A program made the position numbers and the translations under genes. From a virus, in the IMG/VR virus record IMGVR_UViG_3300029922_000031, positions 41,075 to 105,074 of that record: a stretch of DNA of 64,000 nucleotides, one strand, 5' to 3'. Under the pieces are notes generated by a model. The model ran no database searches, was not told where the DNA came from, and was given only the letters and a program-made list of their open reading frames with translations. Below are positions 1 to 64,000 of the stretch, one piece after another. Within the stretch, counting starts at the first letter, position 1, and the number at the start of each line of letters is the position of its first letter.

Positions 1-594
1 GACCGCAGCGCGATCTGTCTTGGAAAGTCCCATGAAATCAAAGACCATTGCCGCGGTTACACGCCCAACAGCGAAGACGGCAATGTCGCGGCCGCGGCCT
101 GACTGCGCGCGGGCCTGACTGTGCTGAACCGCGTCGAGAAGGAATTGCGGTGGCTTGTCGATCAGGTCGACGAACAACCGCGCCCGCGGCGAAAGCCGAT
201 TCATCACGAAGTCGCGGGTGTCGGCGCGTTCGAACGCCTCGATGCCGGATAGGCCAGCATCATCCTCGATCGCCTCGTGCAACCCGCCCGAATCTTCGGC
301 GGGCTCGTCACCCGGCATTATGTCGAGCGAAGTGCATTGACCGTTGTCGATCTGATCCTGCACCCATCGGTTGATGTGGTGATGCATTCCTCGGCTCAGA
401 AACGCCAGGAAGGGGACGCCGTATTCCTCGCTCCAGGCGTCCCGAGCCTTGCACCAGGCGATGCAGAGCTCCTGATAGATGTCCTGCGCCGTTAGGCTGG
501 CGGCGCCGGCCGCGTGAGCGCGTCGTAAAACGCGCCACGCGAAGCTCTTGATGGCCTTGTCGTGCTGCGGCGTGAAGGCAAGCTGGGTGTTCAT
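1..594 (-). CDS. Sigma-70-like RNA polymerase sigma factor (3' end outside window)
   Basis: An open frame of 198 codons runs off the left edge. The start ATG overlaps the stop of the CobS-like gene (TGATGA), so the two are probably cotranslated. Residues about 34-80 resemble sigma-70 region 2: a helix with DIYQELCIAWCKARDAW, then GVPFLAFLSRGMHHHINRW, which matches the usual core-binding and -10 recognition layout. The end of the visible part (TAAMVFDFMGLSKTDRAAV) could be a region 4-like helix-turn-helix. If active it would direct host RNA polymerase to phage promoters. Family assignment rests on pattern likeness only, and a general helix-turn-helix regulator is possible. The C-terminus cannot be judged here. 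Confidence 0.6.
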   Translation of the reverse strand, partial: MNTQLAFTPQHDKAIKSFAWRVLRRAHAAGAASLTAQDIYQELCIAWCKARDAWSEEYGVPFLAFLSRGMHHHINRWVQDQIDNGQCTSLDIMPGDEPAEDSGGLHEAIEDDAGLSGIEAFERADTRDFVMNRLSPRARLFVDLIDKPPQFLLDAVQHSQARAQSGRGRDIAVFAVGRVTAAMVFDFMGLSKTDRAAV

Positions 595-1754
595 CACACG
601 CCGCCAAAGACACGTTGAGCGAAGCCGTCGGCGGTCTCTTTATCGACGCGCGAGAGACGCGCAGCCCAGGCGGCGATCAGACCCGCCCGCCAGGCGCCAC
701 CCTTCATCACCGCGAAGCGCGCGGCGTTGATCAGCTCGCGCGGCGAGATCGTCGAGCCCAACCGGGCGGCCTTGAACGCCTCGCGAATGCTGTTGGCGAA
801 CTCGACGAGCTTGTCGGCGTCCTTTTTGTCGATGTTCGCCTGACCGGCGATCACCATCGACTCGACCTTCGGCTCCATGTAACCGATCTCGATCGTGACG
901 CCGAAGCGCGAGAAGTTCGCGCCGTCCTGCATCTGGGTGCCCTGATAGAGACCCGTCTCGTCGCCGCAACCGTTCGTGTTGCCGGTCGCGACGAAGCGGA
1001 AGTTTGGGTGCGGCCGGATCACGCGCTGCGCCGGCGGAGCCTCTTTGATGTAGAGAGCCTTGCCTTCGAGAACCGGCTGATAGACCGAGAGAACGGGCGC
1101 GGTGCCGCGGTCATACTCGTCGGCGCAGTAGACGAAGCCTTCGAGCATCGCGACGGCCAGCGGACCGAGTTCGAACTTGGTCTCGCCTTCCTTGACGACA
1201 TATTGCCCGATGATATGCGATTCCTCGGTGTTGACGGTGTGCTGGACGCGCATGAAGGGGCGCTTCGTGCGCGCCGCGATCTGCTCGAGAAGCGTGGTCT
1301 TGCCGGTGCCGTGATAGCCCCAGACGTAGAGCGGGGCCTTAAGCTCCTGTGCAATCAGGATTGACTTAAGGTTCTCGATGTCAAAAACGTAGTTCTGGTC
1401 CACGTCGGGCACGAGCTGTTCGGCTTCCGGCGTCAGCTCGGACATGACCGGGATCATGATCGGCTGGCCGCGCGCGTTCATCGCCGCCTTGACCTCGCCG
1501 AGAGCGAAGATTTCGTGCATCGGCTGACGATCGCCGCCGACGACTTTGGCCTGCTCCTTCTGAGCCTGCTTGACGCGGATCATGCTCTTGGCGGCCTCGG
1601 AAAGGATGGGCTCGCCGGGGTATTCGCGCTGGTAGCGGGCAATGTCCCAGCCAGGATGATTCTCGCGAAGGTAAACTTGGATGGAGTGGCACAGTGCTCC
1701 GTCGAGCTTGCACTCGATTTTGCCGCCACCGATAGCGGGCGTCGTCTCCGTCAT
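594..1754 (-). CDS. cobS: CobS-like AAA+ ATPase (MoxR/CobS class)
   Basis: 386 residues. The P-loop GYHGTGKT is at about 146-153, Walker B with Asp212-Glu213 (YCADEYDRG), and a sensor segment RFVATGNTNGCGDETGLYQG at about 253-272. The last is characteristic of cobaltochelatase subunit CobS. In cobalamin synthesis CobS works with CobT and CobN to insert cobalt, but no CobN is seen here. The neighbour upstream in the same direction is a CobT-like vWA protein, so the pair resembles phage-borne MoxR-vWA chaperone pairs. A remodelling role is more likely than cobalt chelation (inference). The start has AAAGGAG a few bases upstream. A hairpin and an operator-like palindrome separate it from cobT. 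Confidence 0.85.
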   Translation of the reverse strand: MTETTPAIGGGKIECKLDGALCHSIQVYLRENHPGWDIARYQREYPGEPILSEAAKSMIRVKQAQKEQAKVVGGDRQPMHEIFALGEVKAAMNARGQPIMIPVMSELTPEAEQLVPDVDQNYVFDIENLKSILIAQELKAPLYVWGYHGTGKTTLLEQIAARTKRPFMRVQHTVNTEESHIIGQYVVKEGETKFELGPLAVAMLEGFVYCADEYDRGTAPVLSVYQPVLEGKALYIKEAPPAQRVIRPHPNFRFVATGNTNGCGDETGLYQGTQMQDGANFSRFGVTIEIGYMEPKVESMVIAGQANIDKKDADKLVEFANSIREAFKAARLGSTISPRELINAARFAVMKGGAWRAGLIAAWAARLSRVDKETADGFAQRVFGGV

Positions 1755-1785
1755 GATCGTCTCCTTTGTCGCTGCGTCGCTGCAA

Positions 1786-1810
1786 ACGATGCGCTGTTAT
1801 CGCGCATCGT
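1786..1810 (-). terminator. Hairpin between cobT-like and cobS-like genes
   Basis: A perfect 9-bp stem (ACGATGCGC with GCGCATCGT) and a 7-nt loop, followed on the minus strand by TTTG. The short T-run makes it a weak intrinsic terminator or attenuator. It lies just downstream of the palindrome at 1824-1837. Confidence 0.5.
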
Positions 1811-1823
1811 GTCTTGGTTCACA

Positions 1824-1837
1824 AGTCAATTCTGACT
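1824..1837. promoter_or_regulatory. Dispersed palindromic operator, site 1
   Basis: AGTCAATTCTGACT, one of the repeated 14-bp palindromes. It starts a few bases after the stop of the cobT-like gene and precedes the hairpin at 1786-1810 in the direction of transcription. Confidence 0.6.
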
Positions 1838-1841
1838 GGCG

Positions 1842-4220
1842 TCAAGCGGCAAGTAGAATCCGCTTGAGCTCCTTCATAATCGTCGAGGGGAGCTCCTCGA
1901 TCCGCTTAAGAACAACATGCTTCGGGTAATAGTGCCGAACCGAGTCATCCATGATCCCGATACCGATCACCTCGATGCCGCGCTTTGTCGACTCCTCGAT
2001 GACCTGATGGAGATGCGAATTTAGCGCAGCCTCTGGCCTTTCACCGCTACGATAGGTGTAGTGGGCGGCGGCCGAGGGCGACCCGTCGGACAGAACGATC
2101 AGCACCTTGCGCTTCTCCTTGCGCCTCATAAGACGAGTCGCCGCGACCTCGATGCACTCGCCATCGACGTTGTTGCGCAGGAAGTTCTGATGCTCGGCGG
2201 CGACCGCGAACCGCTGCTTGACCGCCGGCGTCAGACGCTCGTTGAAGTCCTTGTAGATTGGCATGTAGATCGGCTCGATGCGGCCGTATTGCTTGCCGAT
2301 GCGAGCCTCCTCGGCCGTGATCAGATCGTCCAGCGTGCGGTTCGCGGGAAGCGTCGTGAAGCCGAGCACCTCATGCGCGATCTTCACCCGTTCCAGCGTC
2401 TGCGAGAGGGCGTAGGCCGCCTGCATCGCCGTCGTCATCTTCTTCCCGCCCATCGAGCCGGAGTTGTCGACCACCAGTCCGACCGCTGTGTCCTTCGACG
2501 TGTTCTCGTGGAGACGGCGGAAGACCCGATCGTCGCCGACGAGCAACTTGTGCAGGCTCGCCGCGTGCAGCCGACCCGACCGGAAGCCGGGCAGCTTGAG
2601 CACGTTCGAGCGGGACGCCATGAGCCGCTCAATGTCCTTTTGCATCGGCCCAATCATGTGCCGCGTCGAGCTGTCAAAAGACTCAAACTCCTCGTCCGTG
2701 ACTTTACCCGTGATGACCGAGACGTCGTCGTAGTCCTTGGTGAAGACGCGATATTCGGCGCCGCGCGTCATCCGGGTCGCAAGATCGGTGATCTCGCCGA
2801 CGATCGCGTCCTTGAATTTGTCGCCGTCGACCTCGATCTCCATGTCGGAGAACGCCGACGAACCCATGCCTGGATCCTTGCTTTCGCCGGACTCCTCTAG
2901 TTCGTCGCTGGGCTCTCCGCCGGCGGAACCTTCTCCAGCTTCTCCGCCGGACCCTTCGTCGCCTGCGTCGCTGTCGTCAGACTCAGACCCAGCGCCTGCG
3001 CTGCCATCGTCAGACTCCTCATCCTCTCCGCCGTCACTGGCAGACGTTCCGACTTCGCCGTCGTCGCCGTCTTCATCCCGCTCTCGATCGGCGGGCTCTC
3101 CGTGATCGTTGTCCCGTTCTCCATCGTCACCGTCGGCGTCATCCTCTGACTCCTCGGGGTCGACAGCTCCGTCACCGTCTCCGTCGCTCCCATCAGCATC
3201 ACCAGCACCTTCGCTGGGGAGTTCCGAATCATCGCTCTCTGACTCACTCGAGCCAGAAGTCTCTTCATCCTCGGATTCATCTTCGCCTTTCTCGCCCTCG
3301 CCGGGCTTCTCGGTCTCTTTCGGTCCGTCAGCTTCCTCGCCGGCATCCTCCTCGGACGACTCGCCCTTGTCTTCGCTGGGCTTCTCGTCATCGCCAGTCG
3401 ATGCTGACTTATCCTTTTCGGCAGACTTTTCGCCGCCGGCACCCTCGTCTTCCTCGTCCTCGGGCTTGTCCTTGTTCGCGCCCTTGCCGTCGCTCTTGGT
3501 CTTCTCGGTCGAGTCCGACTTGGACGGCTCGGTCGGGGAGCCAGGCGGCGGAGCGGGCGGGGCAGGGGGCGGCGGCGGGCAGAGAACGCTGTGATAGACC
3601 TCTGCGATCGCGAAGGCGTCGCGGGTGTTCTTCATGCCCGTCATGCGAGCGCGAATGTCTTTCGGCAGCCCGTCGAGCAGCGACTTGACAAGCGGATGCT
3701 CCCAGTAGCCCTTGCCCGTCATCCAGTCATTGAACACCTTCTGGCCGCAAAGCGCGCGCGCCATCACGACGATGATCGCCTCGAACTCCTTCTTCGGATC
3801 GCCCTTGGCTTCCGCGATGTGCGGCTCGGTGATCTTCTTGAGGAAGAACTCGTGCAGTCGGCCGAGATTGTAGTGCGAGCCGGGGAACTTGTCGGCCATC
3901 CGCTTCTCGATCAGCGGATCTTCGAGCATGTTCCACAGGCCGTGCAGCTTCGCGCTCGCCCTGCGCTCCTTCATCTTGTAGGTGAACTCGGTGAAGAGGA
4001 TGTGCGCAACCTCGTGGTCGATGAAGCCCTGGATCGCCATGAGCAACTCGGCCGTCGCAGTGTCGGGGATTTGCGGGATGTTGACCCGGATCGGCTTCCC
4101 GGCCTTGTCGTTCTCCACATACGCAGAAGCGCCTCGCTGAGTGACGACCAGCCCCTTGCCTGCAAGGAGCTGGGTCACTTTGACGATGACCTCGCGCATT
4201 AGCGCAATATCTTGATTCAT
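1842..4220 (-). CDS. cobT: CobT-like protein: metallopeptidase-like N-terminus, acidic linker, vWA domain
   Basis: 792 residues. A zinc-site motif HEVAH is at 69-73, followed by WNMLED around residues 96-101, as in CobT-type HExxH...ED domains. A very acidic Ser/Asp/Glu/Gly-rich stretch spans roughly residues 225-470. A C-terminal von Willebrand A domain has the MIDAS motif DNSGSMGG near 587-594 and a later LSDGSPS. This is the CobT plan; with the adjacent CobS-like ATPase it forms a two-component AAA+/vWA machine. No CobN-like subunit is visible, so the substrate is unknown. The start has AGAGGA upstream. The acidic linker produces long spurious opposite-strand frames, which I ignored. Confidence 0.85.
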   Translation of the reverse strand: MNQDIALMREVIVKVTQLLAGKGLVVTQRGASAYVENDKAGKPIRVNIPQIPDTATAELLMAIQGFIDHEVAHILFTEFTYKMKERRASAKLHGLWNMLEDPLIEKRMADKFPGSHYNLGRLHEFFLKKITEPHIAEAKGDPKKEFEAIIVVMARALCGQKVFNDWMTGKGYWEHPLVKSLLDGLPKDIRARMTGMKNTRDAFAIAEVYHSVLCPPPPPAPPAPPPGSPTEPSKSDSTEKTKSDGKGANKDKPEDEEDEGAGGEKSAEKDKSASTGDDEKPSEDKGESSEEDAGEEADGPKETEKPGEGEKGEDESEDEETSGSSESESDDSELPSEGAGDADGSDGDGDGAVDPEESEDDADGDDGERDNDHGEPADRERDEDGDDGEVGTSASDGGEDEESDDGSAGAGSESDDSDAGDEGSGGEAGEGSAGGEPSDELEESGESKDPGMGSSAFSDMEIEVDGDKFKDAIVGEITDLATRMTRGAEYRVFTKDYDDVSVITGKVTDEEFESFDSSTRHMIGPMQKDIERLMASRSNVLKLPGFRSGRLHAASLHKLLVGDDRVFRRLHENTSKDTAVGLVVDNSGSMGGKKMTTAMQAAYALSQTLERVKIAHEVLGFTTLPANRTLDDLITAEEARIGKQYGRIEPIYMPIYKDFNERLTPAVKQRFAVAAEHQNFLRNNVDGECIEVAATRLMRRKEKRKVLIVLSDGSPSAAAHYTYRSGERPEAALNSHLHQVIEESTKRGIEVIGIGIMDDSVRHYYPKHVVLKRIEELPSTIMKELKRILLAA

Positions 4221-4320
4221 CGCTGCTGTCCTCTTAAGACTGAAATCGTGTTCTAACGATACAGTCAGAGAGAGTGGGTCACAATTGGCAATGTAAGGGA
4301 GGGTAGAGAAAGCGGATGAC

Positions 4321-4545
4321 TTATCTGAGTAGCATCAAGGACGGGCCGAGCGGGTTCAGAACGATGTAGATGTTGCCGAAGATCGGATGAGTTCCGAAAA
4401 TCGCGTGATTAGGGCGAGTTGTAAAATCGCTTCGGTCGGTGAGTTGCTCGGCGTATGTCAGCGCGACGTCATACGCAATTTCGCTGATCTGATCGATAAC
4501 GCGGGCTGCCGCCAGCGGCTCTGATTTGACTGTGGCTAGATTCAC
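4321..4545 (-). CDS. Small hypothetical protein (74 aa)
   Basis: A GTG-start frame of 74 codons. The N-terminal half is helical in character and the C-terminus hydrophobic (IYIVLNPLGPSLMLL). It has no recognised motif. It stands alone between cobT and the XRE gene with about 100 and 300 bases of flanking non-coding DNA. The upstream sequence ATGGGGATAAC offers only a weak ribosome-binding site. It could be a small regulator or membrane-associated peptide. Coding status is uncertain. Confidence 0.4.
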   Translation of the reverse strand: MNLATVKSEPLAAARVIDQISEIAYDVALTYAEQLTDRSDFTTRPNHAIFGTHPIFGNIYIVLNPLGPSLMLLR

Positions 4546-4839
4546 TGTTCGTTATCCCCATCATATTTGGGCCGCCTAAGCTTCACTGTTTGCTCGTGAA
4601 ATCTAAAGCAGCTTTGAATTACATTTCGACGTTTGTCGTTAAAACATATAGCGCTTTCCCGGTGGGTCGTCTAAAAAAATCAATCGACGTTGACTGTTTC
4701 CGGCTGCGTCACCGCTGCAAACTCCGTTACATAGGGAGGTGTATCAATCAAGGACAAACTCGTGTGACTTTTTAGCGTCTCTGAAAATGTAACGCTAAAG
4801 CGGTGCGGCGCTCTCGCTGCACACGCTCACGTTACGAAG
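4546..4839. other. Intergenic region with one operator and a minus-strand promoter-like element
   Basis: I see no convincing gene in these 294 bases. The notable contents are the palindrome-like site at 4682-4695 and, on the minus strand, a GCTATA-type -10 (GCGCTATATG, around 4646-4655) that would fire towards the 74-aa gene. Short frames here lack ribosome-binding sites. Confidence 0.4.
4682..4695. promoter_or_regulatory. Dispersed palindromic operator, site 2
   Basis: AATCGACGTTGACT, extended to CAATCGACGTTGACTG. It keeps one good half-site (TTGACTG). It lies about 35 bp upstream of the minus-strand -10-like element GCTATATG. Confidence 0.45.
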
Positions 4840-5283
4840 TCACTTTTTCAGCATGTTCTTCGGCAACATGTTCAGAAACACAGCCATCGCGGCCATTGTT
4901 TCCACCGTCTGCTTCGGGTCGAGATTGCCGGTCGCCGCGCGCCACGGCTTCAGAAGAATCTCCTCCTCATTCGGCGTCGCGATGCGACCAAACACCGTCT
5001 CGATCGCTTCGCCCAGATTCGGCCAATATTGCTGAAGCGCCAGACGAAATAGGTGGGTAGGGTCGACGTGCAGCGCCTTGGCGAGCGCTGGAATTTTGTC
5101 AAGCGGGACTTTCGCTTCACCACGCTTGAACATGGAGATAATATTCGGCTTGTCGTAGCCGGCTTCGAGGGCAATTTCACGTTGAGTCTTCACGCCCTTA
5201 AGAGCATCGATCTGTTTATCCAAGTATTTCGCAACCATCGTGCCCGCGAATGGCATTCCGGCTTTCACTTCTGAGACGGACAT
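4840..5283 (-). CDS. XRE/Cro-CI family transcriptional regulator (candidate phage repressor)
   Basis: 147 residues. A helix-turn-helix of the Cro/CI type covers about residues 33-75: TQREIALEAGYDKPNIISMF is the core, followed by the usual third helix (LDKIPALAKALHVDPTHLF). The C-terminal 70 residues are helical and may dimerise. No LexA-like autocleavage serine/lysine pair is seen, so it is not a lambda CI-type RecA-cleavable repressor. Its own upstream region (5284-5400) carries two ATCATTGAATGAT-like elements and a GCTATATC -10, which suggests autoregulation. It is the only clear Cro/CI-type protein in the window and so the best candidate to bind the dispersed palindromes (inference). Confidence 0.8.
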   Translation of the reverse strand: MSVSEVKAGMPFAGTMVAKYLDKQIDALKGVKTQREIALEAGYDKPNIISMFKRGEAKVPLDKIPALAKALHVDPTHLFRLALQQYWPNLGEAIETVFGRIATPNEEEILLKPWRAATGNLDPKQTVETMAAMAVFLNMLPKNMLKK

Positions 5284-5400
5284 TGTCTATTCTCCCTCTT
5301 ATACGCTTATAATACGCTTCGTAGTCGTTCTTTAGCCAGTGACGCTCGAAAACATTCATCATTGAATGATACCGGGCTCAATGAATGATATAGCGCGTCG
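5284..5400 (-). promoter_or_regulatory. Promoter/operator region of the XRE regulator
   Basis: On the minus strand a GCTATATC-type -10 (5386-5393) overlaps a TCAATGAATGATA element (5378-5390). A second element, ATCATTGAATGAT, lies at 5358-5370, 20 bp away (about two helical turns). These differ from the dispersed AGTCAA palindrome but share TCA/TGA half-sites. A further AT-rich element (GTATTATAAGCG) lies close to the start codon. Confidence 0.5.
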
Positions 5401-5412
5401 CGTCAGCAGTTC

Positions 5413-5643
5413 GTGGGAACTGCTCGGGTTCGCTTGGAATATCAATCACCATTTACTGAGAGTCAATCGTCGCTTATGGCAGTTTGCGATGCCCACGAGA
5501 ATCTCAGGTCGTTTTGTTCCATAATCTATATTATGCGAATCAGAAATGTTAATTACTTGGCGGGCGAATCCGCCTTCTCCGAATCGCACGACTCAGACAG
5601 AGTACCCTTGTTTATCAACGGGGTGATTCTGCCCATGAGCTAA
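5413..5643 (+). CDS. Doubtful small ORF upstream of the antisense RNA
   Basis: A 76-codon GTG-start frame ending just before the hairpin at 5656-5691. It has no recognised domain, no clear ribosome-binding site and lower GC than its neighbours. The same stretch holds a perfect hairpin (AGCAGTTC/GAACTGCT, 5405-5424) and CATAATCTATATTATG. On the minus strand it holds a TTGACT-N17-GATATT promoter. The region may therefore be regulatory rather than coding. Confidence 0.2.
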   Translation: MGTARVRLEYQSPFTESQSSLMAVCDAHENLRSFCSIIYIMRIRNVNYLAGESAFSESHDSDRVPLFINGVILPMS

Positions 5644-5654
5644 TCGGACAAAGC

Positions 5655-5691
5655 AAAAGCCCCGCCAGGGTTGCCGCCCTGGCAGGGCTTT
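5655..5691 (-). terminator. Intrinsic terminator of the antisense RNA
   Basis: A 15-bp stem with one mismatch (AAAGCCC-GCCAGGG against CCCTGGC-GGGCTTT) and a 6-nt loop, followed on the minus strand by TTTTGCTTT. The plus-strand tail is only TTT, so it acts mainly on minus-strand transcripts. Confidence 0.75.
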
Positions 5692-5736
5692 GGGTCTCCA
5701 AGATGGGTCCGCGCTAAAGGGACCGACCAAATCGCA
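5655..5736 (-). ncRNA. Candidate antisense (counter-transcribed) RNA controlling repC
   Basis: On the strand opposite repC, a TTGACA -35 box (5767-5772) is followed after 17-18 bp by CTAGAA/TAGAAG (5743-5749). An RNA starting near 5736 would end about 80 nt later at a strong hairpin with a TTTTGCTTT tail (5655-5691). An antisense RNA of this size, immediately upstream of repC and with its own intrinsic terminator, is the known inc element of repABC plasmids. The repC leader also carries alternative pairings: GGTCC (5706-5710) with GGACC (5720-5724), or CGCGCTA (5710-5716) with TAGCGCG (5747-5753). That fits RNA-controlled occlusion of repC expression. Confidence 0.65.
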
Positions 5737-5819
5737 ATTCCCCTTCTAGCGCGCGGCTGATTCGGTTGTCAACAGTCTTCTGGCTGGTGAGCGCCCGAGC
5801 TTTGTCCAAAGGAGGACAA

Positions 5820-6971
5820 ATGCTTCAGACCGGCATTCGCCGCTTGAGCCCTGGCGCTCTAGCGGTCAGGGAGATTCGCGCTCAAAAGACCGAAGGTGTC
5901 AACCGCAGGGCGCTGCTCGCCGCGGCGCGCGACGCCAGCCAGGCTCTCGACCTTCGCAGCTCCGTGCGGCAGGTTCTTGGTGAGCTTGCCGCCTGCTATG
6001 GCGAACAGGAGCTCCAGCGCGGGCTCATGGTCTGGCCCTCGAACGAGTATCTCTGCCGCAAGACGGGCTTGGCCGAGCGCACGATCCGTAAGTGCATTCG
6101 AGCCTTGATCGACGCCGAGCTGATCGAGCCGGTCGACAGCGCCAATCGCAAGCGCTTCGCCGTGCGCGGGCCTGGCGGGATCATTCGCGACGCCTACGGC
6201 TTCAATCTTGAGCCTATCTACGCCCGGCGCGCTGAGTTCGCCGGCGTGATCCTCGAGCACCAGCTTGCAGCCGCTCGTCGATCGGCGTTGTTCGACGAAC
6301 TGACCATCCAGCGCAAGGGCGCCGAGGAAGCCCTGAGAGCGCTCAGGGCGAGCTTCCCCGCGGTCGAGTGCCACGAGCACGAAACGGCGATGATCGCGCT
6401 CCTGGCCACCCTGCCCCGCCGCTCAGGTAGGAGTGCGCCGGATGCTGCCGTGGCGGCGTGGTTGAATCTGAGAACCGCCTTGGAGAACCTGTTCTTCGAA
6501 GCCTCTCGAAATCAAAAAGAGTCCGGCAGAGCCGGCGATCCGTGCCGTCACAAAGAGCCAGACAAAAATTTCTCTATCGAGCTTTGCCAGAGGCAGCCGG
6601 AAGGCTGCGACCCGGTTCGTCAAAACGAACAGCCAGCATTGGATCTGATCGTTGAAGCCTGCCCAGCGGCTGCGGCCTATTCCCGGCCTATCTCAAATGA
6701 AGATGACCTGATCCGGATCGGCCGGGAACTTCGGGGTTCGCTTGGAGCGTCAGCCGAGGCGTGGGTCGAAGCGACGGAAGGGATTGGATTACGGCGCGCG
6801 GCCGCGCTGGTGCTCTATGTTCTCCAGCTCGCCGACGATGATCAGAACTCGGGCGAGCAGAAGATCAGAAAGCCCGGCGGGCTGTTCCGTCACCTGGCGC
6901 GCAAGCTCGCCGAGGATCAGATGGACTTTAACGCCGAGCTGATGGCTTTGCGCCGGCGACACCTGGCGTAG
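5820..6971 (+). CDS. repC: RepC replication initiator (repABC plasmid type)
   Basis: 383 residues from the ATG preceded by a strong AAAGGAGG site; an in-frame upstream start at 5766 lacks one. The winged-helix segment WPSNEYLCRKTGLAERTIRK and the following DAYGFNLEPIYARRAEF are hallmarks of RepC, the initiator of repABC plasmids in Alphaproteobacteria. The C-terminal KPGGLFRHLARK also matches the family. RepC proteins bind an origin inside their own gene; a relatively AT-rich stretch lies at about 6500-6600. Unlike plasmid operons, repA and repB are not adjacent, but the antisense RNA region upstream is kept. This implies replication as a plasmid during lysogeny. Its strand is opposite to its neighbours. 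Confidence 0.88.
   Translation: MLQTGIRRLSPGALAVREIRAQKTEGVNRRALLAAARDASQALDLRSSVRQVLGELAACYGEQELQRGLMVWPSNEYLCRKTGLAERTIRKCIRALIDAELIEPVDSANRKRFAVRGPGGIIRDAYGFNLEPIYARRAEFAGVILEHQLAAARRSALFDELTIQRKGAEEALRALRASFPAVECHEHETAMIALLATLPRRSGRSAPDAAVAAWLNLRTALENLFFEASRNQKESGRAGDPCRHKEPDKNFSIELCQRQPEGCDPVRQNEQPALDLIVEACPAAAAYSRPISNEDDLIRIGRELRGSLGASAEAWVEATEGIGLRRAAALVLYVLQLADDDQNSGEQKIRKPGGLFRHLARKLAEDQMDFNAELMALRRRHLA
6500..6600. other. Possible oriV inside repC
   Basis: Within repC, a stretch relatively rich in A and T (for example AAATCAAAAAGAG and ACAAAAATTTCTCTAT) interrupts otherwise GC-rich codons. In repABC plasmids the origin lies in an AT-rich part of repC. Assignment here is by analogy only. 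Confidence 0.3.
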
Positions 6972-7092
6972 GCGAAAGAATTTTACACAGCAGATAGAGA
7001 GACGTGCAGCCGAGAACCAGAAAGACCGAAACAGTGCTGAGCGCCAAGGCGACGCATGCCAGTGTGTCTGCGACGTCGGGTGCGTAGTGCAT
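6928..7092 (-). CDS. Possible small single-span membrane protein (54 aa)
   Basis: An ATG frame of 54 codons with one hydrophobic span (VFLVLGCTSLYLLCKIL). It lies after the ligase terminator and overlaps the 3' end of repC on the other strand. Only a weak AGG precedes the start, and no promoter is evident between the terminator and the start. Coding status is uncertain. Confidence 0.3.
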   Translation of the reverse strand: MHYAPDVADTLACVALALSTVSVFLVLGCTSLYLLCKILSPTPGVAGAKPSARR

Positions 7093-7104
7093 TGATAAGC
7101 CTAA

Positions 7105-7135
7105 GAAAAAAGGGCGACCCTTTCGAGCCGCCCTT
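7105..7135 (-). terminator. Intrinsic terminator after the ligase operon
   Basis: On the minus strand a stem AAGGGCG/CGCCCTT with a 12-nt loop is followed by TTTTTTC. It lies about 70 bases after the ligase stop and ends the 7.2-15 kb replication transcript. Confidence 0.8.
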
Positions 7136-7204
7136 GGGACAGAGAGGGCTGCGAACAGCCACCCATTAGTCTACAGACGGGTATGGATAAGTCAACGCTG
7201 ACGG

Positions 7205-8734
7205 CTACTCCGCGGCAACGGCGAGCGCCGGGTCTTTGTCGTCGCGGAATCGGATGAAGCGCGGGTGGCGCAGCGAGCCATCAGGGGTGACTTCATGGAA
7301 CTCGACCTCGATCAGCCGGCCGATGATCTCGCAGCCTAGCGCCTGATATTCGAATGGCTGAATGTCGTCGTGACCCAGCAACCGCACCTGGTCGGCCTTG
7401 TATAGCCGCCAGAACTCCTCACGCTGCGCGTCAGAGAAACCGCCACCGACGCGAACGCTGACGCCCTTGCGATCGACGATCAGCCCGCCGAGCTTGCCGA
7501 CGTACTTGCCCTCGCCCTCGAAGGCGTCGATCACCCGAAGATCCTCAGTCTCCTCATTTTTCATCTTGAGCCAGGAGCGCGACCGCTTCTTCTGATAGGT
7601 GCCGTCGAGCGGCTTGACGATGGCTCCTTCGAGCATCTTGTAGCCGCCAGTGACAGGATCGGGCGTGACCGCGAGCAGCTCCTTCTCGAGCTCCTCGTCG
7701 CCGCGCGCCAGATAGGAGGCGAGTGTCGTCGTCCGATATTCCTCGAAGATCGAATCGATCTCCTCGTGCGAGTGAGCCAGCCGACGCGGCACCAAGCGAA
7801 TCCAGTTGCCGGCCGGGGCGAACTGAACCAGCCAGATCAGGAAGGCACGGCGCAGGTCGTGCTTCATATTGAACTCGCCGAGGTTCCGAGCGGTCATGAA
7901 CGCAAACGGCACGGCGTCGAAGACGTGATAGATCATCTCCGTCGCTTCGACGCTCTTGCGACGCACGGCGCCGGAGCTCTCGCCGAACAGGCCACTGAGC
8001 GCCTCGCCCTCCAGAGCAATCGACGCGCCGGCGTCGCCGCCCAGTATCGCGTAATACAATTTTGCCAGCGGATGAGGGGGCGCTAGTGGCGGGGGCACTG
8101 CGTCGGCAGCGTGCTTCGCCGTCCAGTGAGCCTTCTTGACCATCTCCGCGACGTGGACGCCTAGACCGTCGAGCGCCGGGAAGTGATTGCCGACGCGGCT
8201 GAAGAACTTGCCAGTGCCATCTTTCACCAGACAGGGCGCCCGCAGGCCGTCGAGCTTGGGCTCCATCGCCACCGGGAAGGTCTTGATGCGCTTCGGCTCG
8301 TATTTGTGGCTCAGCATGACCTCGAAGGTCGGAATCAGGCCGGGCTTCAACTTGTTGACCGTCTTGGCCGTGACGCCGCAGCGGAGATCCTTCGACAAAA
8401 TCCGCCAGAGCAGCTCCGAGCTGGTTGCATCCAGCATGTTCATGAGATCCAGAACGTTCTCCTGCGCCAGGTTGCCGGTCATGATGCGAGCCGCGAGACC
8501 GCGAATCGTCGCCCAGACCAGGACGTTGCTCGCGTCGAAGCGCTTCGTGCCAATCGACTCGACGTGCGGCGGCGTGATGCCGAACGTAATGAACGGATCG
8601 CAGGCGTATTTGAGAACCTCGATCATGAAGGGATCGCCGATCGTGCCGTTCAGGATTCGCTCCTTCTCGACGCGCGATGAGGTCTTGTCGATGGCCCAGA
8701 ACGTCTCCATCACGTCGTAAGCAGTCATTCCCAT
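7205..8734 (-). CDS. ATP-dependent DNA ligase
   Basis: 509 residues from the ATG that follows GAAAGGAAA; an upstream in-frame start lacks a ribosome-binding site and would overlap the preceding gene. The nucleotidyl-transferase motif EPKLDGLRA (lysine near residue 163) is the adenylation site. Later motifs include EGAIVKPLDGTY and SWLKMKN, which correspond to ligase motifs IV and V. The N-terminal 150 residues are the helical DNA-binding part typical of viral ligases. It joins nicks during phage replication and belongs to the replication operon with primase and helicase. It is the last gene before the terminator. Confidence 0.9.
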   Translation of the reverse strand: MGMTAYDVMETFWAIDKTSSRVEKERILNGTIGDPFMIEVLKYACDPFITFGITPPHVESIGTKRFDASNVLVWATIRGLAARIMTGNLAQENVLDLMNMLDATSSELLWRILSKDLRCGVTAKTVNKLKPGLIPTFEVMLSHKYEPKRIKTFPVAMEPKLDGLRAPCLVKDGTGKFFSRVGNHFPALDGLGVHVAEMVKKAHWTAKHAADAVPPPLAPPHPLAKLYYAILGGDAGASIALEGEALSGLFGESSGAVRRKSVEATEMIYHVFDAVPFAFMTARNLGEFNMKHDLRRAFLIWLVQFAPAGNWIRLVPRRLAHSHEEIDSIFEEYRTTTLASYLARGDEELEKELLAVTPDPVTGGYKMLEGAIVKPLDGTYQKKRSRSWLKMKNEETEDLRVIDAFEGEGKYVGKLGGLIVDRKGVSVRVGGGFSDAQREEFWRLYKADQVRLLGHDDIQPFEYQALGCEIIGRLIEVEFHEVTPDGSLRHPRFIRFRDDKDPALAVAAE

Positions 8735-8750
8735 CAGATGTTTCCTTTCG

Positions 8751-9353
8751 TTATGTAGAAGCTTTGATGGCCGCATTAAGCGCGGCAGTCAGATCACCCG
8801 TTGCGGCCGCGCTCGGCGTTTCTGCGGCGGGCTCCGCCGGAGGCGGTGACGAAAAGATGCCGCGTGAAATCTTCTTGCCTTGCTTGGCTTCCGGCGGGTA
8901 CTCGGGAATTTCGCGATAGCCAATGTCTTCGAGAGTAGCGATCTCGAGACCCTTGAATTTATCGAAGCCCTTGAGCCCGTTGCAGGCGCGAATGCGATCG
9001 AGATGTTGCGGCAGAATACCGGGGTAGTTCGTTATCGTCGTCTCCGGGACGACGATGGGCGCGATCGCTCGCAGCACCTTATCGGAAAGACGGCCGAGCT
9101 TCGGCGTAGTCGAGAAATAGGGATCGACGCCGGCGTCCGGGTCGAGCTCCTTAAACACAGCGCCCATCGGGCACTTGGAGGCGGACATGCACGCCTGACA
9201 GCCCTTGCGAACCTCTGGCCCCTGCCCTCGCCAGACCATATCGCGAAGCTTGTTACACTCGCGCATTTCGACCTCGGCCCCGAAGATCGGGCAGACGAAG
9301 CGAAAGCGATTCTCGGCGCTGAGCGACTTGCAGGGCGTCATTGATATCGTCAT
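8751..9353 (-). CDS. Unknown cysteine-rich protein in the replication operon
   Basis: 200 residues. I do not recognise the family. Cysteines at 21, 33, 52, 55 and 61 (CQAC, then SKCP) could form a zinc or iron-sulphur site. The C-terminal 40 residues are Ala/Pro-rich and probably disordered. The start overlaps the stop of the upstream gene (TGATG), so it is translationally coupled. The position between two unknown proteins and ligase suggests a part in DNA metabolism, by context only. Confidence 0.65.
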   Translation of the reverse strand: MTISMTPCKSLSAENRFRFVCPIFGAEVEMRECNKLRDMVWRGQGPEVRKGCQACMSASKCPMGAVFKELDPDAGVDPYFSTTPKLGRLSDKVLRAIAPIVVPETTITNYPGILPQHLDRIRACNGLKGFDKFKGLEIATLEDIGYREIPEYPPEAKQGKKISRGIFSSPPPAEPAAETPSAAATGDLTAALNAAIKAST

Positions 9354-10048
9354 CAGAAAGCTCCATAGTTCGGGTTTGCTTCAGTCCGCTTCTGCGGCGG
9401 CGCAAGAACTGAAAGTATATGATCGTATTGCGCGGACACTGACCCACAATTGATCAAGTCAATGTCTGCGATCTTGAATTTCTGTTGCGTGCTTATATTA
9501 ACAAAGATCAAGCATTGATCAAATGGGCGTCGATAGTATTCAAACTTACCATCGTGAAAAGCACCGCCGAGCATGTCGTCTATGCTGAGATAGCTTGCGT
9601 GCGCCGCTGGCTCTTTGACTTTGGGAGCAACTGGCGGCGTGTGACTCCGCGGCTCGACTGAACTTGAGATTATCTCGAACGCGCGTTGCGCGACCTTGTC
9701 GTAAAGCCCGGCCATCATTGCCGCAGAGCATCGCTCCTGCTCCTCTTTATTGATCGACCCGACGATCTTGCGACCTACGAAAGCGCCATCGCGATCCGTT
9801 ATCTCCGCCCACAATTGAGTGGCGTCGGTCGCGTAATCCTGAAACGTCGTGAGATTGCAGTCGCCGCCGGTGGGCGAATGCGCGGTACACTTTGGCGGAC
9901 CCGCGACGACATGGGCGGGCATGACAGAGCCCGTCCCATAGATCTCCTTCACGAACGGTTTGACGTCGATCCCGAAGCCATTTTCGGAGAGCAACTGCAA
10001 CGTTCTGGAGAGAAGCTCGCTGCCAGTGTCGAGCGTCGCAAGCGCCAT
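9353..10048 (-). CDS. Unknown protein ending in an NPNxGxF tail
   Basis: 231 residues from the ATG overlapping the upstream stop (TGATG). No known domain is recognised. It ends in NPNYGAF, and the gene just upstream ends in NPNWGSF. The shared C-terminal heptapeptide suggests that both bind the same partner. The region before the tail is Pro/Lys-rich and flexible. It is coupled to the genes on both sides. Confidence 0.6.
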   Translation of the reverse strand: MALATLDTGSELLSRTLQLLSENGFGIDVKPFVKEIYGTGSVMPAHVVAGPPKCTAHSPTGGDCNLTTFQDYATDATQLWAEITDRDGAFVGRKIVGSINKEEQERCSAAMMAGLYDKVAQRAFEIISSSVEPRSHTPPVAPKVKEPAAHASYLSIDDMLGGAFHDGKFEYYRRPFDQCLIFVNISTQQKFKIADIDLINCGSVSAQYDHILSVLAPPQKRTEANPNYGAF

Positions 10049-10596
10049 CAGAACGAGCCCCAATTGGGGTTGCGCGCCAGATGATCAATCACCGGCTCGG
10101 GCTTCTTTGGCGTCTCGGCGGACCTTGTTCTCGTGCCGATTGGGCGATCATCGACGACGGGCGACAGCTCGAATTTCATGTTGAAGAGGTGCTCGAGCGG
10201 GCTCTGGCTAGACTCGGAGCTTTCACCCTCGGTCAGTTTGTCCATGAACGCACCGATCTCGTGTTCCAGATCAGACCTAGTGGCGCAGACTCGCTCGATT
10301 CCGTAGCTGAGCGATGAGGATCTGATCCCGCCGCCGGTGGCATCCGAGTAGTCTCGACTCTGTTTTTCCGAAATCTTCGTGTTGCCTTCATCGAAGGCGT
10401 AGCCTACGCTTACCTTCTTCGTGCAGGTGATGATGGGCTTGCGCGCGCCGATTTTGCCCCACTTGAATAGTAGAAGCGCCGGCGCGATCGGCTGCTTGTA
10501 CTTCGAGATCACAATGACCTCGTAGTCCTTGGTGCCGCCGATGTGCTTCAGATAGGTCCGCGTGACCAGGATCGGGAACGGGAACTTGTCGCTCAT
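10048..10596 (-). CDS. WGR-like domain protein ending in an NPNxGxF tail
   Basis: 182 residues from the ATG of MSDKFPFP; an upstream ATG lies inside the operator palindrome and is less likely. Residues about 25-80 (KDYEVIVI..., LLLFKWGKIGARKP, later KISEKQSRDY) resemble a WGR domain, a nucleic-acid-associated fold found in PARPs and some bacterial DNA proteins. The match is tentative. The C-terminus NPNWGSF repeats in the next gene. It is the first gene after the palindrome at 10624 and a GCTATAGT -10, so it probably heads a sub-operon with the two downstream unknowns and ligase. Confidence 0.6.
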   Translation of the reverse strand: MSDKFPFPILVTRTYLKHIGGTKDYEVIVISKYKQPIAPALLLFKWGKIGARKPIITCTKKVSVGYAFDEGNTKISEKQSRDYSDATGGGIRSSSLSYGIERVCATRSDLEHEIGAFMDKLTEGESSESSQSPLEHLFNMKFELSPVVDDRPIGTRTRSAETPKKPEPVIDHLARNPNWGSF

Positions 10597-10623
10597 AAGG
10601 TGTCGCCGCCTCGCTGCTTCGTC

Positions 10624-10646
10624 AGTCATTATTGACTATAGCGACT
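10624..10646 (-). promoter_or_regulatory. Promoter with operator, site 3
   Basis: On the minus strand the -10-like GCTATAGT (10635-10642) runs into the palindrome AGTCATTATTGACT (10624-10637). The site lies 27 bp upstream of the WGR-like gene, and a repressor bound here would cover the start of transcription. Confidence 0.6.
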
Positions 10647-10666
10647 ACGAAGCGGGACGCTCGCGG

Positions 10667-11743
10667 CTATGCGTAGGGATTTCGAATCCGAAATTTTACG
10701 TCTAAGAGCGTCGAATATGACTCGGCCTTCCGGAAGCTCTCGCGCACGACGACGCCCGGCACCTCATTTGGATCCATGTCTTTGGGCAGCCGGGCGATGC
10801 GAACCCGCAGACCGAGACGCTGGAGCATCTTTGCGGCGTCGAGGGCAGCGATTAGGGCGGCAGACTCGCCGTCCCACATCAGGGTTACTTCCTCGAGCCC
10901 GGCCGCCTTGAGCCGCAGGAAGCGACCGAGCTGATCGTTGCCCGATGGATCGCCGTAGGAGAGGTGCTTGCCGAACGACCCGACGCACACGACACTGCGA
11001 AGATCGACCTCTTCGTCGAAGGCCATTTTGGTGGCGATCACGTCGAAGGCGCCCTCTCCCATGCAGACGCGCTTCACACCGACGGCGTTCTGACCGTTGA
11101 AGAGATAGCGGCCGGTGCCGGGCAGGCCCTTGGGGAAGAGGTACTTGCTCTCCGAGTTGCCGGTGATGTCGCGGCCCTGGAAGGTGACGAACTCGCCGTC
11201 GAGATCGTAGACGGGGATGATAACCCGCATGTCGAACTTCTGGCCGCCTTTGGAGCCGTCTTCCTTCTTGAAGTTCCACCAGCCGGTCTCACAGAAGCGC
11301 AGATGGAAATGCTTGGCCATTTCGACCGTGCAGCCGCGCTCCTCGAGATAGAGCAGGTTCTGACCGTCAGACGTCGGCAGCTCGAACGAGTTCGGGAATT
11401 CCGCCTTCTCGTTCTCGACCGCCGCGGTCGTTAGGCGGCGCGGGCGCCAGCCCTGCTCACGTAGCGCGGTGCGCGCGTGTTCGAATGTCTCCCGCCAGGA
11501 GCCGCCGAGGTGTTCGTGAATGAATTTGAGCTTGTTGAAGCCCTCGCCGCAGGAGAAGCAGTTGCCAATGCCGGTGTCGGCATTCAAATATATTTTCCAA
11601 CGGCGCTTTCCACACGTTGGGCATTCGTGCAGTTGAAGCTGGCGGCCGCTGCGCCCGTGAACTGACTTAAAGGCGATGCCTTCGTTCTCGAGATAGGTCT
11701 CCAGATCGAGAACCTCCGTGATCTCGTCAGCGTCGTCTTTCAC
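10667..11743 (-). CDS. DNA primase (DnaG-type zinc finger and TOPRIM)
   Basis: 358 residues. A zinc ribbon CPTC (41-44) ... CFSC (62-65) is followed by a helical region and a TOPRIM core: CMGEGAFDVIATKM near 215-230 and LMWDGESAALIAAL near 285-298. It is shorter than DnaG and lacks a clear helicase-binding C-domain, as is usual for phage primases. The GTG start overlaps the upstream stop (GTGA). It would lay primers for the DnaB-like helicase encoded two genes upstream. Confidence 0.88.
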   Translation of the reverse strand: MKDDADEITEVLDLETYLENEGIAFKSVHGRSGRQLQLHECPTCGKRRWKIYLNADTGIGNCFSCGEGFNKLKFIHEHLGGSWRETFEHARTALREQGWRPRRLTTAAVENEKAEFPNSFELPTSDGQNLLYLEERGCTVEMAKHFHLRFCETGWWNFKKEDGSKGGQKFDMRVIIPVYDLDGEFVTFQGRDITGNSESKYLFPKGLPGTGRYLFNGQNAVGVKRVCMGEGAFDVIATKMAFDEEVDLRSVVCVGSFGKHLSYGDPSGNDQLGRFLRLKAAGLEEVTLMWDGESAALIAALDAAKMLQRLGLRVRIARLPKDMDPNEVPGVVVRESFRKAESYSTLLDVKFRIRNPYA

Positions 11744-11943
11744 TGGTGAAACTCGAGGAAAGCCAGGCGCTTCTGCCGATCCAGCTTACGCTCAACGGCG
11801 TCGAGATAGTCGTCGACCTCGGGTGAAACGACGGTGGCGGGGACTGCTCGCATGGACCGGCGCCAATTGCGCGGCTCGAACCGAAGCTCGGTCTCTTTGT
11901 CGCCGACCTCGATCGCCAGTTGAATCGCGTGTGTTGCGATCAA
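11740..11943 (-). CDS. Small unknown protein between helicase and primase (67 aa)
   Basis: The start overlaps the helicase stop and the stop overlaps the primase start, so translation of all three is coupled and the gene is likely real. It is charged and mainly helical (VDDYLDAVERKLDRQKRLAFLEF). It has no known motif. It could bridge helicase and primase, by position only. Confidence 0.65.
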   Translation of the reverse strand: MIATHAIQLAIEVGDKETELRFEPRNWRRSMRAVPATVVSPEVDDYLDAVERKLDRQKRLAFLEFHQ

Positions 11944-13301
11944 TGGGGCAACTCCTTCCCGATAACTCCTTTGAGAAATTGCATTTTTGATCTGTCAGAT
12001 TTTATTCTAAGGATGAAGCCGTCCTCGCTGTTTCGCGCGGCCGCAAAGAACAGGCGACACTCGCCGGCTAGGCGCTCAGGCTCGGTCGAGTTGATGGAGA
12101 TGACAACGTCGGCGGTGCGAATCTTGTTCAGATCCTCGGCGACGTCGGTCATCCTGGCGACGGACGCCTTGGCGCCTTCGCGGTTGGTCTGCGTAGCAGT
12201 GAGAACGGCGGCGTTGTAGTCGAAGGCGATCGCGCGCAGATCGATGAAGATCGTCCGGAGATTCTCGCGCTCGACGTCTGAGCGGTTCTCCGGAGCCATG
12301 ATGTCGCCGTAGTCGGTGATGATCAGGTCGAAGATGATGCCGCGGGCTCGGTGGCGATCCAGAACGCGCCGAACTTCCGAGCATTTGAGCGAGCCGGAGG
12401 CATACTCCTCGATGATATATTGCCCTGCCCGCTTCTGCGCGGCTTCGACCGCCTCCTGCACCTTGAACGGGTTCGTGCCGACCAGCTTGATCAGCATGTC
12501 GGAGACGCTGGCGTCGACGCGATCGGCGATGATCTTGGCGCCCACCTCGCACGAGAAATAGATGACGTTCTTGCCGCCCAGCGCCGCCTGTTTGCCGAAG
12601 TCGCCAAGCGACATCGACTTACCGCCCTTGGGCGGCCCCATCATCACCGAGAGCTCTTTGCGGCCCCAGCCGTGGTGGTAGAGAAGCTTATCGAACTCCT
12701 CAATCCCGGTCGGGATGCCGTCGCGCACGCGAACACCAGACAGAAGGTCTTTGCGTTCGGTAGTGCGGTGCTCGATCTCGGCCCAATAGTCGTAGCTGTT
12801 GCCCTCCTGCCCGGCGCCGACCATCAGCGCCTCGGACATGAGCTTCTGAATCTTGCCGTATTCCTTTTTGCTGACCAGCTCGGCCGAGGTGAGAATCGCC
12901 TTCTCGACCGCGCGATTGCGGGCGAAGTCGGAGATCTCCGCGATGACCATTTCGCGGTCGCCGATCGGCGTGACGACCAGCTTCTTGAGCTGAATGACAA
13001 CCTCCGGCAGAAGGTCGGAGCGAATCTTCTTGGCTTCGAATGCGCGCTTGACGACGTGCGCGAGCGCCGAGCCGGGCGCCTCCTTGAAGCGAGTGAAGTG
13101 GTCCAAGCCGACCGCGACCAACGAAGCGTTGATTTCGCTGTCGAAATACTCGGGCTTGATCAGACCGTAGGTTCGAACCGCAAACGAAGTGTCGCGCAGA
13201 AGCAGCGCGACGATCTTCGATTGGATGCTCTCGCCGAAGTCGTAGCCCGGCTCCGAGGGGTCTTCCTCGGGTGCGATAGCTGTCGCCGCGGTCACGGTCA
13301 T
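11940..13301 (-). CDS. Replicative DNA helicase, DnaB-like
   Basis: 453 residues. An N-terminal helical domain (about 1-150) is followed by a RecA-like core with Walker A GPPKGGKS near 222-229 and Walker B IIFDLIITDYGDIM near 320-333. Then come TATQTNREG and a C-terminal arginine-finger region typical of DnaB. It unwinds the replication fork and should pair with the primase downstream. Its ATG overlaps the stop of the Hfq-like gene. Confidence 0.9.
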   Translation of the reverse strand: MTVTAATAIAPEEDPSEPGYDFGESIQSKIVALLLRDTSFAVRTYGLIKPEYFDSEINASLVAVGLDHFTRFKEAPGSALAHVVKRAFEAKKIRSDLLPEVVIQLKKLVVTPIGDREMVIAEISDFARNRAVEKAILTSAELVSKKEYGKIQKLMSEALMVGAGQEGNSYDYWAEIEHRTTERKDLLSGVRVRDGIPTGIEEFDKLLYHHGWGRKELSVMMGPPKGGKSMSLGDFGKQAALGGKNVIYFSCEVGAKIIADRVDASVSDMLIKLVGTNPFKVQEAVEAAQKRAGQYIIEEYASGSLKCSEVRRVLDRHRARGIIFDLIITDYGDIMAPENRSDVERENLRTIFIDLRAIAFDYNAAVLTATQTNREGAKASVARMTDVAEDLNKIRTADVVISINSTEPERLAGECRLFFAAARNSEDGFILRIKSDRSKMQFLKGVIGKELPH

Positions 13302-13576
13302 TCCTTCGCGAGCGTGAAGCTCTCCAGAGTGTGCTTGAAAACAATCAGCGTTGATTGATCTTCGAAGACAAGCTTAAGGGCGTACTTGTCCGCCTCAAGA
13401 AGGAGTGCGGTTATCATGCCGCCGTCGTTGCCAGCGACAGTGATCATCTTGCCCCTCATGGAGGCCAGCTCGTCGTCGTGCGACCAGCTCTTTGGCTTCG
13501 GCATCGACGCCTTACGTCTTAAGCGATCGGCGGAAAAAGTCTCACGGGCCTTGTAAACCTGCGGGGCGTTGCTCAT
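13298..13576 (-). CDS. Hfq/Sm-like protein
   Basis: 92 residues. After a basic N-terminal tail, residues about 42-90 follow the Sm fold pattern: GKMITVAGNDGGMITALLLE, then YALKLVFEDQSTL and IVFKHTLESF. The last resembles the YKHAISTV Sm2 motif of Hfq. Hfq is a hexameric RNA chaperone that pairs small RNAs with mRNAs. A phage copy could act on host or phage RNAs, including the antisense RNA near repC (inference). Key RNA-binding residues cannot be confirmed by eye. A -10 (GCTATAAAT) lies upstream around 13608, and GAGAG precedes the ATG. Confidence 0.55.
   Translation of the reverse strand: MSNAPQVYKARETFSADRLRRKASMPKPKSWSHDDELASMRGKMITVAGNDGGMITALLLEADKYALKLVFEDQSTLIVFKHTLESFTLAKE
13343..13356. 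promoter_or_regulatory. Operator-like palindrome inside the Hfq-like gene
   Basis: AATCAGCGTTGATT fits the ARTCARNNYTGAYT consensus but lies in coding sequence (codons for DQSTLIVF). It could be a roadblock site or a chance match. Confidence 0.35.
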
Positions 13577-13599
13577 CCGTAACTCTCTGTTTCGTGTGA

Positions 13600-13618
13600 T
13601 GAATTTATAGCAGACGCA
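13600..13618 (-). promoter_or_regulatory. Promoter-like -10 before the Hfq-like gene
   Basis: GCTATAAAT (minus strand, around 13605-13613) resembles the GCTATAWT elements seen before other operons here. It lies about 30 bp upstream of the start. No good -35 is visible. Confidence 0.4.
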
Positions 13619-13630
13619 AAGCGGCTTACG

Positions 13631-14332
13631 TTAGGCCGCCTCGAGAATTCTTTGCGAGACCTCGTGGCCGAACCGGGCCTCGATCTTGGCGATCGGGAGA
13701 AGATCACCGTCAAACATGCCCTTGAGAGACATGAAGGAGTTGCTTCGCTTGGTCGCCTGGTTCATCAGCCACTCGTGGTGGTCGTCCTGCGCCGGCGTGC
13801 CGACGTAGTGCTGAACCCGGAAGCTGTAGTGGTCGCCAACGTGCAGAAAGCCCTGCTGATGATCCTCCCATTTTTTCTGGACGAACTCACAGACCTCGCC
13901 GGAGTAGAGCTGGGCGGGCCGCGGCAGATGCGGGCGCTTCCAGAATCGAAGGCACGCCTCCATCGCGAAGTCGATGTAGAGATCGTAAGGGATTCCCATC
14001 GCGTCGGCGTGTTGCCGGCCGCGCCAGATCGCTGAGATCAGCGCCTGCGGGCATTCGAACAGATCGTCCCTCTTGAGTGGTCGAACGGCTTCGGCGCCTC
14101 TGTAGTCGATCGTCTTACGAAAGAAGCGCCGATAGACCTTCTTGAACTCGTGGGCATAGAGATAGGTCGCCTTGACGGGGTTGAGATAGCGATAGTCGAA
14201 CCACTTCGAGGTGAAGAGGTCGCACTCGTAATCGCGCCAGTCCTTTCGGACAAACCGAAACATGGCCTCGTCGCACTCCTCGTCCGACAGCGCCATGCCG
14301 ATGATTTCTTCATTGCTTGCTGCGTCGCTCAT
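13631..14332 (-). CDS. Unknown protein in the replication region (233 aa)
   Basis: A soluble, aromatic-rich protein (for example DWRDYECDLFTSKWFDYRYL) without a motif I recognise. The first ATG lies only 8 nt after a perfect TATAAT, so it could be read from a leaderless mRNA. An internal ATG at 14296, preceded by GAAGAA, is an alternative. It sits between PhoH and the Hfq-like gene; a DNA or RNA metabolism role is by context only. Confidence 0.65.
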   Translation of the reverse strand: MSDAASNEEIIGMALSDEECDEAMFRFVRKDWRDYECDLFTSKWFDYRYLNPVKATYLYAHEFKKVYRRFFRKTIDYRGAEAVRPLKRDDLFECPQALISAIWRGRQHADAMGIPYDLYIDFAMEACLRFWKRPHLPRPAQLYSGEVCEFVQKKWEDHQQGFLHVGDHYSFRVQHYVGTPAQDDHHEWLMNQATKRSNSFMSLKGMFDGDLLPIAKIEARFGHEVSQRILEAA

Positions 14333-14347
14333 GTCATTGATTATAGC
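14333..14347 (-). promoter_or_regulatory. GCTATAAT -10 with a degenerate operator
   Basis: On the minus strand GCTATAAT (TATAAT at 14340-14345) is followed at once by TCAATGAC and the start codon. It is the cleanest copy of the phage -10 motif. No strong -35 is seen. Confidence 0.55.
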
Positions 14348-14361
14348 GCGCAGAGCGACGG

Positions 14362-15159
14362 TCAGACGCTGAGAATGCGCTTTAATCCGTCGAACGCCTC
14401 GCTCGGCGCGGCGTCGTCGTCTTCATAAGCGAGCACAATCGTCTTGCACACCCCTGACCGAACAATATCGTCGGTTGTGAAATGAACATGACCGAATTGA
14501 TGCTTGTTGGCGAAGCGACGAACGGCGTCGGCCAGGCCCGAGCTGCCGTCAATGTCCTTCTGCTTCATGTCGCCGTTGATGACGACCTTGCAGTGCTGAC
14601 CGACGCGGGTCAGGAACATCTTCATCTGAACCGGCGTGGAGTTCTGCGCCTCGTCGAAAATGACGAACGCGTTTTTGAGGGACGCGCCGCGGAGAAACGC
14701 GAGCGGCCGCGCCTCAATGACGCCGGACTTCAAGAGATATTCTAGGTGGCCGCTGCCGAGGCACTCTTCGAGAGCGTCGCGAACCGGGCGCAGATATGGC
14801 TCAAACTTCTCGTCAAGCTCACCGGGCAAAAAGCCCATCGACTCGCCGGCCTCGACCATCGGCCGAGTGACGATCAGCTTTTCGATCCGATCTTCCTTCA
14901 GCTCTTGCGCGGCGAGCGTCACGGCGTAAAACGTCTTGCCTGTGCCGGCCGGGCCAGTACCGAAGGTGATGATATTGGATCGAATTGATTGATCGTATAG
15001 ACGTTGATTGTCCGTGAGCGGCTTAAGAATAGTGCGGGTTGGTTTGACGAGTTCCCGAAGCTGTTCTTCCTTTACGACGGCCAGAAGATTGTCATTGTTG
15101 CGTCGTTTACTTCCGCGTCTCTCGGCTCTATTGCCGGCGCGCGATCGGGAAGAACCCAT
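14362..15159 (-). CDS. phoH: PhoH-like ATPase
   Basis: 265 residues. After a basic N-terminus (residues 1-22), the P-loop GTGPAGTGKT ends at residue 76 and Walker B VIFDEAQN lies near 167-174, with LIVTRPMVEAGESMGFLPGE between. This is the PhoH family pattern. PhoH-like proteins are common in phages and are predicted RNA-associated ATPases; their role in infection is unsettled. The start is preceded by GAGGC. An operator-like AATCAGGAATGATC lies about 55 bp upstream. Confidence 0.9.
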   Translation of the reverse strand: MGSSRSRAGNRAERRGSKRRNNDNLLAVVKEEQLRELVKPTRTILKPLTDNQRLYDQSIRSNIITFGTGPAGTGKTFYAVTLAAQELKEDRIEKLIVTRPMVEAGESMGFLPGELDEKFEPYLRPVRDALEECLGSGHLEYLLKSGVIEARPLAFLRGASLKNAFVIFDEAQNSTPVQMKMFLTRVGQHCKVVINGDMKQKDIDGSSGLADAVRRFANKHQFGHVHFTTDDIVRSGVCKTIVLAYEDDDAAPSEAFDGLKRILSV

Positions 15160-15213
15160 TACAGTGCCTCGTTCGAAAGGTAGGGGTCTCTTTATTCCAA
15201 AAGCTTAGAGCAT

Positions 15214-15227
15214 AAATCAGGAATGAT
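15214..15227. promoter_or_regulatory. Weak operator-like site upstream of phoH
   Basis: AATCAGGAATGATC keeps the outer ATCA/TGAT halves of the dispersed palindrome. It lies in the 98-base gap between the glycosyltransferase and phoH. Confidence 0.35.
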
Positions 15228-15257
15228 CTACTCTTGTTTTTGAAAAATTCCTCCCGC

Positions 15258-16346
15258 TTACATTTCGTACCAGCCCTTCCCCCACAGCAGCAGCAGACGC
15301 TCAAAGTACGCCTCGTATTTGGCGCCGATGACGGCGTGCGAATAGCGATCGATGACGTGGTTCTGAATTTTGAGCGGCGTTAGCGATCGAGCTTTGATCG
15401 CCGCGTCGCAGAATTCCTTGAACGTGCGGCAGCGAAAGCCGGTGACGCCGTCGATAACGGTCTCGGTGAACGCGCCCCAGTCGCTGGTGATGACTGGCGT
15501 GCCGCAGGCCATCGCTTCGATCGCGACGTTGCCGAAGGGCTCGATATAGATCGTAGGAACGAACACGGCCGTCGCCTCACTCATGAGCTTGCCGCGCTCT
15601 TCCGGGCCGACGACACCGACGTATTCGACTTCGGGCGACCAGACGAGACCGGCCTCTTTGGCGCCAGGGCCTGCAATCACGAGTCGCTTGCCGAGCCTCT
15701 GGCAGACCTCGATCGCGATCTTGTAGCCCTTGCGATCGATCAGCCGGCCGACGAAGAGGTAGTAGTCCTTCTTCTTGCGAGTCGCCGCAGATCCCAGAGG
15801 AAACATGGCCGGATCGAGATAGCCGGGAATGACGGCCTCGAACCATTCGCCGTTGGCGTTCTGCGGATTGCCGTGCGTCGCGGCGCCGTAGCAGGTGTGC
15901 ATCCAGGCGTAGCTCTCCCACACCCGATATTTCGAGAACGTCCCGCCGTAGCCAATGCCAAACTCGACGGTCATGAACTCGGGGAAAGCGTCGGCGATCG
16001 CCTTGTGCGGGTAGCCGCCGATCACGCAGATGAAGTCCTTGGGGAGCGCACGCCTACGAATCTCGGTGATCGCGTTGGCGTTAAAGAGACGCCAATGAGC
16101 GTCGTTGGGGTCGAAGCTGGCGCTGACGTAGTGCTTGTCGCCGACTGCGGCCGCTCGAACGATTTCCGAGATACAGGGGATGTGTTCGGTGCAGGGCGCC
16201 TCGTTCTGTTCGCCGGCGTAGAGAAAGACCTCATGACCGCGCGCCATCATCATCTTGCAGAAGCCGATGACCTTCGCCGTGTAGGCGCAGGTTGAAAACT
16301 CGGCGACCGTGTTCGTGTGGGGTAAACTGACAACGTGGAAGCGCAT
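15258..16346 (-). CDS. GT-B fold glycosyltransferase (family 4-like)
   Basis: 362 residues from the ATG after AGGGCAGGGAC. The N-terminal Rossmann-like half begins MRFHVVSLPHTNTV. The C-terminal half has YYLFVGRLIDRKGYKIAIE and the EX7E motif EPFGNVAIEAMACGTPVI (near 268-285), typical of GT4 retaining enzymes. It transfers a nucleotide-activated sugar to an unknown acceptor. Candidates are phage DNA, virion proteins (the fibre genes are next) or host surface glycans. It stands alone between promoter-type gaps, under the operator at 16363. Confidence 0.85.
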   Translation of the reverse strand: MRFHVVSLPHTNTVAEFSTCAYTAKVIGFCKMMMARGHEVFLYAGEQNEAPCTEHIPCISEIVRAAAVGDKHYVSASFDPNDAHWRLFNANAITEIRRRALPKDFICVIGGYPHKAIADAFPEFMTVEFGIGYGGTFSKYRVWESYAWMHTCYGAATHGNPQNANGEWFEAVIPGYLDPAMFPLGSAATRKKKDYYLFVGRLIDRKGYKIAIEVCQRLGKRLVIAGPGAKEAGLVWSPEVEYVGVVGPEERGKLMSEATAVFVPTIYIEPFGNVAIEAMACGTPVITSDWGAFTETVIDGVTGFRCRTFKEFCDAAIKARSLTPLKIQNHVIDRYSHAVIGAKYEAYFERLLLLWGKGWYEM

Positions 16347-16362
16347 GTCCCTGCCCTGAATC

Positions 16363-16387
16363 AATCATCACTGACTGATGTTATAGC
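16363..16387 (-). promoter_or_regulatory. Promoter with operator, site 4
   Basis: On the minus strand GCTATAAC (TATAAC at 16380-16385) is followed by ATCAGTCAGTGATGATTGAT. The core palindrome is AATCATCACTGACT at 16363-16376, about 17 bp before the glycosyltransferase start. Confidence 0.6.
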
Positions 16388-16412
16388 GCACAGAGAGCCC
16401 CGTGTAGAGCGA

Positions 16413-16970
16413 TCAGTAGTTGGCCACAAGCGCGAGCACGGCGGCTGAGCACGCCGGCCAGTGCGAGTCATCGGCATAGGTCGCGTCGGCAGCGGTGATG
16501 AGCGCTCGGCACGCGGCGACCGTCGAGGCGATCCACCCGACGGCAGTCTGATACGTAGTCATGTCGGCGGCACTGAGAAGCCCCGCCGCCGCGTTTCCGA
16601 TCATGTTCTGCTGAGTAGTTGCGGAAGCGACGGCGTAGATGCGCCGAGAGCATTCGGCATTGATGGTGTTGGCGAGAACGTTGGGGTCGAACTGCTGTCC
16701 ATAGACGACCGTCTTGATAGTCTGCGTGCCATCGAACGTGATGGTCACACCCGTCGGTGTGTACCAGGGCGCGGGTGGTGCATCGACGAGCTGGCGCAGC
16801 ACCAGCTTGCTGCCATCGGCCAACACCTGACCGAGCGCGGCGCAGTGAACGAAGTCGCCGTTCGAGAGCTTGATGACGTCGGGGATGCTGGGGAATTGAC
16901 CCGCTGTATCGCCGAAGAACTGTAGCTCTTTGCCCGTGGCGTCGACGAGCGAGTAGCCAATCTGTTGCAT
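16413..16970 (-). CDS. Tail-fibre assembly/chaperone-like protein
   Basis: 185 residues from the second ATG of the frame; the first overlaps the upstream gene. An N-terminal beta-rich part (LVDATGKELQFFGD) is followed by INAECSRRIYAVAS... and IASTVAACRALI, the plan of DUF4376-like domains found next to phage fibres. It probably folds or caps the adhesin encoded immediately upstream. The domain call is by likeness. Confidence 0.55.
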   Translation of the reverse strand: MQQIGYSLVDATGKELQFFGDTAGQFPSIPDVIKLSNGDFVHCAALGQVLADGSKLVLRQLVDAPPAPWYTPTGVTITFDGTQTIKTVVYGQQFDPNVLANTINAECSRRIYAVASATTQQNMIGNAAAGLLSAADMTTYQTAVGWIASTVAACRALITAADATYADDSHWPACSAAVLALVANY

Positions 16971-16971
16971 G

Positions 16972-17994
16972 TCACATCCCAAGCATTGCTAGGTTGAAGC
17001 CGAAAGTCGCGCTAATGTAGAAGGTGTAGCGGACCATGCCCGCCGCGCCGGTGCCGCCCGATCCCGACGCCCAGTTGCCGCCACCCCCGCCGCTAGGGGC
17101 CGCCCCGGCGTTCGACGACGTCCCAGCGTTGCCGCCTGCACCGCCATCTGGAGGGCCGCCCGCACCACCTGTACCAGTGGGAGACGCTGCACCGGCTGTG
17201 CCAGCTCCAGTTGGGCCGCCGCCGCCGCCACCCCCGCCGCCGGGACTGACCTGGCTGGAGTTTCCACCACCATTGCCTCCATTTTTCCCTGTAGCCCCTG
17301 TTGGCCCATAAGTGCCACCCGTACCACCGACCGTATTGGTGATGGCGTCTCCGCCCGTACCACCCGTTGCATAGAGGCCATTGGCAATTGAAGTTGGCTG
17401 CGAGGTAGCTGAGATATTCAGCCACGAATTTGTTCCGGTCGCGCCAACGTTGATCGATCCAGCGGTCGTGGCGCCGACAGACCAATGAAGCGTACTTCCT
17501 GATGTAAAGGAGAGCAGGAGCAGGCCGGCATAACCACCACCAGCGCCACCCGATCCCGCCTTATTGTGGCCACCGCCTGCCCCGCCGCCAGCGTAAGCTT
17601 CAAGCCCGACGGCATATGTGCTGGCCGGGGCGCTTGCGCTGCCCGCGCCGGTCGCCGTGACGGTCGTCGAGAACTCGTAGGTGACGTCGCCGCCGATGCC
17701 TGGCGCCCAGCAGGGCGTCGGCAGATCCCACAAGCTCGGCTGCAACGGCAGCGTGCCAGAGCCAAGCGCCTTGAGGAAGCGCTCCGACTGCGCGCGCGTT
17801 CGAAAGAAGCCGATCCACGCAGCGTTCCCGTCAGGGCGACGCGCGATCAGGTAGCGCTGCGGACGAGCAACGCCGTCGAGCGGGCGGGCCACGCGCTCCG
17901 AGCGCGCGATCGCCGTCCCTAGCGTTTCAAGCGCGCGCGCGGCAAGAAGACCAGGCGGTGGCTTGAAGCTGGGATTGTAGTGAGCCAGCATCAT
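16972..17994 (-). CDS. Glycine-rich tail adhesin
   Basis: 340 residues. A compact N-terminal domain (about 1-100, with [18 protein letters not shown]) is followed by a beta-rich part and then runs of glycine ([19 protein letters not shown] and later blocks) around residues 130-320. The end is [14 protein letters not shown]. Polyglycine sandwich tips of this kind form receptor-binding ends of phage fibres. It starts with ATGATG overlapping the collagen-like gene stop. Host-range function is inferred. Confidence 0.7.
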
Positions 17995-20351
17995 TGCAGC
18001 GCGTAGATGCTGTAGGTCGACACACCGTTGATGCGTCGGATGAAGAGGATGAACTTGCTACCGCTCGTCGTCGTCAGCGGGCTGCCGATCGACGAACCAA
18101 CTGTGTAGCCAGAGAACGTGATCGAGCCGGCGGATGCCCCATTGGTGACGAGGATGTCGATCTCGCAGTCAGACGCCGGCGCCGCCAATGTGAAGGCGCC
18201 GTTGTTCGTCAGATACTGCACGTTGCCGAGCGCCGGGTTTGGCGTCGTGGTGCCGCTCGAGACGGTGCCAAGGTTGTTTGGCGCGAGCGAGAAGCCGACG
18301 CCGATCGTCGCCGTCGCTGAGAAGTTCGGTCCCGATGCGCCGGTGGCGCCGGTCGGGCCGATTGCACCCGTGGCGCCTGACGCTCCTGATGCTCCGACGC
18401 CCGTTGGGCCGGTGGCTCCAACAGCGCCGGTAGCTCCCGTCACGCCGACGCCGGTCGGTCCGACAGGACCCGTCACACCGATAGGTCCAGTAACGCCTAC
18501 GGGGCCGGTGGCCCCCGTCACGCCCGCTCCGGTGGCTCCAACAGGGCCGGTAGCTCCAACAGGGCCGGTGAAGCTCGCGCCAGTGACACCAATCGGACCA
18601 GTGACACCGATCGGACCAGTGACACCAATCGGACCAGTGACACCGATCGGACCAGTGACACCAATCGGACCAGTGACACCGATCGGACCAGTCGCGCCGG
18701 TCGCTCCGACTTGGGCGATCAACGTCCAGTAGGTGCTCCAGCTTGCGCCAATTCCAGGCTCGGTCGTCGAGCCGGAGGTGTTTCCGAGCTTGCAATAATA
18801 GCTTGCGCCACCATCCGAGACTGCGTCGTTGATCGCGTAGACGGTGGCCGTAACCCAAGCGCCACGCCAATTGATCGCAGGACCCGTGACGCCGGTCGGT
18901 CCGATCGCGCCGGTGACTCCTACGGGACCAGTGACGCCGGCGGGGCCGGTTGCCCCTGTAACGCCCGCGCCGGTCGCCCCAACGGGACCAGTTGCGCCAG
19001 TGACACCTGCCCCGGTCGCCCCGACGGAGCCTGTCACGCCTACGGGACCAGTGACGCCGGCCGGGCCGGTAGAGCCGGTTGGACCAGTGGCGCCCCGCTG
19101 CGCGATCAGCGTCCAATAGGTCGTCCAGGTTCCACCGACACCGGGCTCAGTGCCCGATGCAGACGTGTGCGCCGACGTGCAGATATAGCTCGAGCCGGAA
19201 TCCGCGACGGCGTCGTAAACGGCGTAGGCGGTGCTCAGCGCCCAAGCGGAGCGCCAGGTGGTTGAGCCGCCCGCGGGACCGGTTGCTCCGGTCGCTCCGG
19301 TTGCTCCACTTACGCCGGAGTCGCCAACCTGAGCGAGCAGACTCCACTTCGCCGTCCAAGCCGACCCAAGGCCGGGCTCGTTGAGGGCGGCGCTCGACGT
19401 GTGTGCGGTCGTACAAATGTAGCTGGAGCCGGAATCCGCGACGGCGTCATTGACGACGTACGCCGTTGCGTCGGCCCACGCTTGACGCCAGTTCGTGGAG
19501 CCGCCCGCGGGGCCGGTCGACCCAGAGGGGCCACTGGCGCCGGTCGGACCGGTTGATCCCGTCACACCGGCGGGGCCGGTCGGGCCAGTGGGGCCGGTTG
19601 CTCCGGATGCGCCGGGTCCGGTGGGACCAGTGAGACCCGTCGTGCCCGTCGCGCCTACGGCGCCTGTAACGCCGACAGGTCCAGTGACACCGACAGGTCC
19701 CGTGGGGCCTTCGGCGCCAGTCGGGCCGATTGCACCCGTGGCGCCTTGCTGCGCCATGAGCGACCAGTAAGTCGTCCAGCTTGCGCCAACGCCGGGTTCA
19801 GTCGTCGAACTCGACGTGTTCCCAAGCTTGCAGTAGTAGCTGGAGCCGCCGTTTGAGACGGCGGCGTTGATCGCGTAGACGGTGTCCGTGAGCCAGTCTG
19901 AGCGCCAATCGATGACCGGGCCAGTGACGCCGGCGGGACCGGTGACACCCGCGGGGCCGCTCGCTCCCGAAGGACCGGTCGAACCGCTGGCGCCGGAAGC
20001 GCCCATGACGCCGGTTGGGCCTGTCGTACCTTGAGCGCCGGTCGGGCCGACGGAGCCCGTGGGTCCAACAGGTCCTGTGGGACCACTTGCGCCGGAAGCG
20101 CCAGTCGAAGCGAGAAGACTCCACTTCGTCGTCCAGCTTGCGCCGACGCCGGGCTGCGTCGTAGAACCCGAAGTGTGTGCAGCGGTGCAGATGTAACTCG
20201 AGCCGTCGAGCGAGACTGCGTCGTTGAGGAGATAAGCGGTGGCGGTGAGCCAGACATCACGCCAGTTTGTCGAGCCGCCCGCGGGGCCGGTGGGGCCGGT
20301 GACGCCGATCGGGCCGGTAGAGCCGACAACTTGAAGGATAACGCTCGTCAT
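17991..20351 (-). CDS. Collagen-like tail fibre with repeated CBM-like modules
   Basis: 786 residues built from Gly-X-Y triplets ([14 protein letters not shown]) that alternate with five copies of a module of about 60 residues. Each module has WR..W....Y..NDAVS, GSSYIC/YYCK, HTS or GNTS and W...WSLLA, and resembles chitin-binding-type carbohydrate modules. The last 110 residues form a separate C-terminal domain. The triplets should trimerise as a rod that spaces the modules apart. Repeats at DNA level (18580-18687) could change length by slippage and alter fibre length. It lies first in the fibre operon, under the operator at 20383. Confidence 0.85.
18580..18687. repeat. Six tandem 18-bp repeats in the collagen-like fibre gene
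   Basis: Six units of CCAGTGACACCRATCGGA alternate at one base. They encode GVTGPI repeats. Near-identity over 108 bp makes recombination or polymerase slippage in six-residue steps likely. Confidence 0.9.
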
Positions 20352-20382
20352 CTGCCCATGGTCCTAGAGAAACCCCAGAGTA

Positions 20383-20396
20383 AGTCAAAACTGATT
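20383..20396. promoter_or_regulatory. Dispersed palindromic operator, site 5
   Basis: AGTCAAAACTGATT. It lies between the stop of the A1-like gene and the collagen-like fibre start. On the minus strand it supplies a TTGACT followed after 16-17 bp by TAGGAC, a possible weak promoter. Confidence 0.6.
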
Positions 20397-20401
20397 GATA
20401 T

Positions 20402-22279
20402 TCAAGCTCGCCATTTTCCCTTCTGGAAAGTCACGAGGCTGCGCTTGTCGTTCGGGTAGTGAATGATGTCGGCCGTAGCCCAGCTCGACGGGCCAAGATT
20501 GTAGCCGTGATGCAAATTCATCCCGCCGGCGCCATAGACGCCGTCGTTAATCGAGGGCGAGTGCTTATCGCCGACAGACATTTTCCGACCCATCTTCGCG
20601 TAGCCCATCATGGTCGCGCGGGTGCCGTTCGACCCACGAAAGCCGTGATGACCGCACTCGATCCCGCCAATCAGGTAGGAATAGCCGTCATAGGCCCACT
20701 CGACGTGGTCGACGCTCTTGCCCATCAGATCGCGCAGGGCGTATTCGAGCAGCGCGAACCGTTCTGGCTCCTTGTAGGCGTCGAGCGCCTTGGCGACTCG
20801 ATAGCGATTGTTCGCCATCGCCGCCTCGAGTTTTAGACCGAATGAAAGATTGATGCCGTCATTCCGATAGCGCCCCTCTTTGATGTAGCGATTGAGGGCG
20901 AGATCGTGATTCGATTCGACGTTGACGATCTTGAGACCGGGTCGTTTGAGCGCGGCGTAGAAGGCGCCGAGGTTCTCGACCTCCGTCTGAACCGACGAGC
21001 GGCCGCGCACCGCCAGCTCATAGGCGGCATGGCCGTCGTCTGCCCTGTGATGGTTGCCGATCTCCTGATCGTGCCCGTCATGAATGAAGATCGTCTCCGG
21101 CTTCAGAACGTCGAGGATCGACTGATTCCAGATGTGCTTGTTCGTACGAACGTCGAGACCGAAGTTGCCGCGCGCGTTCGCCGGGTCGAGCTTGGCGTGA
21201 TGCAGGTCGCCGAAGACGATCGCCTTGACCGTGTGACCGGTCTCGACCAGGCCGTCATGCACGAAGATGTTGAGGTCGTAGAAACTTCCATCCTCGCTGG
21301 CGTTGAGCTGCCGGCAGAAGACATCGCCATCTTCGTCGAACTCGACCAGCGTCGCGCCGATGACATGGTGAAAGATCGACTTTGAGCCGGCTTTCCGGGC
21401 GATCACCTTGGGGCGCGTGACGGCGCCGGAGGTCATGATCTGATAGGCTTGAACGCCCGGATCGGTCGACGGGATGCTTTCGAGCGCGAGCTTGGAATGC
21501 GGGAAGACTGCCCAGCGGCTGCGGCTGTATGTGGCGAGACCGGAGAGCGGCCGATCGGCGGTCGGCAGCGTGTTCATTTCGCCGCAGAAGACGAAGTTAT
21601 CGCCGATGGCGAGCTGACCGAAGCACAGATGCGGCGTCAGTTCATTGGCGTAGGAGCGCGAGATCGGGTTGTTCTCGCTCCACCACTGCGTCTCATAGGT
21701 CCATGGGCCGACGATGATCTCGGCGCCGATCGCCGTGGCGTAGGCTTGAAGATTGATCCAGAACTCGGCGTGAAGCGGCGCGTCGTTCTGAGCGCCGGCG
21801 AAGATGAACTTGCGATCGCGGCAGTCGGCGATCGGCGCGACCCGGAGGGTGTCTGAGATCCAGGTGCGCGGGGTGCCCTCGATCATTTCATAGACGCCAG
21901 TATCGCGGTCATAGCGCTCGGAGAGATAGCTGTCGACGATGATCGCTTCGGGATTGATGACGGGATAGTCAGAGCGCTGCAACAGCGTTGTGATCTCTGC
22001 GTTCAGTCGCGTAGCGCGCGCTTTGGCATGATCTTGGGCGGTGAGCTCGGGCGCTTCTTCTGTCTTGACCTCGACATCCTTCTCACGCGACCGGGTGACG
22101 ATCAGCGGCAGGCTCATGCCCGCCTCGAGGAGCTGACGATGCGTCGCGGCGCGGTTGATCACCGATTTGCGGGAGAGGCCGAGAGCTGCCGCAACATGCG
22201 CGATAGTCGGGCAATCATCGAGATCGTTGTACGCGGCGATGAACTCGTCCATCTTCGGGACAGATTGGAAACCCACCAT
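20402..22279 (-). CDS. Calcineurin-like phosphoesterase, T5 A1-like
   Basis: 625 residues. An N-terminal helix-turn-helix-like segment (IAHVAAALGLSRKSVINRAA, about 26-45) precedes a metallophosphoesterase core. Metal-site motifs seen are VFGDLHH near 358, ESNHDLAL near 455 (GNHD type), and ECGHHGFRGSNG near 540 with a later HHGYNLG. Phage T5 A1, a protein of this superfamily, is needed for host DNA breakdown; a nuclease role here is an inference. It is a lone gene under the extended -10 and operator at 22327-22356. Confidence 0.75.
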   Translation of the reverse strand: MVGFQSVPKMDEFIAAYNDLDDCPTIAHVAAALGLSRKSVINRAATHRQLLEAGMSLPLIVTRSREKDVEVKTEEAPELTAQDHAKARATRLNAEITTLLQRSDYPVINPEAIIVDSYLSERYDRDTGVYEMIEGTPRTWISDTLRVAPIADCRDRKFIFAGAQNDAPLHAEFWINLQAYATAIGAEIIVGPWTYETQWWSENNPISRSYANELTPHLCFGQLAIGDNFVFCGEMNTLPTADRPLSGLATYSRSRWAVFPHSKLALESIPSTDPGVQAYQIMTSGAVTRPKVIARKAGSKSIFHHVIGATLVEFDEDGDVFCRQLNASEDGSFYDLNIFVHDGLVETGHTVKAIVFGDLHHAKLDPANARGNFGLDVRTNKHIWNQSILDVLKPETIFIHDGHDQEIGNHHRADDGHAAYELAVRGRSSVQTEVENLGAFYAALKRPGLKIVNVESNHDLALNRYIKEGRYRNDGINLSFGLKLEAAMANNRYRVAKALDAYKEPERFALLEYALRDLMGKSVDHVEWAYDGYSYLIGGIECGHHGFRGSNGTRATMMGYAKMGRKMSVGDKHSPSINDGVYGAGGMNLHHGYNLGPSSWATADIIHYPNDKRSLVTFQKGKWRA

Positions 22280-22326
22280 GAATCAGTTCTCTCTGCTGCG
22301 CTGGAACCGCTTGAAAGCGATCCCTT

Positions 22327-22356
22327 CTAATATAGCAAGATCAGTCAACGTTGACT
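22327..22356 (-). promoter_or_regulatory. Extended -10 promoter with operator, site 6
   Basis: A perfect palindrome AGTCAACGTTGACT (22343-22356) begins a few bases after the o-spanin stop. On the minus strand it is followed by CTTGCTATATT, an extended -10 (TGC before TATATT at 22329-22334). Here the operator lies upstream of the -10 and would block the -35 region. Confidence 0.65.
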
Positions 22357-22360
22357 GGAA

Positions 22361-22687
22361 TCATTGGAGTTTCGTCCGTTTCATAGCGGCAGTCGCCTTC
22401 TCGTAGTAGTTTACGATGTTGCTCATCCGCAGCATCCAGCTTGCCACTTGGACGTCGTTCTGGAGGGCGAGCTTCTCGTCGCCCATCGACACGCAGGCCA
22501 TTGTGCCGCAGAGACCCCAGTGAATGCGCGAGAGCTTGACCGGCGCCGGGCGAGCCGGCTGCGCGATCGCGATAGGCTCAACGCTTAACTGGACGGGCGG
22601 CGCCGGAGGCTGACTCGAGCAGGCTGTCAACAGCGTCATTGTCGCGATTGATAGCGTCAATCGCCTTGACCATTTCAGGATCGACAT
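22361..22687 (-). CDS. Outer-membrane spanin lipoprotein (Rz1-like)
   Basis: 108 residues from the second ATG after AAGGAAG. A signal peptide ends in the lipobox LLTAC, and the mature protein starts CSSQPPAPPVQ, the proline-rich start typical of o-spanins. The gene begins inside the i-spanin gene in another frame, the classic nested Rz/Rz1 arrangement. It is longer than many Rz1 proteins. Together with the i-spanin it would fuse inner and outer membranes at the end of lysis. Confidence 0.8.
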   Translation of the reverse strand: MSILKWSRRLTLSIATMTLLTACSSQPPAPPVQLSVEPIAIAQPARPAPVKLSRIHWGLCGTMACVSMGDEKLALQNDVQVASWMLRMSNIVNYYEKATAAMKRTKLQ

Positions 22688-23033
22688 TTGCATCTTCCTT
22701 CTTTGCTGGCGTGATTGGCGGCTTCGGCTCAGTGATGGTTTGGATCTGCGTCTGAACATCAGCCGCTTGGCTAGACGCCGCCGCATCGGAATTCACGAGC
22801 CCCACAAGGGCGCCCGCCTGCGATCGCGCCTGCTGGCGCTGAATCTCCGAGGACTGCGCCTGATACTGCGTGACGACCTCTGCCCTGGCAGCGATCTGCG
22901 CCTGTGCAATCAGTCGGTTCTGAGTGGTTTCGAGGTACATATAGAGAGCGAAGATCACGCCGGCGAGCGCCAGAAGCGCGACACCGATGGCGATAAGACG
23001 CGGAACGAGAGTGGTGGGCCAAAGACTGAGCAT
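22578..23033 (-). CDS. Inner-membrane spanin (Rz-like)
   Basis: 151 residues from the ATG of MLSLWPTT, preceded by GTGAGGA; the longer frame upstream is the wrong reading of the preceding gene. One N-terminal membrane helix (LIAIGVALLALAGVIFALYM) is followed by a periplasmic coiled-coil rich in Gln and Ala (about 35-95). The 3' part overlaps the o-spanin gene. It is the fourth gene of the lysis cassette. Confidence 0.8.
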   Translation of the reverse strand: MLSLWPTTLVPRLIAIGVALLALAGVIFALYMYLETTQNRLIAQAQIAARAEVVTQYQAQSSEIQRQQARSQAGALVGLVNSDAAASSQAADVQTQIQTITEPKPPITPAKKEDANVDPEMVKAIDAINRDNDAVDSLLESASGAARPVKR

Positions 23034-23040
23034 TAGATCC

Positions 23041-23397
23041 TCACGGCATGGGCGGGGGTTGCGGCTTCTCAGCCGTCGGCGGAGCTTCCGGGATCGGCGA
23101 GCGACGCCAGGCCGGGCTCTGATAGGAGTTGTCGTCGTAGGAGCTCGACCCGTAGTTGTTGCGGCGGTTGTTGTCGTCCCAGACCGCGCCAAAGATGTAG
23201 GCGGTGAGCAGCGTGACGCCGGAACCGGATAGAGCGATGAAGGCTTGATCGTATAGAGCGTTGTCGATGCCGCGAACGAGGATCGCAGTCATCGCGACGC
23301 CCATCCAGATCAGGGTTGCGAAGAGCACGCGCCGACGATTCTTCCAGTTGTCCTCAACCGGAATCATCTCGATCGGCTGCGCGCCCGCCTGGCCCAT
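23041..23397 (-). CDS. Holin-like membrane protein
   Basis: 118 residues. Two hydrophobic spans (VLFATLIWMGVAMTAILV and FIALSGSGVTLLTAYIFGAVW) are followed by a charged, Asn/Tyr/Pro-rich cytoplasmic tail. The ATG overlaps the endolysin stop (TAATG). A two-span protein between endolysin and spanins is most simply the holin or pinholin. No direct proof is available from sequence. Confidence 0.65.
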   Translation of the reverse strand: MGQAGAQPIEMIPVEDNWKNRRRVLFATLIWMGVAMTAILVRGIDNALYDQAFIALSGSGVTLLTAYIFGAVWDDNNRRNNYGSSSYDDNSYQSPAWRRSPIPEAPPTAEKPQPPPMP

Positions 23398-23975
23398 TAC
23401 GGAGCCTGCGCGGCGTCGAGAAAGGCGTCGTGATAGTCGGCGATCTTCTCGGCGCAGTCGGTGCCATTGATGATGCGGCGCGCGTTGACCGGGTCGTCGT
23501 TCGTCGCGCTGAAATAGCCGCCGAGCTTGGCGCCGGTGAACCAACCTTCGATCATCCCCATGATCATGATCGCCGCGGCGATGTCGGGGCGCTCGGCCAG
23601 TTCCGGGTTCGCTTCGAGATTGTCGTTTGCGTCGAGGACGCCGAGTTCGCGCAGCCGTTTGGTGGCGTGCGCGTAGTTGGCCTCCCAGGTGAGCTGAACG
23701 TCGCCGCGACCGAAATACGCCTGGTGCCAGGGGCCAGTCGGCACTCCGTAGGAATGGCCCCTGCCCTGCCCATACTCGTCGATCGGCTGCATGGTCGCGG
23801 CCGTCTCGTGATAGGCCGTCGCAAGGCTGTAGCAGACGAAGCGCACGTCGGCGGCCGGGACCCAGTGCTCCCAAGCATCCAGAATCGCCTGCATCCCGTC
23901 GACCTGGCCTTGGCCTAGATTGCCGGCGAACAAGGAAGCGCGAATGGAGGGGAAGAACTTGTCGCGATCAATCAC
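23397..23975 (-). CDS. Endolysin, glycoside hydrolase family 19-like
   Basis: 192 residues. TAYHETA (catalytic Glu57) and YFGRGDVQLTWEANY (87-101) are signature segments of GH19 chitinase/lysozyme-type enzymes used as phage endolysins. No signal peptide is seen, so release should depend on a holin. It would cleave the glycan strands of peptidoglycan. It is flanked by membrane proteins on both sides in the lysis cassette. Confidence 0.88.
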   Translation of the reverse strand: MIDRDKFFPSIRASLFAGNLGQGQVDGMQAILDAWEHWVPAADVRFVCYSLATAYHETAATMQPIDEYGQGRGHSYGVPTGPWHQAYFGRGDVQLTWEANYAHATKRLRELGVLDANDNLEANPELAERPDIAAAIMIMGMIEGWFTGAKLGGYFSATNDDPVNARRIINGTDCAEKIADYHDAFLDAAQAP

Positions 23976-23989
23976 GGATCTATCCTTGG

Positions 23990-24361
23990 TTAGTCGTGCT
24001 GACGTTGCTCGAATGCGCGGTCCAGGCGGGCGCCCAAATCGCGGATTGCCGTGGTGACGCCATCGATTGCAGAGAAGAGCCGCGCCTCTACTTGTCGCAG
24101 CGTGTCGGCGTTGACGTATCGCGTGGCGACTTCGAGTTTGTGCTCGGTGAGCTCGCGGCTGACGACGGCGAGAGCCTTTTCGGTCTCCGCGGTCTTCTTG
24201 GCGGATTCAGCGAACCCGACTTCGGTCTTCGCCCGCTCTTTGACGCCGTTGATGTAGGCCGATGCCGCTGAGCCAAGCGCGATGATCATCGCGACCGTCC
24301 CGAGAATCTGGCTGTAGGTGGGAAACCAACCGGACGAAGCCGGGCCGAAATCGGGGGTCAT
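23990..24361 (-). CDS. Membrane-anchored coiled-coil protein of the lysis cassette
   Basis: 123 residues. One N-terminal hydrophobic span (ILGTVAMIIALGSAASAYI) is followed by a long coiled-coil rich in Glu/Lys/Ala (residues 45-115). It is the first gene of the lysis transcript. Such proteins next to endolysins are often holin or antiholin partners. The exact role cannot be told from the sequence. Confidence 0.6.
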   Translation of the reverse strand: MTPDFGPASSGWFPTYSQILGTVAMIIALGSAASAYINGVKERAKTEVGFAESAKKTAETEKALAVVSRELTEHKLEVATRYVNADTLRQVEARLFSAIDGVTTAIRDLGARLDRAFEQRQHD

Positions 24362-24391
24362 CAGATTAAGGTCCGCTTCGAGCTAGAGCAC

Positions 24392-24412
24392 AATCAATGT
24401 TGATTGATCATA
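24392..24412 (-). promoter_or_regulatory. Lysis-operon promoter with operator, site 7
   Basis: On the minus strand TATGAT (24407-24412) runs into the palindrome AATCAATGTTGATT (24392-24405). It lies about 30 bp before the first lysis gene, as expected for a controlled late promoter. Confidence 0.6.
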
Positions 24413-24438
24413 CCAGCCGAAAGTGAAAAAGGGAACTG

Positions 24439-25101
24439 TTAAGCTAGCACCGCCGAATCGTCCGACAGTCGGCGCCAGGCGCCGTTCGAATAGACGACGA
24501 GAACGCCGGTGCCAGCGCCGACGCCCTCGCCCGTCTTGCGGCCGTTTGTTGCGAAGGCGACACCGCCAACGACGCCGGCCGGAAGCGCCGACACCAGGCA
24601 TCGCATCGTCAGAAGCAGAGCATTGGAAGTCAGAGCGGTAAAGGTGCCCGCCGCCGGCGTGACGCTGCCGATGACGACGCCGTCCATGACACCGCCGAGA
24701 CTGGCCGCGCTGATGATCACGACACCCGAGACCGACACGTCGCCCTGAAGAACGCTGGAAATCGGGGAAAGCGCGACGAGCGCCGCGTCGATCTGAAGAA
24801 GCGACTGAGCGATGAGGCTCGAAGTGTCGATGTCGCCGAACGCTGGCGTTGGGAAGGCGTTGGTCGGCGTGAAGTCGCGCTGAATGGCGTTTTGCTGCGC
24901 CGTCTTAGTCGTGCCGACATAATTGGTGGTCAGCGTGATCTGTATGTCGGAGTCGACGCTGAGAATCTTGTACCAGACGCCCTCTCCCTGAATCTCGAAC
25001 AGGTCGTTCGCGGTAACATTGGCCGCCCACTGCGTTCCCGCGCCAGCGACGACAGGGGATCCATTGGTGACGTTGACGGTGCCGAGACGATACTGAGCCA
25101 T
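24439..25101 (-). CDS. Tail-tip or fibre-associated structural protein
   Basis: 220 residues. The N-terminal domain (GTVNVTNGSPVVAGAGTQWA..., GVWYKILSVDSDIQITLT) is a small beta domain often seen in phage tail proteins. It is followed by PAFGDIDTSSLIAQSLLQIDAALV and a C-terminal part with TPAAGTFTAL, common in fibre connectors. Residues 1-95 share their plan with the gene at 25161 (YKILSVDSD against HIKSVDSD, then DFTPT and P..P.). Confidence 0.65.
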   Translation of the reverse strand: MAQYRLGTVNVTNGSPVVAGAGTQWAANVTANDLFEIQGEGVWYKILSVDSDIQITLTTNYVGTTKTAQQNAIQRDFTPTNAFPTPAFGDIDTSSLIAQSLLQIDAALVALSPISSVLQGDVSVSGVVIISAASLGGVMDGVVIGSVTPAAGTFTALTSNALLLTMRCLVSALPAGVVGGVAFATNGRKTGEGVGAGTGVLVVYSNGAWRRLSDDSAVLA

Positions 25102-25129
25102 GAATGCCCTTCCTGCTTCCGCAAGAGTA

Positions 25130-25143
25130 AGTCAAAACTGAAT
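25130..25143. promoter_or_regulatory. Dispersed palindromic operator, site 8
   Basis: AGTCAAAACTGAAT, with TTGACT reading towards the gene at 24439-25101. It lies 29 bp before that gene's start. Confidence 0.55.
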
Positions 25144-25160
25144 GATTCTCTACCGCAAAA

Positions 25161-25505
25161 TTAGGTGAGCGGCATTTCCAGATCGAGAATCTTCAGGCCG
25201 CGATTGATCAGCGCCTGCGAATTGAGATGGTTGCGGCCCGGCATCGGTAGATTGAGCGTGGGTGTGAAGTCGGTGGCGATCGCATAGACCAGCCCGAACA
25301 GAGTGTTTCCGGTCGGGCCGGGGATCGTCTCGAACACGGTCAGTTGGAGGTCGCTGTCGACCGACTTGATATGAAAGATCTGTTTGAGGCCGGGGATCGA
25401 GACGAATTGACCGACCTTTGCATTGGCGAGAAAGGCCGTGCCGTCGCCTTTGATCGTGCTGGTGTTGCAGACGAGTCCAATCGTGCCATCGGTGTATGCG
25501 GCCAT
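25161..25505 (-). CDS. Tail structural protein, paralogue of the next gene downstream
   Basis: 114 residues. Segment IFHIKSVDSDLQLTV, then DFTPTLNLPMPG and NSQALINRGLKILD, matches in order the N-terminal half of the 220-aa protein encoded at 24439-25101. It is probably a short duplicate of the tail attachment domain lacking the C-terminal part. Confidence 0.6.
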   Translation of the reverse strand: MAAYTDGTIGLVCNTSTIKGDGTAFLANAKVGQFVSIPGLKQIFHIKSVDSDLQLTVFETIPGPTGNTLFGLVYAIATDFTPTLNLPMPGRNHLNSQALINRGLKILDLEMPLT

Positions 25506-25527
25506 CGACTTTCTCCAAGATTATCGG

Positions 25528-26037
25528 TCAAAGACCATAGGTGCGGAAGGCGTAAGCCTGTGGCGACGTCCACGACGTTGGATTTGCGAAGTTGATGACA
25601 GACAGAAACAGGAAGATATAACTCGTCGTAGCGAAGAAGCCTGAGTTCGCGCCTGTGCCACGTGGCGTAATTACACCGCCGGATGTAACATAGGTCACAG
25701 TTCCACTGTTATAGCTGGCGACCCAATCATCCGTTGCTGGATCTTGATAGGAAGCGAAGACGAGCGGGATATAGGCGTAGGGCGTGGCAAAGTTATACTG
25801 ATAAGAATAGTAATAGGCGGATTTCACATAAGAAGCATTAGGTGGATTGTAGCTGACCGGCCCAGAAAAGGACGACCACGGAATTTGTTGCGCAACGGAC
25901 GCCCCGCCGTAGCGAGACCCGTAAGCGTCGAAAATAACATCAGCCTGGTTAGTCGGGGATACCGCGCTATCTCCAGAACTAGTGGAGCGCATAACTCCTG
26001 CACTCGGGTCGATGTAAAACTGGGTCGTCAAAGTCAT
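25528..26037 (-). CDS. Unknown tail-associated protein A
   Basis: 169 residues, very rich in Tyr, Ser, Ala and Thr, with no Cys visible. It shares VIFDAYGS... and YYYSYQYNFATPYAYIPLVF with the 299-aa gene upstream (IIFDSDWPE and YIYSYKHSLGYIPFVF). The two are probably paralogous beta-rich structural proteins. It lies directly downstream of the gpJ-like hub operon, so a fibre, tip or decoration role is likely. Confidence 0.55.
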   Translation of the reverse strand: MTLTTQFYIDPSAGVMRSTSSGDSAVSPTNQADVIFDAYGSRYGGASVAQQIPWSSFSGPVSYNPPNASYVKSAYYYSYQYNFATPYAYIPLVFASYQDPATDDWVASYNSGTVTYVTSGGVITPRGTGANSGFFATTSYIFLFLSVINFANPTSWTSPQAYAFRTYGL

Positions 26038-26040
26038 AGC

Positions 26041-26940
26041 CTAATGCCATTTATTCTTCATAATAAAGATTGAGGTTGGAGCGATAGCGAGCGTCTTGCC
26101 CGCGCTGCTGTAGCCGCTACCGCGCCCAACAACGTAAACACGTTGATCGTCAACATAGATGTTTGGGGATGCCAAGGCAGATACACGAAAATCGGGGTAC
26201 GAGATCGAGAACACGAAGGGGATATACCCGAGACTGTGCTTGTATGAATATATGTAGTCTGCGACCTTATTATACGTTGGCGTCACGCCGGGTGCATTAT
26301 ATTGGTTCCAATTCTGCACCCAGCCCAGCGATGAGACCGTCTCCGAATGAAGCGGTCGGCCAAGCACAGGCCCTAGTGACGCCGGCGGGATCAGAAAATC
26401 CCAGACATTCGTCGAGCTGATCAAGCGTCCAGGCTTCGATACGACTGGGCCACTGGCGTCCCACTTCATCCATGTGGTTCCCGCGCGAGATCCTGCCAGC
26501 GCGGTGGGATCGGCGAAGAAGACGGCCCATAGGCCCGTCGAAACATTCCCCATGGCCGGGAGAGACATGCTCGATTCCGACACTGCGAACCCGCTGGAAA
26601 GCTGATACGCGGTCTGCAAATCTTCCCACAGAGTCGTTCCGTAGTAGTTGTAGGGTAGCGGATGGCTTGAACTGTATGCCGGAAGATCAGGTACATAGAA
26701 AGCGCCGGCGACGAACGGCAAGAAAGGCAGCGTGGGAAAACTGACGGTCGTAATAGCAGTGGGCGATAGAACCGCCGTCCCGTAGTAGCCCGCGGCTGTG
26801 CTCAGCAACTCTGGCCAGTCAGAATCGAAGATGATGTTGGTCGGATCAGTCGGCGCCGGGTCGGCATCGAAGCCAGGCGCGACGACGCGAAAGCGGTGCC
26901 CCCCATCCGAGAAATATCCCGCCTTGACGCTGATGGTCAT
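26041..26940 (-). CDS. Unknown tail-associated protein B
   Basis: 299 residues, beta-rich and aromatic. It carries the YxYSYxxxLGYIPFVF block near residues 230-247 that also occurs in the following gene. The start lies three bases after the gpJ-like stop, so the two are translated together. It is probably a fibre or tip protein bound to the hub. No family is recognised. Confidence 0.55.
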   Translation of the reverse strand: MTISVKAGYFSDGGHRFRVVAPGFDADPAPTDPTNIIFDSDWPELLSTAAGYYGTAVLSPTAITTVSFPTLPFLPFVAGAFYVPDLPAYSSSHPLPYNYYGTTLWEDLQTAYQLSSGFAVSESSMSLPAMGNVSTGLWAVFFADPTALAGSRAGTTWMKWDASGPVVSKPGRLISSTNVWDFLIPPASLGPVLGRPLHSETVSSLGWVQNWNQYNAPGVTPTYNKVADYIYSYKHSLGYIPFVFSISYPDFRVSALASPNIYVDDQRVYVVGRGSGYSSAGKTLAIAPTSIFIMKNKWH

Positions 26941-26943
26941 AGA

Positions 26944-29900
26944 TCACGCATTGAAGTAGATCGCCCCGCCATCGAGATCGATGATCATTTTCCCGTCAGT
27001 GCTCTGGATAGTGCCGGCGGTCACAGCGCCAATATCGGCGCTGATCGCCGAGAGCGTGGTGACGTCAAGCTGCGCCGCGGTGATCGAGTTGGCGGCGATT
27101 TGGGTGGCCGTGATGGTGCCGGCGGCGATTTGGGTGGCCGTGATGCTGCCGGCGGCGATCAAAGCCGCGGTGATCGAGTTTGCGGCGATCTGAGTAGCCG
27201 TGATCGTTCCCGCCGTTAGGCGATCGGCGGTGATCGCGCCCGCCTGAATCTGGGTAGCGGTGATCGTGCCAGCGGCGATCTGATCGGCCGTGATCGAAGC
27301 AGCGGCGATCTGCGCGGCCTTGATTGAGCCGGTGACGATGTTCGAGCCGTCGACAACGGTCTGACCATAGCTGACGATCATTCCCGCCAGGGGAGTATAG
27401 CTGGCGAAATTGATCACGTCGGCGCTAGAGCTCGCGGCGATGTCGTTCGAGAGTGTCGTCGCGTCCTTCTCCCACCAGACGTAGATGGGAGTGCCAGTGT
27501 AGGTCAGAGAGCCCGCAGCCACCGTGACGGTTACGTTGTCGCCGGCGTCGTCGAGATATTGGATTGTACCGGCCGTCCAGGAGAAGACGCTCGTCCCGAT
27601 GTTGAAGGCGAAAGTGAAGCCGGTGATCGTGACGCCGCGCAGGCCGATGGTCAGTAGGTTAGCCGCAATGGTGTTGGCTGCAATCGAGCCGCCGTCGATC
27701 TTGGTCGCGTCTGAACCGTTCTGCCAGGAGGCGAGCGTTGTCGAACCGTCGATCTCGATTAGACCGGCGGCGATCTGGGTGGTGTTATTGTAGTTGATCA
27801 GGGCGGCTGGATCGCCAATCTCAACGCCTGTCGTGCCGATGGTGATCGTCGGCGGGAGTGAGGTCGTAATGTTGAGAAGATCGCCCGTAATTGAACCGGC
27901 GACGAGTCGATCGGCGGTGATCGAGCCCGCGACAATGTCACCGTTGGCGACTGCGCCAGGCGTGACAGAGACGGGGCCTGCGTAAGCACCCGCGACGCCC
28001 GACGTGTTGACAGCGCGCACCCAATAATAGAGCTCTACGCCCGTCGTGAGCCCCGCCTGAGTGAATGCAGTCCCGTAAGACGTGCCGGCCAGCACTGCTG
28101 CGCCGAGCACACCGGTCGTGCCGAACCAAATCTCGAGATGATCGAGGTCGGCGTCGCTCGGATTGACCCACTGAAGATAGACGCTCTTGAGCGATGCGGC
28201 GACGGCGAGCTCAGTGATAGCGCCCGGACCGGTCGTCTTCGCCGGCATGGCGATCGAGATGCTGGCGCAGAATGCCGACGCATACGCCGTCTGCGACCAA
28301 GCTCGGACCTTGACCGTGTATGTGTGGCCGGAGACCAGGTTCGGCCAGGAGAAGATGTCGAGCGAGGTCTGATAGCTGATGAAGGAGCCGGCGCCGTCCT
28401 GAATCTCGACGTCGAAATAGGCGAAGTTGCTCGAGGGCGAAGCGTCCCAGGTCGCGGTCAGAACCTGTTGAACCTCACCCGTCGTCAGAGTGAGGTTGCT
28501 GGTAGATAGCGCAAGGCTGGTTGGAATATCTGGCGGGGTGACGTTGGGCGTGTAGCCGCCCACTGTCACAGCGAAGGGCGGCGAAATGTTCAGGTTATCG
28601 GTGCCGAACTGATCGTAGCCGGCGATGCGGATATAATAGGTCGTTCCGAGATCGCCGGGGATCGCGACCAGATTGTTTGACCCCTGATAGACCGGCGTCG
28701 TCGCAAGGGGATCGAAGTTCTGATCGGTCGAAGCCCAGACAAAGGAGCCGACGAAGTCTGCATCCGACGGGTTGACATAGGTGACATACATCGCCTGCGC
28801 GCCAGACGTGACGGTCGGGAAGATGACATCGGGGACCGGATTGTCGACCGCAAGCGTCACCGCCGGGGACTGACGACCAAGAGTATCTTGGACCACGACG
28901 CTGACCGAGAACGCACGCTGCGGCCCGCGGTTGAAGGCGACATTGTCGGCGGTGTTCTTATCAAAGGTGTAGACGTAGTCGCTGGTGTAGACGGTCTCGG
29001 TGCGCAGCACCGTGCCGGTGGTGGCGTCAAGGATTGAGACGCTGTTGCAGAGAAAGAAGGGGTTGACGCTTCCTACGCCTGCGGTGCTCTGGCCAACATC
29101 GCTGGTCGAACCGGGGAAATTATTCTCCCAGGTGACGTGGCAGTCCTTGCCGCTGAAGTTGGCGCTGTTGCCAGAGTCGAAGACTTCCAACATGCTGACA
29201 TAGGGCGGCGGCGTCGCGGCCCAGCCCTGTACGTTGTAGTCTATGGAGACATCCGTCGAAACGCGGCCGTCAAAGCCGACCGATTGAATGTTGAAGGTCC
29301 ACTGACCAAGCTGAATGCCGTCGGCGTCAAGGCTCGAGACGTTGGTCTGACCGATCGTCGTCGTGCCGCCGATATTCGGGCTGATGCCAGTGACCAGATA
29401 GGACTGAGCGAGGAAGTCATCCGAGGGCGACCACGAGAACGTCAGACGATTGGCCGCAACGCCGTTCTGAAAATAGACGCTCTCCTGCACCTGAAAATTA
29501 GCAGGCGGGTTGATGGTCGACTGCGGGCGCGAATATTGGATCGTCGCGAGATTTAGATTACCCTCGACTCGATCGTACTTCGTCGGATCGTAGAAGAGCG
29601 CCGTGATCTTGAAGAGGTTCTTTTCAGTCTCGGCGATCGAAATAACGCGATATTGCCGCGGCGCGAGCTCGGTGCTGGTGATCACCCACATCGCGCCAAT
29701 GAGCGGCGCCTGCGCAAGAGCCGACTCGAGCGTGACCGTCTGATTGTCCGTACTGAAACTCGCGATCGTCTGCGAGCCGATCGTACCGTCCGGAAATTCA
29801 ACCATGAGCGCGTAGGTTTGACCCAAGACCGGAACGAACGGCTGATCTAAAGTCAATACTGACTGGCTCGTGATGACCTGAATACGCCCGCCAAGCCGCA

Positions 29901-31410
29901 CTTGAGCTTTGTTTGGGTCGGCGATCGCGATGACGTCGCCAGGCCGAACGTCGATATGATCCCAGGAAGCGGTATATTCGACGGTCTCGGTGGCGAATTG
30001 CTCGGTATCGAGCAGCCACTTTCCCATGCGGTTGGCCTGGCCACGGCTCGTGCAGCCAATCGCGGTCAGGTTCGTCTCGCGCCACCCATATTGAATGAGC
30101 TGCGGCTCGCTGACCACTACCTCGACGTCAGGCCCGTAGAACATGATCGGGTTGTTCCACCGGATCATTGCGACCGAATGCCGAGCCTTTAGAGCTGTGC
30201 CGCTGTAGTTGAAGTGCCCGTCGATGACGTTCGTCGGCGAGACCAGCTTAACGGGATCCATCGGCATATCGGCGATGGCGAAAACCTGGCCAATCGACCA
30301 GTAGGCCATGCCTCGGAAGCTCGACGTGATGTTCTGAAGAGCCTTGTAGGCTTCCTGGCGATTATTAAGCACACCATTGAAGGTGTAGCGCGGCTCCTGC
30401 CCGCCGTAGCCGTCAGAGACCAACTGATCGCAATATTGGGCGATCGAATAGAGCGACCACTTGTCAACTTTGGTGGCGTCGATGAACTCGCCGATACCGT
30501 AACGATCGTTCGTGAACAGGTCGTAGAGCACCCACGCCGGGTTGTTGGAATAGGCCATTTGGAATGTGCCATCCCAAACGCCGGTGTAGACTCGAGTTGT
30601 CGGATTATAGTTGCTCGGAACCTGAATGATCAGGCCCTGAATGTGAAACGACCGAGCTGGGATTGCGCTTGCGCTAAACAGCTCCGAATCGACGGTGAGA
30701 CCGACAACCGCCGAGTTCGGGTAGATGAAGTTGCCGGCGACGATCGTCGTGTAGGAATCCCACCACGTTTCGTTCTGCAAACGAACGTTATCGGAGTCTT
30801 TGGTGATCCGCCGAACGCGCAAATTGCAGGGCGTGCTGCCCGGTGGGATGTCGAAGACGCTCTGGTGCTGATAGGCGCTGGTGCATTTCTGATTGTTAAG
30901 GTTGACGGTGGCGGCGAGCGTCCAGTAGCCGCCATTAGGCTGAATTTCGACGACCCACGAAACACTGGTTGGATTTATGTTGCCACTGCTGTCCGTCGAC
31001 GTGAGCGCCGGCACGCGAACAATCACCTGAGCGGAAGTGACGTCCGGGTCGACAATCGTCACCGCCGAAGGCGAGATGTTTTCCTGAACTTGAATGCCGA
31101 CCGCGATGACGTTCTCCGCGGTCGAATTGCCGGGCAGGGCCGGCTGGTCGGGCAATCCCACGCGGCTTTCCCACTGCACACCGCGAAAGTTCACGGTGCC
31201 ATTGGCATTCACCACCGGCGTTTGGTTGAAATAGATCGAGGTCCCGCCGTTGACGAGACCCGCGATCTGACCCTCGCCGATCAGCTCGACGATGCGTGCA
31301 AAGGCGGCCGAGCGAAGCGTATTGTCCGCCTCGACGCCTTGCCCGCCGCCTTTGATAAAGCCGCTGAGAGAGGAGGTCTTTGAGCCCCGAATGGGAAGAG
31401 GAAAATCCAT
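26944..31410 (-). CDS. J: Central tail hub/host-specificity protein (lambda gpJ-like)
   Basis: 1488 residues. The N-terminus (LPIRGSKTSSLSGFIKGGGQ, then a long hub region to about residue 650) matches gpJ-type proteins. Fibronectin type III-like domains follow to about 1170. The C-terminus has a repetitive helical region (GSITADQIAAGTITATQIQA and variants, about 1395-1460), which forms the trimeric stalk in related phages. It binds the receptor and plugs the tail tube. Its start overlaps the gpI-like stop (TAATG). An operator-like palindrome lies inside at 29851-29864. Confidence 0.9.
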   Translation of the reverse strand: MDFPLPIRGSKTSSLSGFIKGGGQGVEADNTLRSAAFARIVELIGEGQIAGLVNGGTSIYFNQTPVVNANGTVNFRGVQWESRVGLPDQPALPGNSTAENVIAVGIQVQENISPSAVTIVDPDVTSAQVIVRVPALTSTDSSGNINPTSVSWVVEIQPNGGYWTLAATVNLNNQKCTSAYQHQSVFDIPPGSTPCNLRVRRITKDSDNVRLQNETWWDSYTTIVAGNFIYPNSAVVGLTVDSELFSASAIPARSFHIQGLIIQVPSNYNPTTRVYTGVWDGTFQMAYSNNPAWVLYDLFTNDRYGIGEFIDATKVDKWSLYSIAQYCDQLVSDGYGGQEPRYTFNGVLNNRQEAYKALQNITSSFRGMAYWSIGQVFAIADMPMDPVKLVSPTNVIDGHFNYSGTALKARHSVAMIRWNNPIMFYGPDVEVVVSEPQLIQYGWRETNLTAIGCTSRGQANRMGKWLLDTEQFATETVEYTASWDHIDVRPGDVIAIADPNKAQVRLGGRIQVITSQSVLTLDQPFVPVLGQTYALMVEFPDGTIGSQTIASFSTDNQTVTLESALAQAPLIGAMWVITSTELAPRQYRVISIAETEKNLFKITALFYDPTKYDRVEGNLNLATIQYSRPQSTINPPANFQVQESVYFQNGVAANRLTFSWSPSDDFLAQSYLVTGISPNIGGTTTIGQTNVSSLDADGIQLGQWTFNIQSVGFDGRVSTDVSIDYNVQGWAATPPPYVSMLEVFDSGNSANFSGKDCHVTWENNFPGSTSDVGQSTAGVGSVNPFFLCNSVSILDATTGTVLRTETVYTSDYVYTFDKNTADNVAFNRGPQRAFSVSVVVQDTLGRQSPAVTLAVDNPVPDVIFPTVTSGAQAMYVTYVNPSDADFVGSFVWASTDQNFDPLATTPVYQGSNNLVAIPGDLGTTYYIRIAGYDQFGTDNLNISPPFAVTVGGYTPNVTPPDIPTSLALSTSNLTLTTGEVQQVLTATWDASPSSNFAYFDVEIQDGAGSFISYQTSLDIFSWPNLVSGHTYTVKVRAWSQTAYASAFCASISIAMPAKTTGPGAITELAVAASLKSVYLQWVNPSDADLDHLEIWFGTTGVLGAAVLAGTSYGTAFTQAGLTTGVELYYWVRAVNTSGVAGAYAGPVSVTPGAVANGDIVAGSITADRLVAGSITGDLLNITTSLPPTITIGTTGVEIGDPAALINYNNTTQIAAGLIEIDGSTTLASWQNGSDATKIDGGSIAANTIAANLLTIGLRGVTITGFTFAFNIGTSVFSWTAGTIQYLDDAGDNVTVTVAAGSLTYTGTPIYVWWEKDATTLSNDIAASSSADVINFASYTPLAGMIVSYGQTVVDGSNIVTGSIKAAQIAAASITADQIAAGTITATQIQAGAITADRLTAGTITATQIAANSITAALIAAGSITATQIAAGTITATQIAANSITAAQLDVTTLSAISADIGAVTAGTIQSTDGKMIIDLDGGAIYFNA
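29851..29864. promoter_or_regulatory. Operator-like palindrome inside the gpJ-like gene
   Basis: AGTCAATACTGACT, one mismatch from a perfect palindrome, falls in coding sequence within a 4.5-kb gene. If bound it would act as an internal roadblock. Confidence 0.45.
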
Positions 31411-32129
31411 TAGGTGTTACCGGAAGGCTGAGTGTATTCGGACGGACTGCCGGTGACGATGCCCTGCCCTGTTTCTGGATCATAGGTGTCGATGTTCGTG
31501 TTGCCGTCGGTCGGATTCCAATTGACGGGAATGTTCTCGATGTCGAGCGCGCCGGAGATAAGCTGCGAGCCGCAGATAACCTCGCCGTAGATCAACGGCA
31601 CAGGATTACCCTGCGCATAAGAGTTGTCGGGACCGGCGAGCGTGAACGAAGCCTGCTCATTCGGGTTCTGCTGCTTTGGCGCCAAAAGGGTCGCAACGCC
31701 AGCGAGTGTCAGCGCTAAGCCGACCATCGCCACGTTGCCGTAGCTAAACGCGCCCATGAGGCCAGCGCCGAGTGGCGCAGCGAGAGCGCCGCCCGACATG
31801 AATAATGCCGTACCGATCAGAGCGACGCCAAGAATTGTCTTCAGCGCGCCGCCGGCGGTAGAATTCTTCGAGCCAGCGATGTGCGGAACGATATGAAGAT
31901 CCGCCTGACCGAGTTTGAAGTCGTTCAGTTCGCCTTCATCGAGATACATCCCGTCATCGTTAGGATCGCCGCGCACGATCTCGAACGAACCTTCCCGCAG
32001 CTCCTCAAGGAAGCCCGTCAGATTGGCGTGGAGCGCGCGAATAGCTTCGCCGGCAGTCGCGACGTTCAGGCGGAATACGTCGCCGAATTTGTCGCCAAGC
32101 CGGCCGTGAAGCCAGATGTTACGAAGCAC
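31410..32129 (-). CDS. I: Tail assembly protein (lambda gpI-like)
   Basis: 239 residues. The N-terminal part (IWLHGRLGDKFGDVFRLNV, ATAGEAIRALHANL) is a small ubiquitin-like domain as in gpI. A hydrophobic glycine/alanine-rich stretch follows (TILGVALIGTALFMSGGALA, AMVGLALTLAGVATLL), and then NPVPLIYGEVICGSQLISG, a typical gpI C-terminus. It acts in tail-tip assembly together with gpK, gpL and gpJ. The start overlaps the gpK-like gene. Confidence 0.85.
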   Translation of the reverse strand: MLRNIWLHGRLGDKFGDVFRLNVATAGEAIRALHANLTGFLEELREGSFEIVRGDPNDDGMYLDEGELNDFKLGQADLHIVPHIAGSKNSTAGGALKTILGVALIGTALFMSGGALAAPLGAGLMGAFSYGNVAMVGLALTLAGVATLLAPKQQNPNEQASFTLAGPDNSYAQGNPVPLIYGEVICGSQLISGALDIENIPVNWNPTDGNTNIDTYDPETGQGIVTGSPSEYTQPSGNT

Positions 32130-32898
32130 CGCTAGTCCCCTTGTAACGAACCCAAATCTCCGCGGCGCGCGCCCAGATACCGGCGGGTGTTCGATGCGAG
32201 AGGCGACCGGGAAGATGATGAATGATTGTGCCGTCTGAAGTCAGAATGCCGCAATGGTTGAGAGTCAGGCTCCGAATCTTCATGAGGAAGGCATCGCCCG
32301 GCTTCGCCTCCTCGCGCGGGATTTCGACGAAACCAGCCTTCTTGAAGTTGTCGACGTAGAGGGTCTGACCGAGCTTCTTCGTGTCGCCCCACCAGCCGTC
32401 AGCGCGAGGAAACTCAGGGAGAATGATTGACTCGAGCGGCCAGAGAACGCTCTGTTGAGCAAGCTTCTCTTTTCCCAAGCCGTATGTGTCGCGCGCAAGC
32501 GAGTAGCAGTCGCGAATCCCGTGCATGAACGAGCGTCCGAGAATCGGGGCGATCTCAGCGTTCCCGCCCCAAATCTCAGGTGTCGAGGTGATCTCCCCAT
32601 CCGTCGCAATGAGAACCCACGGCACGCCCGTCGCAAGCTGCCCAATCATGTCGCTATCGGTCGGAAATAGCGGGCCGCCGGGGTGCGAATGCACAACTGC
32701 TTCGATCTTCTTGCCATCGGTCTTCAGCTTGACCTGAAGCGCCGCGGCGATCGTGAAGTCTTTGTTTGGGTCGGTCGCGTAGTTGAAGCACGGCAGATAA
32801 TCGCCGTCGACGATCAGCCCGCAAGCCTCCTTCGGGAAGTCCCGGATCGTGTGCGCCTTAATATCGCTGATGTTCTTGGCCGTCAGGATAAAGGTCAT
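32119..32898 (-). CDS. K: Tail assembly protein with JAMM and NlpC/P60 domains (lambda gpK-like)
   Basis: 259 residues. An N-terminal JAMM/MPN metallopeptidase domain has HSHPGGPLFPTDSD (70-83), and a C-terminal NlpC/P60 domain has Cys131 (GIRDCYSLARDTYG) and His215 (LNHCGIL). This two-domain plan is that of lambda gpK, needed for tail-tip formation and possibly for local cell-wall cleavage at entry. It overlaps gpL at its start and gpI at its end. Confidence 0.9.
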   Translation of the reverse strand: MTFILTAKNISDIKAHTIRDFPKEACGLIVDGDYLPCFNYATDPNKDFTIAAALQVKLKTDGKKIEAVVHSHPGGPLFPTDSDMIGQLATGVPWVLIATDGEITSTPEIWGGNAEIAPILGRSFMHGIRDCYSLARDTYGLGKEKLAQQSVLWPLESIILPEFPRADGWWGDTKKLGQTLYVDNFKKAGFVEIPREEAKPGDAFLMKIRSLTLNHCGILTSDGTIIHHLPGRLSHRTPAGIWARAAEIWVRYKGTSGAS

Positions 32899-33602
32899 TG
32901 GAACCTCGCAACGCCGGCAAAGCCACCATAGGGTAGATCGCCGGTAGCGCCGAAGCGAAGCTTGCAGCTCGAGACCATGCGGCCGCAGCCGTCCTGAGTC
33001 GGATCAGTGCTTGCCGCGTCCTGTGCGGTCATGATCGCCCCAGTGTAGGGGCACTGAGCCTTGGTGTAGTCGAAGGCGCCCGTGGTCATGTTCCAGACTC
33101 GGTATCGCCAGGTGCAGGTGTCGCGGATAACCATGCGCTTGGGAATCATCGCGCCTTGATTGTCGAGAGAAGAGGATAATTCCCACTCGATGAAGATTGG
33201 GTTCTCGCTCGATTTCCGCTCAACGAGAAAGATGTCTGGACCAAAAAGCGCGGTCGGATCTGCTTCCGCGGCGCCATCGAGATACTGAGCGAAGGTGCGA
33301 ATGCGAGTCAGCGTGCAACCAACGAGGTCGCCGAAGGTGTTCAGCATCGCCTGAAAAATGCCGTTCGAGTTCGAGACCTTAATTTTTGGGGTCGGCAAGC
33401 CGCCCGAGCCGCTCATCTCGAAGCCCGAATAGCTGACGTCGGTCGGCGTGTAGTAGACGCCATTGAAAGTCACGCCGAGATTGTTCTGAGCGGCCGCGCA
33501 GAAGCTCTGAATGGGGCCGCCGATCGAGCTCGTATCCAACTGAAACATGGTCACGAGTTCGCCAGGTGTCGGACTCTGAACATTTTCGGTTAGATTGGTC
33601 AT
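32895..33602 (-). CDS. L: Minor tail protein L-like
   Basis: 235 residues. The last third contains four well-spaced cysteines (DTCTWRYR, AQCPYTG, DGCGRMVSSCKLRFG), the cluster that binds iron-sulphur in lambda gpL. It forms part of the tail tip between gpM and the hub. The ATG is preceded by GAGCAGAGATGTGAG. The operator at 33632 lies 30 bp upstream. Confidence 0.87.
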   Translation of the reverse strand: MTNLTENVQSPTPGELVTMFQLDTSSIGGPIQSFCAAAQNNLGVTFNGVYYTPTDVSYSGFEMSGSGGLPTPKIKVSNSNGIFQAMLNTFGDLVGCTLTRIRTFAQYLDGAAEADPTALFGPDIFLVERKSSENPIFIEWELSSSLDNQGAMIPKRMVIRDTCTWRYRVWNMTTGAFDYTKAQCPYTGAIMTAQDAASTDPTQDGCGRMVSSCKLRFGATGDLPYGGFAGVARFQ

Positions 33603-33631
33603 CTCACATCTCTGCTCCTATTCACATGATA

Positions 33632-33645
33632 AGTCAATTTTGACT
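33632..33645. promoter_or_regulatory. Dispersed palindromic operator, site 9
   Basis: AGTCAATTTTGACT, directly abutting the stop codon of the gpM-like gene at 33646 and 30 bp before the gpL-like start. On the minus strand it is followed at once by TATCAT. Confidence 0.65.
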
Positions 33646-34002
33646 TCATGTTAAGGTGCTAAAATTCTGCGTTAGAGTTGCGTTGATTGTTCGTAGACCA
33701 CCCTGCCCTCGCTTGACGGACCAATCTTCGCAGGTCCATTTGGTCGGCGCGAGATCATCGGAGACCGTATAGTAAAACGGCACGTCGCCGCCCTGATCGC
33801 TGAAGAAGGTGTCGATCACGACGGCCTGATCGAGGGTCAGCGTCTCCCAGGTCAGCGTCAGCGAGTTCTTGATCCAGTTCACGCCGTCGCGCGTAGCCTG
33901 CGAATATCCGTCACCGAAGTCTGCCTTGAGCAGCTTCGGCTTACGCTTGATGTCAGTTCCCGGCGAGGGTGGCGGATCAGGGTTGAAAGTATTTAGGGTC
34001 AT
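33646..34002 (-). CDS. M: Minor tail protein M-like
   Basis: 118 residues. The pattern RKPKLLKADFGDGYSQ, then LTWETLTLDQAVVIDTFF and FYYTVSDDLAPTKWTCEDW, is that of phage gpM-type minor tail proteins, beta-barrels of the tail tip. Gene order (tape measure, M, L, K, I, J) confirms it. Confidence 0.85.
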   Translation of the reverse strand: MTLNTFNPDPPPSPGTDIKRKPKLLKADFGDGYSQATRDGVNWIKNSLTLTWETLTLDQAVVIDTFFSDQGGDVPFYYTVSDDLAPTKWTCEDWSVKRGQGGLRTINATLTQNFSTLT

Positions 34003-34011
34003 CTTGGTCTC

Positions 34012-37000
34012 TTAGCCGAACAGAAGATTACCGGGACGCATTTGTTGCCGCAATTCATCCACTACCGTAGAACGTGCAATGCGCTCGACGTGCGCGCCAA
34101 CCTGTGCAGCCAGGTCCGCATTGTCCTCGGGGCGGCCGCCGTTCGCATTCACGATCACGTTATTGTGGAGCGTGACCTGATTGTTGCTGCGGCCCAGCGC
34201 CTTCATCTGCTCCTGCGTGAACACGCCCTCGTTCTTCTTGGCGATGATCGGCACCTCGTCGACGCCGACGATGCCGCCGCTGTGAAAGCGCGGCGCATTG
34301 GCGAACGGGCTGCCGCTGCTCATCAGACTGGCGAGCGACATATAGCGCATCCCTGACGCGCCGCCGACGATGCCGCCCGTGTGGTGAGTCGCGACGCCGA
34401 ATAGCGTCGTGAGCTTGCTGCCGCCACCGCCGCCACCCATCTTGCTGCCGCCGCCGACGGCGCCGGCGAGCTGCATCGGTGCGCCTTTGCTGCCGCCGCC
34501 ACCGCCCAGCAGTGATCCCATGCCGCCCAAGAGACCGCTCGCGGCCCCTTTCATAGCGATCTCAAGCAGGTCTTTCTCGATCGAGGCCGCAAACGAGGCC
34601 CAGTTCGCCTTACCGGTCATGATCTGGGTCGCCAGATTGTCGACAGCCGAGTTCATGAAGCTCGACGTCGCCTGTTGCAGATTCTTGGTCGAGTCTGCCC
34701 AATCCTGCATCTGCTTGGCGAATGGCGTCTTGGCCTGCATCGCAGCCCAATCAGCCGCGAGCGCGGCGTTGAACTGCTTGGAGATGACTGCCTTCTGCTC
34801 TTCGGTGCCCGTGAAGTTGGCGAGGTCGCGCTGATATTCCTGAGCTAGCGCATTGTATTTGGCGACGTCAGCCTGCTCCTGCGACATCGTCGACTCACGA
34901 TAGGTCTCGGTCTTCTTCTGAGCGGCCTCGGCCGCCTTCATGATGTCCTGATCTTGCTGAAGAGCGGAGTTCTGATCCGCCTCGCTCTGCGCCTGAGCAG
35001 CCTGCGGCGAGCCGGCGCCATATGCCGTCACGGCCTTCGAAACGTTGCGCTGACCCTCTTCGCGCACCTTTAGGAGCGCATCCGAAGCGCCATCCGCGCC
35101 GTGAGCGAGCTTCGTGAAGTCGTTGGCCAGCGCCTCGCGTCCTTCAACGAGCTTCTGCGCCGAGGCTTTCGCGGCCGTTTCAGCATCGGTGATCGCGGTC
35201 TTAAAGGCGTCGGCCTGCTTCTTGGCTTCGTCGGCCGCGCTGGCGGCATCCTTGAACGGCTGATAGCGCGGGTCGTCAGAGTTGTTGGTGCCAAATGAGG
35301 TCTTTTGACCGTTCTCTTTGATCCAGGCGATCAGCTTGGAGAGCTCGGTGCCGCTACCTTCCGCCTCGAGCGACTTGACGTCGCCCATCTTCGAGAATTT
35401 GTCGAACAATTCCATCAACGCCTTATTAGCGTTGGCCTGTTCAACCTGCGGCTGTAAAGTCCTAGCAGTTTCGGCGAGCCGATCGTTCTTCTGCGTCTCA
35501 CTTTCGGGAGCGTTCACCACCGAACGGTTGGCGGCGATCTGCTTCACTAGAGCATCTATCTGGGCGACGCTCATGCCGGCGCGACCCATCTCGCCGCCAG
35601 AATCGGCGAAGGCGCCGGTCTTGCCCATGTCGAGATGAAGATGCGAGTCCGAAACGCCGACGCGGGTGAAGCCCGCTTCGATCGCCTTGGTGACGAGATC
35701 GATGTATTGCGCGCCGGACATGCTGTTGTTGGCGGCGATGTCGACCGCCTCGCCCTTGTAATGCTCCGAGTCCTTCGCGTGATCGCCCTGTGTCGTTGAG
35801 GTGATCGTGAACGCGCCGGCCATCTGCTCCAGCGCATGCAAGGCGCTCTTGACGTCGTCCTGAAGCGGATCACTTGGGCTGGTCTTAGCAGAGAACGGAC
35901 CCGCATTGCCGAAGTTGATGCCTTGCGCCCAGTCAGTGGGCGGAGGGCCGCTAGGCGCGGTAGCGCGCGGCCCGGCCATGATCGAGCCGTTCAGTAGCGA
36001 GGCGGCCGGCTGATTAAACAAGCCGCTCTTCGCCGTACCATTGACGATGCTTAGAAGCGCGCTAGACGTGCCGTTAAGCGCATCGTTGACCGTCGTGATG
36101 TTCTGAGCCAGCGTGACGCCGAAGCTGTCCTGAAGCGCCTTGCCGGCGTCTACCGCGGCCTTTTGCGCCTTATCGAGCTCTTCGCGCATCGCAACCAGTC
36201 GAAGTTGATCGGGCGTCGTGCCGCCCTGGCCGGGATATTCGCCGCGGGCCTTCCTCGCCATAATCTGTTCGTAGCCGCTCAACTTGCCATAGAGATCGTC
36301 GAAGATCGTGTTGTTATCCTTATCGATTAAATCCGTCAGATCTTTTTCGAGCTTGTGACCACCAGAGATAATATTCTCGTAGTCGTCGGCCTGCGTCTTC
36401 AATTCCTTCATCTGCACGATCGCCTCGGCGACCATCCCGACATGACTGTCGCCGGCCTTACCCAACCGCAGCCAGGTCTGATAGAGCTGCTCGGCCGACG
36501 CATCCGCCCCTTCGATCCCAGCCTTGTAGCCGTCGATCGAGGCGTAGAGCTTCTGGATCTCCTCGCTGGCTTTCTCCATCAGCTTGTCGTCAGGTAGCAC
36601 CTTCTTGTTGAGCTGGAAGCCCATCGGCTGCTTGGCGTACTCATCGCGCTGCGTCTTCAGCGCCTGTTCACGCTCCTCCAAATTGAGAATGAATGAATCC
36701 GCAGCCATCTGGTCGGAGGGCGACGTTGACGTCTTGCGGACCTCTTCGGCCTTCGCCTTGTATTCTTCAAGCTTGGCGATCTCGGAATCGTAATCGCTCA
36801 TGACGCGATCGCGCTGAGCAGTCTGATAATCAGCAGTCGCCAGCGCCGCCGATTGGTGAGCATTGTTGATGATCTTCAATTGCGCGTCGAAGGCTTTTGC
36901 GGCTGCATCCGATGATTGATTATAGAGCAGCTTGATCTTCTGAATATCTGCGTCAACTAGCTGCATAGCCTTCGCGCTGATGCGCTGAGCGTCATTGCCA

Positions 37001-38889
37001 AGCCCTTCGAGCTGCCATTCGCCGGCCTTGCGCTCGAGATCAGCAAGTTCCTTCCGCTTCGCTTCCAGCTCTGGGTCAGCCGAGGCGTGGGCGGCGTTCG
37101 CATTGCCGAGAATGCCTTCAGCGGCTAGGCGGGAGGCGCGATCGGCCTCCATGACACGAAGCTCCTCGCGCTTGACGTTCAAGAATGCATTGGCGCCGTC
37201 TGCGGCTTCCTTCGACGCCGCGCCGTAGTGCTCGAGATTCTGCCACCCCTCGCGCGCGCGCGAGTTGAATATATCGAAATAATCACTGAGAAAACCAATG
37301 ACCGGTAGCGCGACCATTGCCGCTACGCTGAAAGCGCTCAAACCTTCGACGAGCAACGGCATGAAGGCGCCGGCGATCTTCCCGTTGCGACCAAGAACAC
37401 TAGCCGACGCCGCCATTTCGCCGGCGCCCGAGGCAGCGGTCGCCTCCTTGAGCGCGGCTTGAGCAGCAAGCGATTCCTGTTCGGCGCGGGTCGCAGCCGC
37501 AACAGCAGCAGCAGCGACCTCCGCCTTGGCGGCCGCTTGCTCGGTCGTCATTAAAGCTCGGCTAGCCATGCTTTCGGCTAGGGCTGCCAGTCGGGTCGCC
37601 TCCGCCGCAGTCGCCGCGGCCTCGGCAGACGTTGCGGAAGCCACATCGGCCGTTGCGGCAGCGGCCGCCTGCGAGGCATAGAGCTTCTGCATACCGGCCC
37701 ACTGCGTCTGCGGCTTGGTCGCCGAGACCGTGGCCATGCCGGTCGCGATCTGCACCTGCATCGTCTTCATCAGCGTCATGACGCCGGTGATCGACGAAGC
37801 AAAGGTGGTGAAGATGCCGCGAACCACCGAAATACCGAAGGCGATCGCTAGGGCTTCGCCAGCCGCCTCGATCTCCGTGTGAAACTTAGCGACGAGTTCG
37901 ATACCCTCGCGCAGATCAAGAACGACGGAGGTCAGGGCCGAGCCCAGCTCATTGCCAAGGCCCTGCGCGATCCCGTGGCCGCCTGCGCCGCCAGCGAGGA
38001 ACTCGTTGAAGTCCTTCATCTGTTGCTTGACGGTCTCGTAGAAGCCGTCGGCGTTCGGGAGACCGTCCGCACCGAGCGGCTTACCGACGCTCTGAATGGC
38101 GATGTCCTGGAGCAGTACCTTCATGCGGCCGATTTGACCGTTAAAGGTCTCCATCTGTCGTTGAGCGGCGCCGCCGAAGGCGCGCTCGAACTCTAGCTGG
38201 AGGGCCTGGATGGTCGATTTGGCGTCGACGGTGCCGGTGTGAATGTCCGTCATCATCTCGCCGTAGGACTCGCCGACCGAACGAGCCATCAAGCGAGCGG
38301 CGCTAGGCACCGCCATCATCAACTGATTGCGCAGTTCCTTCATCTGCACAACGCCCTTGCCGGCCATTTCCTGAAAGGCCAGGGCGGCGCGACCAAGCTC
38401 GGCATCGCCGCCGCCGAACGCTGCCACCGCGTCAAGCAGCGACTGCATCGTGCCCTTCATAGGCTCGAGGCCGGCGGCGTTCAGTCGAACGAAAGCGTCA
38501 TGGATCGCGTTCAGCGAGAACGGCGCATCCTTGGCCATTTCGCGGAGCTTGGTGACGGAGGTCGTCGCCTCCTTGAGAGGATCCTGCGCCGTCGAGAGCG
38601 AGCGCATGATCGTAACCATGCGCTCGAACTCGGCGTTGACCCCGACGATCTGGCGAACCCAAGACGTGCTGACGGAGTCGATCATCCCCATCGCCTGATG
38701 AGTCAGACCGAGAACGACGGTTACGTCTCGAAGCGTGGAAAGAAGGCTCTTGGAATTGCCCTCCAGAACTTTGATCGTGCTGCCGGCAGTCTTCGTCTTG
38801 GACTCGAAGACGTCAACGGCTTGTCCCGCCTGCGTAAGCTTGGACGTGAAGTCGTTGTCGTCTAGGTCGAGTTCAAAACTAAGGGCCAT
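34012..38889 (-). CDS. Tail tape measure protein with an M15-like peptidase domain
   Basis: 1625 residues. An N-terminal coiled region with MGMIDSVSTSWVRQIVG and a long MKELRNQL... segment is typical of lambda-class tape measures. A membrane-like stretch lies near 505-530. Around residues 1015-1090, SEHYKGEAVDIAAN and DSHLHLDMG match the metal-ligand spacing of D,D-carboxypeptidase (M15) domains, so the tape measure may cut peptidoglycan crosslinks during entry. The C-terminus has the common FHSGGIVGVDEVPI and NEGVFTQEQM segments. Length would set a tail of roughly 240 nm at about 1.5 angstrom per residue (inference). Confidence 0.9.
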   Translation of the reverse strand: MALSFELDLDDNDFTSKLTQAGQAVDVFESKTKTAGSTIKVLEGNSKSLLSTLRDVTVVLGLTHQAMGMIDSVSTSWVRQIVGVNAEFERMVTIMRSLSTAQDPLKEATTSVTKLREMAKDAPFSLNAIHDAFVRLNAAGLEPMKGTMQSLLDAVAAFGGGDAELGRAALAFQEMAGKGVVQMKELRNQLMMAVPSAARLMARSVGESYGEMMTDIHTGTVDAKSTIQALQLEFERAFGGAAQRQMETFNGQIGRMKVLLQDIAIQSVGKPLGADGLPNADGFYETVKQQMKDFNEFLAGGAGGHGIAQGLGNELGSALTSVVLDLREGIELVAKFHTEIEAAGEALAIAFGISVVRGIFTTFASSITGVMTLMKTMQVQIATGMATVSATKPQTQWAGMQKLYASQAAAAATADVASATSAEAAATAAEATRLAALAESMASRALMTTEQAAAKAEVAAAAVAAATRAEQESLAAQAALKEATAASGAGEMAASASVLGRNGKIAGAFMPLLVEGLSAFSVAAMVALPVIGFLSDYFDIFNSRAREGWQNLEHYGAASKEAADGANAFLNVKREELRVMEADRASRLAAEGILGNANAAHASADPELEAKRKELADLERKAGEWQLEGLGNDAQRISAKAMQLVDADIQKIKLLYNQSSDAAAKAFDAQLKIINNAHQSAALATADYQTAQRDRVMSDYDSEIAKLEEYKAKAEEVRKTSTSPSDQMAADSFILNLEEREQALKTQRDEYAKQPMGFQLNKKVLPDDKLMEKASEEIQKLYASIDGYKAGIEGADASAEQLYQTWLRLGKAGDSHVGMVAEAIVQMKELKTQADDYENIISGGHKLEKDLTDLIDKDNNTIFDDLYGKLSGYEQIMARKARGEYPGQGGTTPDQLRLVAMREELDKAQKAAVDAGKALQDSFGVTLAQNITTVNDALNGTSSALLSIVNGTAKSGLFNQPAASLLNGSIMAGPRATAPSGPPPTDWAQGINFGNAGPFSAKTSPSDPLQDDVKSALHALEQMAGAFTITSTTQGDHAKDSEHYKGEAVDIAANNSMSGAQYIDLVTKAIEAGFTRVGVSDSHLHLDMGKTGAFADSGGEMGRAGMSVAQIDALVKQIAANRSVVNAPESETQKNDRLAETARTLQPQVEQANANKALMELFDKFSKMGDVKSLEAEGSGTELSKLIAWIKENGQKTSFGTNNSDDPRYQPFKDAASAADEAKKQADAFKTAITDAETAAKASAQKLVEGREALANDFTKLAHGADGASDALLKVREEGQRNVSKAVTAYGAGSPQAAQAQSEADQNSALQQDQDIMKAAEAAQKKTETYRESTMSQEQADVAKYNALAQEYQRDLANFTGTEEQKAVISKQFNAALAADWAAMQAKTPFAKQMQDWADSTKNLQQATSSFMNSAVDNLATQIMTGKANWASFAASIEKDLLEIAMKGAASGLLGGMGSLLGGGGGSKGAPMQLAGAVGGGSKMGGGGGGSKLTTLFGVATHHTGGIVGGASGMRYMSLASLMSSGSPFANAPRFHSGGIVGVDEVPIIAKKNEGVFTQEQMKALGRSNNQVTLHNNVIVNANGGRPEDNADLAAQVGAHVERIARSTVVDELRQQMRPGNLLFG

Positions 38890-38904
38890 AACACGTCACC
38901 AGTC

Positions 38905-39195
38905 TCAAGCGTTCGAACCAACCGCCCTCATCGCCTTCAAAGCGGCGAGACCGGCACGATCGAGTTCTGAGACCATGGCCTCTGCCGCTCGGTCGATTTT
39001 AACCACCTCACCCATCTGATCGCGAAGAACGGTCATATACTGGCCGAATCCCTCGCCGGACTGCATCGAAGCCCCGATTTGGGCTGTTCTGATCGACTCC
39101 TCTGCCGCGAGACGATCGGTGTTTCGATGCAGAAGCCAGAACCGAGCAATCGGGAGAGAAAGTGTTTCCTGATCGCTCAGTCCGTAGAACCGCAT
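38905..39195 (-). CDS. Tail assembly chaperone, second frame (gpT-like)
   Basis: 96 residues from its first ATG (RFYGLSDQETLSLPIARFWL, then RLAAEES). No ribosome-binding site precedes that ATG. The same frame is open upstream through the 3' end of the gene at 39222-39665 and is reached by a -1 shift. This fits the G/GT arrangement of long-tailed phages, where frameshifting makes a fusion used as tape-measure chaperone. No canonical slippery heptamer is obvious, so reinitiation remains possible. Confidence 0.65.
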   Translation of the reverse strand: MRFYGLSDQETLSLPIARFWLLHRNTDRLAAEESIRTAQIGASMQSGEGFGQYMTVLRDQMGEVVKIDRAAEAMVSELDRAGLAALKAMRAVGSNA

Positions 39196-39221
39196 AACGC
39201 GACAGAACAGAAATCCGAAGT

Positions 39222-39665
39222 CTATTTCGGAGACGAAATCGGCTGAACCGCCACTCGTTCGATCAGCGTTGCCAGAGCGGGGTCGACCACCGGCGGCGCG
39301 GCCGCCGGGACGGCCAAAGGGTGCGATGCAGCTTCGGCCTCGACCTCCTCGTCGGCCGTCTTTTCGCCGTTGTGCGAGCGCGCGAATTCCAGAATCTTGT
39401 TGAGCTTGACGAGCGGCATATCCTTGAGCATGTCAGCCGTCAGAGTCTTGAACGACCGCGTGATCATGTTGATGATCACGTTGGCTTCCGCCTCCATGTC
39501 GCCGGAGCCGGCGCGCAGCTCCTGCATCATCTTGGTGTTGGCGATCCAATCGCGCAGCGTGATCGGGGTCAGTTTGTGCTCGATCTGGTCGAGCTTGATG
39601 ACAATGTTGTCCACTTCGACGTCGACTTCGTCGAGGTTGAGAAATTTCGTTTCCTTGCCGGCCAT
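39222..39665 (-). CDS. Tail assembly chaperone (gpG-like)
   Basis: 147 residues, acidic, with LRDWIANTKMMQEL and a variable Ala/Pro-rich C-terminus. It lies between the tail tube and tape measure genes, the standard place for the G chaperone. A terminator and operator lie between the tube gene and this gene, so its level can be held below that of the tube protein. Confidence 0.7.
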   Translation of the reverse strand: MAGKETKFLNLDEVDVEVDNIVIKLDQIEHKLTPITLRDWIANTKMMQELRAGSGDMEAEANVIINMITRSFKTLTADMLKDMPLVKLNKILEFARSHNGEKTADEEVEAEAASHPLAVPAAAPPVVDPALATLIERVAVQPISSPK

Positions 39666-39685
39666 GTGTCTTCTTGTCCCTTAAT

Positions 39686-39715
39686 GCAAAACTGGCGCAC
39701 CTTGCGATGCGCCAG
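39686..39715 (-). terminator. Terminator after the tail tube gene
   Basis: On the minus strand a perfect 8-bp stem CTGGCGCA/TGCGCCAG with an 8-nt loop is followed by TTTTGC. Its 5' arm overlaps the operator at 39714-39727 by two bases. Confidence 0.75.
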
Positions 39716-39727
39716 TCAATATTGACT
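39714..39727. promoter_or_regulatory. Dispersed palindromic operator, site 10 (perfect palindrome)
   Basis: AGTCAATATTGACT, a perfect 14-bp palindrome. It stands between the stop of the tail tube gene and its terminator hairpin, a stoperator-like position. Confidence 0.7.
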
Positions 39728-39750
39728 TACTCCGAGTCGAAAGACAAGGA

Positions 39751-40605
39751 TTAAGCGGCAGTCATGTCGCCGACGACGAACAGGTCGCCGGTGTTCGGAT
39801 CCGGGTAGCCGGAGAAGGAGACGTCGTAGATGCGCTCCTTGTCGATTTGGTAAGCGAACTTCAGGCCGCCGGCGGTCGCCGCGAGCGGAATGTTGAAGTC
39901 CTCGGCGCGGTCGGTGTCGGCGTTGACCTGCGGATGCAGGGTGAGCATCTTGGCGATCGCCAGGAGCGACGTGCCAATACCGGTCGGGACGATGACCTTC
40001 TGCTTGGTTGCGAGCACGCCGCCAGCCAGTGTCGCGCCCGAGACCGTCAGGCTGGTGCCGGACTTGACGAGCGTGATGGAGTTGTACGAGTAGAACGACG
40101 TGTCGTAGGCTGCGGCGGTCAGGGTCACGACGCCCAAGGCGCTGGTCGCAACGACCATAACCGAAGCATCGTCGATGGCGTTGATCGCCGCGGCAAGCAA
40201 GGCGGCCTGCGTGGTGGCATCGGCACCGATGCCGAACTGGTTCGCGGCGGCGGGCGCGGTCGCGGCCGTGAAGACGACGCCGTCAATCGAGATGGAGTCG
40301 CCGACGGTCGCAACGGTCGAGAAAGTCGCGGTGCCGGAAGCCTTGGTGGCGCCAGTTTCGACGATCGAGGCGCCGGGCATGATCTTGACCAGGTTGTCGA
40401 GGGTCGTTTCCGCGAGCGGAACCTTGACCGTGACGGTGCGGCCCATGATGACCTCGTTGACCACCGATTTGCCGAACTGATCGACCATGACCTGATGCGT
40501 ATCGGTCTTCACCTCAACGTCGACGCCGCCCTGGGTGTAACCCAGATCCTGGCCACCGAAGAAGACGCGGCAGACACCGAGCCGAACGTTATTCGTGTTG
40601 CTCAC
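39751..40605 (-). CDS. Major tail tube protein
   Basis: 284 residues from a GTG start preceded by GAAGGAAA. The N-terminus (VCRVFFGGQDLGYTQGGVDVEV) and VMGRTVTVKVPLAETTLDNLVKIMPGA are typical of siphovirus tube proteins. A central insert (about 100-200, VDSISIDGVVFTAAT...) looks like an Ig-like domain. It has its own strong promoter (40628-40686) and a terminator, as expected for a highly expressed virion protein. Confidence 0.85.
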   Translation of the reverse strand: MSNTNNVRLGVCRVFFGGQDLGYTQGGVDVEVKTDTHQVMVDQFGKSVVNEVIMGRTVTVKVPLAETTLDNLVKIMPGASIVETGATKASGTATFSTVATVGDSISIDGVVFTAATAPAAANQFGIGADATTQAALLAAAINAIDDASVMVVATSALGVVTLTAAAYDTSFYSYNSITLVKSGTSLTVSGATLAGGVLATKQKVIVPTGIGTSLLAIAKMLTLHPQVNADTDRAEDFNIPLAATAGGLKFAYQIDKERIYDVSFSGYPDPNTGDLFVVGDMTAA

Positions 40606-40627
40606 GGTGATTTCCTTCGAAAAGATA

Positions 40628-40686
40628 CGTCAAAACTGACTGTGGAGAATTATAGCCATGATGGGCGAGAAAAGTCAAAGCTGATT
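40628..40686 (-). promoter_or_regulatory. Strong promoter of the tail tube gene with two operators (sites 11 and 12)
   Basis: On the minus strand -35 TTGACT (40673-40678), an 18-bp spacer and a perfect -10 TATAAT (40649-40654, within GGCTATAAT). One palindrome, AGTCAAAGCTGATT (40673-40686), contains the -35 box. A second, CGTCAAAACTGACT (40628-40641), lies just downstream of the -10. Binding at both would shut the promoter completely. Confidence 0.8.
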
Positions 40687-40690
40687 TAAC

Positions 40691-41095
40691 TCAGATCATG
40701 ATGTAGTGGGCCTTGATGTTGCAAGCCCACTCGTACTCGTTACCCTGTGTTCGCGGGTAGACGACCGGCCGCGTCAGCGGGAAACACTGAAGAACGCGCA
40801 TCAGGACGTCGCCGCTGACGGGATCCGTGAAAGTCCGGTTGTAGAAGGTCAGCGCGTTGTTGATCAGCAGCGACTGAGCGTCGCCGAAAGCGTGATCCTT
40901 GGAGCGCAGAATCGCCTGAAAACTGCCTTTGTAAAAGCCGATGATATAGTGGTTGACCGGGATGCCATCCATCGGCAGCTTCAGCAGGATGCCCTGCGTG
41001 CAGGTCTCCGGGATGTGATGCTCGAAGATGTCAACGCCAAGCGCCGTCGCCAGGTTGGCCTCAATCAGAACTTCGGCGATGCAGTCAAGATTCAC
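40691..41095 (-). CDS. Tail terminator/minor tail protein (gpU-like position)
   Basis: 134 residues. A GTG start overlaps the upstream stop, after GGAGGGG. FEHHIPETCTQGILLKLPMDG and IIGFYKGSFQAILRS resemble phage minor capsid/tail terminator proteins. Position just before the tube gene supports a role in capping the tail and joining it to the head. Confidence 0.65.
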   Translation of the reverse strand: MNLDCIAEVLIEANLATALGVDIFEHHIPETCTQGILLKLPMDGIPVNHYIIGFYKGSFQAILRSKDHAFGDAQSLLINNALTFYNRTFTDPVSGDVLMRVLQCFPLTRPVVYPRTQGNEYEWACNIKAHYIMI

Positions 41096-41538
41096 TTCCC
41101 CTCCTCCGCCATCGTCTGGGATGTGACTTCGATCAGCGCCGCCTCGAGCTTCGGCTCTTGCTCGGCCACCGCCCGGTCGATGAAATGCTCGCCGATATAG
41201 ACGCCTGGATTGGCGTTTCGCTTGGCGATCGTGCCGGGACCGGGGTGCATCGAGGAGTAGTTCTCGTCGATCTCAGAGGCGTAGGCGTCCACGTCGATGC
41301 CGCCGAACTCGCCGCCGGCGACGATGTCGATCGCCAGGCGGCCGCGACCCTCATAGGTCGTCTCCTGATGGATCGAGTCCTCCAGGTTGCCAAGATCCAC
41401 CGGGCAGAACAGCTTGGCGCGCTCGACGATCTTGTCCGCAGCACGGTGCATCACCTTACGGCCGTTCTCCGGGACCTTGTCGGCGATGTTGCGCAGAGCT
41501 GTCCGCAATGCGTCGGCGCCATAGAGCTTCCCGCCCAT
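41092..41538 (-). CDS. HK97 gp10-like head-tail/tail component
   Basis: 148 residues. The ATG overlaps the upstream stop (TAATG); the longer frame lacks a site. KVMHRAADKIVERAKLFCPVDLGNLEDSI followed by a YASEIDENYSSMHPGPG segment is the typical HK97 gp10 family pattern. Such proteins complete the tail end that joins the head. Confidence 0.75.
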   Translation of the reverse strand: MGGKLYGADALRTALRNIADKVPENGRKVMHRAADKIVERAKLFCPVDLGNLEDSIHQETTYEGRGRLAIDIVAGGEFGGIDVDAYASEIDENYSSMHPGPGTIAKRNANPGVYIGEHFIDRAVAEQEPKLEAALIEVTSQTMAEEGK

Positions 41539-41888
41539 TACTGGCTCCCAGCTTCGAAGGTGCATTCGTAGTGGTCGAGATTGCCAGCGATGCTGATTCG
41601 CGGCTGGACCGAGATGCAGCGCAGCGAGACGCCGAGAATGACAAATTTGTCGCCCTCGGTAATCTGTACGCTTGACGGGAATAGGATCATGGCCGGCTCG
41701 ATGAGTTCATCCGCCTCGCCGCGCGAGGCCGATCCCGTCGATCGGATTGGCGTCTTCTGAACCGTCGGCTCGAGCTTGACGATAGCGCACGGGACAACAG
41801 CCGCCTCGCCATCATAGATCGCCTGGCCAAATTTATCCGTGCCTGCGGTGTATGACGTCAAAAGACCGGTCGTGTTGGGGAGGAACAC
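41538..41888 (-). CDS. Head-tail connector/stopper-like protein
   Basis: 116 residues from a GTG start. A small beta-barrel-like protein with PAMILFPSSVQITEGDKFVI and a C-terminal DHYECTFEAG, the usual form of head closure proteins encoded between head-completion and gp10-like genes. Family call is mainly from position and size. Confidence 0.6.
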   Translation of the reverse strand: MFLPNTTGLLTSYTAGTDKFGQAIYDGEAAVVPCAIVKLEPTVQKTPIRSTGSASRGEADELIEPAMILFPSSVQITEGDKFVILGVSLRCISVQPRISIAGNLDHYECTFEAGSQ

Positions 41889-41890
41889 GA

Positions 41891-42760
41891 TCAGCTCCGA
41901 GTGATGGTGTATTTGATGTCGACGTAGCCTTGGATGAAGGCGAGCGCCGCGCGCGAGACGCCTAGATCGAGCGGCTGAACGTTGCGAAAGGTAGTGTTCG
42001 ACTCGCCAATGCGCTCGGATAGAATGCCGGAGGCCCGGCGCTGCGCGTAGACGTCGTTGGCGAGGATCTGATCGGCCTCGACGACCTGCGCGTTGCGCAT
42101 CGCCTGGCGGAAGATCTCAGGATAATAGCTGTACCAGCGCTGCGTCGTCATCGCCGTCCACAGACGCGGGATGATGATCTCGTTGCGGCTGTCGAACCAG
42201 TTCAGATAGTTCTGAGCGTCCGGGTCGCGCGGCCAGCGCACGAAATAGCCAAGTTTGGTCAACCGCAGCCAGGCCGTCGACATGGCGTTGATGCGATCCT
42301 GCTCAGTCGCCGTCGGAAAGGCCGTGAGGTTGGGGAGATTGCTCGCGGTCAGAAGCGCCAGATTGTAGGTCTGAAACGAGTTCTGAAGCAGGACGAGCTG
42401 AGCGTCGCTCGCCCGAAGAATGTATTGGATTTTGCTGACGAAAGCGCCGGTGGGCGTCGTCATGGTGAGCTGAATCTCACGCAGACCAGAGACCGTGATG
42501 ATCAGGTTGCCGCTCTGAGTCCCGTCATTGATGTTGGGCGCAGGGCCGGCGAGCTGATTGCAGACTTCCGGGACGCTGATGAGGACCGAAGTGTCGGTGC
42601 TTCCCGGCGCCGCAAGCGCGGTCGTGTCCTGAACGATGTTCTCCAGCTCATCGAGCACTCGATAGGCAAGCGTCATCCCCGCCGGCGAAATGGCGGCGCC
42701 GTTCATGTCTACGAACGGGATCGTTACGGCGACCAATGCGCCAGCGGGGTAGCTGTTCAT
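41891..42760 (-). CDS. Unknown head-region structural protein
   Basis: 289 residues. An N-terminal beta domain (VAVTIPFVDMNGAAISPAGM, then YRVLDELENIVQDTTAL) is followed by a helical C-terminal half with aromatic residues (WLRLTKLGYFVRWPRDPDAQ, FIQGYVDIKYT). Position between capsid and head-tail joining proteins suggests an adaptor or a neck decoration. No family is recognised. Confidence 0.6.
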   Translation of the reverse strand: MNSYPAGALVAVTIPFVDMNGAAISPAGMTLAYRVLDELENIVQDTTALAAPGSTDTSVLISVPEVCNQLAGPAPNINDGTQSGNLIITVSGLREIQLTMTTPTGAFVSKIQYILRASDAQLVLLQNSFQTYNLALLTASNLPNLTAFPTATEQDRINAMSTAWLRLTKLGYFVRWPRDPDAQNYLNWFDSRNEIIIPRLWTAMTTQRWYSYYPEIFRQAMRNAQVVEADQILANDVYAQRRASGILSERIGESNTTFRNVQPLDLGVSRAALAFIQGYVDIKYTITRS

Positions 42761-42769
42761 GGCGATCGA

Positions 42770-43375
42770 TTACTCGGTGATCACGGGAGCGGACTTCTTG
42801 GCGAGTTGCTGAGCGTTGAGGATGTTCTCGATCAGATCGGGGATCGAGCGCGCCTTGACGCCATAGGGCAAAGCCACGTCCCGGAGACCCTGAATGCCCT
42901 TCTTCTCGACGAGGACGCACAGCTCTTCGTATGTGTAGAAGATCGTCTCTTGCTTGGCTTCGAGATCGCCGGATGCAACCAGCACCGCAGCGTCAGCCTC
43001 GAGCTGCTCCTGCTTGGTGACAGTGGCGTGTTCCAGATGCACCGCAACCGGCATACGCGCCGTGCGAGCGTCGATCATGCGCTGTTGCGGGCCGATCGAG
43101 TCGCCAGTCTCGGCGTCGACGGCGCGAATCTGAGTGCAGATGCGATCCGAGAACGTCTCGGGGATCGCCACATCGGACAGACCGTCAGTGAAGTCCACGC
43201 CACCGAAGTTGCCGGTATAGGTTTCCCAGCCCTTCTGGACGATGCGAATGCGCCGGGGCTCCCGACTGTCGGGAATCGGAACGGGCGGGCGGTGAACGCG
43301 GGGTTGACCGGTTGTAACGGCCGGCTCCTGGGTCTGGCCGTTTCCGCTAAGAGCGGCTCGACGAGTGAGGGTCAC
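42770..43375 (-). CDS. Unknown head-region protein
   Basis: 201 residues from a GTG preceded by GGAG. It has a Pro/Arg-rich N-terminus (about 1-45) and a C-terminal part with SIPDLIENILNAQQLAKKSA. It follows the capsid gene and its terminator. A head-associated role is by position. Confidence 0.55.
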   Translation of the reverse strand: MTLTRRAALSGNGQTQEPAVTTGQPRVHRPPVPIPDSREPRRIRIVQKGWETYTGNFGGVDFTDGLSDVAIPETFSDRICTQIRAVDAETGDSIGPQQRMIDARTARMPVAVHLEHATVTKQEQLEADAAVLVASGDLEAKQETIFYTYEELCVLVEKKGIQGLRDVALPYGVKARSIPDLIENILNAQQLAKKSAPVITE

Positions 43376-43400
43376 AAAATTCTCCGTTTATCTCTCGGCC

Positions 43401-43432
43401 CATAAAGCAAAGGGCGGGATTGCTCCCGCCCT
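43401..43432 (-). terminator. Terminator after the major capsid gene
   Basis: On the minus strand AGGGCGGGA GCAA TCCCGCCCT forms a perfect 9-bp stem with a 4-nt loop, followed by TTGCTTTATG. It limits read-through from the strong capsid promoter. Confidence 0.8.
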
Positions 43433-43438
43433 AAGATA

Positions 43439-43452
43439 GATCAATCTTGACT
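43439..43452. promoter_or_regulatory. Dispersed palindromic operator, site 13
   Basis: GATCAATCTTGACT, continuing TGATT. It lies between the capsid stop and the terminator hairpin, as at the tail tube and cobT junctions. Confidence 0.6.
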
Positions 43453-43463
43453 GATTGCCAAGA

Positions 43464-44366
43464 TTAAACGTTGGTGATGCCCGCGAGACGCGCCAGCGAC
43501 AGCGTGCTCTTGAGAGCCGTGCCGACGTACCACTTCATGCGGTAGCGGACGGCGTCCTTGTTCTGGATGGTGCCGATGTTCTCCACTTGGATGCCGGCGG
43601 ACGGGCCGCCGAAGATCGCATGAAAGCCGTCGGCTTCATTCAGGCGGATCGCGTAGATCGAGGTCGTGGCGCTATTCGTGCCGCACGTCTCGTTGTTCGG
43701 GACGTAGTCGTTCAGCAGCACCGGGGTGCCGTCGAACGAGTGGACCGGACGACCGAAGTTCTCGATCATCATTTCTTCGGCATGGTTGCCGTTGAACGAA
43801 CGAAGGAGAGCGCGAACCGCGCGCCAGGTCGAACGGCGCATGACAAGCGCGTCGGCGCCGAGCTTGACGAGTTCCTTGAGCTCGTCGAGCATCGCCAGCG
43901 TCATGGCGGCGCCGTTGGTGTCGGCCAGAATCACCTGCGAGGGGTCGCAGAGCGACGCCAAGCCGTCAAACGACTTCGCGTTGACGCTCGAGGAGCCCTG
44001 AACCAGAGCCCGACGGAAGGCGCGGCCAAGACCCTTCGCCTTCGAAGCGAGCTGGATCGCAAGCTGCGAGTTGTGATCCGACTGGGTGGCCAGCAGGAAT
44101 TTGTCCATGTCGACGTCGCCGGCCATGATCTTCAGCGTGGTCGTGACTTCGGTGAAGGTCGCGCCGCCTTCGTTCACGGGATCGTAGGGCGACAGGAAGT
44201 CGGCCTCGGTCAGCGTGTTTTCGCGGTTGTAGACATACGCCTTACCGTCGACGTACATGAAGGGGACGAGAGCGAACAGTTCGTCCTTGTCGATGATTTC
44301 CTCAATGACGCCGCGCTCGAGCTGTTCGAGCGAGAGTTTGGCGGCTTCGGCAACAAGCAAAGGCAT
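43464..44366 (-). CDS. Major capsid protein (HK97-fold type)
   Basis: 300 residues after CAGGAGC. The N-terminal helix (LSLEQLERGVIEEIIDKDEL), FMYVDGKAYVYNRENTL and the C-terminal VRYRMKWYVGTALKS, SLARLAGI are typical of HK97-fold coat proteins of the gp5-like or DUF2184-like group. No long cleaved delta domain is present; a separate scaffold gene lies upstream. Its own TTGACA/TATCAT promoter and terminator support very high expression. Confidence 0.85.
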   Translation of the reverse strand: MPLLVAEAAKLSLEQLERGVIEEIIDKDELFALVPFMYVDGKAYVYNRENTLTEADFLSPYDPVNEGGATFTEVTTTLKIMAGDVDMDKFLLATQSDHNSQLAIQLASKAKGLGRAFRRALVQGSSSVNAKSFDGLASLCDPSQVILADTNGAAMTLAMLDELKELVKLGADALVMRRSTWRAVRALLRSFNGNHAEEMMIENFGRPVHSFDGTPVLLNDYVPNNETCGTNSATTSIYAIRLNEADGFHAIFGGPSAGIQVENIGTIQNKDAVRYRMKWYVGTALKSTLSLARLAGITNV

Positions 44367-44419
44367 TTTTAAGCTCCTGTAGCTTCTCGCGGAAGCTGGT
44401 TTCAGTCTCGTTCAAGACA

Positions 44420-44492
44420 AGTCAAAACTGATTGACCATATGATACCGCGAGAAGCTGTTTTGTCAAATACCGAAATCAATCAAATATGACT
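44420..44492 (-). promoter_or_regulatory. Capsid promoter with two operators (sites 14 and 15)
   Basis: On the minus strand -35 TTGACA (44462-44467), a 16-bp spacer and -10 TATCAT (44440-44445). A palindrome, AGTCAAAACTGATT, lies just downstream at 44420-44433, and another, AATCAAATATGACT, upstream at 44479-44492. The layout mirrors the tail tube promoter. It is the best -35 box in the window. Confidence 0.8.
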
Positions 44493-44508
44493 GTTTTCGA
44501 TGTTCGCA

Positions 44509-45399
44509 TTACTTTTTCTTCGCGGCAGCAGCCTGAGCGTTGAGAATCGCTTCGATTCGCGACGCGCCAGTCAGGCCCTTGGCCGCGGCCGCGGCGGCAA
44601 CTGCCAGGTCGGCAGTCGTCGAACGCGCACCAGCCGCCAACTTGGATTTCAGAAGGCTGGCGTGATCCGGGTCGGCCGCGACGATGCGCTTGATTGCCTC
44701 GTCGAACGCCAGCGGCTTGCCGGAGGCGTCGACCAGCTTCGTACGGTCGGCGGAGCCCTTCGGCTTGTCGTAAGCGATAACCGCGCCCTCTTCGATCTCG
44801 AAGTTCGAGCCGTAGACCTGGCGAGCCTTATTCGGCGGCAACACCATCTCCTTGCCGATGAAGTCCGAGCTGGAGAACGCCGAACCGATGGTCAGATCGC
44901 CAATCTGCCCGGTGAGCTTAGCGACGTCGGCCGACTGCGCTTCGATCTGCGTTCTCAGCTTGGTGACTTCCGCAGCGTGCTCGTCCGCCATCATCTTCTT
45001 GACGCGCTCGTAGTCGCCGGTCTTCTCGGCAGCCGCCTTCTCGGCGCTGACCTTGTCGGCAAGCATCTTCTTGATCTCGGCGACATCGATGCCGTCGAAT
45101 TCCTTGAGCTTGGCGGTCAGATCCTCGATCTTGGCCTTGCGACTCATGCTCTCCTTGAGAAGCGCGGCTTCCTTGTCGCTGAGCCCGCTATTGGCGTGCT
45201 TGTCGGCCTCGAGTTTGGCGGCAGCGGCCTTGTCAGCTTCGGCCTTGTCGGCGATAGCTTTGTCGGCAGCGGCCTTATCGGCGGCAGCCTTGGCGGCAGC
45301 CGCAGTGTCAGCGCCACCACCCGTCCCATCTTCGGGCTCCAGACAAACCATGCTGTAGAGCGAGTGATAGGAGTTGGTGTAGTTAATCAAACGAAACAT
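44509..45399 (-). CDS. Capsid scaffold protein
   Basis: 296 residues. Alanine/lysine/aspartate heptad-like repeats (AAADKAAADKAIADKAEADK, residues 35-70) and further coiled-coil to about 165 precede a C-terminal domain with KEMVLPPNKARQVYG and SADRTKLVDASGKPLAFDEA. This plan, located between portal and capsid, is a phage scaffold. AAGGAAAAG precedes the ATG. Confidence 0.82.
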   Translation of the reverse strand: MFRLINYTNSYHSLYSMVCLEPEDGTGGGADTAAAAKAAADKAAADKAIADKAEADKAAAAKLEADKHANSGLSDKEAALLKESMSRKAKIEDLTAKLKEFDGIDVAEIKKMLADKVSAEKAAAEKTGDYERVKKMMADEHAAEVTKLRTQIEAQSADVAKLTGQIGDLTIGSAFSSSDFIGKEMVLPPNKARQVYGSNFEIEEGAVIAYDKPKGSADRTKLVDASGKPLAFDEAIKRIVAADPDHASLLKSKLAAGARSTTADLAVAAAAAAKGLTGASRIEAILNAQAAAAKKK

Positions 45400-45477
45400 A
45401 GTCTTTTCCTTCGGTCGGTCACTTGACCTGATTTCGAGCCGATCACTTGGCCCTTCAGCGACGAATGTCGCTGTTCG

Positions 45478-47271
45478 TTATGCAGTCCGACTCGTCACCT
45501 GTCCTTGGCGCTTACTCGTCTGCGAATTCTTCTTGGCGGGCGGCTTGCCACCGGCCGGGGGTTCAACTTGAGTTTGAGGCTGAATCGCCGGCGTCTCTGA
45601 GTCGGTCAGCTTGGCCGGGAACGTCGCGGTCGGATTGCCGGAGAGGACGCCGTTGATCTGAATCTTGTCGGCTTCCGTGATCGGCCAGGCGTCGAGATCG
45701 GCGAGCATCCGCTTCTTCAGATCCGCCTTGAGAGACGGGAAGAGCTTGTCGATGATCTGCTTCATCTGCTCCTGACGAACCGACGGCGGGGCATCGATCA
45801 GCTTAAGATTCTCGGCGACCGTGAATTCGTCGTAGAGCGAGCGAACGTCGAACGTGTCGGCGTATTTGACCAAGCCGTTCTGACCTTCTTCCTGATCCGG
45901 GTCGAGATAGTCGCCAGGCTTCTCGCCATTCCAGGCCGCTAGAAGCTCGACGATCGCGTTCTCGGCGTTCTGTAGCGCCTCGGATTTTGTCGTCAGCAGA
46001 CTGTTCAGCCGCTCAAAGTCGTAAGCCTTGGCGACGCCGGAGGAATTGTCGATACCGACGGCGTTGTCCTGCTTGGTGCGCTCGCCGCCCATGCCAACCG
46101 AGTGATAGATCTCGTTGATGATCTTGTTCACCACCGTAACGATGACCTCGGCCTGCTTGACGTCCGGGCTGAGATAGAAGGGCGCCGCGCCGTTCTCGCC
46201 GTCGTAAAGAAAGACCCGCTTGGTCCCCATCTCACGAATCTGCTCGTACTTGTCGTCGCCAGGCAGCACGTTCTGAGCCGGCATCGCAAGCTGCGAGAAG
46301 GTTTGATCTTGAATGATCGCGTCGAGATTGGAGAGATAGTTGGCGGTCGCGCGGTCTAGGTAGGCGATGTCGGCGATCAGTGCGGGCGCCGAGTATTTGC
46401 TGTCACCCACGACGTTGCGGAGCGGAATGCATGGGACGCGGCCAATCGTCACGAGCCCCTGATCGACCAATTTGACAACGACCCTGTTGCTCTTGTCGGC
46501 CTGAAGAACATAGGGAAGGACGCCGGGCAGCGTGAGTTGCTGAATGGCGCCCTGAGCCGGCTGAATCATGTTGAAGGAGGTCGATGGCGCCGTCGTGCCA
46601 TCCGGCTTCATGTCGGCGTTGTCGGTAATCTCGAACAGATACCAGGAGTCTTCCGTCCACAAACGATAGCGGAAGCGAACGATGCCGGTCGATCTGATCG
46701 GGTCGGCGTCGTCTCGAACTCGTTCGCGCACCAGCATCCATTGCAGCGTGCCAGCTTCGGAGAAGCCAGCATCGAGCACATCTTGCGGTTTGACGACGTA
46801 AATGTAACAGCCGGAGCCGCTCGCCTGCTCGTCGGCCTTGGTCAGAACGGCCTCGCTCTTGCTGGAATCGACGAATAGCCAGACCAGTCCAAGCGTTGAC
46901 GCCTTGGTCGAAGCCAGGCGCATGAATTGCTCGATATTGAGCCCATCGAGCGTCGCCTTGCGCCAGAACTTCAAAACGTAGTCGGGCGCGTCGCCCCAAT
47001 TGCGAGCGACAGGGCTCTTGAAGATGTATTTCTGAATGAGATCAACCACTTCGCGGGTGTGGTTGAAACGATAGGCGCGCTCGACGCGCTCGTCGTATTC
47101 CTGATCGCCCTCTTTCACATAGCGAAAGATGTTGCCGCGAAACCAGACGCGACCGCCCTCGTAAGTCTCCTCGCAGAAAGTCCAGTGAGAGTGCAGGCGA
47201 TCGTAGTCCGGGTGGCGACGCGCTAGAAAGTCTTGCAGCGTCTTCTGGTCGGCTACATCAATCGTAAGCAT
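45478..47271 (-). CDS. Portal protein
   Basis: 597 residues. An N-terminal VKEGDQEYDERVERAYRFNH and NEIYHSVGMGGERTKQDNAVG near the middle match portal proteins of the kind found with P-loop TerL in such phages; the C-terminal 60 residues are Pro/Gln/Lys-rich. It forms the dodecameric DNA gate and connects terminase to procapsid. The start follows GAGAGAG. Confidence 0.8.
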   Translation of the reverse strand: MLTIDVADQKTLQDFLARRHPDYDRLHSHWTFCEETYEGGRVWFRGNIFRYVKEGDQEYDERVERAYRFNHTREVVDLIQKYIFKSPVARNWGDAPDYVLKFWRKATLDGLNIEQFMRLASTKASTLGLVWLFVDSSKSEAVLTKADEQASGSGCYIYVVKPQDVLDAGFSEAGTLQWMLVRERVRDDADPIRSTGIVRFRYRLWTEDSWYLFEITDNADMKPDGTTAPSTSFNMIQPAQGAIQQLTLPGVLPYVLQADKSNRVVVKLVDQGLVTIGRVPCIPLRNVVGDSKYSAPALIADIAYLDRATANYLSNLDAIIQDQTFSQLAMPAQNVLPGDDKYEQIREMGTKRVFLYDGENGAAPFYLSPDVKQAEVIVTVVNKIINEIYHSVGMGGERTKQDNAVGIDNSSGVAKAYDFERLNSLLTTKSEALQNAENAIVELLAAWNGEKPGDYLDPDQEEGQNGLVKYADTFDVRSLYDEFTVAENLKLIDAPPSVRQEQMKQIIDKLFPSLKADLKKRMLADLDAWPITEADKIQINGVLSGNPTATFPAKLTDSETPAIQPQTQVEPPAGGKPPAKKNSQTSKRQGQVTSRTA

Positions 47272-47300
47272 GAGACTCTCTCAGATTCGTCGCCAAGATA

Positions 47301-47314
47301 AATCAGTTTTGACT
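47301..47314. promoter_or_regulatory. Dispersed palindromic operator, site 16
   Basis: AATCAGTTTTGACT in the 54-base gap between terL and portal. On the minus strand TTGATT and TATCTT lie 17 bp apart with the palindrome in the spacer. Confidence 0.6.
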
Positions 47315-47325
47315 GTAAATCAAGA

Positions 47326-49113
47326 TCAACGGGAAACGCCCGCGATCTCGATCTTGCGAACGGGATACTCGAGATCGATGCAATAGCCGACCGCGTCCGC
47401 GGCGTGTTCGATGTTCATCGTCTTGTCGACCTCACGGGTGCCGGGCTTGTAGATGACCTGCTCGAAAGCCGTGATTGTGTGCTTGCAGCCCTGGTCAACC
47501 CGCATCCGGATCGTGCCGTCGGCCGTCTTGAACATACGGTTGGTGGCGTTGATACGATCGGAGACCTTGGGAGACTTGCGGCGGTATTTCAGCCGAATGA
47601 AGCCGGCATCGCGCATGATGTCGAGATCCGATTCGCCGCGAGCATGACCGCGCTGCTGGCCCGCCGGGTCAGGATAGATCGTGGTCTGCTTGAGGTGACG
47701 GAAGAACTTCTCGCCCAGCTTATCTGAGGCTTCCTGGGTGTTCGAACCGAATAGCACGACCTCATCGACGATCCAAACCTCGCCGTTGAGTTGAGGCTGC
47801 ATGATGATCGAGGTCATCGGGTCGATGTTGAAGTCCTGCCCTATCCAGATCGGTAGCTTCGGGTTGAATAGATAGTTGCCGACGTGGAGCTTGCGGTCGA
47901 AGGCGTGATAGACGCGACCGGACATTGTCTCGAAGGAGTTGAAGTTGTTGGCGCCGCTCGCCAAAACGTAACTGTGGTCATGACTATCCACGAGCATGTT
48001 CATGACCGAAACAGGCTCTGCTCTAAAAGATCGATTAACGACCTCGAGGCTGAGAAGACCGAGTTCTGGCAGCCAACGCTCTTTCAGCCATTCTGAAAAG
48101 TGCGGAAAAGAATGACCCGCGGTTGAACTTCGACCAGCGTCGATATCCCTCAATAGGCGATGCGCCGCGCCGCGCGTCAGCCCAATCGCGGCGCCGATCT
48201 TTTCATAGGGGTAGCCATCGGCACGCATGTCGAGCGCCGTCTCACGTCGAAACTCGGCCTTAACCCGATATGCCTTTAGATATTTCGACCATTGCCAGCC
48301 GAGAAGCTCCTTCGCATCGCAATAGGCGAAGCCAATCTTATCGAAGAAGACGACGATGCCGGCTGTGCCGTCGTTCACCCGCAACCAATACGTCTTGTAG
48401 TCGTCGCCAGTCGCCGAGACCGACATCGTCACCCCAAGATCGAGCGCCATCGTCTGAAGTTGGTCGAAAAACGCCTGACCATCGAAGCCGGCCGCCTTGC
48501 ACATGTTAAGAGCTGGTAGTCGCGGCATTCGAGACTTACCGCTAATGTCGTGCGCCGGCGCTGTCCCTTCCGCGCCGAATAAAGCGGCAAGATAGGCACG
48601 CTTCACCGCAACGTCGCCATTGATGATCCAGTCCGGCACTAGAAAACTCTGTCGAACCTTAGCGCCGATCGGCACGCCAAAGTCGGCGAGATAGCGACAG
48701 TCGCTCTCGCCGAGCTGAATCTGATAGCCGTCTTTCAAATGCGCCGCAGATGTCTTCTTTGAACAAACCGTGACGCCGTCACAAAGACCAAGCGATTGAA
48801 GATCGCTCAAAATCGCCTTTAGATCATCTCGCTCATTGCTGTAGAATGCACCCTGCATTCTAGGGTAGAGCGAAATTGAGCCATCTCGCTTTGTGTATTT
48901 AGAATGAGAAAGCACGATCGTGCCGTCGCCGGTCATATAACCAACAAGCGCAGCAAGCTTCTCGTCGCCGGTGCGCGGCGCGTAGAGTGTAGGCGAAATC
49001 TCGATACGCTCAATCTCATCAAGCGCGATCTTATGAGGCGTCAGCACGGTGAACCTTGAATTTATGATGTGCGCTGGCTGAGATGATCTCGCCAGTCTCC
49101 AGTATAACGTCAC
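47326..49113 (-). CDS. TerL C-extein plus intein C-terminal part (second frame)
   Basis: This frame opens at a GTG with no ribosome-binding site and overlaps the end of the first terL frame. It contains the intein endonuclease with LAGLIDADG motifs LAALVGYMTGDG and AYLAALFGAEG, a helix-turn-helix-like segment (YEKIGAAIGLTRGAAHRLL), and splicing block F (MLVDSHDHSYVLASG) ending in NNFN before Ser. From 47937 down it is the TerL nuclease domain: SFETMSGRVYHAFDRK, IGQDFNIDP, TIYPDPAGQQRGH. It lacks its own N-terminal ATPase and should be read with the frame at 49031-49990. Confidence 0.8.
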   Translation of the reverse strand: MTLYWRLARSSQPAHIINSRFTVLTPHKIALDEIERIEISPTLYAPRTGDEKLAALVGYMTGDGTIVLSHSKYTKRDGSISLYPRMQGAFYSNERDDLKAILSDLQSLGLCDGVTVCSKKTSAAHLKDGYQIQLGESDCRYLADFGVPIGAKVRQSFLVPDWIINGDVAVKRAYLAALFGAEGTAPAHDISGKSRMPRLPALNMCKAAGFDGQAFFDQLQTMALDLGVTMSVSATGDDYKTYWLRVNDGTAGIVVFFDKIGFAYCDAKELLGWQWSKYLKAYRVKAEFRRETALDMRADGYPYEKIGAAIGLTRGAAHRLLRDIDAGRSSTAGHSFPHFSEWLKERWLPELGLLSLEVVNRSFRAEPVSVMNMLVDSHDHSYVLASGANNFNSFETMSGRVYHAFDRKLHVGNYLFNPKLPIWIGQDFNIDPMTSIIMQPQLNGEVWIVDEVVLFGSNTQEASDKLGEKFFRHLKQTTIYPDPAGQQRGHARGESDLDIMRDAGFIRLKYRRKSPKVSDRINATNRMFKTADGTIRMRVDQGCKHTITAFEQVIYKPGTREVDKTMNIEHAADAVGYCIDLEYPVRKIEIAGVSR

Positions 49114-49270
49114 AAATTATTTTGCGCCCCGTTTCACCGATACGCAATACGCTTGTTGGAATTCTTTCGCCGTCGGGTGTAATATGGATTAGTTCGTCAC
49201 CAAAACGAATATCCCGAATAGCCTTAACTTCACCATTCCACATGCGAACTTGCGTCTCAAGCAGATGACA
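47938..49270 (-). mobile_element. LAGLIDADG intein in terL, frame broken by one base
   Basis: The intein runs from Cys (codon 49268-49270, CHLLETQVRMWNGEVKAIRD, block A) to Asn (47938-47940), with Ser as the first C-extein residue. Removing it joins FRQEFEA to SFETMSGRVY, the expected uninterrupted TerL sequence. Its 1333 nt equal 444 codons plus one base. The shift falls between block B (ISASAHHKFKV, about 49050) and TPHKIALDEIERI. Both endonuclease motifs and both splicing ends look intact. It may be a true frameshift, a recoding site, a trans-acting split arrangement or a sequencing error. Confidence 0.85.
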
Positions 49271-49990
49271 CGCCTCGAACTCCTGACGGAACGACTTTTC
49301 ATCCATATCGCCGCGGGCCGCTTCGATTTCTTCGGGCGGGATGAACGGCGAGGTGATCGTCGGGAACTGCCAGCTTCTCCAGGGATTGACCCGCCAGATC
49401 TTCTCCTTGCGATCGAAATAGTTGTCGCCGCGCTGGCCGAGCATGTAGACGTCGTAGAGCCAGTTGAAGCTCTTCGGGGTGCCGATGATGATCGCGTCGC
49501 CGCCGGTCGAGGCCAGCGTCGCGCGCAGCACCAAATACCAGGTGTCGGGCCGCACGTCCTGCGCCTCGTCGATCACGACCAGGTCGAGAGCGGTGCCGCG
49601 GAGCGTATCCGGCTTGTCGGCGCCCTTGCACTCGATGATCGTCCCATTGGCGAGGAAGATCGTCATCAGGGTTTCGTTGATCTTGACGATCAGCCCGCGC
49701 GGGATCGTATCGATCAGCTCGCGCCACATAATGCCGCGCGCCATTCGATAGGTCGGCGCGACGTACCAGATGAGTTTCTTGGGCTTGCGGGCAGCGATCA
49801 GAATCGCATTGCGGGCACAGGCGGTCTTTCCCCATCGGCGGCCGGCGACAATGACGCGGAAGCGCCGACGATCATTTAGAACCGTAGCCTGGCCGGAATG
49901 CACGAATAGACGCTTGGCGTCAGCGCGCAACGCCCCGCGAAACGCGCGCCAAGCGACCTTTTCAGCCTTCATTGCAGCCGACAGAGCCAT
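49031..49990 (-). CDS. terL: Terminase large subunit, ATPase half with intein N-terminal splicing region
   Basis: 319 residues. Walker A AGRRWGKT is at 49-56, and Walker B LVVIDEAQD has Asp141-Glu142. IIIGTPKSFNWLYDVY (near 166-181) is the coupling motif. The terminase part ends at EFEA (residue 240); residues 241-310 are intein blocks A and B, then the frame closes at TAA. The whole terminase without the intein would be about 443 residues, a normal TerL length. It packages DNA into the portal. The ATG overlaps the terS stop (TAATG). Confidence 0.9.
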   Translation of the reverse strand: MALSAAMKAEKVAWRAFRGALRADAKRLFVHSGQATVLNDRRRFRVIVAGRRWGKTACARNAILIAARKPKKLIWYVAPTYRMARGIMWRELIDTIPRGLIVKINETLMTIFLANGTIIECKGADKPDTLRGTALDLVVIDEAQDVRPDTWYLVLRATLASTGGDAIIIGTPKSFNWLYDVYMLGQRGDNYFDRKEKIWRVNPWRSWQFPTITSPFIPPEEIEAARGDMDEKSFRQEFEACHLLETQVRMWNGEVKAIRDIRFGDELIHITPDGERIPTSVLRIGETGRKIICDVILETGEIISASAHHKFKVHRADAS

Positions 49991-50676
49991 TAGCTCTCTT
50001 CCTCGATCACATCGTCGTCGAGGGAAGGAAGTTCCTCATCGTCGTTCTGCTGGCTCTTGCGCGCCGCAATGATCTCGTCGTCGCCCATGTAGCGAATGTC
50101 GATCTGCGGCAGCTCCTTCTCATCGATCTGGTCGTCGATGCCGAGCAGGCGACGCATCGCTTCATCGATCACGACGATGGTGCGCGCGGCGCCATTCGCC
50201 TCTTTTACCGTCGGCCCGACGCCGCCGCTGGCGAGGTCTTCGCGCCAGTGCTTCTGTCGAACACCTTCAATTATCATGGCGCTACGGAGCTGAGCGTAAG
50301 CCGAAAGCTTGTGCTCCTCGATGTATTTGAGCCGGCGATCGGCGAAAGTCTCCTTGATCTCAGCTTCTTTGGAGGCCGCGGCCGCGGCAACTTCGGCCTC
50401 GCGCGCGAGCTTTCGGCAAGCGAAGGTGATCTTCGCCTGGCGCAGGAGTTTCGAGACGTATTGAACGGAGATGCCGAACTTTAGAGCGCAGGCGCTAGGC
50501 TTGGTCAGACCCTCTGCGACCTGGTCACGGATCCACTGACGGTCCGCAGGGGTGGTTTTGCCCATCCCGGCGACAAAGACGCGCTTCTCCTCTTCCGGAG
50601 CCGCAGCGATCTCTTTTTCGAGCTCCGCGTCATCGGAAGCTGATACGCTCTCCGCAAGCCCTTCCTCTTCACTCAT
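49990..50676 (-). CDS. terS: Terminase small subunit-like protein
   Basis: 228 residues from the ATG of MSEEEGLAE, downstream of the operator. A helix-turn-helix-like segment (EGLTKPSACALKFGISVQYVSKLLRQ) near 65-90 is followed by a coiled-coil (about 95-140) and an acidic C-terminus (DDEELPSLDDDVIEEES). Direct coupling to terL supports terS. It should recognise the packaging site; a candidate repeat structure lies just upstream at 50729-50796. Confidence 0.75.
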   Translation of the reverse strand: MSEEEGLAESVSASDDAELEKEIAAAPEEEKRVFVAGMGKTTPADRQWIRDQVAEGLTKPSACALKFGISVQYVSKLLRQAKITFACRKLAREAEVAAAAASKEAEIKETFADRRLKYIEEHKLSAYAQLRSAMIIEGVRQKHWREDLASGGVGPTVKEANGAARTIVVIDEAMRRLLGIDDQIDEKELPQIDIRYMGDDEIIAARKSQQNDDEELPSLDDDVIEEES

Positions 50677-50685
50677 AACAAGTCC

Positions 50686-50710
50686 AATCAAAACTGACTG
50701 ATGATAACAC
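50686..50710 (-). promoter_or_regulatory. Promoter with operator, site 17, before terS
   Basis: On the minus strand GTGTTATCATCAGTC merges into the palindrome AATCAAAACTGACT (50686-50699). TTATCA/TATCAT would be the -10. The site is 10 bp from the terS start. Confidence 0.6.
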
Positions 50711-50728
50711 ATCCCGGAGGATGTCCAT

Positions 50729-50796
50729 GTCCGTCCTCTCAATACTTACTAATAACTGTTAGTGATTAGTAGTTAGTACTTATTGAGAGGCTGGAC
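50729..50796. repeat. 68-bp AT-rich inverted repeat with ACTAAY iterations next to terS
   Basis: Outer arms CCTCTCAATA (50735-50744) and TATTGAGAGG (50781-50790) pair perfectly. GTCC and GGAC extend the stem across a short mismatch. The interior holds tandem 7-bp units on the minus strand (TACTAAC, TACTAAT, CACTAAC) plus the inverse ATTAGTAAG. It could be a terminator without a T-run, a packaging (pac/cos) recognition site or a protein-binding array. Confidence 0.7.
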
Positions 50797-50804
50797 GCGG
50801 ATTG

Positions 50805-51107
50805 TTAGAATTCCGCGTCCGGAATGGGCTTGAAACGCCTATAGGCGGCCGGGGTTGGTTTGATGAAGCACTTCATTCCCGGCTTCTCTGGTCCATGATT
50901 CTTACCGTAGACCAGTTCCACGGCGCCGTGATCACGCAAATAGCGTAGGGAGCAGCTAATTGCGGCCTTAGATACCTTCGGACCATAGGATAGCGCCGCT
51001 TTCAGCTCGTCGAGCGACGGAATCTGCCCCTTACCGAGAAAATTGAAGACGGTGCGAAGGATCTCGGCCTGCTTGTCCGTCGGGTCGAAGTTGTCGAGAC
51101 TGCTCAT
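50805..51107 (-). CDS. Winged-helix DNA-binding protein
   Basis: 100 residues. DKQAEILRTVFNFLGKGQIP, LDELKAALSYGPKVS and AISCSLRYLRDHGAVELVYG follow the helix pattern of LexA-type or MarR-type winged helices. No second domain is present, so it is not LexA itself. It is the last gene of the ABC-GNAT-ParB cassette, overlaps the GNAT gene stop and may regulate the cassette or packaging genes. Confidence 0.65.
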   Translation of the reverse strand: MSSLDNFDPTDKQAEILRTVFNFLGKGQIPSLDELKAALSYGPKVSKAAISCSLRYLRDHGAVELVYGKNHGPEKPGMKCFIKPTPAAYRRFKPIPDAEF

Positions 51108-52012
51108 GAAAGTACCAGGGGCTCAGTTGGGGGTTGGCGATCGAAAGTGTTCAGTGCGAGCTCTGCGGGAAGCGCCCTACCCCGGTCCGGGTTCTTGAAG
51201 ACGCCGTACATCGGGCTGGCGAGCACCATCTGCTGGATGTTCTTGATCAGGGCGTGATCCGTCATGCCGTCGACGCGGGATGTGCCCTTACCCTTGTTGA
51301 CGCCCGTCTTCTCCATGTGGGAGTGGCGATAATAGAAGGTCCGGCACTCGGCGATGAGCTTTTCGCGCTCCAGACCGGTCTTGGAGCTGAGCTCGTCGAC
51401 GATCGCCTCGTAATCTTGCGGGCTGGCGACGAAATTCTCGCGGAAGAAGCGAATCCCGACGTCGAATTTGTTGGAATTCAGCGGTGTCACGAAGCGAAAG
51501 CCGGCCTTCTGACCAAAATGGTTGAATTTCGACATAGACGACTGAATCTCCATGAAGGTGTTGCCCTCCATGCGTGCGACCAGATTCATCATCCGGTAGC
51601 CGCAGCCAATGCCGCGGTACATCGTGTCGAACACGAAGCGACCGATGACGCGAAAGTTGTCGTTGATGAAGACGTAGCGCTGCGTGTTGACGATCTTGGT
51701 GTCGCCGCCTTTGGGCTTGAGCTTTGGGAAGGCGATGTGGCGCTCCTTCAGGAGACCCTTGGGCAGCCCGGTGACGATGACGCCGATGGTCTCGCCATGT
51801 AGCGTGGTCTTCCAATATCGGGCTCCCATCGGGATGCCCTCGGCCTTGTAGTGCAGGTGATGCAGCAATTCCCAGTCGCTCTTGTCGCCCCTGCTGACGA
51901 TCATGTCGTCTAACAGCGAGAAACGAGCGCTGGGGTGCATCCGTCGTTCGAGACGTGCATCGCAAGCCCCAGACTCGAGATACTCGTCAGTGAGCTTCTC
52001 TGTGAATGTCAC
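51104..52012 (-). CDS. GNAT-like protein of an ABC/GNAT pair
   Basis: 302 residues from the GTG that overlaps the upstream stop (GTGA); a longer in-frame start would run through the preceding gene. The core, VIGRFVFDTMYRGIGCGYRM and MSKFNHFGQKAGFRF, resembles GNAT proteins of the type fused to soluble ABC ATPases (COG2401-like) and more distantly Mom-like DNA modification proteins, with GETIGVIVTGLP before it. The R/Q-x-x-G-x-G/A acetyl-CoA loop is present as RGIGCG. Its ABC partner lies one gene upstream. Substrate is unknown. Confidence 0.6.
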   Translation of the reverse strand: MTFTEKLTDEYLESGACDARLERRMHPSARFSLLDDMIVSRGDKSDWELLHHLHYKAEGIPMGARYWKTTLHGETIGVIVTGLPKGLLKERHIAFPKLKPKGGDTKIVNTQRYVFINDNFRVIGRFVFDTMYRGIGCGYRMMNLVARMEGNTFMEIQSSMSKFNHFGQKAGFRFVTPLNSNKFDVGIRFFRENFVASPQDYEAIVDELSSKTGLEREKLIAECRTFYYRHSHMEKTGVNKGKGTSRVDGMTDHALIKNIQQMVLASPMYGVFKNPDRGRALPAELALNTFDRQPPTEPLVLS

Positions 52013-52254
52013 GGCAGCGTGCGCCGATCGATGAAGAACTCCACGTAGAGGGCATAGCCGCCGCGGAAATAGAGCCACAGCCGGCGCCCACTCCATTCGG
52101 GGTGCGGTTCCAGGTACGGATTGAGACGACACAAGGTCATCGCCATGATGCGCGGCATCGACTTCGCGCCATGATGCGTCCCCTCACGCTCCCAGTGAGA
52201 GAGGCTTCCGTTGATCTTCAGGGACCAGCGGCGTCGCTTGATTAGGGTGATCAC
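52009..52254 (-). CDS. Small protein, paralogue of the gene at 62736-62984
   Basis: 81 residues from a GTG overlapping the ABC ATPase stop. It is basic and aromatic, with a C-terminal pattern LNPYLEPHPEWSGRRLWLY and FFIDRR. The 82-aa protein at 62736-62984 shows the same LNP...E...G.RLW.Y....F..D.R pattern. Function unknown; coupled on both sides to the ABC and GNAT genes. Confidence 0.65.
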   Translation of the reverse strand: MITLIKRRRWSLKINGSLSHWEREGTHHGAKSMPRIMAMTLCRLNPYLEPHPEWSGRRLWLYFRGGYALYVEFFIDRRTLP

Positions 52255-52997
52255 AGCGCGCGTATCTCCTCTACTTGACCGCAGTGAACGCACAGCCGTG
52301 GATAGGTCTGGTTCATGGATCGCGAATAGATGTGTCGACCGCCCTGCCCCGAGCACTCCTTCGATTCGGCCTTCTTGAGCCGGATCTTCTCGCGAAAGTG
52401 CTTCGTCACCATTAGAGTCGGCGCGAGCTCCATCTCGAGATCGGTGTGCGTGGTAGCGACGATCAGGGTCTTCTTGAGGGCTCGGGCGACCTTCTGGATA
52501 TTGAAGGCGATGATTCGGGCTGTCACGCGATCGAGCACGGCGCCGAACTCGTCAGCGACCCAGACGTCGTGCCCTTTAGACATCAGTGAGGCGAGCTTCA
52601 GCCGATAGCGTTGACCATCGGAGAGCTCCGAAGGCTTGCGCAGATAGAGATAGGCGTCCGAGATCCCGGCCTTGGCGAGGAAGTCGGCGGCGATCGTCGT
52701 CGTCTCGCCGAGCAGGTCGATGACCGGTTGATTCCCCAGCTCGATCTTGTCGAGGTCGGCGACGGTTAGCCCGCCGGCGCGCATCTGAGCGGCCAGATCC
52801 TTCAGCAGGAGTGACTTCCCGGAGCCGGACTGACCGGTGATGTAGACGACGTCGCCAGCGTTCACCTCGATCTCGAAGTGATCGTAAACGATGAACTCCT
52901 TCTCGGAGAGTCCGAGCCCGAAGCCTTCGGCGATCTCCAGCACGCGCGGGGTGCGCTCGACGGAGGTGGTGAATCGCTTGTCGACGACGTATTTCAT
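52251..52997 (-). CDS. Soluble ABC ATPase
   Basis: 248 residues from the ATG overlapping the upstream stop. Walker A GQSGSGKS (55-62), signature LSDGQRYRLKLA near 129 and Walker B VWVADEFGAVLDRV near 151 are complete, with a switch histidine in VATTHTDLE. There are no membrane spans and no permease gene nearby, so it is not a transporter. The C-terminus has CVHCG after an earlier CSGQGGRH, possibly a metal site. Pairing with a GNAT gene recalls COG2401, where the two are one protein. Confidence 0.8.
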   Translation of the reverse strand: MKYVVDKRFTTSVERTPRVLEIAEGFGLGLSEKEFIVYDHFEIEVNAGDVVYITGQSGSGKSLLLKDLAAQMRAGGLTVADLDKIELGNQPVIDLLGETTTIAADFLAKAGISDAYLYLRKPSELSDGQRYRLKLASLMSKGHDVWVADEFGAVLDRVTARIIAFNIQKVARALKKTLIVATTHTDLEMELAPTLMVTKHFREKIRLKKAESKECSGQGGRHIYSRSMNQTYPRLCVHCGQVEEIRAL

Positions 52998-53365
52998 CAA
53001 ACCGGCTCGTTTTCGATGTCGTTGATGACTTCCGCGATCGTCGGATAGGATGCCCGAGCCCAGAACTTCAGGTCATCTTCGATCAGAAAGAGGCCGCCGA
53101 GGAACTTTATCGCGGTGTGAACCGGGTCAGGCTCTCTCGCCGGCAGCCCCGTCCAGCGCATGAATCCGCCAGATTTCTGGTTCCACGAAATCATGGCGAT
53201 ACCGGTCAGTTCGCCGGCCTCCGCCATCTCGAGCGCGTTCTTCAGCGCGTCGATGAGAACGGAATCGGCCTCCTTCACAGCGCTTGGCTCGATCTGCGGG
53301 TCGACATAGGGGATCGGCATGATCTTCTGGCCAGCTTTGAAGTTGATCACGTTATCATTGGACAT
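52997..53365 (-). CDS. Unknown protein of the ABC/ParB cassette
   Basis: 122 residues. The segment LIDALKNALEMAEAGELTGI followed by AMISWNQKSGGFMRWTGLP is seen, with no recognised family. Its ATG is 2 bp from the operator at 53367, and its stop overlaps the ABC ATPase start. It is therefore the first gene of the ABC-GNAT transcript. Confidence 0.6.
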   Translation of the reverse strand: MSNDNVINFKAGQKIMPIPYVDPQIEPSAVKEADSVLIDALKNALEMAEAGELTGIAMISWNQKSGGFMRWTGLPAREPDPVHTAIKFLGGLFLIEDDLKFWARASYPTIAEVINDIENEPV

Positions 53366-53366
53366 C

Positions 53367-53380
53367 AATCAATCCTGATT
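53367..53380. promoter_or_regulatory. Dispersed palindromic operator, site 18
   Basis: AATCAATCCTGATT, immediately before the start codon of the gene at 52997-53365. On the minus strand CTGATAAATCAGG precedes it and may hold the -10. Confidence 0.6.
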
Positions 53381-53386
53381 TATCAG

Positions 53387-54064
53387 TTACTTCGCGGAAA
53401 TCTTGATCTCGTCGAAATAGGCCATCAGTGCGAGCGCACCGGTCTTGCCGGTGTCGACTTCGATCTGGGTCATGAACGCCTTGACGCGCCGGCTCTGCGC
53501 GATCGTGAATCGCTTGAAGCCGAACGCCTTGGCGAGCGGTGCGTCCTGCTCGTCGACCAGGGCCTGCTTATCGGCGTTGGTCGTCTTCTGATGTTCGACG
53601 GCGCTCGAAATATCGTCAATGAAGGCGCTTTCGTCGAGCTCGCCGATCTTGTCCTGAAGGAATGCCAGCTCTTGCTCATTGAAATTGAGCGAAAGCAGGT
53701 CGTAGCCGAGATCCTTGAGGTCGTAGATTTCGGTCTGAATCATCTGGGTGTCGTAGTCGGTCGAGGCAGCCCGGTTGTCGGCCAGGCGCAGGGCGCGCGT
53801 CTCGGCATCGGAGATGTCGAGCACCAGCGCCGGGACCTTCTTCAGGCCCATCTTGATCGCCGCCAGGCGTCGGCCATGGCCGGCGATGATTGAACCGGTC
53901 GTCTTCTGAATGACGATCGGCTGCGTCCAGCCAAACTGCTGGATCAGCTTGATCAGCCCGTCGATCTGCTCATCGGAGTGCTTCTTGGCGTTATTTTCGT
54001 ACGGAACGAGCTTGGCGACGTCCCAGAGTTCGATTGTGCCGTTGTCGGGAATCTTGGACGTCAT
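53387..54064 (-). CDS. ParB-like N-terminal domain protein 1
   Basis: 225 residues from the ATG of MTSKIPDN. IQQFGWTQPIVIQ followed by GSIIAGHGRRLAAIKMGLKKVP and LRLADNRAA is the ParB/Sulfiredoxin-type N-terminal domain (about 10-110). The C-terminal half is helical with no typical ParB helix-turn-helix, so it is unlikely to be the partition protein. Such proteins in phages often accompany DNA methylases or act as nucleases or CTPases; none is proven here. Confidence 0.8.
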   Translation of the reverse strand: MTSKIPDNGTIELWDVAKLVPYENNAKKHSDEQIDGLIKLIQQFGWTQPIVIQKTTGSIIAGHGRRLAAIKMGLKKVPALVLDISDAETRALRLADNRAASTDYDTQMIQTEIYDLKDLGYDLLSLNFNEQELAFLQDKIGELDESAFIDDISSAVEHQKTTNADKQALVDEQDAPLAKAFGFKRFTIAQSRRVKAFMTQIEVDTGKTGALALMAYFDEIKISAK

Positions 54065-54065
54065 G

Positions 54066-54269
54066 TCAGTCTCGCGATTTGGAAAGGAAGCTGTCGGCGT
54101 AGGGGTCGAGTTCCTCGACGGTGCCCTCGAAGTTCTCGCCAACGCCGCAGTCACCGCAGGCTTTATTGGTGTTTCCGGGCTTGAAGAACTTGCACTCCGG
54201 GCAATCGTCGAAGCGCGGCTCGGTGGCGGCAGTGATCTTTCGACGGGCCTGGCGGCGGGGCTTACTCAT
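54066..54269 (-). CDS. Small zinc-ribbon protein
   Basis: 67 residues. CPEC (23-26) and CGDC (38-41) form a probable four-cysteine zinc site, after a basic N-terminus (SKPRRQARRK). The start overlaps the ParB-like gene 2. It could be a nucleic-acid-binding adaptor between the two ParB-like proteins (inference). Confidence 0.65.
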   Translation of the reverse strand: MSKPRRQARRKITAATEPRFDDCPECKFFKPGNTNKACGDCGVGENFEGTVEELDPYADSFLSKSRD

Positions 54270-54963
54270 CGTCGAGTTCCGACGTCGTGCTCGTAAGAAG
54301 CAGGTGGACGAGTGCGTCGCCGGCGTTGGTTAGCTGGTCGGAGGCGGTGTAGCCGTGGGCCGTCTCGATACGCGCGATCAGCTCGGTGATGCGCTCGGAA
54401 TCGGCCAGCGGCACCTTGAAGCGCATGATGGCGTGGGTCTTGGGGACTTTCGCGATCGGCAGTTCAGGTTCTCGCTCCTGCTCTTCCTTGCCGTCGAACT
54501 TCCCATCAATGCCCAGCTCATCCAGGTCTATAGCTTGAGAACTGAAGATCGATGTCAGATCATCATTGTCATACGGGAGGAAGGATTGGATCTCGTTTTC
54601 GTTGCCCAGCTCTTTGAGCAGCACGGCCAGTGCCAGCGTGTCATCGGCGCCGTACCGAGCGTTGTCCGCGAGGGAAATCTCTTTCGCTTCCTTGTCGCTG
54701 ATCGGCCCCAGGTTGAAGATCGGGATGCTGTCGAGTCCGACGCGGACGGCCGACTGAGCCCGATGTTCCCCGCCGATAATCTCGAGACCGATCGCGAACG
54801 TGCCGCCATCCTCGATCTCGATCTCCCGAACGACGACGGGCTTGAAGCACCCGAACCGGCGGATTGAAGCGTCGAGCTTCTGCTCAACCGCAGGTGACAT
54901 TCGATTCGTATTCCAGGGATTTGGCAGTAGCGCGGCTGGATCCGCAGATTGGGCTTTGGACAC
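54262..54963 (-). CDS. ParB-like N-terminal domain protein 2
   Basis: 233 residues from the GTG eight bases after AGGA; a TTG six bases upstream is an alternative. RRFGCFKPVVVREIE, LEIIGGEHRAQSAVRVGLDSIP and SLADNARYGADDT are ParB N-domain motifs, with GEHR in place of the GHGRR of the first copy. A Glu-rich linker and a C-terminal domain of about 80 residues follow. The two ParB-like genes are only distantly similar. It heads the cassette, divergent from the helicase. Confidence 0.8.
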   Translation of the reverse strand: MSKAQSADPAALLPNPWNTNRMSPAVEQKLDASIRRFGCFKPVVVREIEIEDGGTFAIGLEIIGGEHRAQSAVRVGLDSIPIFNLGPISDKEAKEISLADNARYGADDTLALAVLLKELGNENEIQSFLPYDNDDLTSIFSSQAIDLDELGIDGKFDGKEEQEREPELPIAKVPKTHAIMRFKVPLADSERITELIARIETAHGYTASDQLTNAGDALVHLLLTSTTSELDDE

Positions 54964-54986
54964 AAGCAATCCTGTGTTAGATAAAC

Positions 54987-55000
54987 AGTCAAGACTGATT
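54987..55000. promoter_or_regulatory. Dispersed palindromic operator, site 19 (divergent region)
   Basis: AGTCAAGACTGATT between the divergent ParB-like gene 2 and SF2 helicase starts (61-base gap). One site could control both directions. Confidence 0.65.
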
Positions 55001-55024
55001 TACCACAACAGAGCGAAATAGCAA

Positions 55025-56647
55025 GTGGCTTTCGAAAAAACGAAAAGCATCAAACTCGCCGCCAATTGCGTTATCGCTAGGCTGATCGACGCCCCAAAGA
55101 AGGTTATCGACCTGGTGGCCGAACTGCTCTCCTATCGGGTCGAGGGCGCCGAATTCATGGGAACGACGAACTGGAGTGGCCGATCGAGCTTCTACTCGCG
55201 CCGAAATGACACCTTCCCGGCTGGCTTCGTCTATCTTGTCCACGCCGAACTGAGACGCCGCGGCTATGCTGTCCAGATCATCATGCGGCCGCATGTCGAG
55301 CCGCTGGGGCCTGCGTCGCCAATCGTCGACGAGTTCGGCAACGACAATCCTGACTACGATTTCCAGATGAAGGCGCTGGCGCAGGTCGAAAAGCATGGTC
55401 GCGGCATCGTTCAAGTCGCCACCGGCGGCGGCAAGTCGAAGATCGCCAAGCTTGTCGCCGCGCGCTATCGCCGGATGACGATGTTCCTGACCACCCGCGG
55501 CATTCTGCTCTACCAGATGGCCGATGGCTTCAAGTCGGCCGGGATGAACGTCGGGATCATCGGCGACGGGGTCTGGAGCCCTGTGCGCGGCGTCAACTGC
55601 GGCATGGTGCAGACCTTCATCGCCAGGCTCGAGGAACCCGATCTCAACGCCGAGATTCGCGCTCTGGTTAAATCTCACGCTTCAGCCAGCGCCAAGGCCG
55701 AAAAGAAGGGGTTGCCGCCGCCGGCGACGCCGAACCGCGCGGCGCTGGTCAAACTGGCTACCGCCAAGTTCGATGAGAAGACCAAAACGCTTGCCCGCCA
55801 CGTCAAGCTGCTCGAAATGGTCGAGGTGGTGATCGGCGAAGAGGCGCATGAGGCCGGCGGCGACTCCTATTACAAGATCCTTCGCCACTGCAAGAATGCC
55901 TCGATTCGGGTCGCTCTGACCGCAACGCCCTTCATGCGCGACGACGCCGAAGACAATATGCGGCTGATGGCGGCGTTCGGCCCGGTGCTGATCCAGGTCT
56001 CCGAGAAGCTGCTGATCGATCGTGGCGTTCTGTCGACCCCGAGCTTCAAGTTTCACGTCAGCAAGGCTCATCCCAAGCTGCATCGCACCTCGCCCTGGCA
56101 GCGCGCCTATCAGCTTGGCTACATGGAAAATCGCTTCATGCACCTCGACATTGTTGCCGAAGCGAAGATGGCGGCTGAACGGAAGCTGCCGGTAATGACG
56201 CTGGTGCAGCGAACCGATCATGGCGATGTTCTCAGCATGGCGATGCGCGACGCCGGGCTGCGGGTCGAGTTCATTCGTGGCGACAATGATCAGGTCGAGC
56301 GCAAACAGGCGCTCCGGCGTCTCGCCAAAGGCGAAATTGACGTTCTAATCGGCACTACGATCTTGGATGTTGGCGTCGACATGCCGGCGATCGGTCTGGT
56401 GCAGCTCGCCGGCGGCGGGAAGGCCGAGGTGGCGCTCCGGCAGCGTATAGGCCGCGCCATGCGTCGGAAGAAGAAGGGGCCGAACGTCTGTTTCGTTACG
56501 GACTACTCCGTTGAGCTCAATGAGCACCTCAAAGGGCATTCTCAGACCCGCAGAGCGATCATCGAAGCAACTCCTGGCTTTGGAGAACGAATTATCCCCA
56601 AGGGCGGCGATCATTTTTGGCGTCTGTTCGACAAAGTCACTGCTTAG
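55025..56647 (+). CDS. SF2 DEAD/H-box helicase (UvsW-like)
   Basis: 540 residues from a GTG. An N-terminal domain (about 1-115) precedes Walker A VATGGGKSK near 130, motif II GEEAHEAGG near 271, motif III ALTATPF, and the second RecA domain with TTILDVGVDMP and motif VI RQRIGRAMRRKKKG. This is the layout of phage UvsW-type helicases that remodel forks and recombination intermediates. It leads the plus-strand operon that ends with parA. Confidence 0.85.
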   Translation: MAFEKTKSIKLAANCVIARLIDAPKKVIDLVAELLSYRVEGAEFMGTTNWSGRSSFYSRRNDTFPAGFVYLVHAELRRRGYAVQIIMRPHVEPLGPASPIVDEFGNDNPDYDFQMKALAQVEKHGRGIVQVATGGGKSKIAKLVAARYRRMTMFLTTRGILLYQMADGFKSAGMNVGIIGDGVWSPVRGVNCGMVQTFIARLEEPDLNAEIRALVKSHASASAKAEKKGLPPPATPNRAALVKLATAKFDEKTKTLARHVKLLEMVEVVIGEEAHEAGGDSYYKILRHCKNASIRVALTATPFMRDDAEDNMRLMAAFGPVLIQVSEKLLIDRGVLSTPSFKFHVSKAHPKLHRTSPWQRAYQLGYMENRFMHLDIVAEAKMAAERKLPVMTLVQRTDHGDVLSMAMRDAGLRVEFIRGDNDQVERKQALRRLAKGEIDVLIGTTILDVGVDMPAIGLVQLAGGGKAEVALRQRIGRAMRRKKKGPNVCFVTDYSVELNEHLKGHSQTRRAIIEATPGFGERIIPKGGDHFWRLFDKVTA

Positions 56648-56731
56648 GGATCGATTTGCGCTATATACGTCTGTATGAACACACGTCATGTCGATGCCGT
56701 ACACTTCTTTGACAGTCGCGGGGTATCCACG

Positions 56732-56863
56732 ATGTCATTCGACTTCCTTTTGAGAGAGAAAGTTCGTCTTGAGAAGGAGGTTGAGCGTCTTACACGCCTT
56801 CTTGACGCCAACCAGCGTCGTCAACGTGCCGAACTCGACGAAAGAACCAAGCAGAACTCTTAA
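56732..56863 (+). CDS. Small coiled-coil protein (43 aa)
   Basis: Short frame with a heptad-rich, charged sequence (LLREKVRLEKEVERLTRLLD). An in-frame upstream ATG at 56675 lacks a ribosome-binding site. GGGGT precedes the chosen ATG. Probably a small dimeric accessory protein; coding status moderate. Confidence 0.45.
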   Translation: MSFDFLLREKVRLEKEVERLTRLLDANQRRQRAELDERTKQNS

Positions 56864-56879
56864 TTTGCCCACCGAAGTA

Positions 56880-56893
56880 AGTCAACATTGACT
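56880..56893. promoter_or_regulatory. Dispersed palindromic operator, site 20
   Basis: AGTCAACATTGACT, eight bases before the start of the P-loop kinase gene on the plus strand. Confidence 0.65.
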
Positions 56894-56901
56894 GAGAGAA
56901 C

Positions 56902-57468
56902 ATGAAATTACCGCATATCATCTCGATTAGTGGCTTCCCTGGCTCCGGGAAGAGCGAAGTTCAACGAATTCTGAAGGATGTCTACGGCGTTCAGCCCATC
57001 GATGATGGCGATCCGCTGCGCAAGTTCGCGATTCAGCGCTTCGGCATGTCGCATGACGACGTCTACACTCAGGAAGGCAAGAAACGCTCGACCGACATTC
57101 TCGGCAAGAGCTGGGTGAACCGCAAAGCGCTCGGCGAGCTGGGTAACGTGCTCGAGGCGACCTTCGGCGCTCACATCATGCCGTTCATGGCGACGCGCAA
57201 CCTCGACCCCGCTCTCTCCTACAGCTTCGGCAGCGTTCGGCGCGATCAGGGCAAGTTCTACAAGAACATGGGCGGCGTCGCGTTTGGCGTCGAACGTCCT
57301 GGCACTCCGCCCTCCCCGCACGAGTTCGATCAGTTCGACCGGTCCGTGATCGACTGCTGGGTCATCAACGACGGGACGCTCGAGGATCTGGCGCAGTCTG
57401 TCGCCCTCATCCTCGAAATGCTGCAAGACCCGAACGCTCTCAGCTCAAACATTCGGCTGGTCGCGTGA
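56902..57468 (+). CDS. P-loop kinase, dNMP-kinase-like
   Basis: 188 residues. Walker A SGFPGSGKS (10-18) is followed by QPIDDGDPLRKFA and QEGKKRSTDILGK, an arrangement like nucleotide or deoxynucleotide monophosphate kinases of phages. The acceptor is uncertain: it could supply dNTP precursors or phosphorylate a modified nucleotide. GAGAGAAC lies before the ATG. A small membrane-protein gene overlaps its stop. Confidence 0.65.
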   Translation: MKLPHIISISGFPGSGKSEVQRILKDVYGVQPIDDGDPLRKFAIQRFGMSHDDVYTQEGKKRSTDILGKSWVNRKALGELGNVLEATFGAHIMPFMATRNLDPALSYSFGSVRRDQGKFYKNMGGVAFGVERPGTPPSPHEFDQFDRSVIDCWVINDGTLEDLAQSVALILEMLQDPNALSSNIRLVA

Positions 57469-57590
57469 AAGAGCGCTTCAAGCCTGAGCCGGTCGGCAAC
57501 TTTCTGGTGCTGGTCGGCTTCTTCGCTCTCTGCGGCCTCGCCTGGCTGCTGATCGACAGCATGAATCAGATCGCCGCCTGCCTGCACTAG
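57465..57590 (+). CDS. Small membrane protein (41 aa)
   Basis: A GTG frame overlapping the stop of the kinase gene (GTGA). It has one hydrophobic span (NFLVLVGFFALCGLAWLLI) after a short charged N-terminus and ends SMNQIAACLH. It is too short for most gene finders, but the tight coupling and clear membrane helix favour a real product. Function unknown. Confidence 0.55.
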   Translation: MKERFKPEPVGNFLVLVGFFALCGLAWLLIDSMNQIAACLH

Positions 57591-57668
57591 GCGCCTCTTC
57601 CCGAATCTGGTAGCGAATCTCCGACGCCCGATATTCGGGACTTCGCGAAGTGGGCTCGGGGACCGATC

Positions 57669-58319
57669 ATGCTCAGCATCGCCTGCCTCTCCCAGAAGGG
57701 AGGCGTCGGCAAGTCGACGATCGCTCGACTGATTGCGGTGTCATTTGCCGCATCCAAATGGTCGGTGAAGATCGCCGACTTCAATCTCAAGCAGAAAACC
57801 TCATCGAATTGGGCCGCCACGCGGATGAAGGCCGGCGTCAAGCCGACCGTCGCCGCGGAGGCGTTCGCCAGCGTCAAGAGCGCGCTGGCGCAGGAAGCGC
57901 TCTACGACCTGATGGTGTTCGACGGGCGCCCGGATAGTGACACCGGCTCGCTGGAGATCGCCAAGGCCGCAAACTTGGTTATCTGCCCGCTCGGCGTCAG
58001 CCTCGACGATCTCGAGCCCCAGATCGCCTTCGCCGCGGAGCTGCGCGCCAAGGGCGTGCGGCGGGATAAGATTCGCTTCCTGATCAACAATCCCTACGAC
58101 AGTTCCCTAAGCATCGAGGAAGCCAAGGAACTGATCGCTTCGGCTGGCTTTCAGACCTTTGGAGAGATTCTGCCCGGCCGGCTTAGCTATCAGCAGGCGC
58201 AGAACTTCGGGATGGGCGCTACGGAGACGAACTTCTCGTCGCTGAACGCGCGCGCGGCCGCGCTCGCCGCCGAAATATCCGAGACGCTTGGGCTCTTGAC
58301 CGATGGAGATTCAAAATGA
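57669..58319 (+). CDS. parA: ParA-family partition ATPase
   Basis: 216 residues. The deviant Walker A KGGVGKST (10-17) with the ParA/MinD lysine and CPLGVSLDDLEPQIAFAAEL downstream are ParA features. It lacks an N-terminal helix-turn-helix, as in small type Ib ParA proteins. The usual Walker A' aspartate region reads MVFDGRPDSD. It would segregate the extrachromosomal prophage. The next gene overlaps its stop and is a probable DNA-binding partner. Palindromes suitable as a centromere were not pinned down. Confidence 0.85.
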   Translation: MLSIACLSQKGGVGKSTIARLIAVSFAASKWSVKIADFNLKQKTSSNWAATRMKAGVKPTVAAEAFASVKSALAQEALYDLMVFDGRPDSDTGSLEIAKAANLVICPLGVSLDDLEPQIAFAAELRAKGVRRDKIRFLINNPYDSSLSIEEAKELIASAGFQTFGEILPGRLSYQQAQNFGMGATETNFSSLNARAAALAAEISETLGLLTDGDSK

Positions 58320-58648
58320 ACGACGAGGTCAGCACTGAACACCCGGCCGAACCAGAGAAGAGGGGCATTCGCCCGCCACCGCGCCGGCGCAGCTTGCTCG
58401 AGGCGCGCGAACGGGTCGCTGAACAGCCGGCGCCCGATCATCTGGCGACGCCAACCGACGGCGGCTATCGCAATTTCGTCGATCTCGGCTTCAAGGTCGA
58501 GCCCTGGTTCAAGCGCCGCTACGCGATCGAGGCGGCCTTCCGCGGTCTGAGCAAGAAGGATCTGATGCTGGCCTGCTTCCAGGCGTTTCTGGATGCAAAC
58601 GGCGGGACGATGGAGAAGGCCAAAGCCGACTCAATGGTCGGCGACTAG
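58316..58648 (+). CDS. Probable ParA partner with ribbon-helix-helix-like domain
   Basis: 110 residues. The disordered Pro/Arg/Glu-rich N-terminus (1-50) is the form expected for ParA activation. The C-terminal part (LGFKVEPWFKRRYAIEAAF, RGLSKKDLMLACFQAFLDAN) fits a beta strand plus two helices as in ribbon-helix-helix centromere proteins. Its ATG overlaps the parA stop. The 3' end overlaps the convergent GNAT gene by 18 nt. Confidence 0.65.
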   Translation: MNDEVSTEHPAEPEKRGIRPPPRRRSLLEARERVAEQPAPDHLATPTDGGYRNFVDLGFKVEPWFKRRYAIEAAFRGLSKKDLMLACFQAFLDANGGTMEKAKADSMVGD

Positions 58649-59089
58649 ACGCTTCTGCCAGTAGAGGGAGTGCTCGAACGCCCAGCGCGTCATCGGGTCG
58701 AACAGACGATAGCCGCATGCCATCAGATTGTTCGAGGAATGAACGTTCTCGGTCGTATCGGAGACCATGCGAATGAGGCCAAGCGCGCGGGCCTTCTCCT
58801 CACGCACGGCGATCAGACGCTTCTGGAGGCCATAGCCGCGAGCCCGTGGCATGACGCCCGAGCGCGCTAGATAGCCAGCGCCAGGCGTCGCGGCGGCGCG
58901 GCGCAGGCAGCAGAAACCAACCGGGGTGTCATCGTCCCACACGACCCACCAGTAGCCCTCCTTGAGCGACGGGCAGTCGATCTCGTCGCCGAAGCATTCC
59001 TCGTGTATATCGATGATCGCGAGGCGCGTGAGCGACTGGCGACAGTCGGCATGACGGATTGCGAATGTTGGGGCTTCAACGAGCGACAT
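58631..59089 (-). CDS. GNAT N-acetyltransferase
   Basis: 152 residues. YWWVVWDDDTPVGFCCLR, YLARSGVMPRARGYGLQKRL and the end SSNNLMACGYRLFDP are the standard GNAT strands and acetyl-CoA loop (RARGYG). The acceptor is unknown. It belongs to a minus-strand set after the convergent parA operon and lies three bases from the Ntn hydrolase stop. Confidence 0.8.
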   Translation of the reverse strand: MSLVEAPTFAIRHADCRQSLTRLAIIDIHEECFGDEIDCPSLKEGYWWVVWDDDTPVGFCCLRRAAATPGAGYLARSGVMPRARGYGLQKRLIAVREEKARALGLIRMVSDTTENVHSSNNLMACGYRLFDPMTRWAFEHSLYWQKRLVADH

Positions 59090-59092
59090 AGA

Positions 59093-59593
59093 TCACCGGC
59101 GCTTCTTGGCTTTGGACTTCTTGGCTTTGGACGGCGCCTCGAGATTTCGGATGTCGAAATGAGCGATGTCACCGCCGGTGGCTGAGTCGCAGAGTGAGGC
59201 GATCTCGATCGCTTTTGTTGCCGATGCGCCCATATGCATCGCGGCGTATGCCGCTTCCATGCCCGAGCCGCCGGCGATGAATTCGGCGGTCACTTGCCGC
59301 CATGCGCCATTTTCGATCGAGAAAATTCTGCCATCCCACTGGGCGACAAGAATCAGAATGTCGTCGCATCCAGAGAATCTGAAGACCTCGCCTGAGATCC
59401 AGGGTAGCGCCGACAAGGACTCCATCCCGCGAACCACGTCGAGTGCATCGGCGAGCGCGCCGCAAACACCGTAGACGACGCCGTGGCGCTGGCTAACGAT
59501 GAGCTTTCGAATCGCCTCCGGCACGATCACCGAACTGACCGTCGCTCTGGAGTCGGCGGCGATGATGCCGTCACGAATTGCGAGCGTGGTCAT
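59093..59593 (-). CDS. HslV/proteasome-like Ntn hydrolase
   Basis: 166 residues. The N-terminus MTTLAIRDGIIAADSRAT places Thr2 or Thr3, Asp15 and Lys30 at spacings like Thr1, Asp17 and Lys33 of proteasome beta and HslV. FIAGGSGMEAAYAAMHMGAS and GGDIAHFDI match the later conserved segments. The Met would need removal to free the threonine. The C-terminus is basic (KAKKSKAKKRR). No HslU-like unfoldase is adjacent. It may be a peptidase acting alone or on host proteins (inference). Confidence 0.7.
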   Translation of the reverse strand: MTTLAIRDGIIAADSRATVSSVIVPEAIRKLIVSQRHGVVYGVCGALADALDVVRGMESLSALPWISGEVFRFSGCDDILILVAQWDGRIFSIENGAWRQVTAEFIAGGSGMEAAYAAMHMGASATKAIEIASLCDSATGGDIAHFDIRNLEAPSKAKKSKAKKRR

Positions 59594-59624
59594 TGGATCT
59601 CTCAGCTAGGAGGGCGCGGATCTC

Positions 59625-60332
59625 TCAGGCGGGAAAGGCGTGGTGAACGGCCTCGCAGGGCGTGCCGAGCGTCTGGGCGACGACCACGGCGGCAGCAGCG
59701 TTCGGGTAGCGCAGCGCGATGTTGACGTCGGCCCCGAAGGCGGTCCCGTTCCACCAGGCCGGCACGAAGACCGGTACGGCGGGCTTGGCGCGAAGTACCC
59801 AAGCCATCGTGACGTTGGAGTGATGCGCCGGCGCGCTCGAGGTCGCGGCTGCGGCTGCTTCTGCCGCGGTGGGAGTGTGCTCGGCGACCTTGAAGTGAGC
59901 GGCAGGGGTAGCCGCAGCGATCGCTCCCGTCGCGCCGGCGTTGCTCGTTGCATAAGCAGGACCGGTCGAGCCCGTCGCGCCGCCACCCCCGCCGCCAGCC
60001 AGGGTCGCACCCGTCGCACCCGTCGCACCCGTCGCACCCGTCGCAGCAGGCGCGACGACCGCGGCGTGGCTCACGTAGATCTCCCAGTCGCCGGCGAGCG
60101 TATCGCCAATCGAAGGCGCCCATACGGAAATGCTGCCGTCGACGTTCTTAATGTCGAGATGATGGTTGTAGGAGATCTGCGTTCCGGCCGGGAAGATGCC
60201 CAGTAGCGGCGCGCGATTGACGATGAAGGTGGAGCCGGGAACAAGGAAGACGAACATCCCCTTGCCGTTCCAGCCGGCGCGCGAGACACATTCGCCCGCA
60301 TGAAGGACCTTAAGTGCGCCACCGAAATCCAT
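59625..60332 (-). CDS. Tad2-like (DUF2829) protein with collagen-like linker and extra domain
   Basis: 235 residues. Residues 1-86 (MDFGGALKVLHAGECVSRAG, WNGKGMFVFLV, then SVWAPSIGDTLAGDWEIY) are a DUF2829 domain, the family of Tad2, which sequesters the cyclic nucleotide signal of Thoeris defence. A GATGATGAT-type collagen-like linker (about 95-120) with tandem 9-bp DNA repeats and an unrelated C-terminal domain (about 150-235) follow. Tad2 proteins are usually a single short domain, so the extension is odd. It could also be a virion protein that uses this fold. AGGAGAG precedes the ATG. Confidence 0.75.
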   Translation of the reverse strand: MDFGGALKVLHAGECVSRAGWNGKGMFVFLVPGSTFIVNRAPLLGIFPAGTQISYNHHLDIKNVDGSISVWAPSIGDTLAGDWEIYVSHAAVVAPAATGATGATGATGATLAGGGGGGATGSTGPAYATSNAGATGAIAAATPAAHFKVAEHTPTAAEAAAAATSSAPAHHSNVTMAWVLRAKPAVPVFVPAWWNGTAFGADVNIALRYPNAAAAVVVAQTLGTPCEAVHHAFPA

Positions 60333-60349
60333 CGATCTCTCCTGTTAGT

Positions 60350-60391
60350 TGCCCGGCCCGAGGTAAAGGAGACAAACCCTCGGGCCGGGCA
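60350..60391 (-). terminator. 14-bp perfect hairpin before the Tad2-like gene
   Basis: TGCCCGGCCCGAGG and CCTCGGGCCGGGCA pair perfectly around a 14-nt loop. No T-run follows on either strand, so it may be a Rho-dependent pause, an RNA-stability element or a weak terminator after the gene at 60420. Confidence 0.6.
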
Positions 60392-60419
60392 CTGTGCCGG
60401 CGTGAAACGCGCGCCGGGA

Positions 60420-60986
60420 TTAGCCGGTGACGGTGATCTGGAAGGCAGCCGAGATGCTGTCGCCAGCGTCGTCGGTCAGCGTCACGGCGAAGATGAAGAC
60501 GCCGTCGGTGGTGGGCGTGCCGCTGAAGTGACCATTGGTCGCCATCGTGACTCCCGGAGGCAGGAGCGTCGGGTCGACAACCGCGGCGCTGTAGCCGCTA
60601 CCCGAACCGCCGATGAACGCCATCGAGGTGTCGGTGTAGGCCGAGCTCTTGGTCGCGGCGCCCAGCGTGAAGCTCGAATTGAAGTTGAGCAGCGGGTTGT
60701 TCTGAGTCTTGGCCGAGGAGATGCGGCCGGGGATCGAGATGTAGTTGGTCAGGTCGAGCTCGGCGGCGCCGGCGACCGGATCGGTATTGACCGGGCTGGG
60801 CAGAATGCCACCCGCATTCGACTGCGAGACGTAGGGGTTCGCAGCGATCGCGGCGGCGTTGGCGAGAATGGCCGTGTTGAGATCGGTCAGGACGGCGATC
60901 GCAGCGAGAACCGCAGCCTTCGTGTTCGCATCCGCGATCAGATTGGCGGCGGTCGTGGCAGTCGTGATGTCCGCGGTGGTGGTCAT
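60420..60986 (-). CDS. Ig-like domain protein, possible virion decoration
   Basis: 188 residues. An Ala/Thr-rich helical N-terminus (about 1-50) is followed by a C-terminal putative Ig/cadherin-like domain: GSGSGYSAAVVDPTLLPPGV, NGHFSGTPTTDGVFIFAVTL and DDAGDSISAAFQITV. Such domains decorate capsids or tails and bind surfaces. The site at 61018 lies 30 bp upstream. Confidence 0.6.
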   Translation of the reverse strand: MTTTADITTATTAANLIADANTKAAVLAAIAVLTDLNTAILANAAAIAANPYVSQSNAGGILPSPVNTDPVAGAAELDLTNYISIPGRISSAKTQNNPLLNFNSSFTLGAATKSSAYTDTSMAFIGGSGSGYSAAVVDPTLLPPGVTMATNGHFSGTPTTDGVFIFAVTLTDDAGDSISAAFQITVTG

Positions 60987-61017
60987 TTCAGAGGTGATCC
61001 TTATAGGGAATTGGATA

Positions 61018-61031
61018 AGTCAATACTGACA
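61018..61031. promoter_or_regulatory. Dispersed palindromic operator, site 21
   Basis: AGTCAATACTGACA upstream of the Ig-like gene on the minus strand. A TATAAG lies nearer the gene. Confidence 0.55.
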
Positions 61032-61056
61032 GACAACTGAACCGAAGTCTAGGCCC

Positions 61057-61362
61057 TCAAATGCCAGAGCCGGGAGGCACGATGCCGAGAGCGGGAATCT
61101 CTTCCCAGACGGCGACTGAAGTGCCGGCGGTCGAGATCGCCGTAAAGGCGTCCTGCGAATCTTCGCGCGGCAGAAAGTCTTCCTTCGCCCCGGCAGCGTA
61201 GTTGTCGCCGACGTTTGCGACCGCAGCCGCAAGGCCCGGCGCAACGGTGAAGGGATTGGCGCCGACATTCATCCAGCGCAGACCGGTGCGGTTGGGATTG
61301 GCGGCGACGAGCAACGTGGACGTCGCGGCCGCCAGAGTGACAATAGTTTGCTTCCAGCTCAT
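61057..61362 (-). CDS. Small unknown, possibly structural protein (101 aa)
   Basis: From the ATG of MSWKQTIV after GAGGA. It has an Ala/Thr-rich start and the segment NPNRTGLRWMNVGANPFTVAPG, which resembles small beta-sandwich proteins found near phage decoration genes. It ends EIPALGIVPPGSGI. No firm family. Confidence 0.5.
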   Translation of the reverse strand: MSWKQTIVTLAAATSTLLVAANPNRTGLRWMNVGANPFTVAPGLAAAVANVGDNYAAGAKEDFLPREDSQDAFTAISTAGTSVAVWEEIPALGIVPPGSGI

Positions 61363-61383
61363 CGGGCGGTCCTCAAGAAGATC

Positions 61384-61397
61384 AGTCAATACTAACT
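61384..61397. promoter_or_regulatory. Dispersed palindromic operator, site 22
   Basis: AGTCAATACTAACT, four bases before the stop codon of the SGNH gene and 22 bp upstream of the start of the gene at 61057-61362. Confidence 0.55.
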
Positions 61398-61401
61398 GAT
61401 T

Positions 61402-61884
61402 TCAGCGGACAGGGCTAGAACTTTCCTTCCAGATCGCGCGGATCGCCGCTGCAACCGCCGGATAGGAGCGCGGATGCAGATGATCGCGCCCCGGAACGTA
61501 GGAGACTGTCTGAATGTGACGCGCGGCCGCGACACTGGCGATATGCGCCCGCGCCGAGTTGACGCCCGGCGGCAGAATCAGAACGAACTGGCCGGCGTCG
61601 ATGTGATTGATGATCGCCTCGAGACATGGACCGGGCGCGTCGTTGACGCCGGCGGAGATTGCGAAATGATCGAAATGACCGACCGCCAAGGGGACCTCGT
61701 GCTTGAGGATCCAGCACGACGACATGCGCTCGCGCGCGAAGGTCGCGACGTGGAGCGCATGACCCGTACCGAACGCGATCGAATCGCCGGCGGCGCCGTC
61801 TCGAGCAAACGCCGTCGCGACGCTTATCGTCACATAGAGAACGACGAGAAACGTCAGCTTGGCGCGCTTAGCGAACTTGGACAT
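61402..61884 (-). CDS. Secreted SGNH-type hydrolase
   Basis: 160 residues from the ATG of MSKFAKRA. An N-terminal signal-like helix (LTFLVVLYVTISVATAFA) is followed by GDSIAFGTG (Ser35, block I), ISAGVND (Asn81, block III) and DHLHP (Asp134/His137, block V). These are the catalytic blocks of SGNH esterases. Probable substrate: acetyl groups on peptidoglycan or surface polysaccharide (inference). It overlaps the preceding hydrolase gene, with which it may work at the cell wall. Confidence 0.75.
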   Translation of the reverse strand: MSKFAKRAKLTFLVVLYVTISVATAFARDGAAGDSIAFGTGHALHVATFARERMSSCWILKHEVPLAVGHFDHFAISAGVNDAPGPCLEAIINHIDAGQFVLILPPGVNSARAHIASVAAARHIQTVSYVPGRDHLHPRSYPAVAAAIRAIWKESSSPVR

Positions 61885-62380
61885 AGGCCACCACTTGCCG
61901 GGGACTGACTTCGCCATCGGCGACGCGATGACCCCAATTGCCGGAAGTAAGGAGAATGTTGCCGTCGGGCGCGCGGCCGCCGTAGAAGCCGACGTGATGC
62001 GGCATGACCACCAGGTCCCCCTGCTTAGGATTGCCTGTGTGTGGGCCATAGCTCAGCGCCGAGCTCGCCATGCCGTTCTTCAGCGGCTTGTGGCCGGTGC
62101 GCTCGAGGACGAACGACACGAACCAGGCGCACCAGGCGCCGGCCTTGCCGGTGGGGTTGTTGGCGCCGATCCAGCGCTTAGCCTCGCCCAGCGGGCCGCT
62201 GACGAAACCGAATGAAGTAACCGGGCCGTTCTGATAGGCGCTCAGCTCACTACAGCCGGTTCGACCGCAGGCCGCGGCCGGCTTCGAGCCAAGTTCGACG
62301 ATGAGCAAGGCTACGAAAAGCCAGAGAAGGACGCCGATGAGAAGTCGTATCTTCAGGTGGGCGCGCAAATACTTGAACAA
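61868..62380 (-). CDS. Secreted CHAP/NlpC-like cell-wall hydrolase
   Basis: 170 residues. An N-terminal membrane or signal helix (IRLLIGVLLWLFVALLIVEL), then GAWCAWFVSFVLERTG (Cys84) and PKQGDLVVMPHHVGFYGG (His129) form the cysteine-histidine pair of CHAP-type amidases/endopeptidases. It differs from the GH19 endolysin and has its own export signal, so it may act in superinfection control, in entry or as a second lysin. Confidence 0.72.
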   Translation of the reverse strand: MFKYLRAHLKIRLLIGVLLWLFVALLIVELGSKPAAACGRTGCSELSAYQNGPVTSFGFVSGPLGEAKRWIGANNPTGKAGAWCAWFVSFVLERTGHKPLKNGMASSALSYGPHTGNPKQGDLVVMPHHVGFYGGRAPDGNILLTSGNWGHRVADGEVSPRQVVAYVQVR

Positions 62381-62735
62381 ATTCAGCTCCGGTGTCGCGG
62401 TTGAGCCACGACCTTACCGAAAGCGGTCAAATAAGTCAATTTTGACTGTCACAATGGGCGGGAATGTCTCTCGTGAGCGCGAGCCCTACTTCGCGACGCG
62501 CCGGCACTAGTCCAGGGAATCGGGTTCGTTCACCATTCGACGAGGACTGAGATCGCACACTCCCTGCGGTCGAGCTCGTTAGCCAGAGCTCACATCGCAG
62601 GTTGCGGAGTAATTGATCTCAAAGCCTTGTTAAGGCCCAGACCCGCTTCGTATGACAAAGTACCGTCGCCCGGCGGGTCTGATCTATCTCGAAGGCTGGA
62701 AGCTCTCACGAGAGACAATTCACGTTATAGCAGCT
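62381..62735. other. Intergenic region of 355 bp with promoter-like and operator elements
   Basis: No convincing gene. On the minus strand GCTATAACG (around 62722-62730) resembles the phage -10. The operator at 62434-62447 lies near the CHAP-like gene. A plus-strand frame at 62652-62837 overlaps a better supported minus-strand gene and is not called. A small RNA from the -10 is possible but unsupported. Confidence 0.4.
62434..62447. promoter_or_regulatory. Dispersed palindromic operator, site 23
   Basis: AGTCAATTTTGACT. On the minus strand TTGACT is followed after 17 bp by TAAGGT, a possible promoter for the cell-wall hydrolase pair. Confidence 0.65.
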
Positions 62736-62984
62736 TCAGCGCGGGCGTTTGTCGTAAAACACGTCGATGCAGAAGGCGCCGGAGGGTCGATAGACCCACA
62801 GTCGCCAGCCGCGGTAGACGCCGTAGCTCTCCGTTGACGGATTGAGGTTCGTCACCTTCAGCGAAACCAGCTTCCACCACGGCCAAACGCTCGGACCGTG
62901 CTCGGGCTGAATGAGGAGTTTGGCTTTGAACGAGATGTTGGTCGAGAAGACCATCAGCCGGCGCAGCTTGAACGAGATTCTCAC
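62736..62984 (-). CDS. Small protein, paralogue of the gene at 52009-52254
   Basis: 82 residues from a GTG overlapping the upstream stop, with GAAGGTGG before it. The C-terminal half (LNPSTESYGVYRGWRLWVY, then FYDKRPR) matches the 81-aa protein of the ABC-GNAT cassette in spacing of LNP, E, G, RLW-Y, F and D-R. Function unknown. Confidence 0.65.
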   Translation of the reverse strand: MRISFKLRRLMVFSTNISFKAKLLIQPEHGPSVWPWWKLVSLKVTNLNPSTESYGVYRGWRLWVYRPSGAFCIDVFYDKRPR

Positions 62985-63151
62985 GAGACCACCTTCAGGT
63001 CGACGACCTTCGGGTTCGGGAATGTGCCAACATCCACCAGGGCCTTCGACCACTCACTCAGAGACCAGGCTCCGACGATCTTGTCGTCGACCAGCGCCCG
63101 GACGATCGAGCCGTCTTCGCTTTTCTGAATCGACAGCTTGCACTCGATCAC
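62981..63151 (-). CDS. Small unknown protein (56 aa)
   Basis: A GTG start with an excellent GGGAGG site eight bases upstream. It reads VIECKLSIQKSEDGSIVRAL, VDDKIVGAWSLSEWSKALVD and so on. It is acidic-basic mixed and probably beta-alpha. The stop overlaps the GTG of the next gene. No family recognised. Confidence 0.6.
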   Translation of the reverse strand: MIECKLSIQKSEDGSIVRALVDDKIVGAWSLSEWSKALVDVGTFPNPKVVDLKVVS

Positions 63152-63177
63152 AGGCAGCCTCCCTCTCCGAATTTCAC

Positions 63178-63232
63178 CCCCTGTCCCGCAGGACAGGGGC
63201 CGTGGCTTTCAGGCCACGCGGCCCGTTCGGGC
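63178..63232 (-). terminator. Tandem hairpins downstream of the tRNA gene
   Basis: Three successive inverted repeats: CCCCTGTCC/GGACAGGGG, GTGGC/GCCAC and CCCG/CGGG. They may trim or end the tRNA transcript. No T-run is present. Confidence 0.5.
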
Positions 63233-63236
63233 AAAT

Positions 63237-63313
63237 TGGTTGCGCGAGAGGGATTTGAACCCTCGACCTCCAGGGTATGAACCTGGCGAGCTCCCGGACT
63301 GCTTCACCGCGCT
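63237..63313 (-). tRNA. tRNA-Met (CAT), initiator-like
   Basis: 77 nt including an encoded CCA. Acceptor AGCGCGG/TCGCGCA pairs except for the first pair (A with A). The anticodon stem is CCAGG/CCTGG with loop TTCATAC. The T arm is GAGGG-TTCAAAT-CCCTC. An unpaired 1-72 position is the feature that marks bacterial initiator tRNA. The anticodon stem has two, not three, consecutive G-C pairs next to the loop, so it is not a perfect initiator. It stands alone in the window. Confidence 0.88.
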
Positions 63314-63348
63314 GGGATGAGGAATACCTCAGTTCGATCGACTTGGCA

Positions 63349-63362
63349 AGTCAGTTTTGACT
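63349..63362. promoter_or_regulatory. Dispersed palindromic operator, site 24
   Basis: AGTCAGTTTTGACT, 36 bp upstream of the tRNA gene on the minus strand. It may control the tRNA and small-protein transcript. Confidence 0.6.
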
Positions 63363-63406
63363 GTCGGGACGCGCTGGCCCTGCCCGCCGGGTTGTCTCCC
63401 AACTGA

Positions 63407-63473
63407 GTGGCAAGGATGCGGTGACAAGGATCTGTAGGTATTCCTGTAGTTTTGGGGCCGAAGTGACAAGGAT
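63407..63473 (+). repeat. Three 11-bp direct repeats GTGRCAAGGAT
   Basis: Copies at 63407-63417, 63421-63431 and 63463-63473. Spacings are 14 and 42 bp, multiples of 14. The block also has CTGTAG twice. Iteron-like arrangement in a region without a convincing gene. Confidence 0.7.
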
Positions 63474-63510
63474 AGGTTTTGGGTTGGCGAGCAATGGCGG
63501 CATAGCTCCC

Positions 63511-63685
63511 GAACTGTGGCATTTATATCTAAGACTTGTGTTCTTCCAGCCACAGTGAGTCTAATACGCCACACTGTACGAGAACACAATTCAAACACAA
63601 TCTAAACACAATTGACGCAACGTGTGACTATACCGCCATAGTGAGTCAATTGAGCCATAGTGTGTCCAACCGACCTCACTGTTGC
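63511..63685. repeat. Iteron-like array GCCAYAGTGAGTC with inverted copies
   Basis: Copies at 63549-63561, 63635-63647 and 63654-63667 (the last with GTGTGTCC). A partial copy lies at 63568, and inverted copies at 63511-63520 (AACTGTGGC) and 63675-63685 (CTCACTGTTGC). Between them are three AACACAAT units at 63583, 63594 and 63605, spaced exactly 11 bp. This AT-richer zone suits an origin or a multi-site regulator. Confidence 0.7.
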
Positions 63686-63734
63686 ATGAAAGACATGCGG
63701 AATCTTTGTGCAGTGCCATGCAAACTATTTTCGA

Positions 63735-63812
63735 CGCCGCGCTTGCGTTTCGACGCGCAATCGCTACATTCAATCTTGCGACTGATTGAGTCGCGACACG
63801 CAAGAGAGTAAT
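63735..63812 (+). promoter_or_regulatory. Promoter and hairpin before the DAERD-repeat gene
   Basis: TTGCGT (around 63744) and TACATT are 16 bp apart. Downstream CTTGCG pairs with CGCAAG, and GCGAC with GTCGC, around an ACTGATTGAGT centre, which gives a hairpin in the leader. It is followed by AGAGAG before the ATG. Confidence 0.4.
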
Positions 63813-63816
63813 TCAA

Positions 63817-64000
63817 ATGTCTCACAAGCAATTCTCACTGTCTGACTACGCGAACGCAGAGCGCGACGACGCAGAGCGCGACAATGATCTTTTCGACGTT
63901 GCGATTGCGCTCTGCAATGCAAACGACGACGCAGAGCGCGACGACGCAGAGCGCGACGACGCAGAGCGCGACAATCAGTTGTTCGACAATGCGCGCTTGC
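63817..64000 (+). CDS. DAERD-repeat protein (3' end outside window)
   Basis: 61 visible codons. MSHKQFSLSDYANAERDDAE and later blocks repeat the pentapeptide DAERD (15-bp units GACGCAGAGCGCGAC) two and then three times, separated by NDLFDVAIALCNAND and NQLFDNARL. The repeats are very acidic/basic and predicted helical. Ribosome-binding AGAGAG lies upstream. I do not recognise a family; the rest lies beyond the edge. DNA-level repeats suggest copy-number change by slippage. Confidence 0.65.
   Translation, partial: MSHKQFSLSDYANAERDDAERDNDLFDVAIALCNANDDAERDDAERDDAERDNQLFDNARL

Follow-up and report, generated by a model that had tools for sequence, protein, structure and literature searches.

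A plasmid-type RepC initiator with a predicted antisense RNA switch in a probable phage-plasmid of the RHEph10/pLM21S1 group

The 64,000-base stretch of DNA analysed here (the window) comprises bases 41,075 to 105,074 of a 105,074-base IMG/VR record (IMGVR_UViG_3300029922_000031), which is linear and without end repeats. It carries a replication initiator gene, repC, whose leader is predicted to be overlapped by an antisense RNA, within the following arrangement.

1842 to 4220, minus strand: CobT-like VWA protein, one edge of the cassette slot discussed below
4840 to 5283, minus strand: XRE/HTH regulator, divergent from repC, candidate prophage repressor (weak HTH_3 match; PHROG transcriptional regulators)
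5517 to 5539, no strand assigned: palindrome-like TTCCATAATctatATTATGCGAA, putative operator or promoter of the repC unit, with a near copy in the same place in L002
5646 to 5654, plus strand: 5' leader element GGACAAAGC, partner of 5799-5807
5650 to 5737, minus strand: antisense (ct) RNA of about 85 nt, predicted from comparative sequence, its 5' end estimated from the -10
5656 to 5691, minus strand: GC-rich intrinsic terminator of the antisense RNA (terminator scan, 15 pairs), followed by TGCTTTGTCC
5743 to 5749, minus strand: weak -10 region of the antisense promoter, CTAGAA or TAGAAG
5767 to 5772, minus strand: -35 element of the antisense promoter, TTGACA
5773 to 5786, plus strand: small leader hairpin CAGTC/GGCTG, with compensatory changes at five of seven pairs and just 58% of cells paired
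5799 to 5807, plus strand: 3' leader element GCTTTGTCC, common to both alternative stems
5801 to 5820, plus strand: hairpin TTTGTCC-AAAGGA-GGACAAA over the repC ribosome-binding site and start, the predicted off-state
5808 to 5815, plus strand: repC ribosome-binding site AAAGGAGG, a perfect one
5820 to 6971, plus strand: RepC replication initiator, 383 aa, ATG at 5820, stop at 6971 (Pfam RP-C 1.5e-39, RP-C_C 1.8e-14; phrog_22671 3.2e-39)
7205 to 8776, minus strand: ATP-dependent DNA ligase, the opposite edge of the slot

The first-pass annotation of this DNA had described a plasmid-type RepC initiator with a strong ribosome-binding site and with no repA or repB beside it, and all three points were borne out, by the RP-C and RP-C_C domains, by the AAAGGAGG site and by the gene layout, respectively. 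Its derivation of the protein from repABC replicons was not supported: in a 47-protein tree, phage RepCs and RepCs of plasmids mostly lacking repAB form a clade with 100/100 support, far from four canonical repABC RepCs, from which the window's protein is likewise set apart. Plasmid RepCs with no adjoining repAB lie inside this clade (L022, L113, L114, L115 and L118), as do two loci of repABC type (L011 and L021), and the window's RepC groups solely with that of L035 (75% identical). In protein searches it is just 34-37% identical to ten RHEph10-type Rhizobium phage records and closer, at about 42%, to the RepCs of the Methylobacterium plasmids pAMS5a and M. oryzae unnamed2. It shares its branch with plasmids that carry repC without repAB, the published "repC family" being the nearest match, in a tree built without the published proteins of that family (pRmeGR4a, pSmeLPU88b). 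Phage and plasmid labels interleave across the tree, where well supported branches require at least five changes between the two, a lower-confidence figure because the proteins sampled were similarity hits; RepC thus moves between phages and plasmids.

On the antisense side, the annotated TTGACA on the other strand and the intrinsic terminator were both recovered, the former at 5772-5767 with a weak -10, the latter by scan and by covariation. Owing to its -10, the antisense promoter went unlisted in a scan for consensus promoters, and the overall number of terminator-like sites is close to chance (three found against 2.0 expected), so that single-sequence evidence alone is modest; both leader strands fold better than 200 of 200 shuffles (z -4.0 and -4.6). 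A search baited with the adjacent ligase yielded 79 viral and 7 bacterial loci, of which about 40 have RepC tail to tail with the ligase; the comparative leader set comprises 39 sequences, a few from plasmids. TTGAC lies upstream of the terminator in 39 of 39, in phages and plasmids alike, and compensatory changes occur across these leaders at 13 of 13 terminator pairs, one or more at each. The strong evidence is thus comparative, and on these sequence grounds the antisense unit is judged to be real. Plasmids of the published repC family carry an antisense RNA ahead of repC, and experimentally shown ctRNAs occupy the same place in repABC and repC-family plasmids (PMC10194956).

Alternative stems in the leader, also claimed earlier, are confirmed in that 5799-5807 can pair either with 5646-5654 or with 5814-5820: a 9-bp helix (5646-5654/5799-5807) competes with the hairpin over the ribosome-binding site, and GG(A)CAAAGC, directly ahead of the terminator, has its complement in GCTTTG(T)CC, directly ahead of that site. 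The long-range helix covaries, with both-side changes at seven of eight pairs and an observed score reached by none of 500 shuffles, in a test that keeps the relatedness among sequences, related sequences being prone to inflate such tests. For each of the alternative stems, a leader's own pairing exceeds all 2000 of 2000 cross-pairings between leaders. Occupying 5656-5744 is predicted to lower the unpaired probability of 5814-5820 from about 0.45 in the free leader to 0-0.1. Canonical repABC loci arrange leader, antisense RNA and alternative stems in the same way, and the repABC copy-number control previously proposed for the window stands as regards this layout and not as regards family membership, since the cut-offs of Rfam ctRNA_p42d and S-element are missed: under a loose threshold ctRNA_p42d scores 16.4 bits on the window against a gathering score of 50, and S-element gives no match, whereas both families pass in the repABC controls L117 and L020. 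At the gathering threshold, Rfam returns nothing in the window beyond one tRNA. The predicted RNA would work like these families, yet is no member of them.

These elements suggest a mechanism in which RepC would initiate replication of a plasmid prophage, probably from an origin within repC by analogy with p42d, and a constitutive antisense RNA would set copy number. In free repC mRNA, 5799-5807 would pair with 5646-5654 and leave the ribosome-binding site open; with the antisense RNA on the leader, 5799-5807 would instead fold onto that site and the start codon, switching off RepC synthesis. The published p42d model has antisense pairing let the leader form an intrinsic terminator (PMC3155836). 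In the window the block would fall on translation rather than on transcription termination, because the hairpin has no U-run behind it on the plus strand. The RepC unit would derive from the plasmid lineage bearing repC without repAB.

Most leaders have a small gene, of 48-75 residues in annotated records, whose end lies just upstream of the antisense terminator; some records annotate it as ribbon-helix-helix (RHH) or CopG, and in pLM21S1 it matches RHH_1. It precedes the antisense RNA and repC in L006, L008, L009, L015 and about 30 others, is present in plasmids without repAB and absent from repABC loci, and in the leader census is missing from the window (5540-5655), L035, L034, L048, L037 and L070. 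Kept in most relatives, it has been lost in the window's sub-lineage. A frame at 5413-5643 was considered as the missing gene and rejected in the RHH gene census. Plasmids of the pMV158 type pair a transcriptional repressor with an antisense RNA, and by analogy the RHH protein is likely a transcriptional repressor acting alongside the antisense RNA. A 457-kb M. oryzae plasmid (L022, 3448-4984) carries an RHH-antisense-repC unit that is sister (100/99) to the unit at 15628-17138 of L008, a phage-plasmid of the same strain, H33R-06, which suggests a recent phage-plasmid exchange. A conjugative 318-kb Rhizobium plasmid (L113, 4502-5990) bears a RHEph10-type RHH-repC unit with no adjoining repAB.

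Elsewhere in the window lie structural and partition genes.

26944 to 31410, minus strand: lambda J-type tail/host specificity protein (phrog_1727 1.7e-266, phrog_31 4.2e-254)
43464 to 44366, minus strand: major head protein (phrog_212 5.2e-82), 61% identical to the pAMS5a major capsid protein
53387 to 54154, minus strand: ParB_N-domain protein, pAMS5a homologue annotated ParB/Srx
54262 to 54969, minus strand: second ParB_N-domain protein, pAMS5a homologue annotated ParB/RepB/Spo0J
57669 to 58319, plus strand: ParA-like partition ATPase, 216 aa, 52% identical to pAMS5a ParA
58316 to 58648, plus strand: small ParA partner, 110 aa, overlapping the parA stop, candidate centromere-binding protein

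The 105 kb are largely collinear with pAMS5a and in much also with RHEph10, the terminase, capsid, tail, ParB-like and ParA genes included, and the XRE regulator is 45% identical to its homologues in the same place in both. The terminase large subunit (47326-49990, minus strand) is split by an apparent intein (Cys first, Asn last and followed by Ser, weak LAGLIDADG match), an insert that may be disabled or a sequence error because its reading frame is broken. Cobalt chelation requires CobN; the CobS/CobT-like pair (594-4220, minus strand), retained throughout the lineage, is probably a MoxR/VWA-type module with a different role.

The same locus is present in six complete circular records, whose lengths run from 115.7 to 119.4 kb. 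Methylobacterium pAMS5a (117.7 kb) and M. oryzae unnamed2 (116.8 kb) have the window's gene order on both sides of repC (sigma, CobS, CobT, XRE, repC, ligase, WGR, primase, DnaB, PhoH, lysozyme, tail); the others are Sinorhizobium pLM21S1, R. beringeri pRlX6, Pararhizobium p5 and a Shinella plasmid. The earlier suggestion that the prophage is a plasmid is supported by these circular relatives of phage-genome size, the window's own record being a linear contig. The two observations on which that suggestion had drawn also stand. An integrase (PF00589) is absent from the 64-kb window and from the whole 105,074-base record, which is about 10 kb shorter than its relatives and may therefore lack a gene, and parA lies where it had been placed, at 57.7-58.6 kb, followed by a partner that matches its pAMS5a counterpart at 47% over 55 aa and belongs to phrog_6024, a family of unknown function. 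ParA and this partner may segregate the copies; parA is kept in 10 of 10 Rhizobium relatives, and a search for centromere repeats beside it gave just chance-like short pairs. The same ParA, 100% identical, occurs in two contigs of other metagenomes (L120, L121), so close kin of the phage are present in more than one sample. No integrase was found in any of 31 RepC-bearing virus or phage-plasmid records (the window's own, 13 relatives, 15 further virus records and two more; two are near-duplicates), against 7 of 14 RepC-less virus records, a difference with a hypergeometric p of about 1e-4 when calculated by hand, ignoring relatedness and incomplete contigs.

RepC-less relatives show what else may occupy its place, the interval between the ligase and XRE/CobT. 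This slot holds RPA (L050, L067), RepA_C (L028, L099), Rep3 (L032), ParA/ParB (L096-L098) or a tyrosine integrase (L079, L081, L089, L094 and L102, of which L089 and L102 end ahead of the XRE gene, and L067, beside RPA). That it is filled by plasmid initiators, ParAB or integrase speaks for a role in prophage maintenance, and the repC slot is a swappable maintenance cassette. In L064 (8285-9433) it contains a 382-aa protein without a Pfam or PHROG family, a candidate for an unknown initiator or recombinase. We lean towards a broader proposal, that the slot is an exchange hub for whole maintenance cassettes and that phages and ordinary plasmids repeatedly exchange the RepC-antisense unit. The nearest precedent is in cluster A mycobacteriophages, where integration cassettes are exchanged for parABS (PMC7157519); the exchange of integration and plasmid-maintenance cassettes at one locus is common to both, whereas the phages and initiators are unrelated and the slot described here accepts RepC, RPA, RepA_C, Rep3, ParAB and integrase.

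Three published groups offer further comparison. Members of the RHEph10/pLM21S1 group (RHEph10, pLM21S1, B1VFA, V1VFA-S, RHph_X66), of 115-122 kb, have ParA and no integrase, as does the window, and the two have in common the order dnaE-sigma-CobS-CobT-XRE-repC-ligase-WGR-primase-DnaB-PhoH-tail; the window carries RepC, the structural genes and this conserved order around repC, and differs in its divergent RepC and missing RHH gene. As in the repC family (pRmeGR4a, pSmeLPU88b; PMC10194956), repC stands without repA or repB and has an antisense RNA, predicted in the window, directly upstream, but it sits on a phage. With repABC plasmids such as p42d it shares the position and orientation of the antisense RNA, the 5'/3' leader pairing and the hairpin over the ribosome-binding site, whereas it has no repA-repB-repC operon and no parS, its RepC lies outside the canonical branch and its RNA, at a predicted 85 nt or so, is longer than the 55-59 nt of p42d. 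The window phage adds a new and divergent member to an already known group of tailed phage-plasmids of alphaproteobacteria. In the available text of the respective papers, pLM21S1 and RHEph10 are called archetypes of a plasmid-like prophage group (PMC4447125, PMC5537653) and pLM21S1 is given a RepC-type replication system without integrase (PMC4447125); for B1VFA and V1VFA-S the term used is phage-plasmid-like (PMC12509600). The capture of a solitary repC by a lambda-tailed phage, put forward in the first-pass annotation as noteworthy, is therefore not new, the group having been published in 2015, 2017 and 2025. Antisense RNA goes unmentioned in PMC12509600 and in the available text of PMC4447125 and PMC5537653.

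Taken as a whole, the explanation that the window represents the greater part of the genome of a temperate, lambda-tailed RHEph10/pLM21S1-group phage, with a low-copy circular plasmid as its prophage, is highly probable, although pLM21S1 is reported, in the available text of its description, to be uninduced by mitomycin C (PMC4447125), which counts against it. It is very unlikely that RepC instead serves lytic replication in a phage that is virulent or integrates by other means: the plaque-forming isolation of the RHEph10-type phages B1VFA and V1VFA-S (PMC12509600) and the phage's own primase, DnaB and DnaE homologues would suit such a role, but sequenced bacteria contain relatives as complete, phage-sized circular plasmids, the ten Rhizobium relatives keep parA, and the alternative contents of the slot point to prophage maintenance.

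The repABC-like arrangement of leader, antisense RNA and alternative stems might speak for recent capture of RepC and its inc RNA from a canonical repABC plasmid; the separate 100/100 clade, the Rfam families that pass in repABC controls and fail in the window, the absence of repAB beside repC and that of the repABC parS GTTNNNNGCNNNNAAC from all 105 kb make this very unlikely. Little probability also attaches to a bidirectional terminator or structured leader from which no regulatory RNA is made, a reading to which the weak -10 and the status of the antisense RNA as a prediction from sequence lend something, and against which stand the invariant TTGAC, comparably placed ahead of the terminator in phage and plasmid leaders, and the ctRNAs experimentally shown at that place in repABC and repC-family plasmids (PMC10194956).

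For the plasmid prophage favoured here, the phage type is already known, while neither the conservation of the RNA switch nor the exchange of whole maintenance cassettes among relatives appears to have been described before, and it is these two parts, the switch conserved in phages and the cassette slot, that are worth following. The 39 leaders of phages and plasmids make a comparative case for a repABC-like antisense switch conserved in a phage lineage, and the interchangeable plasmid and integration cassettes in one slot extend the mycobacteriophage pattern to alphaproteobacterial phages. Since RepC passes between phages and plasmids, incompatibility between prophage and resident plasmid is directly testable; if the RepC-antisense unit indeed moves between phages and ordinary plasmids, phage-plasmids and plasmids of one cell could share copy control and incompatibility.
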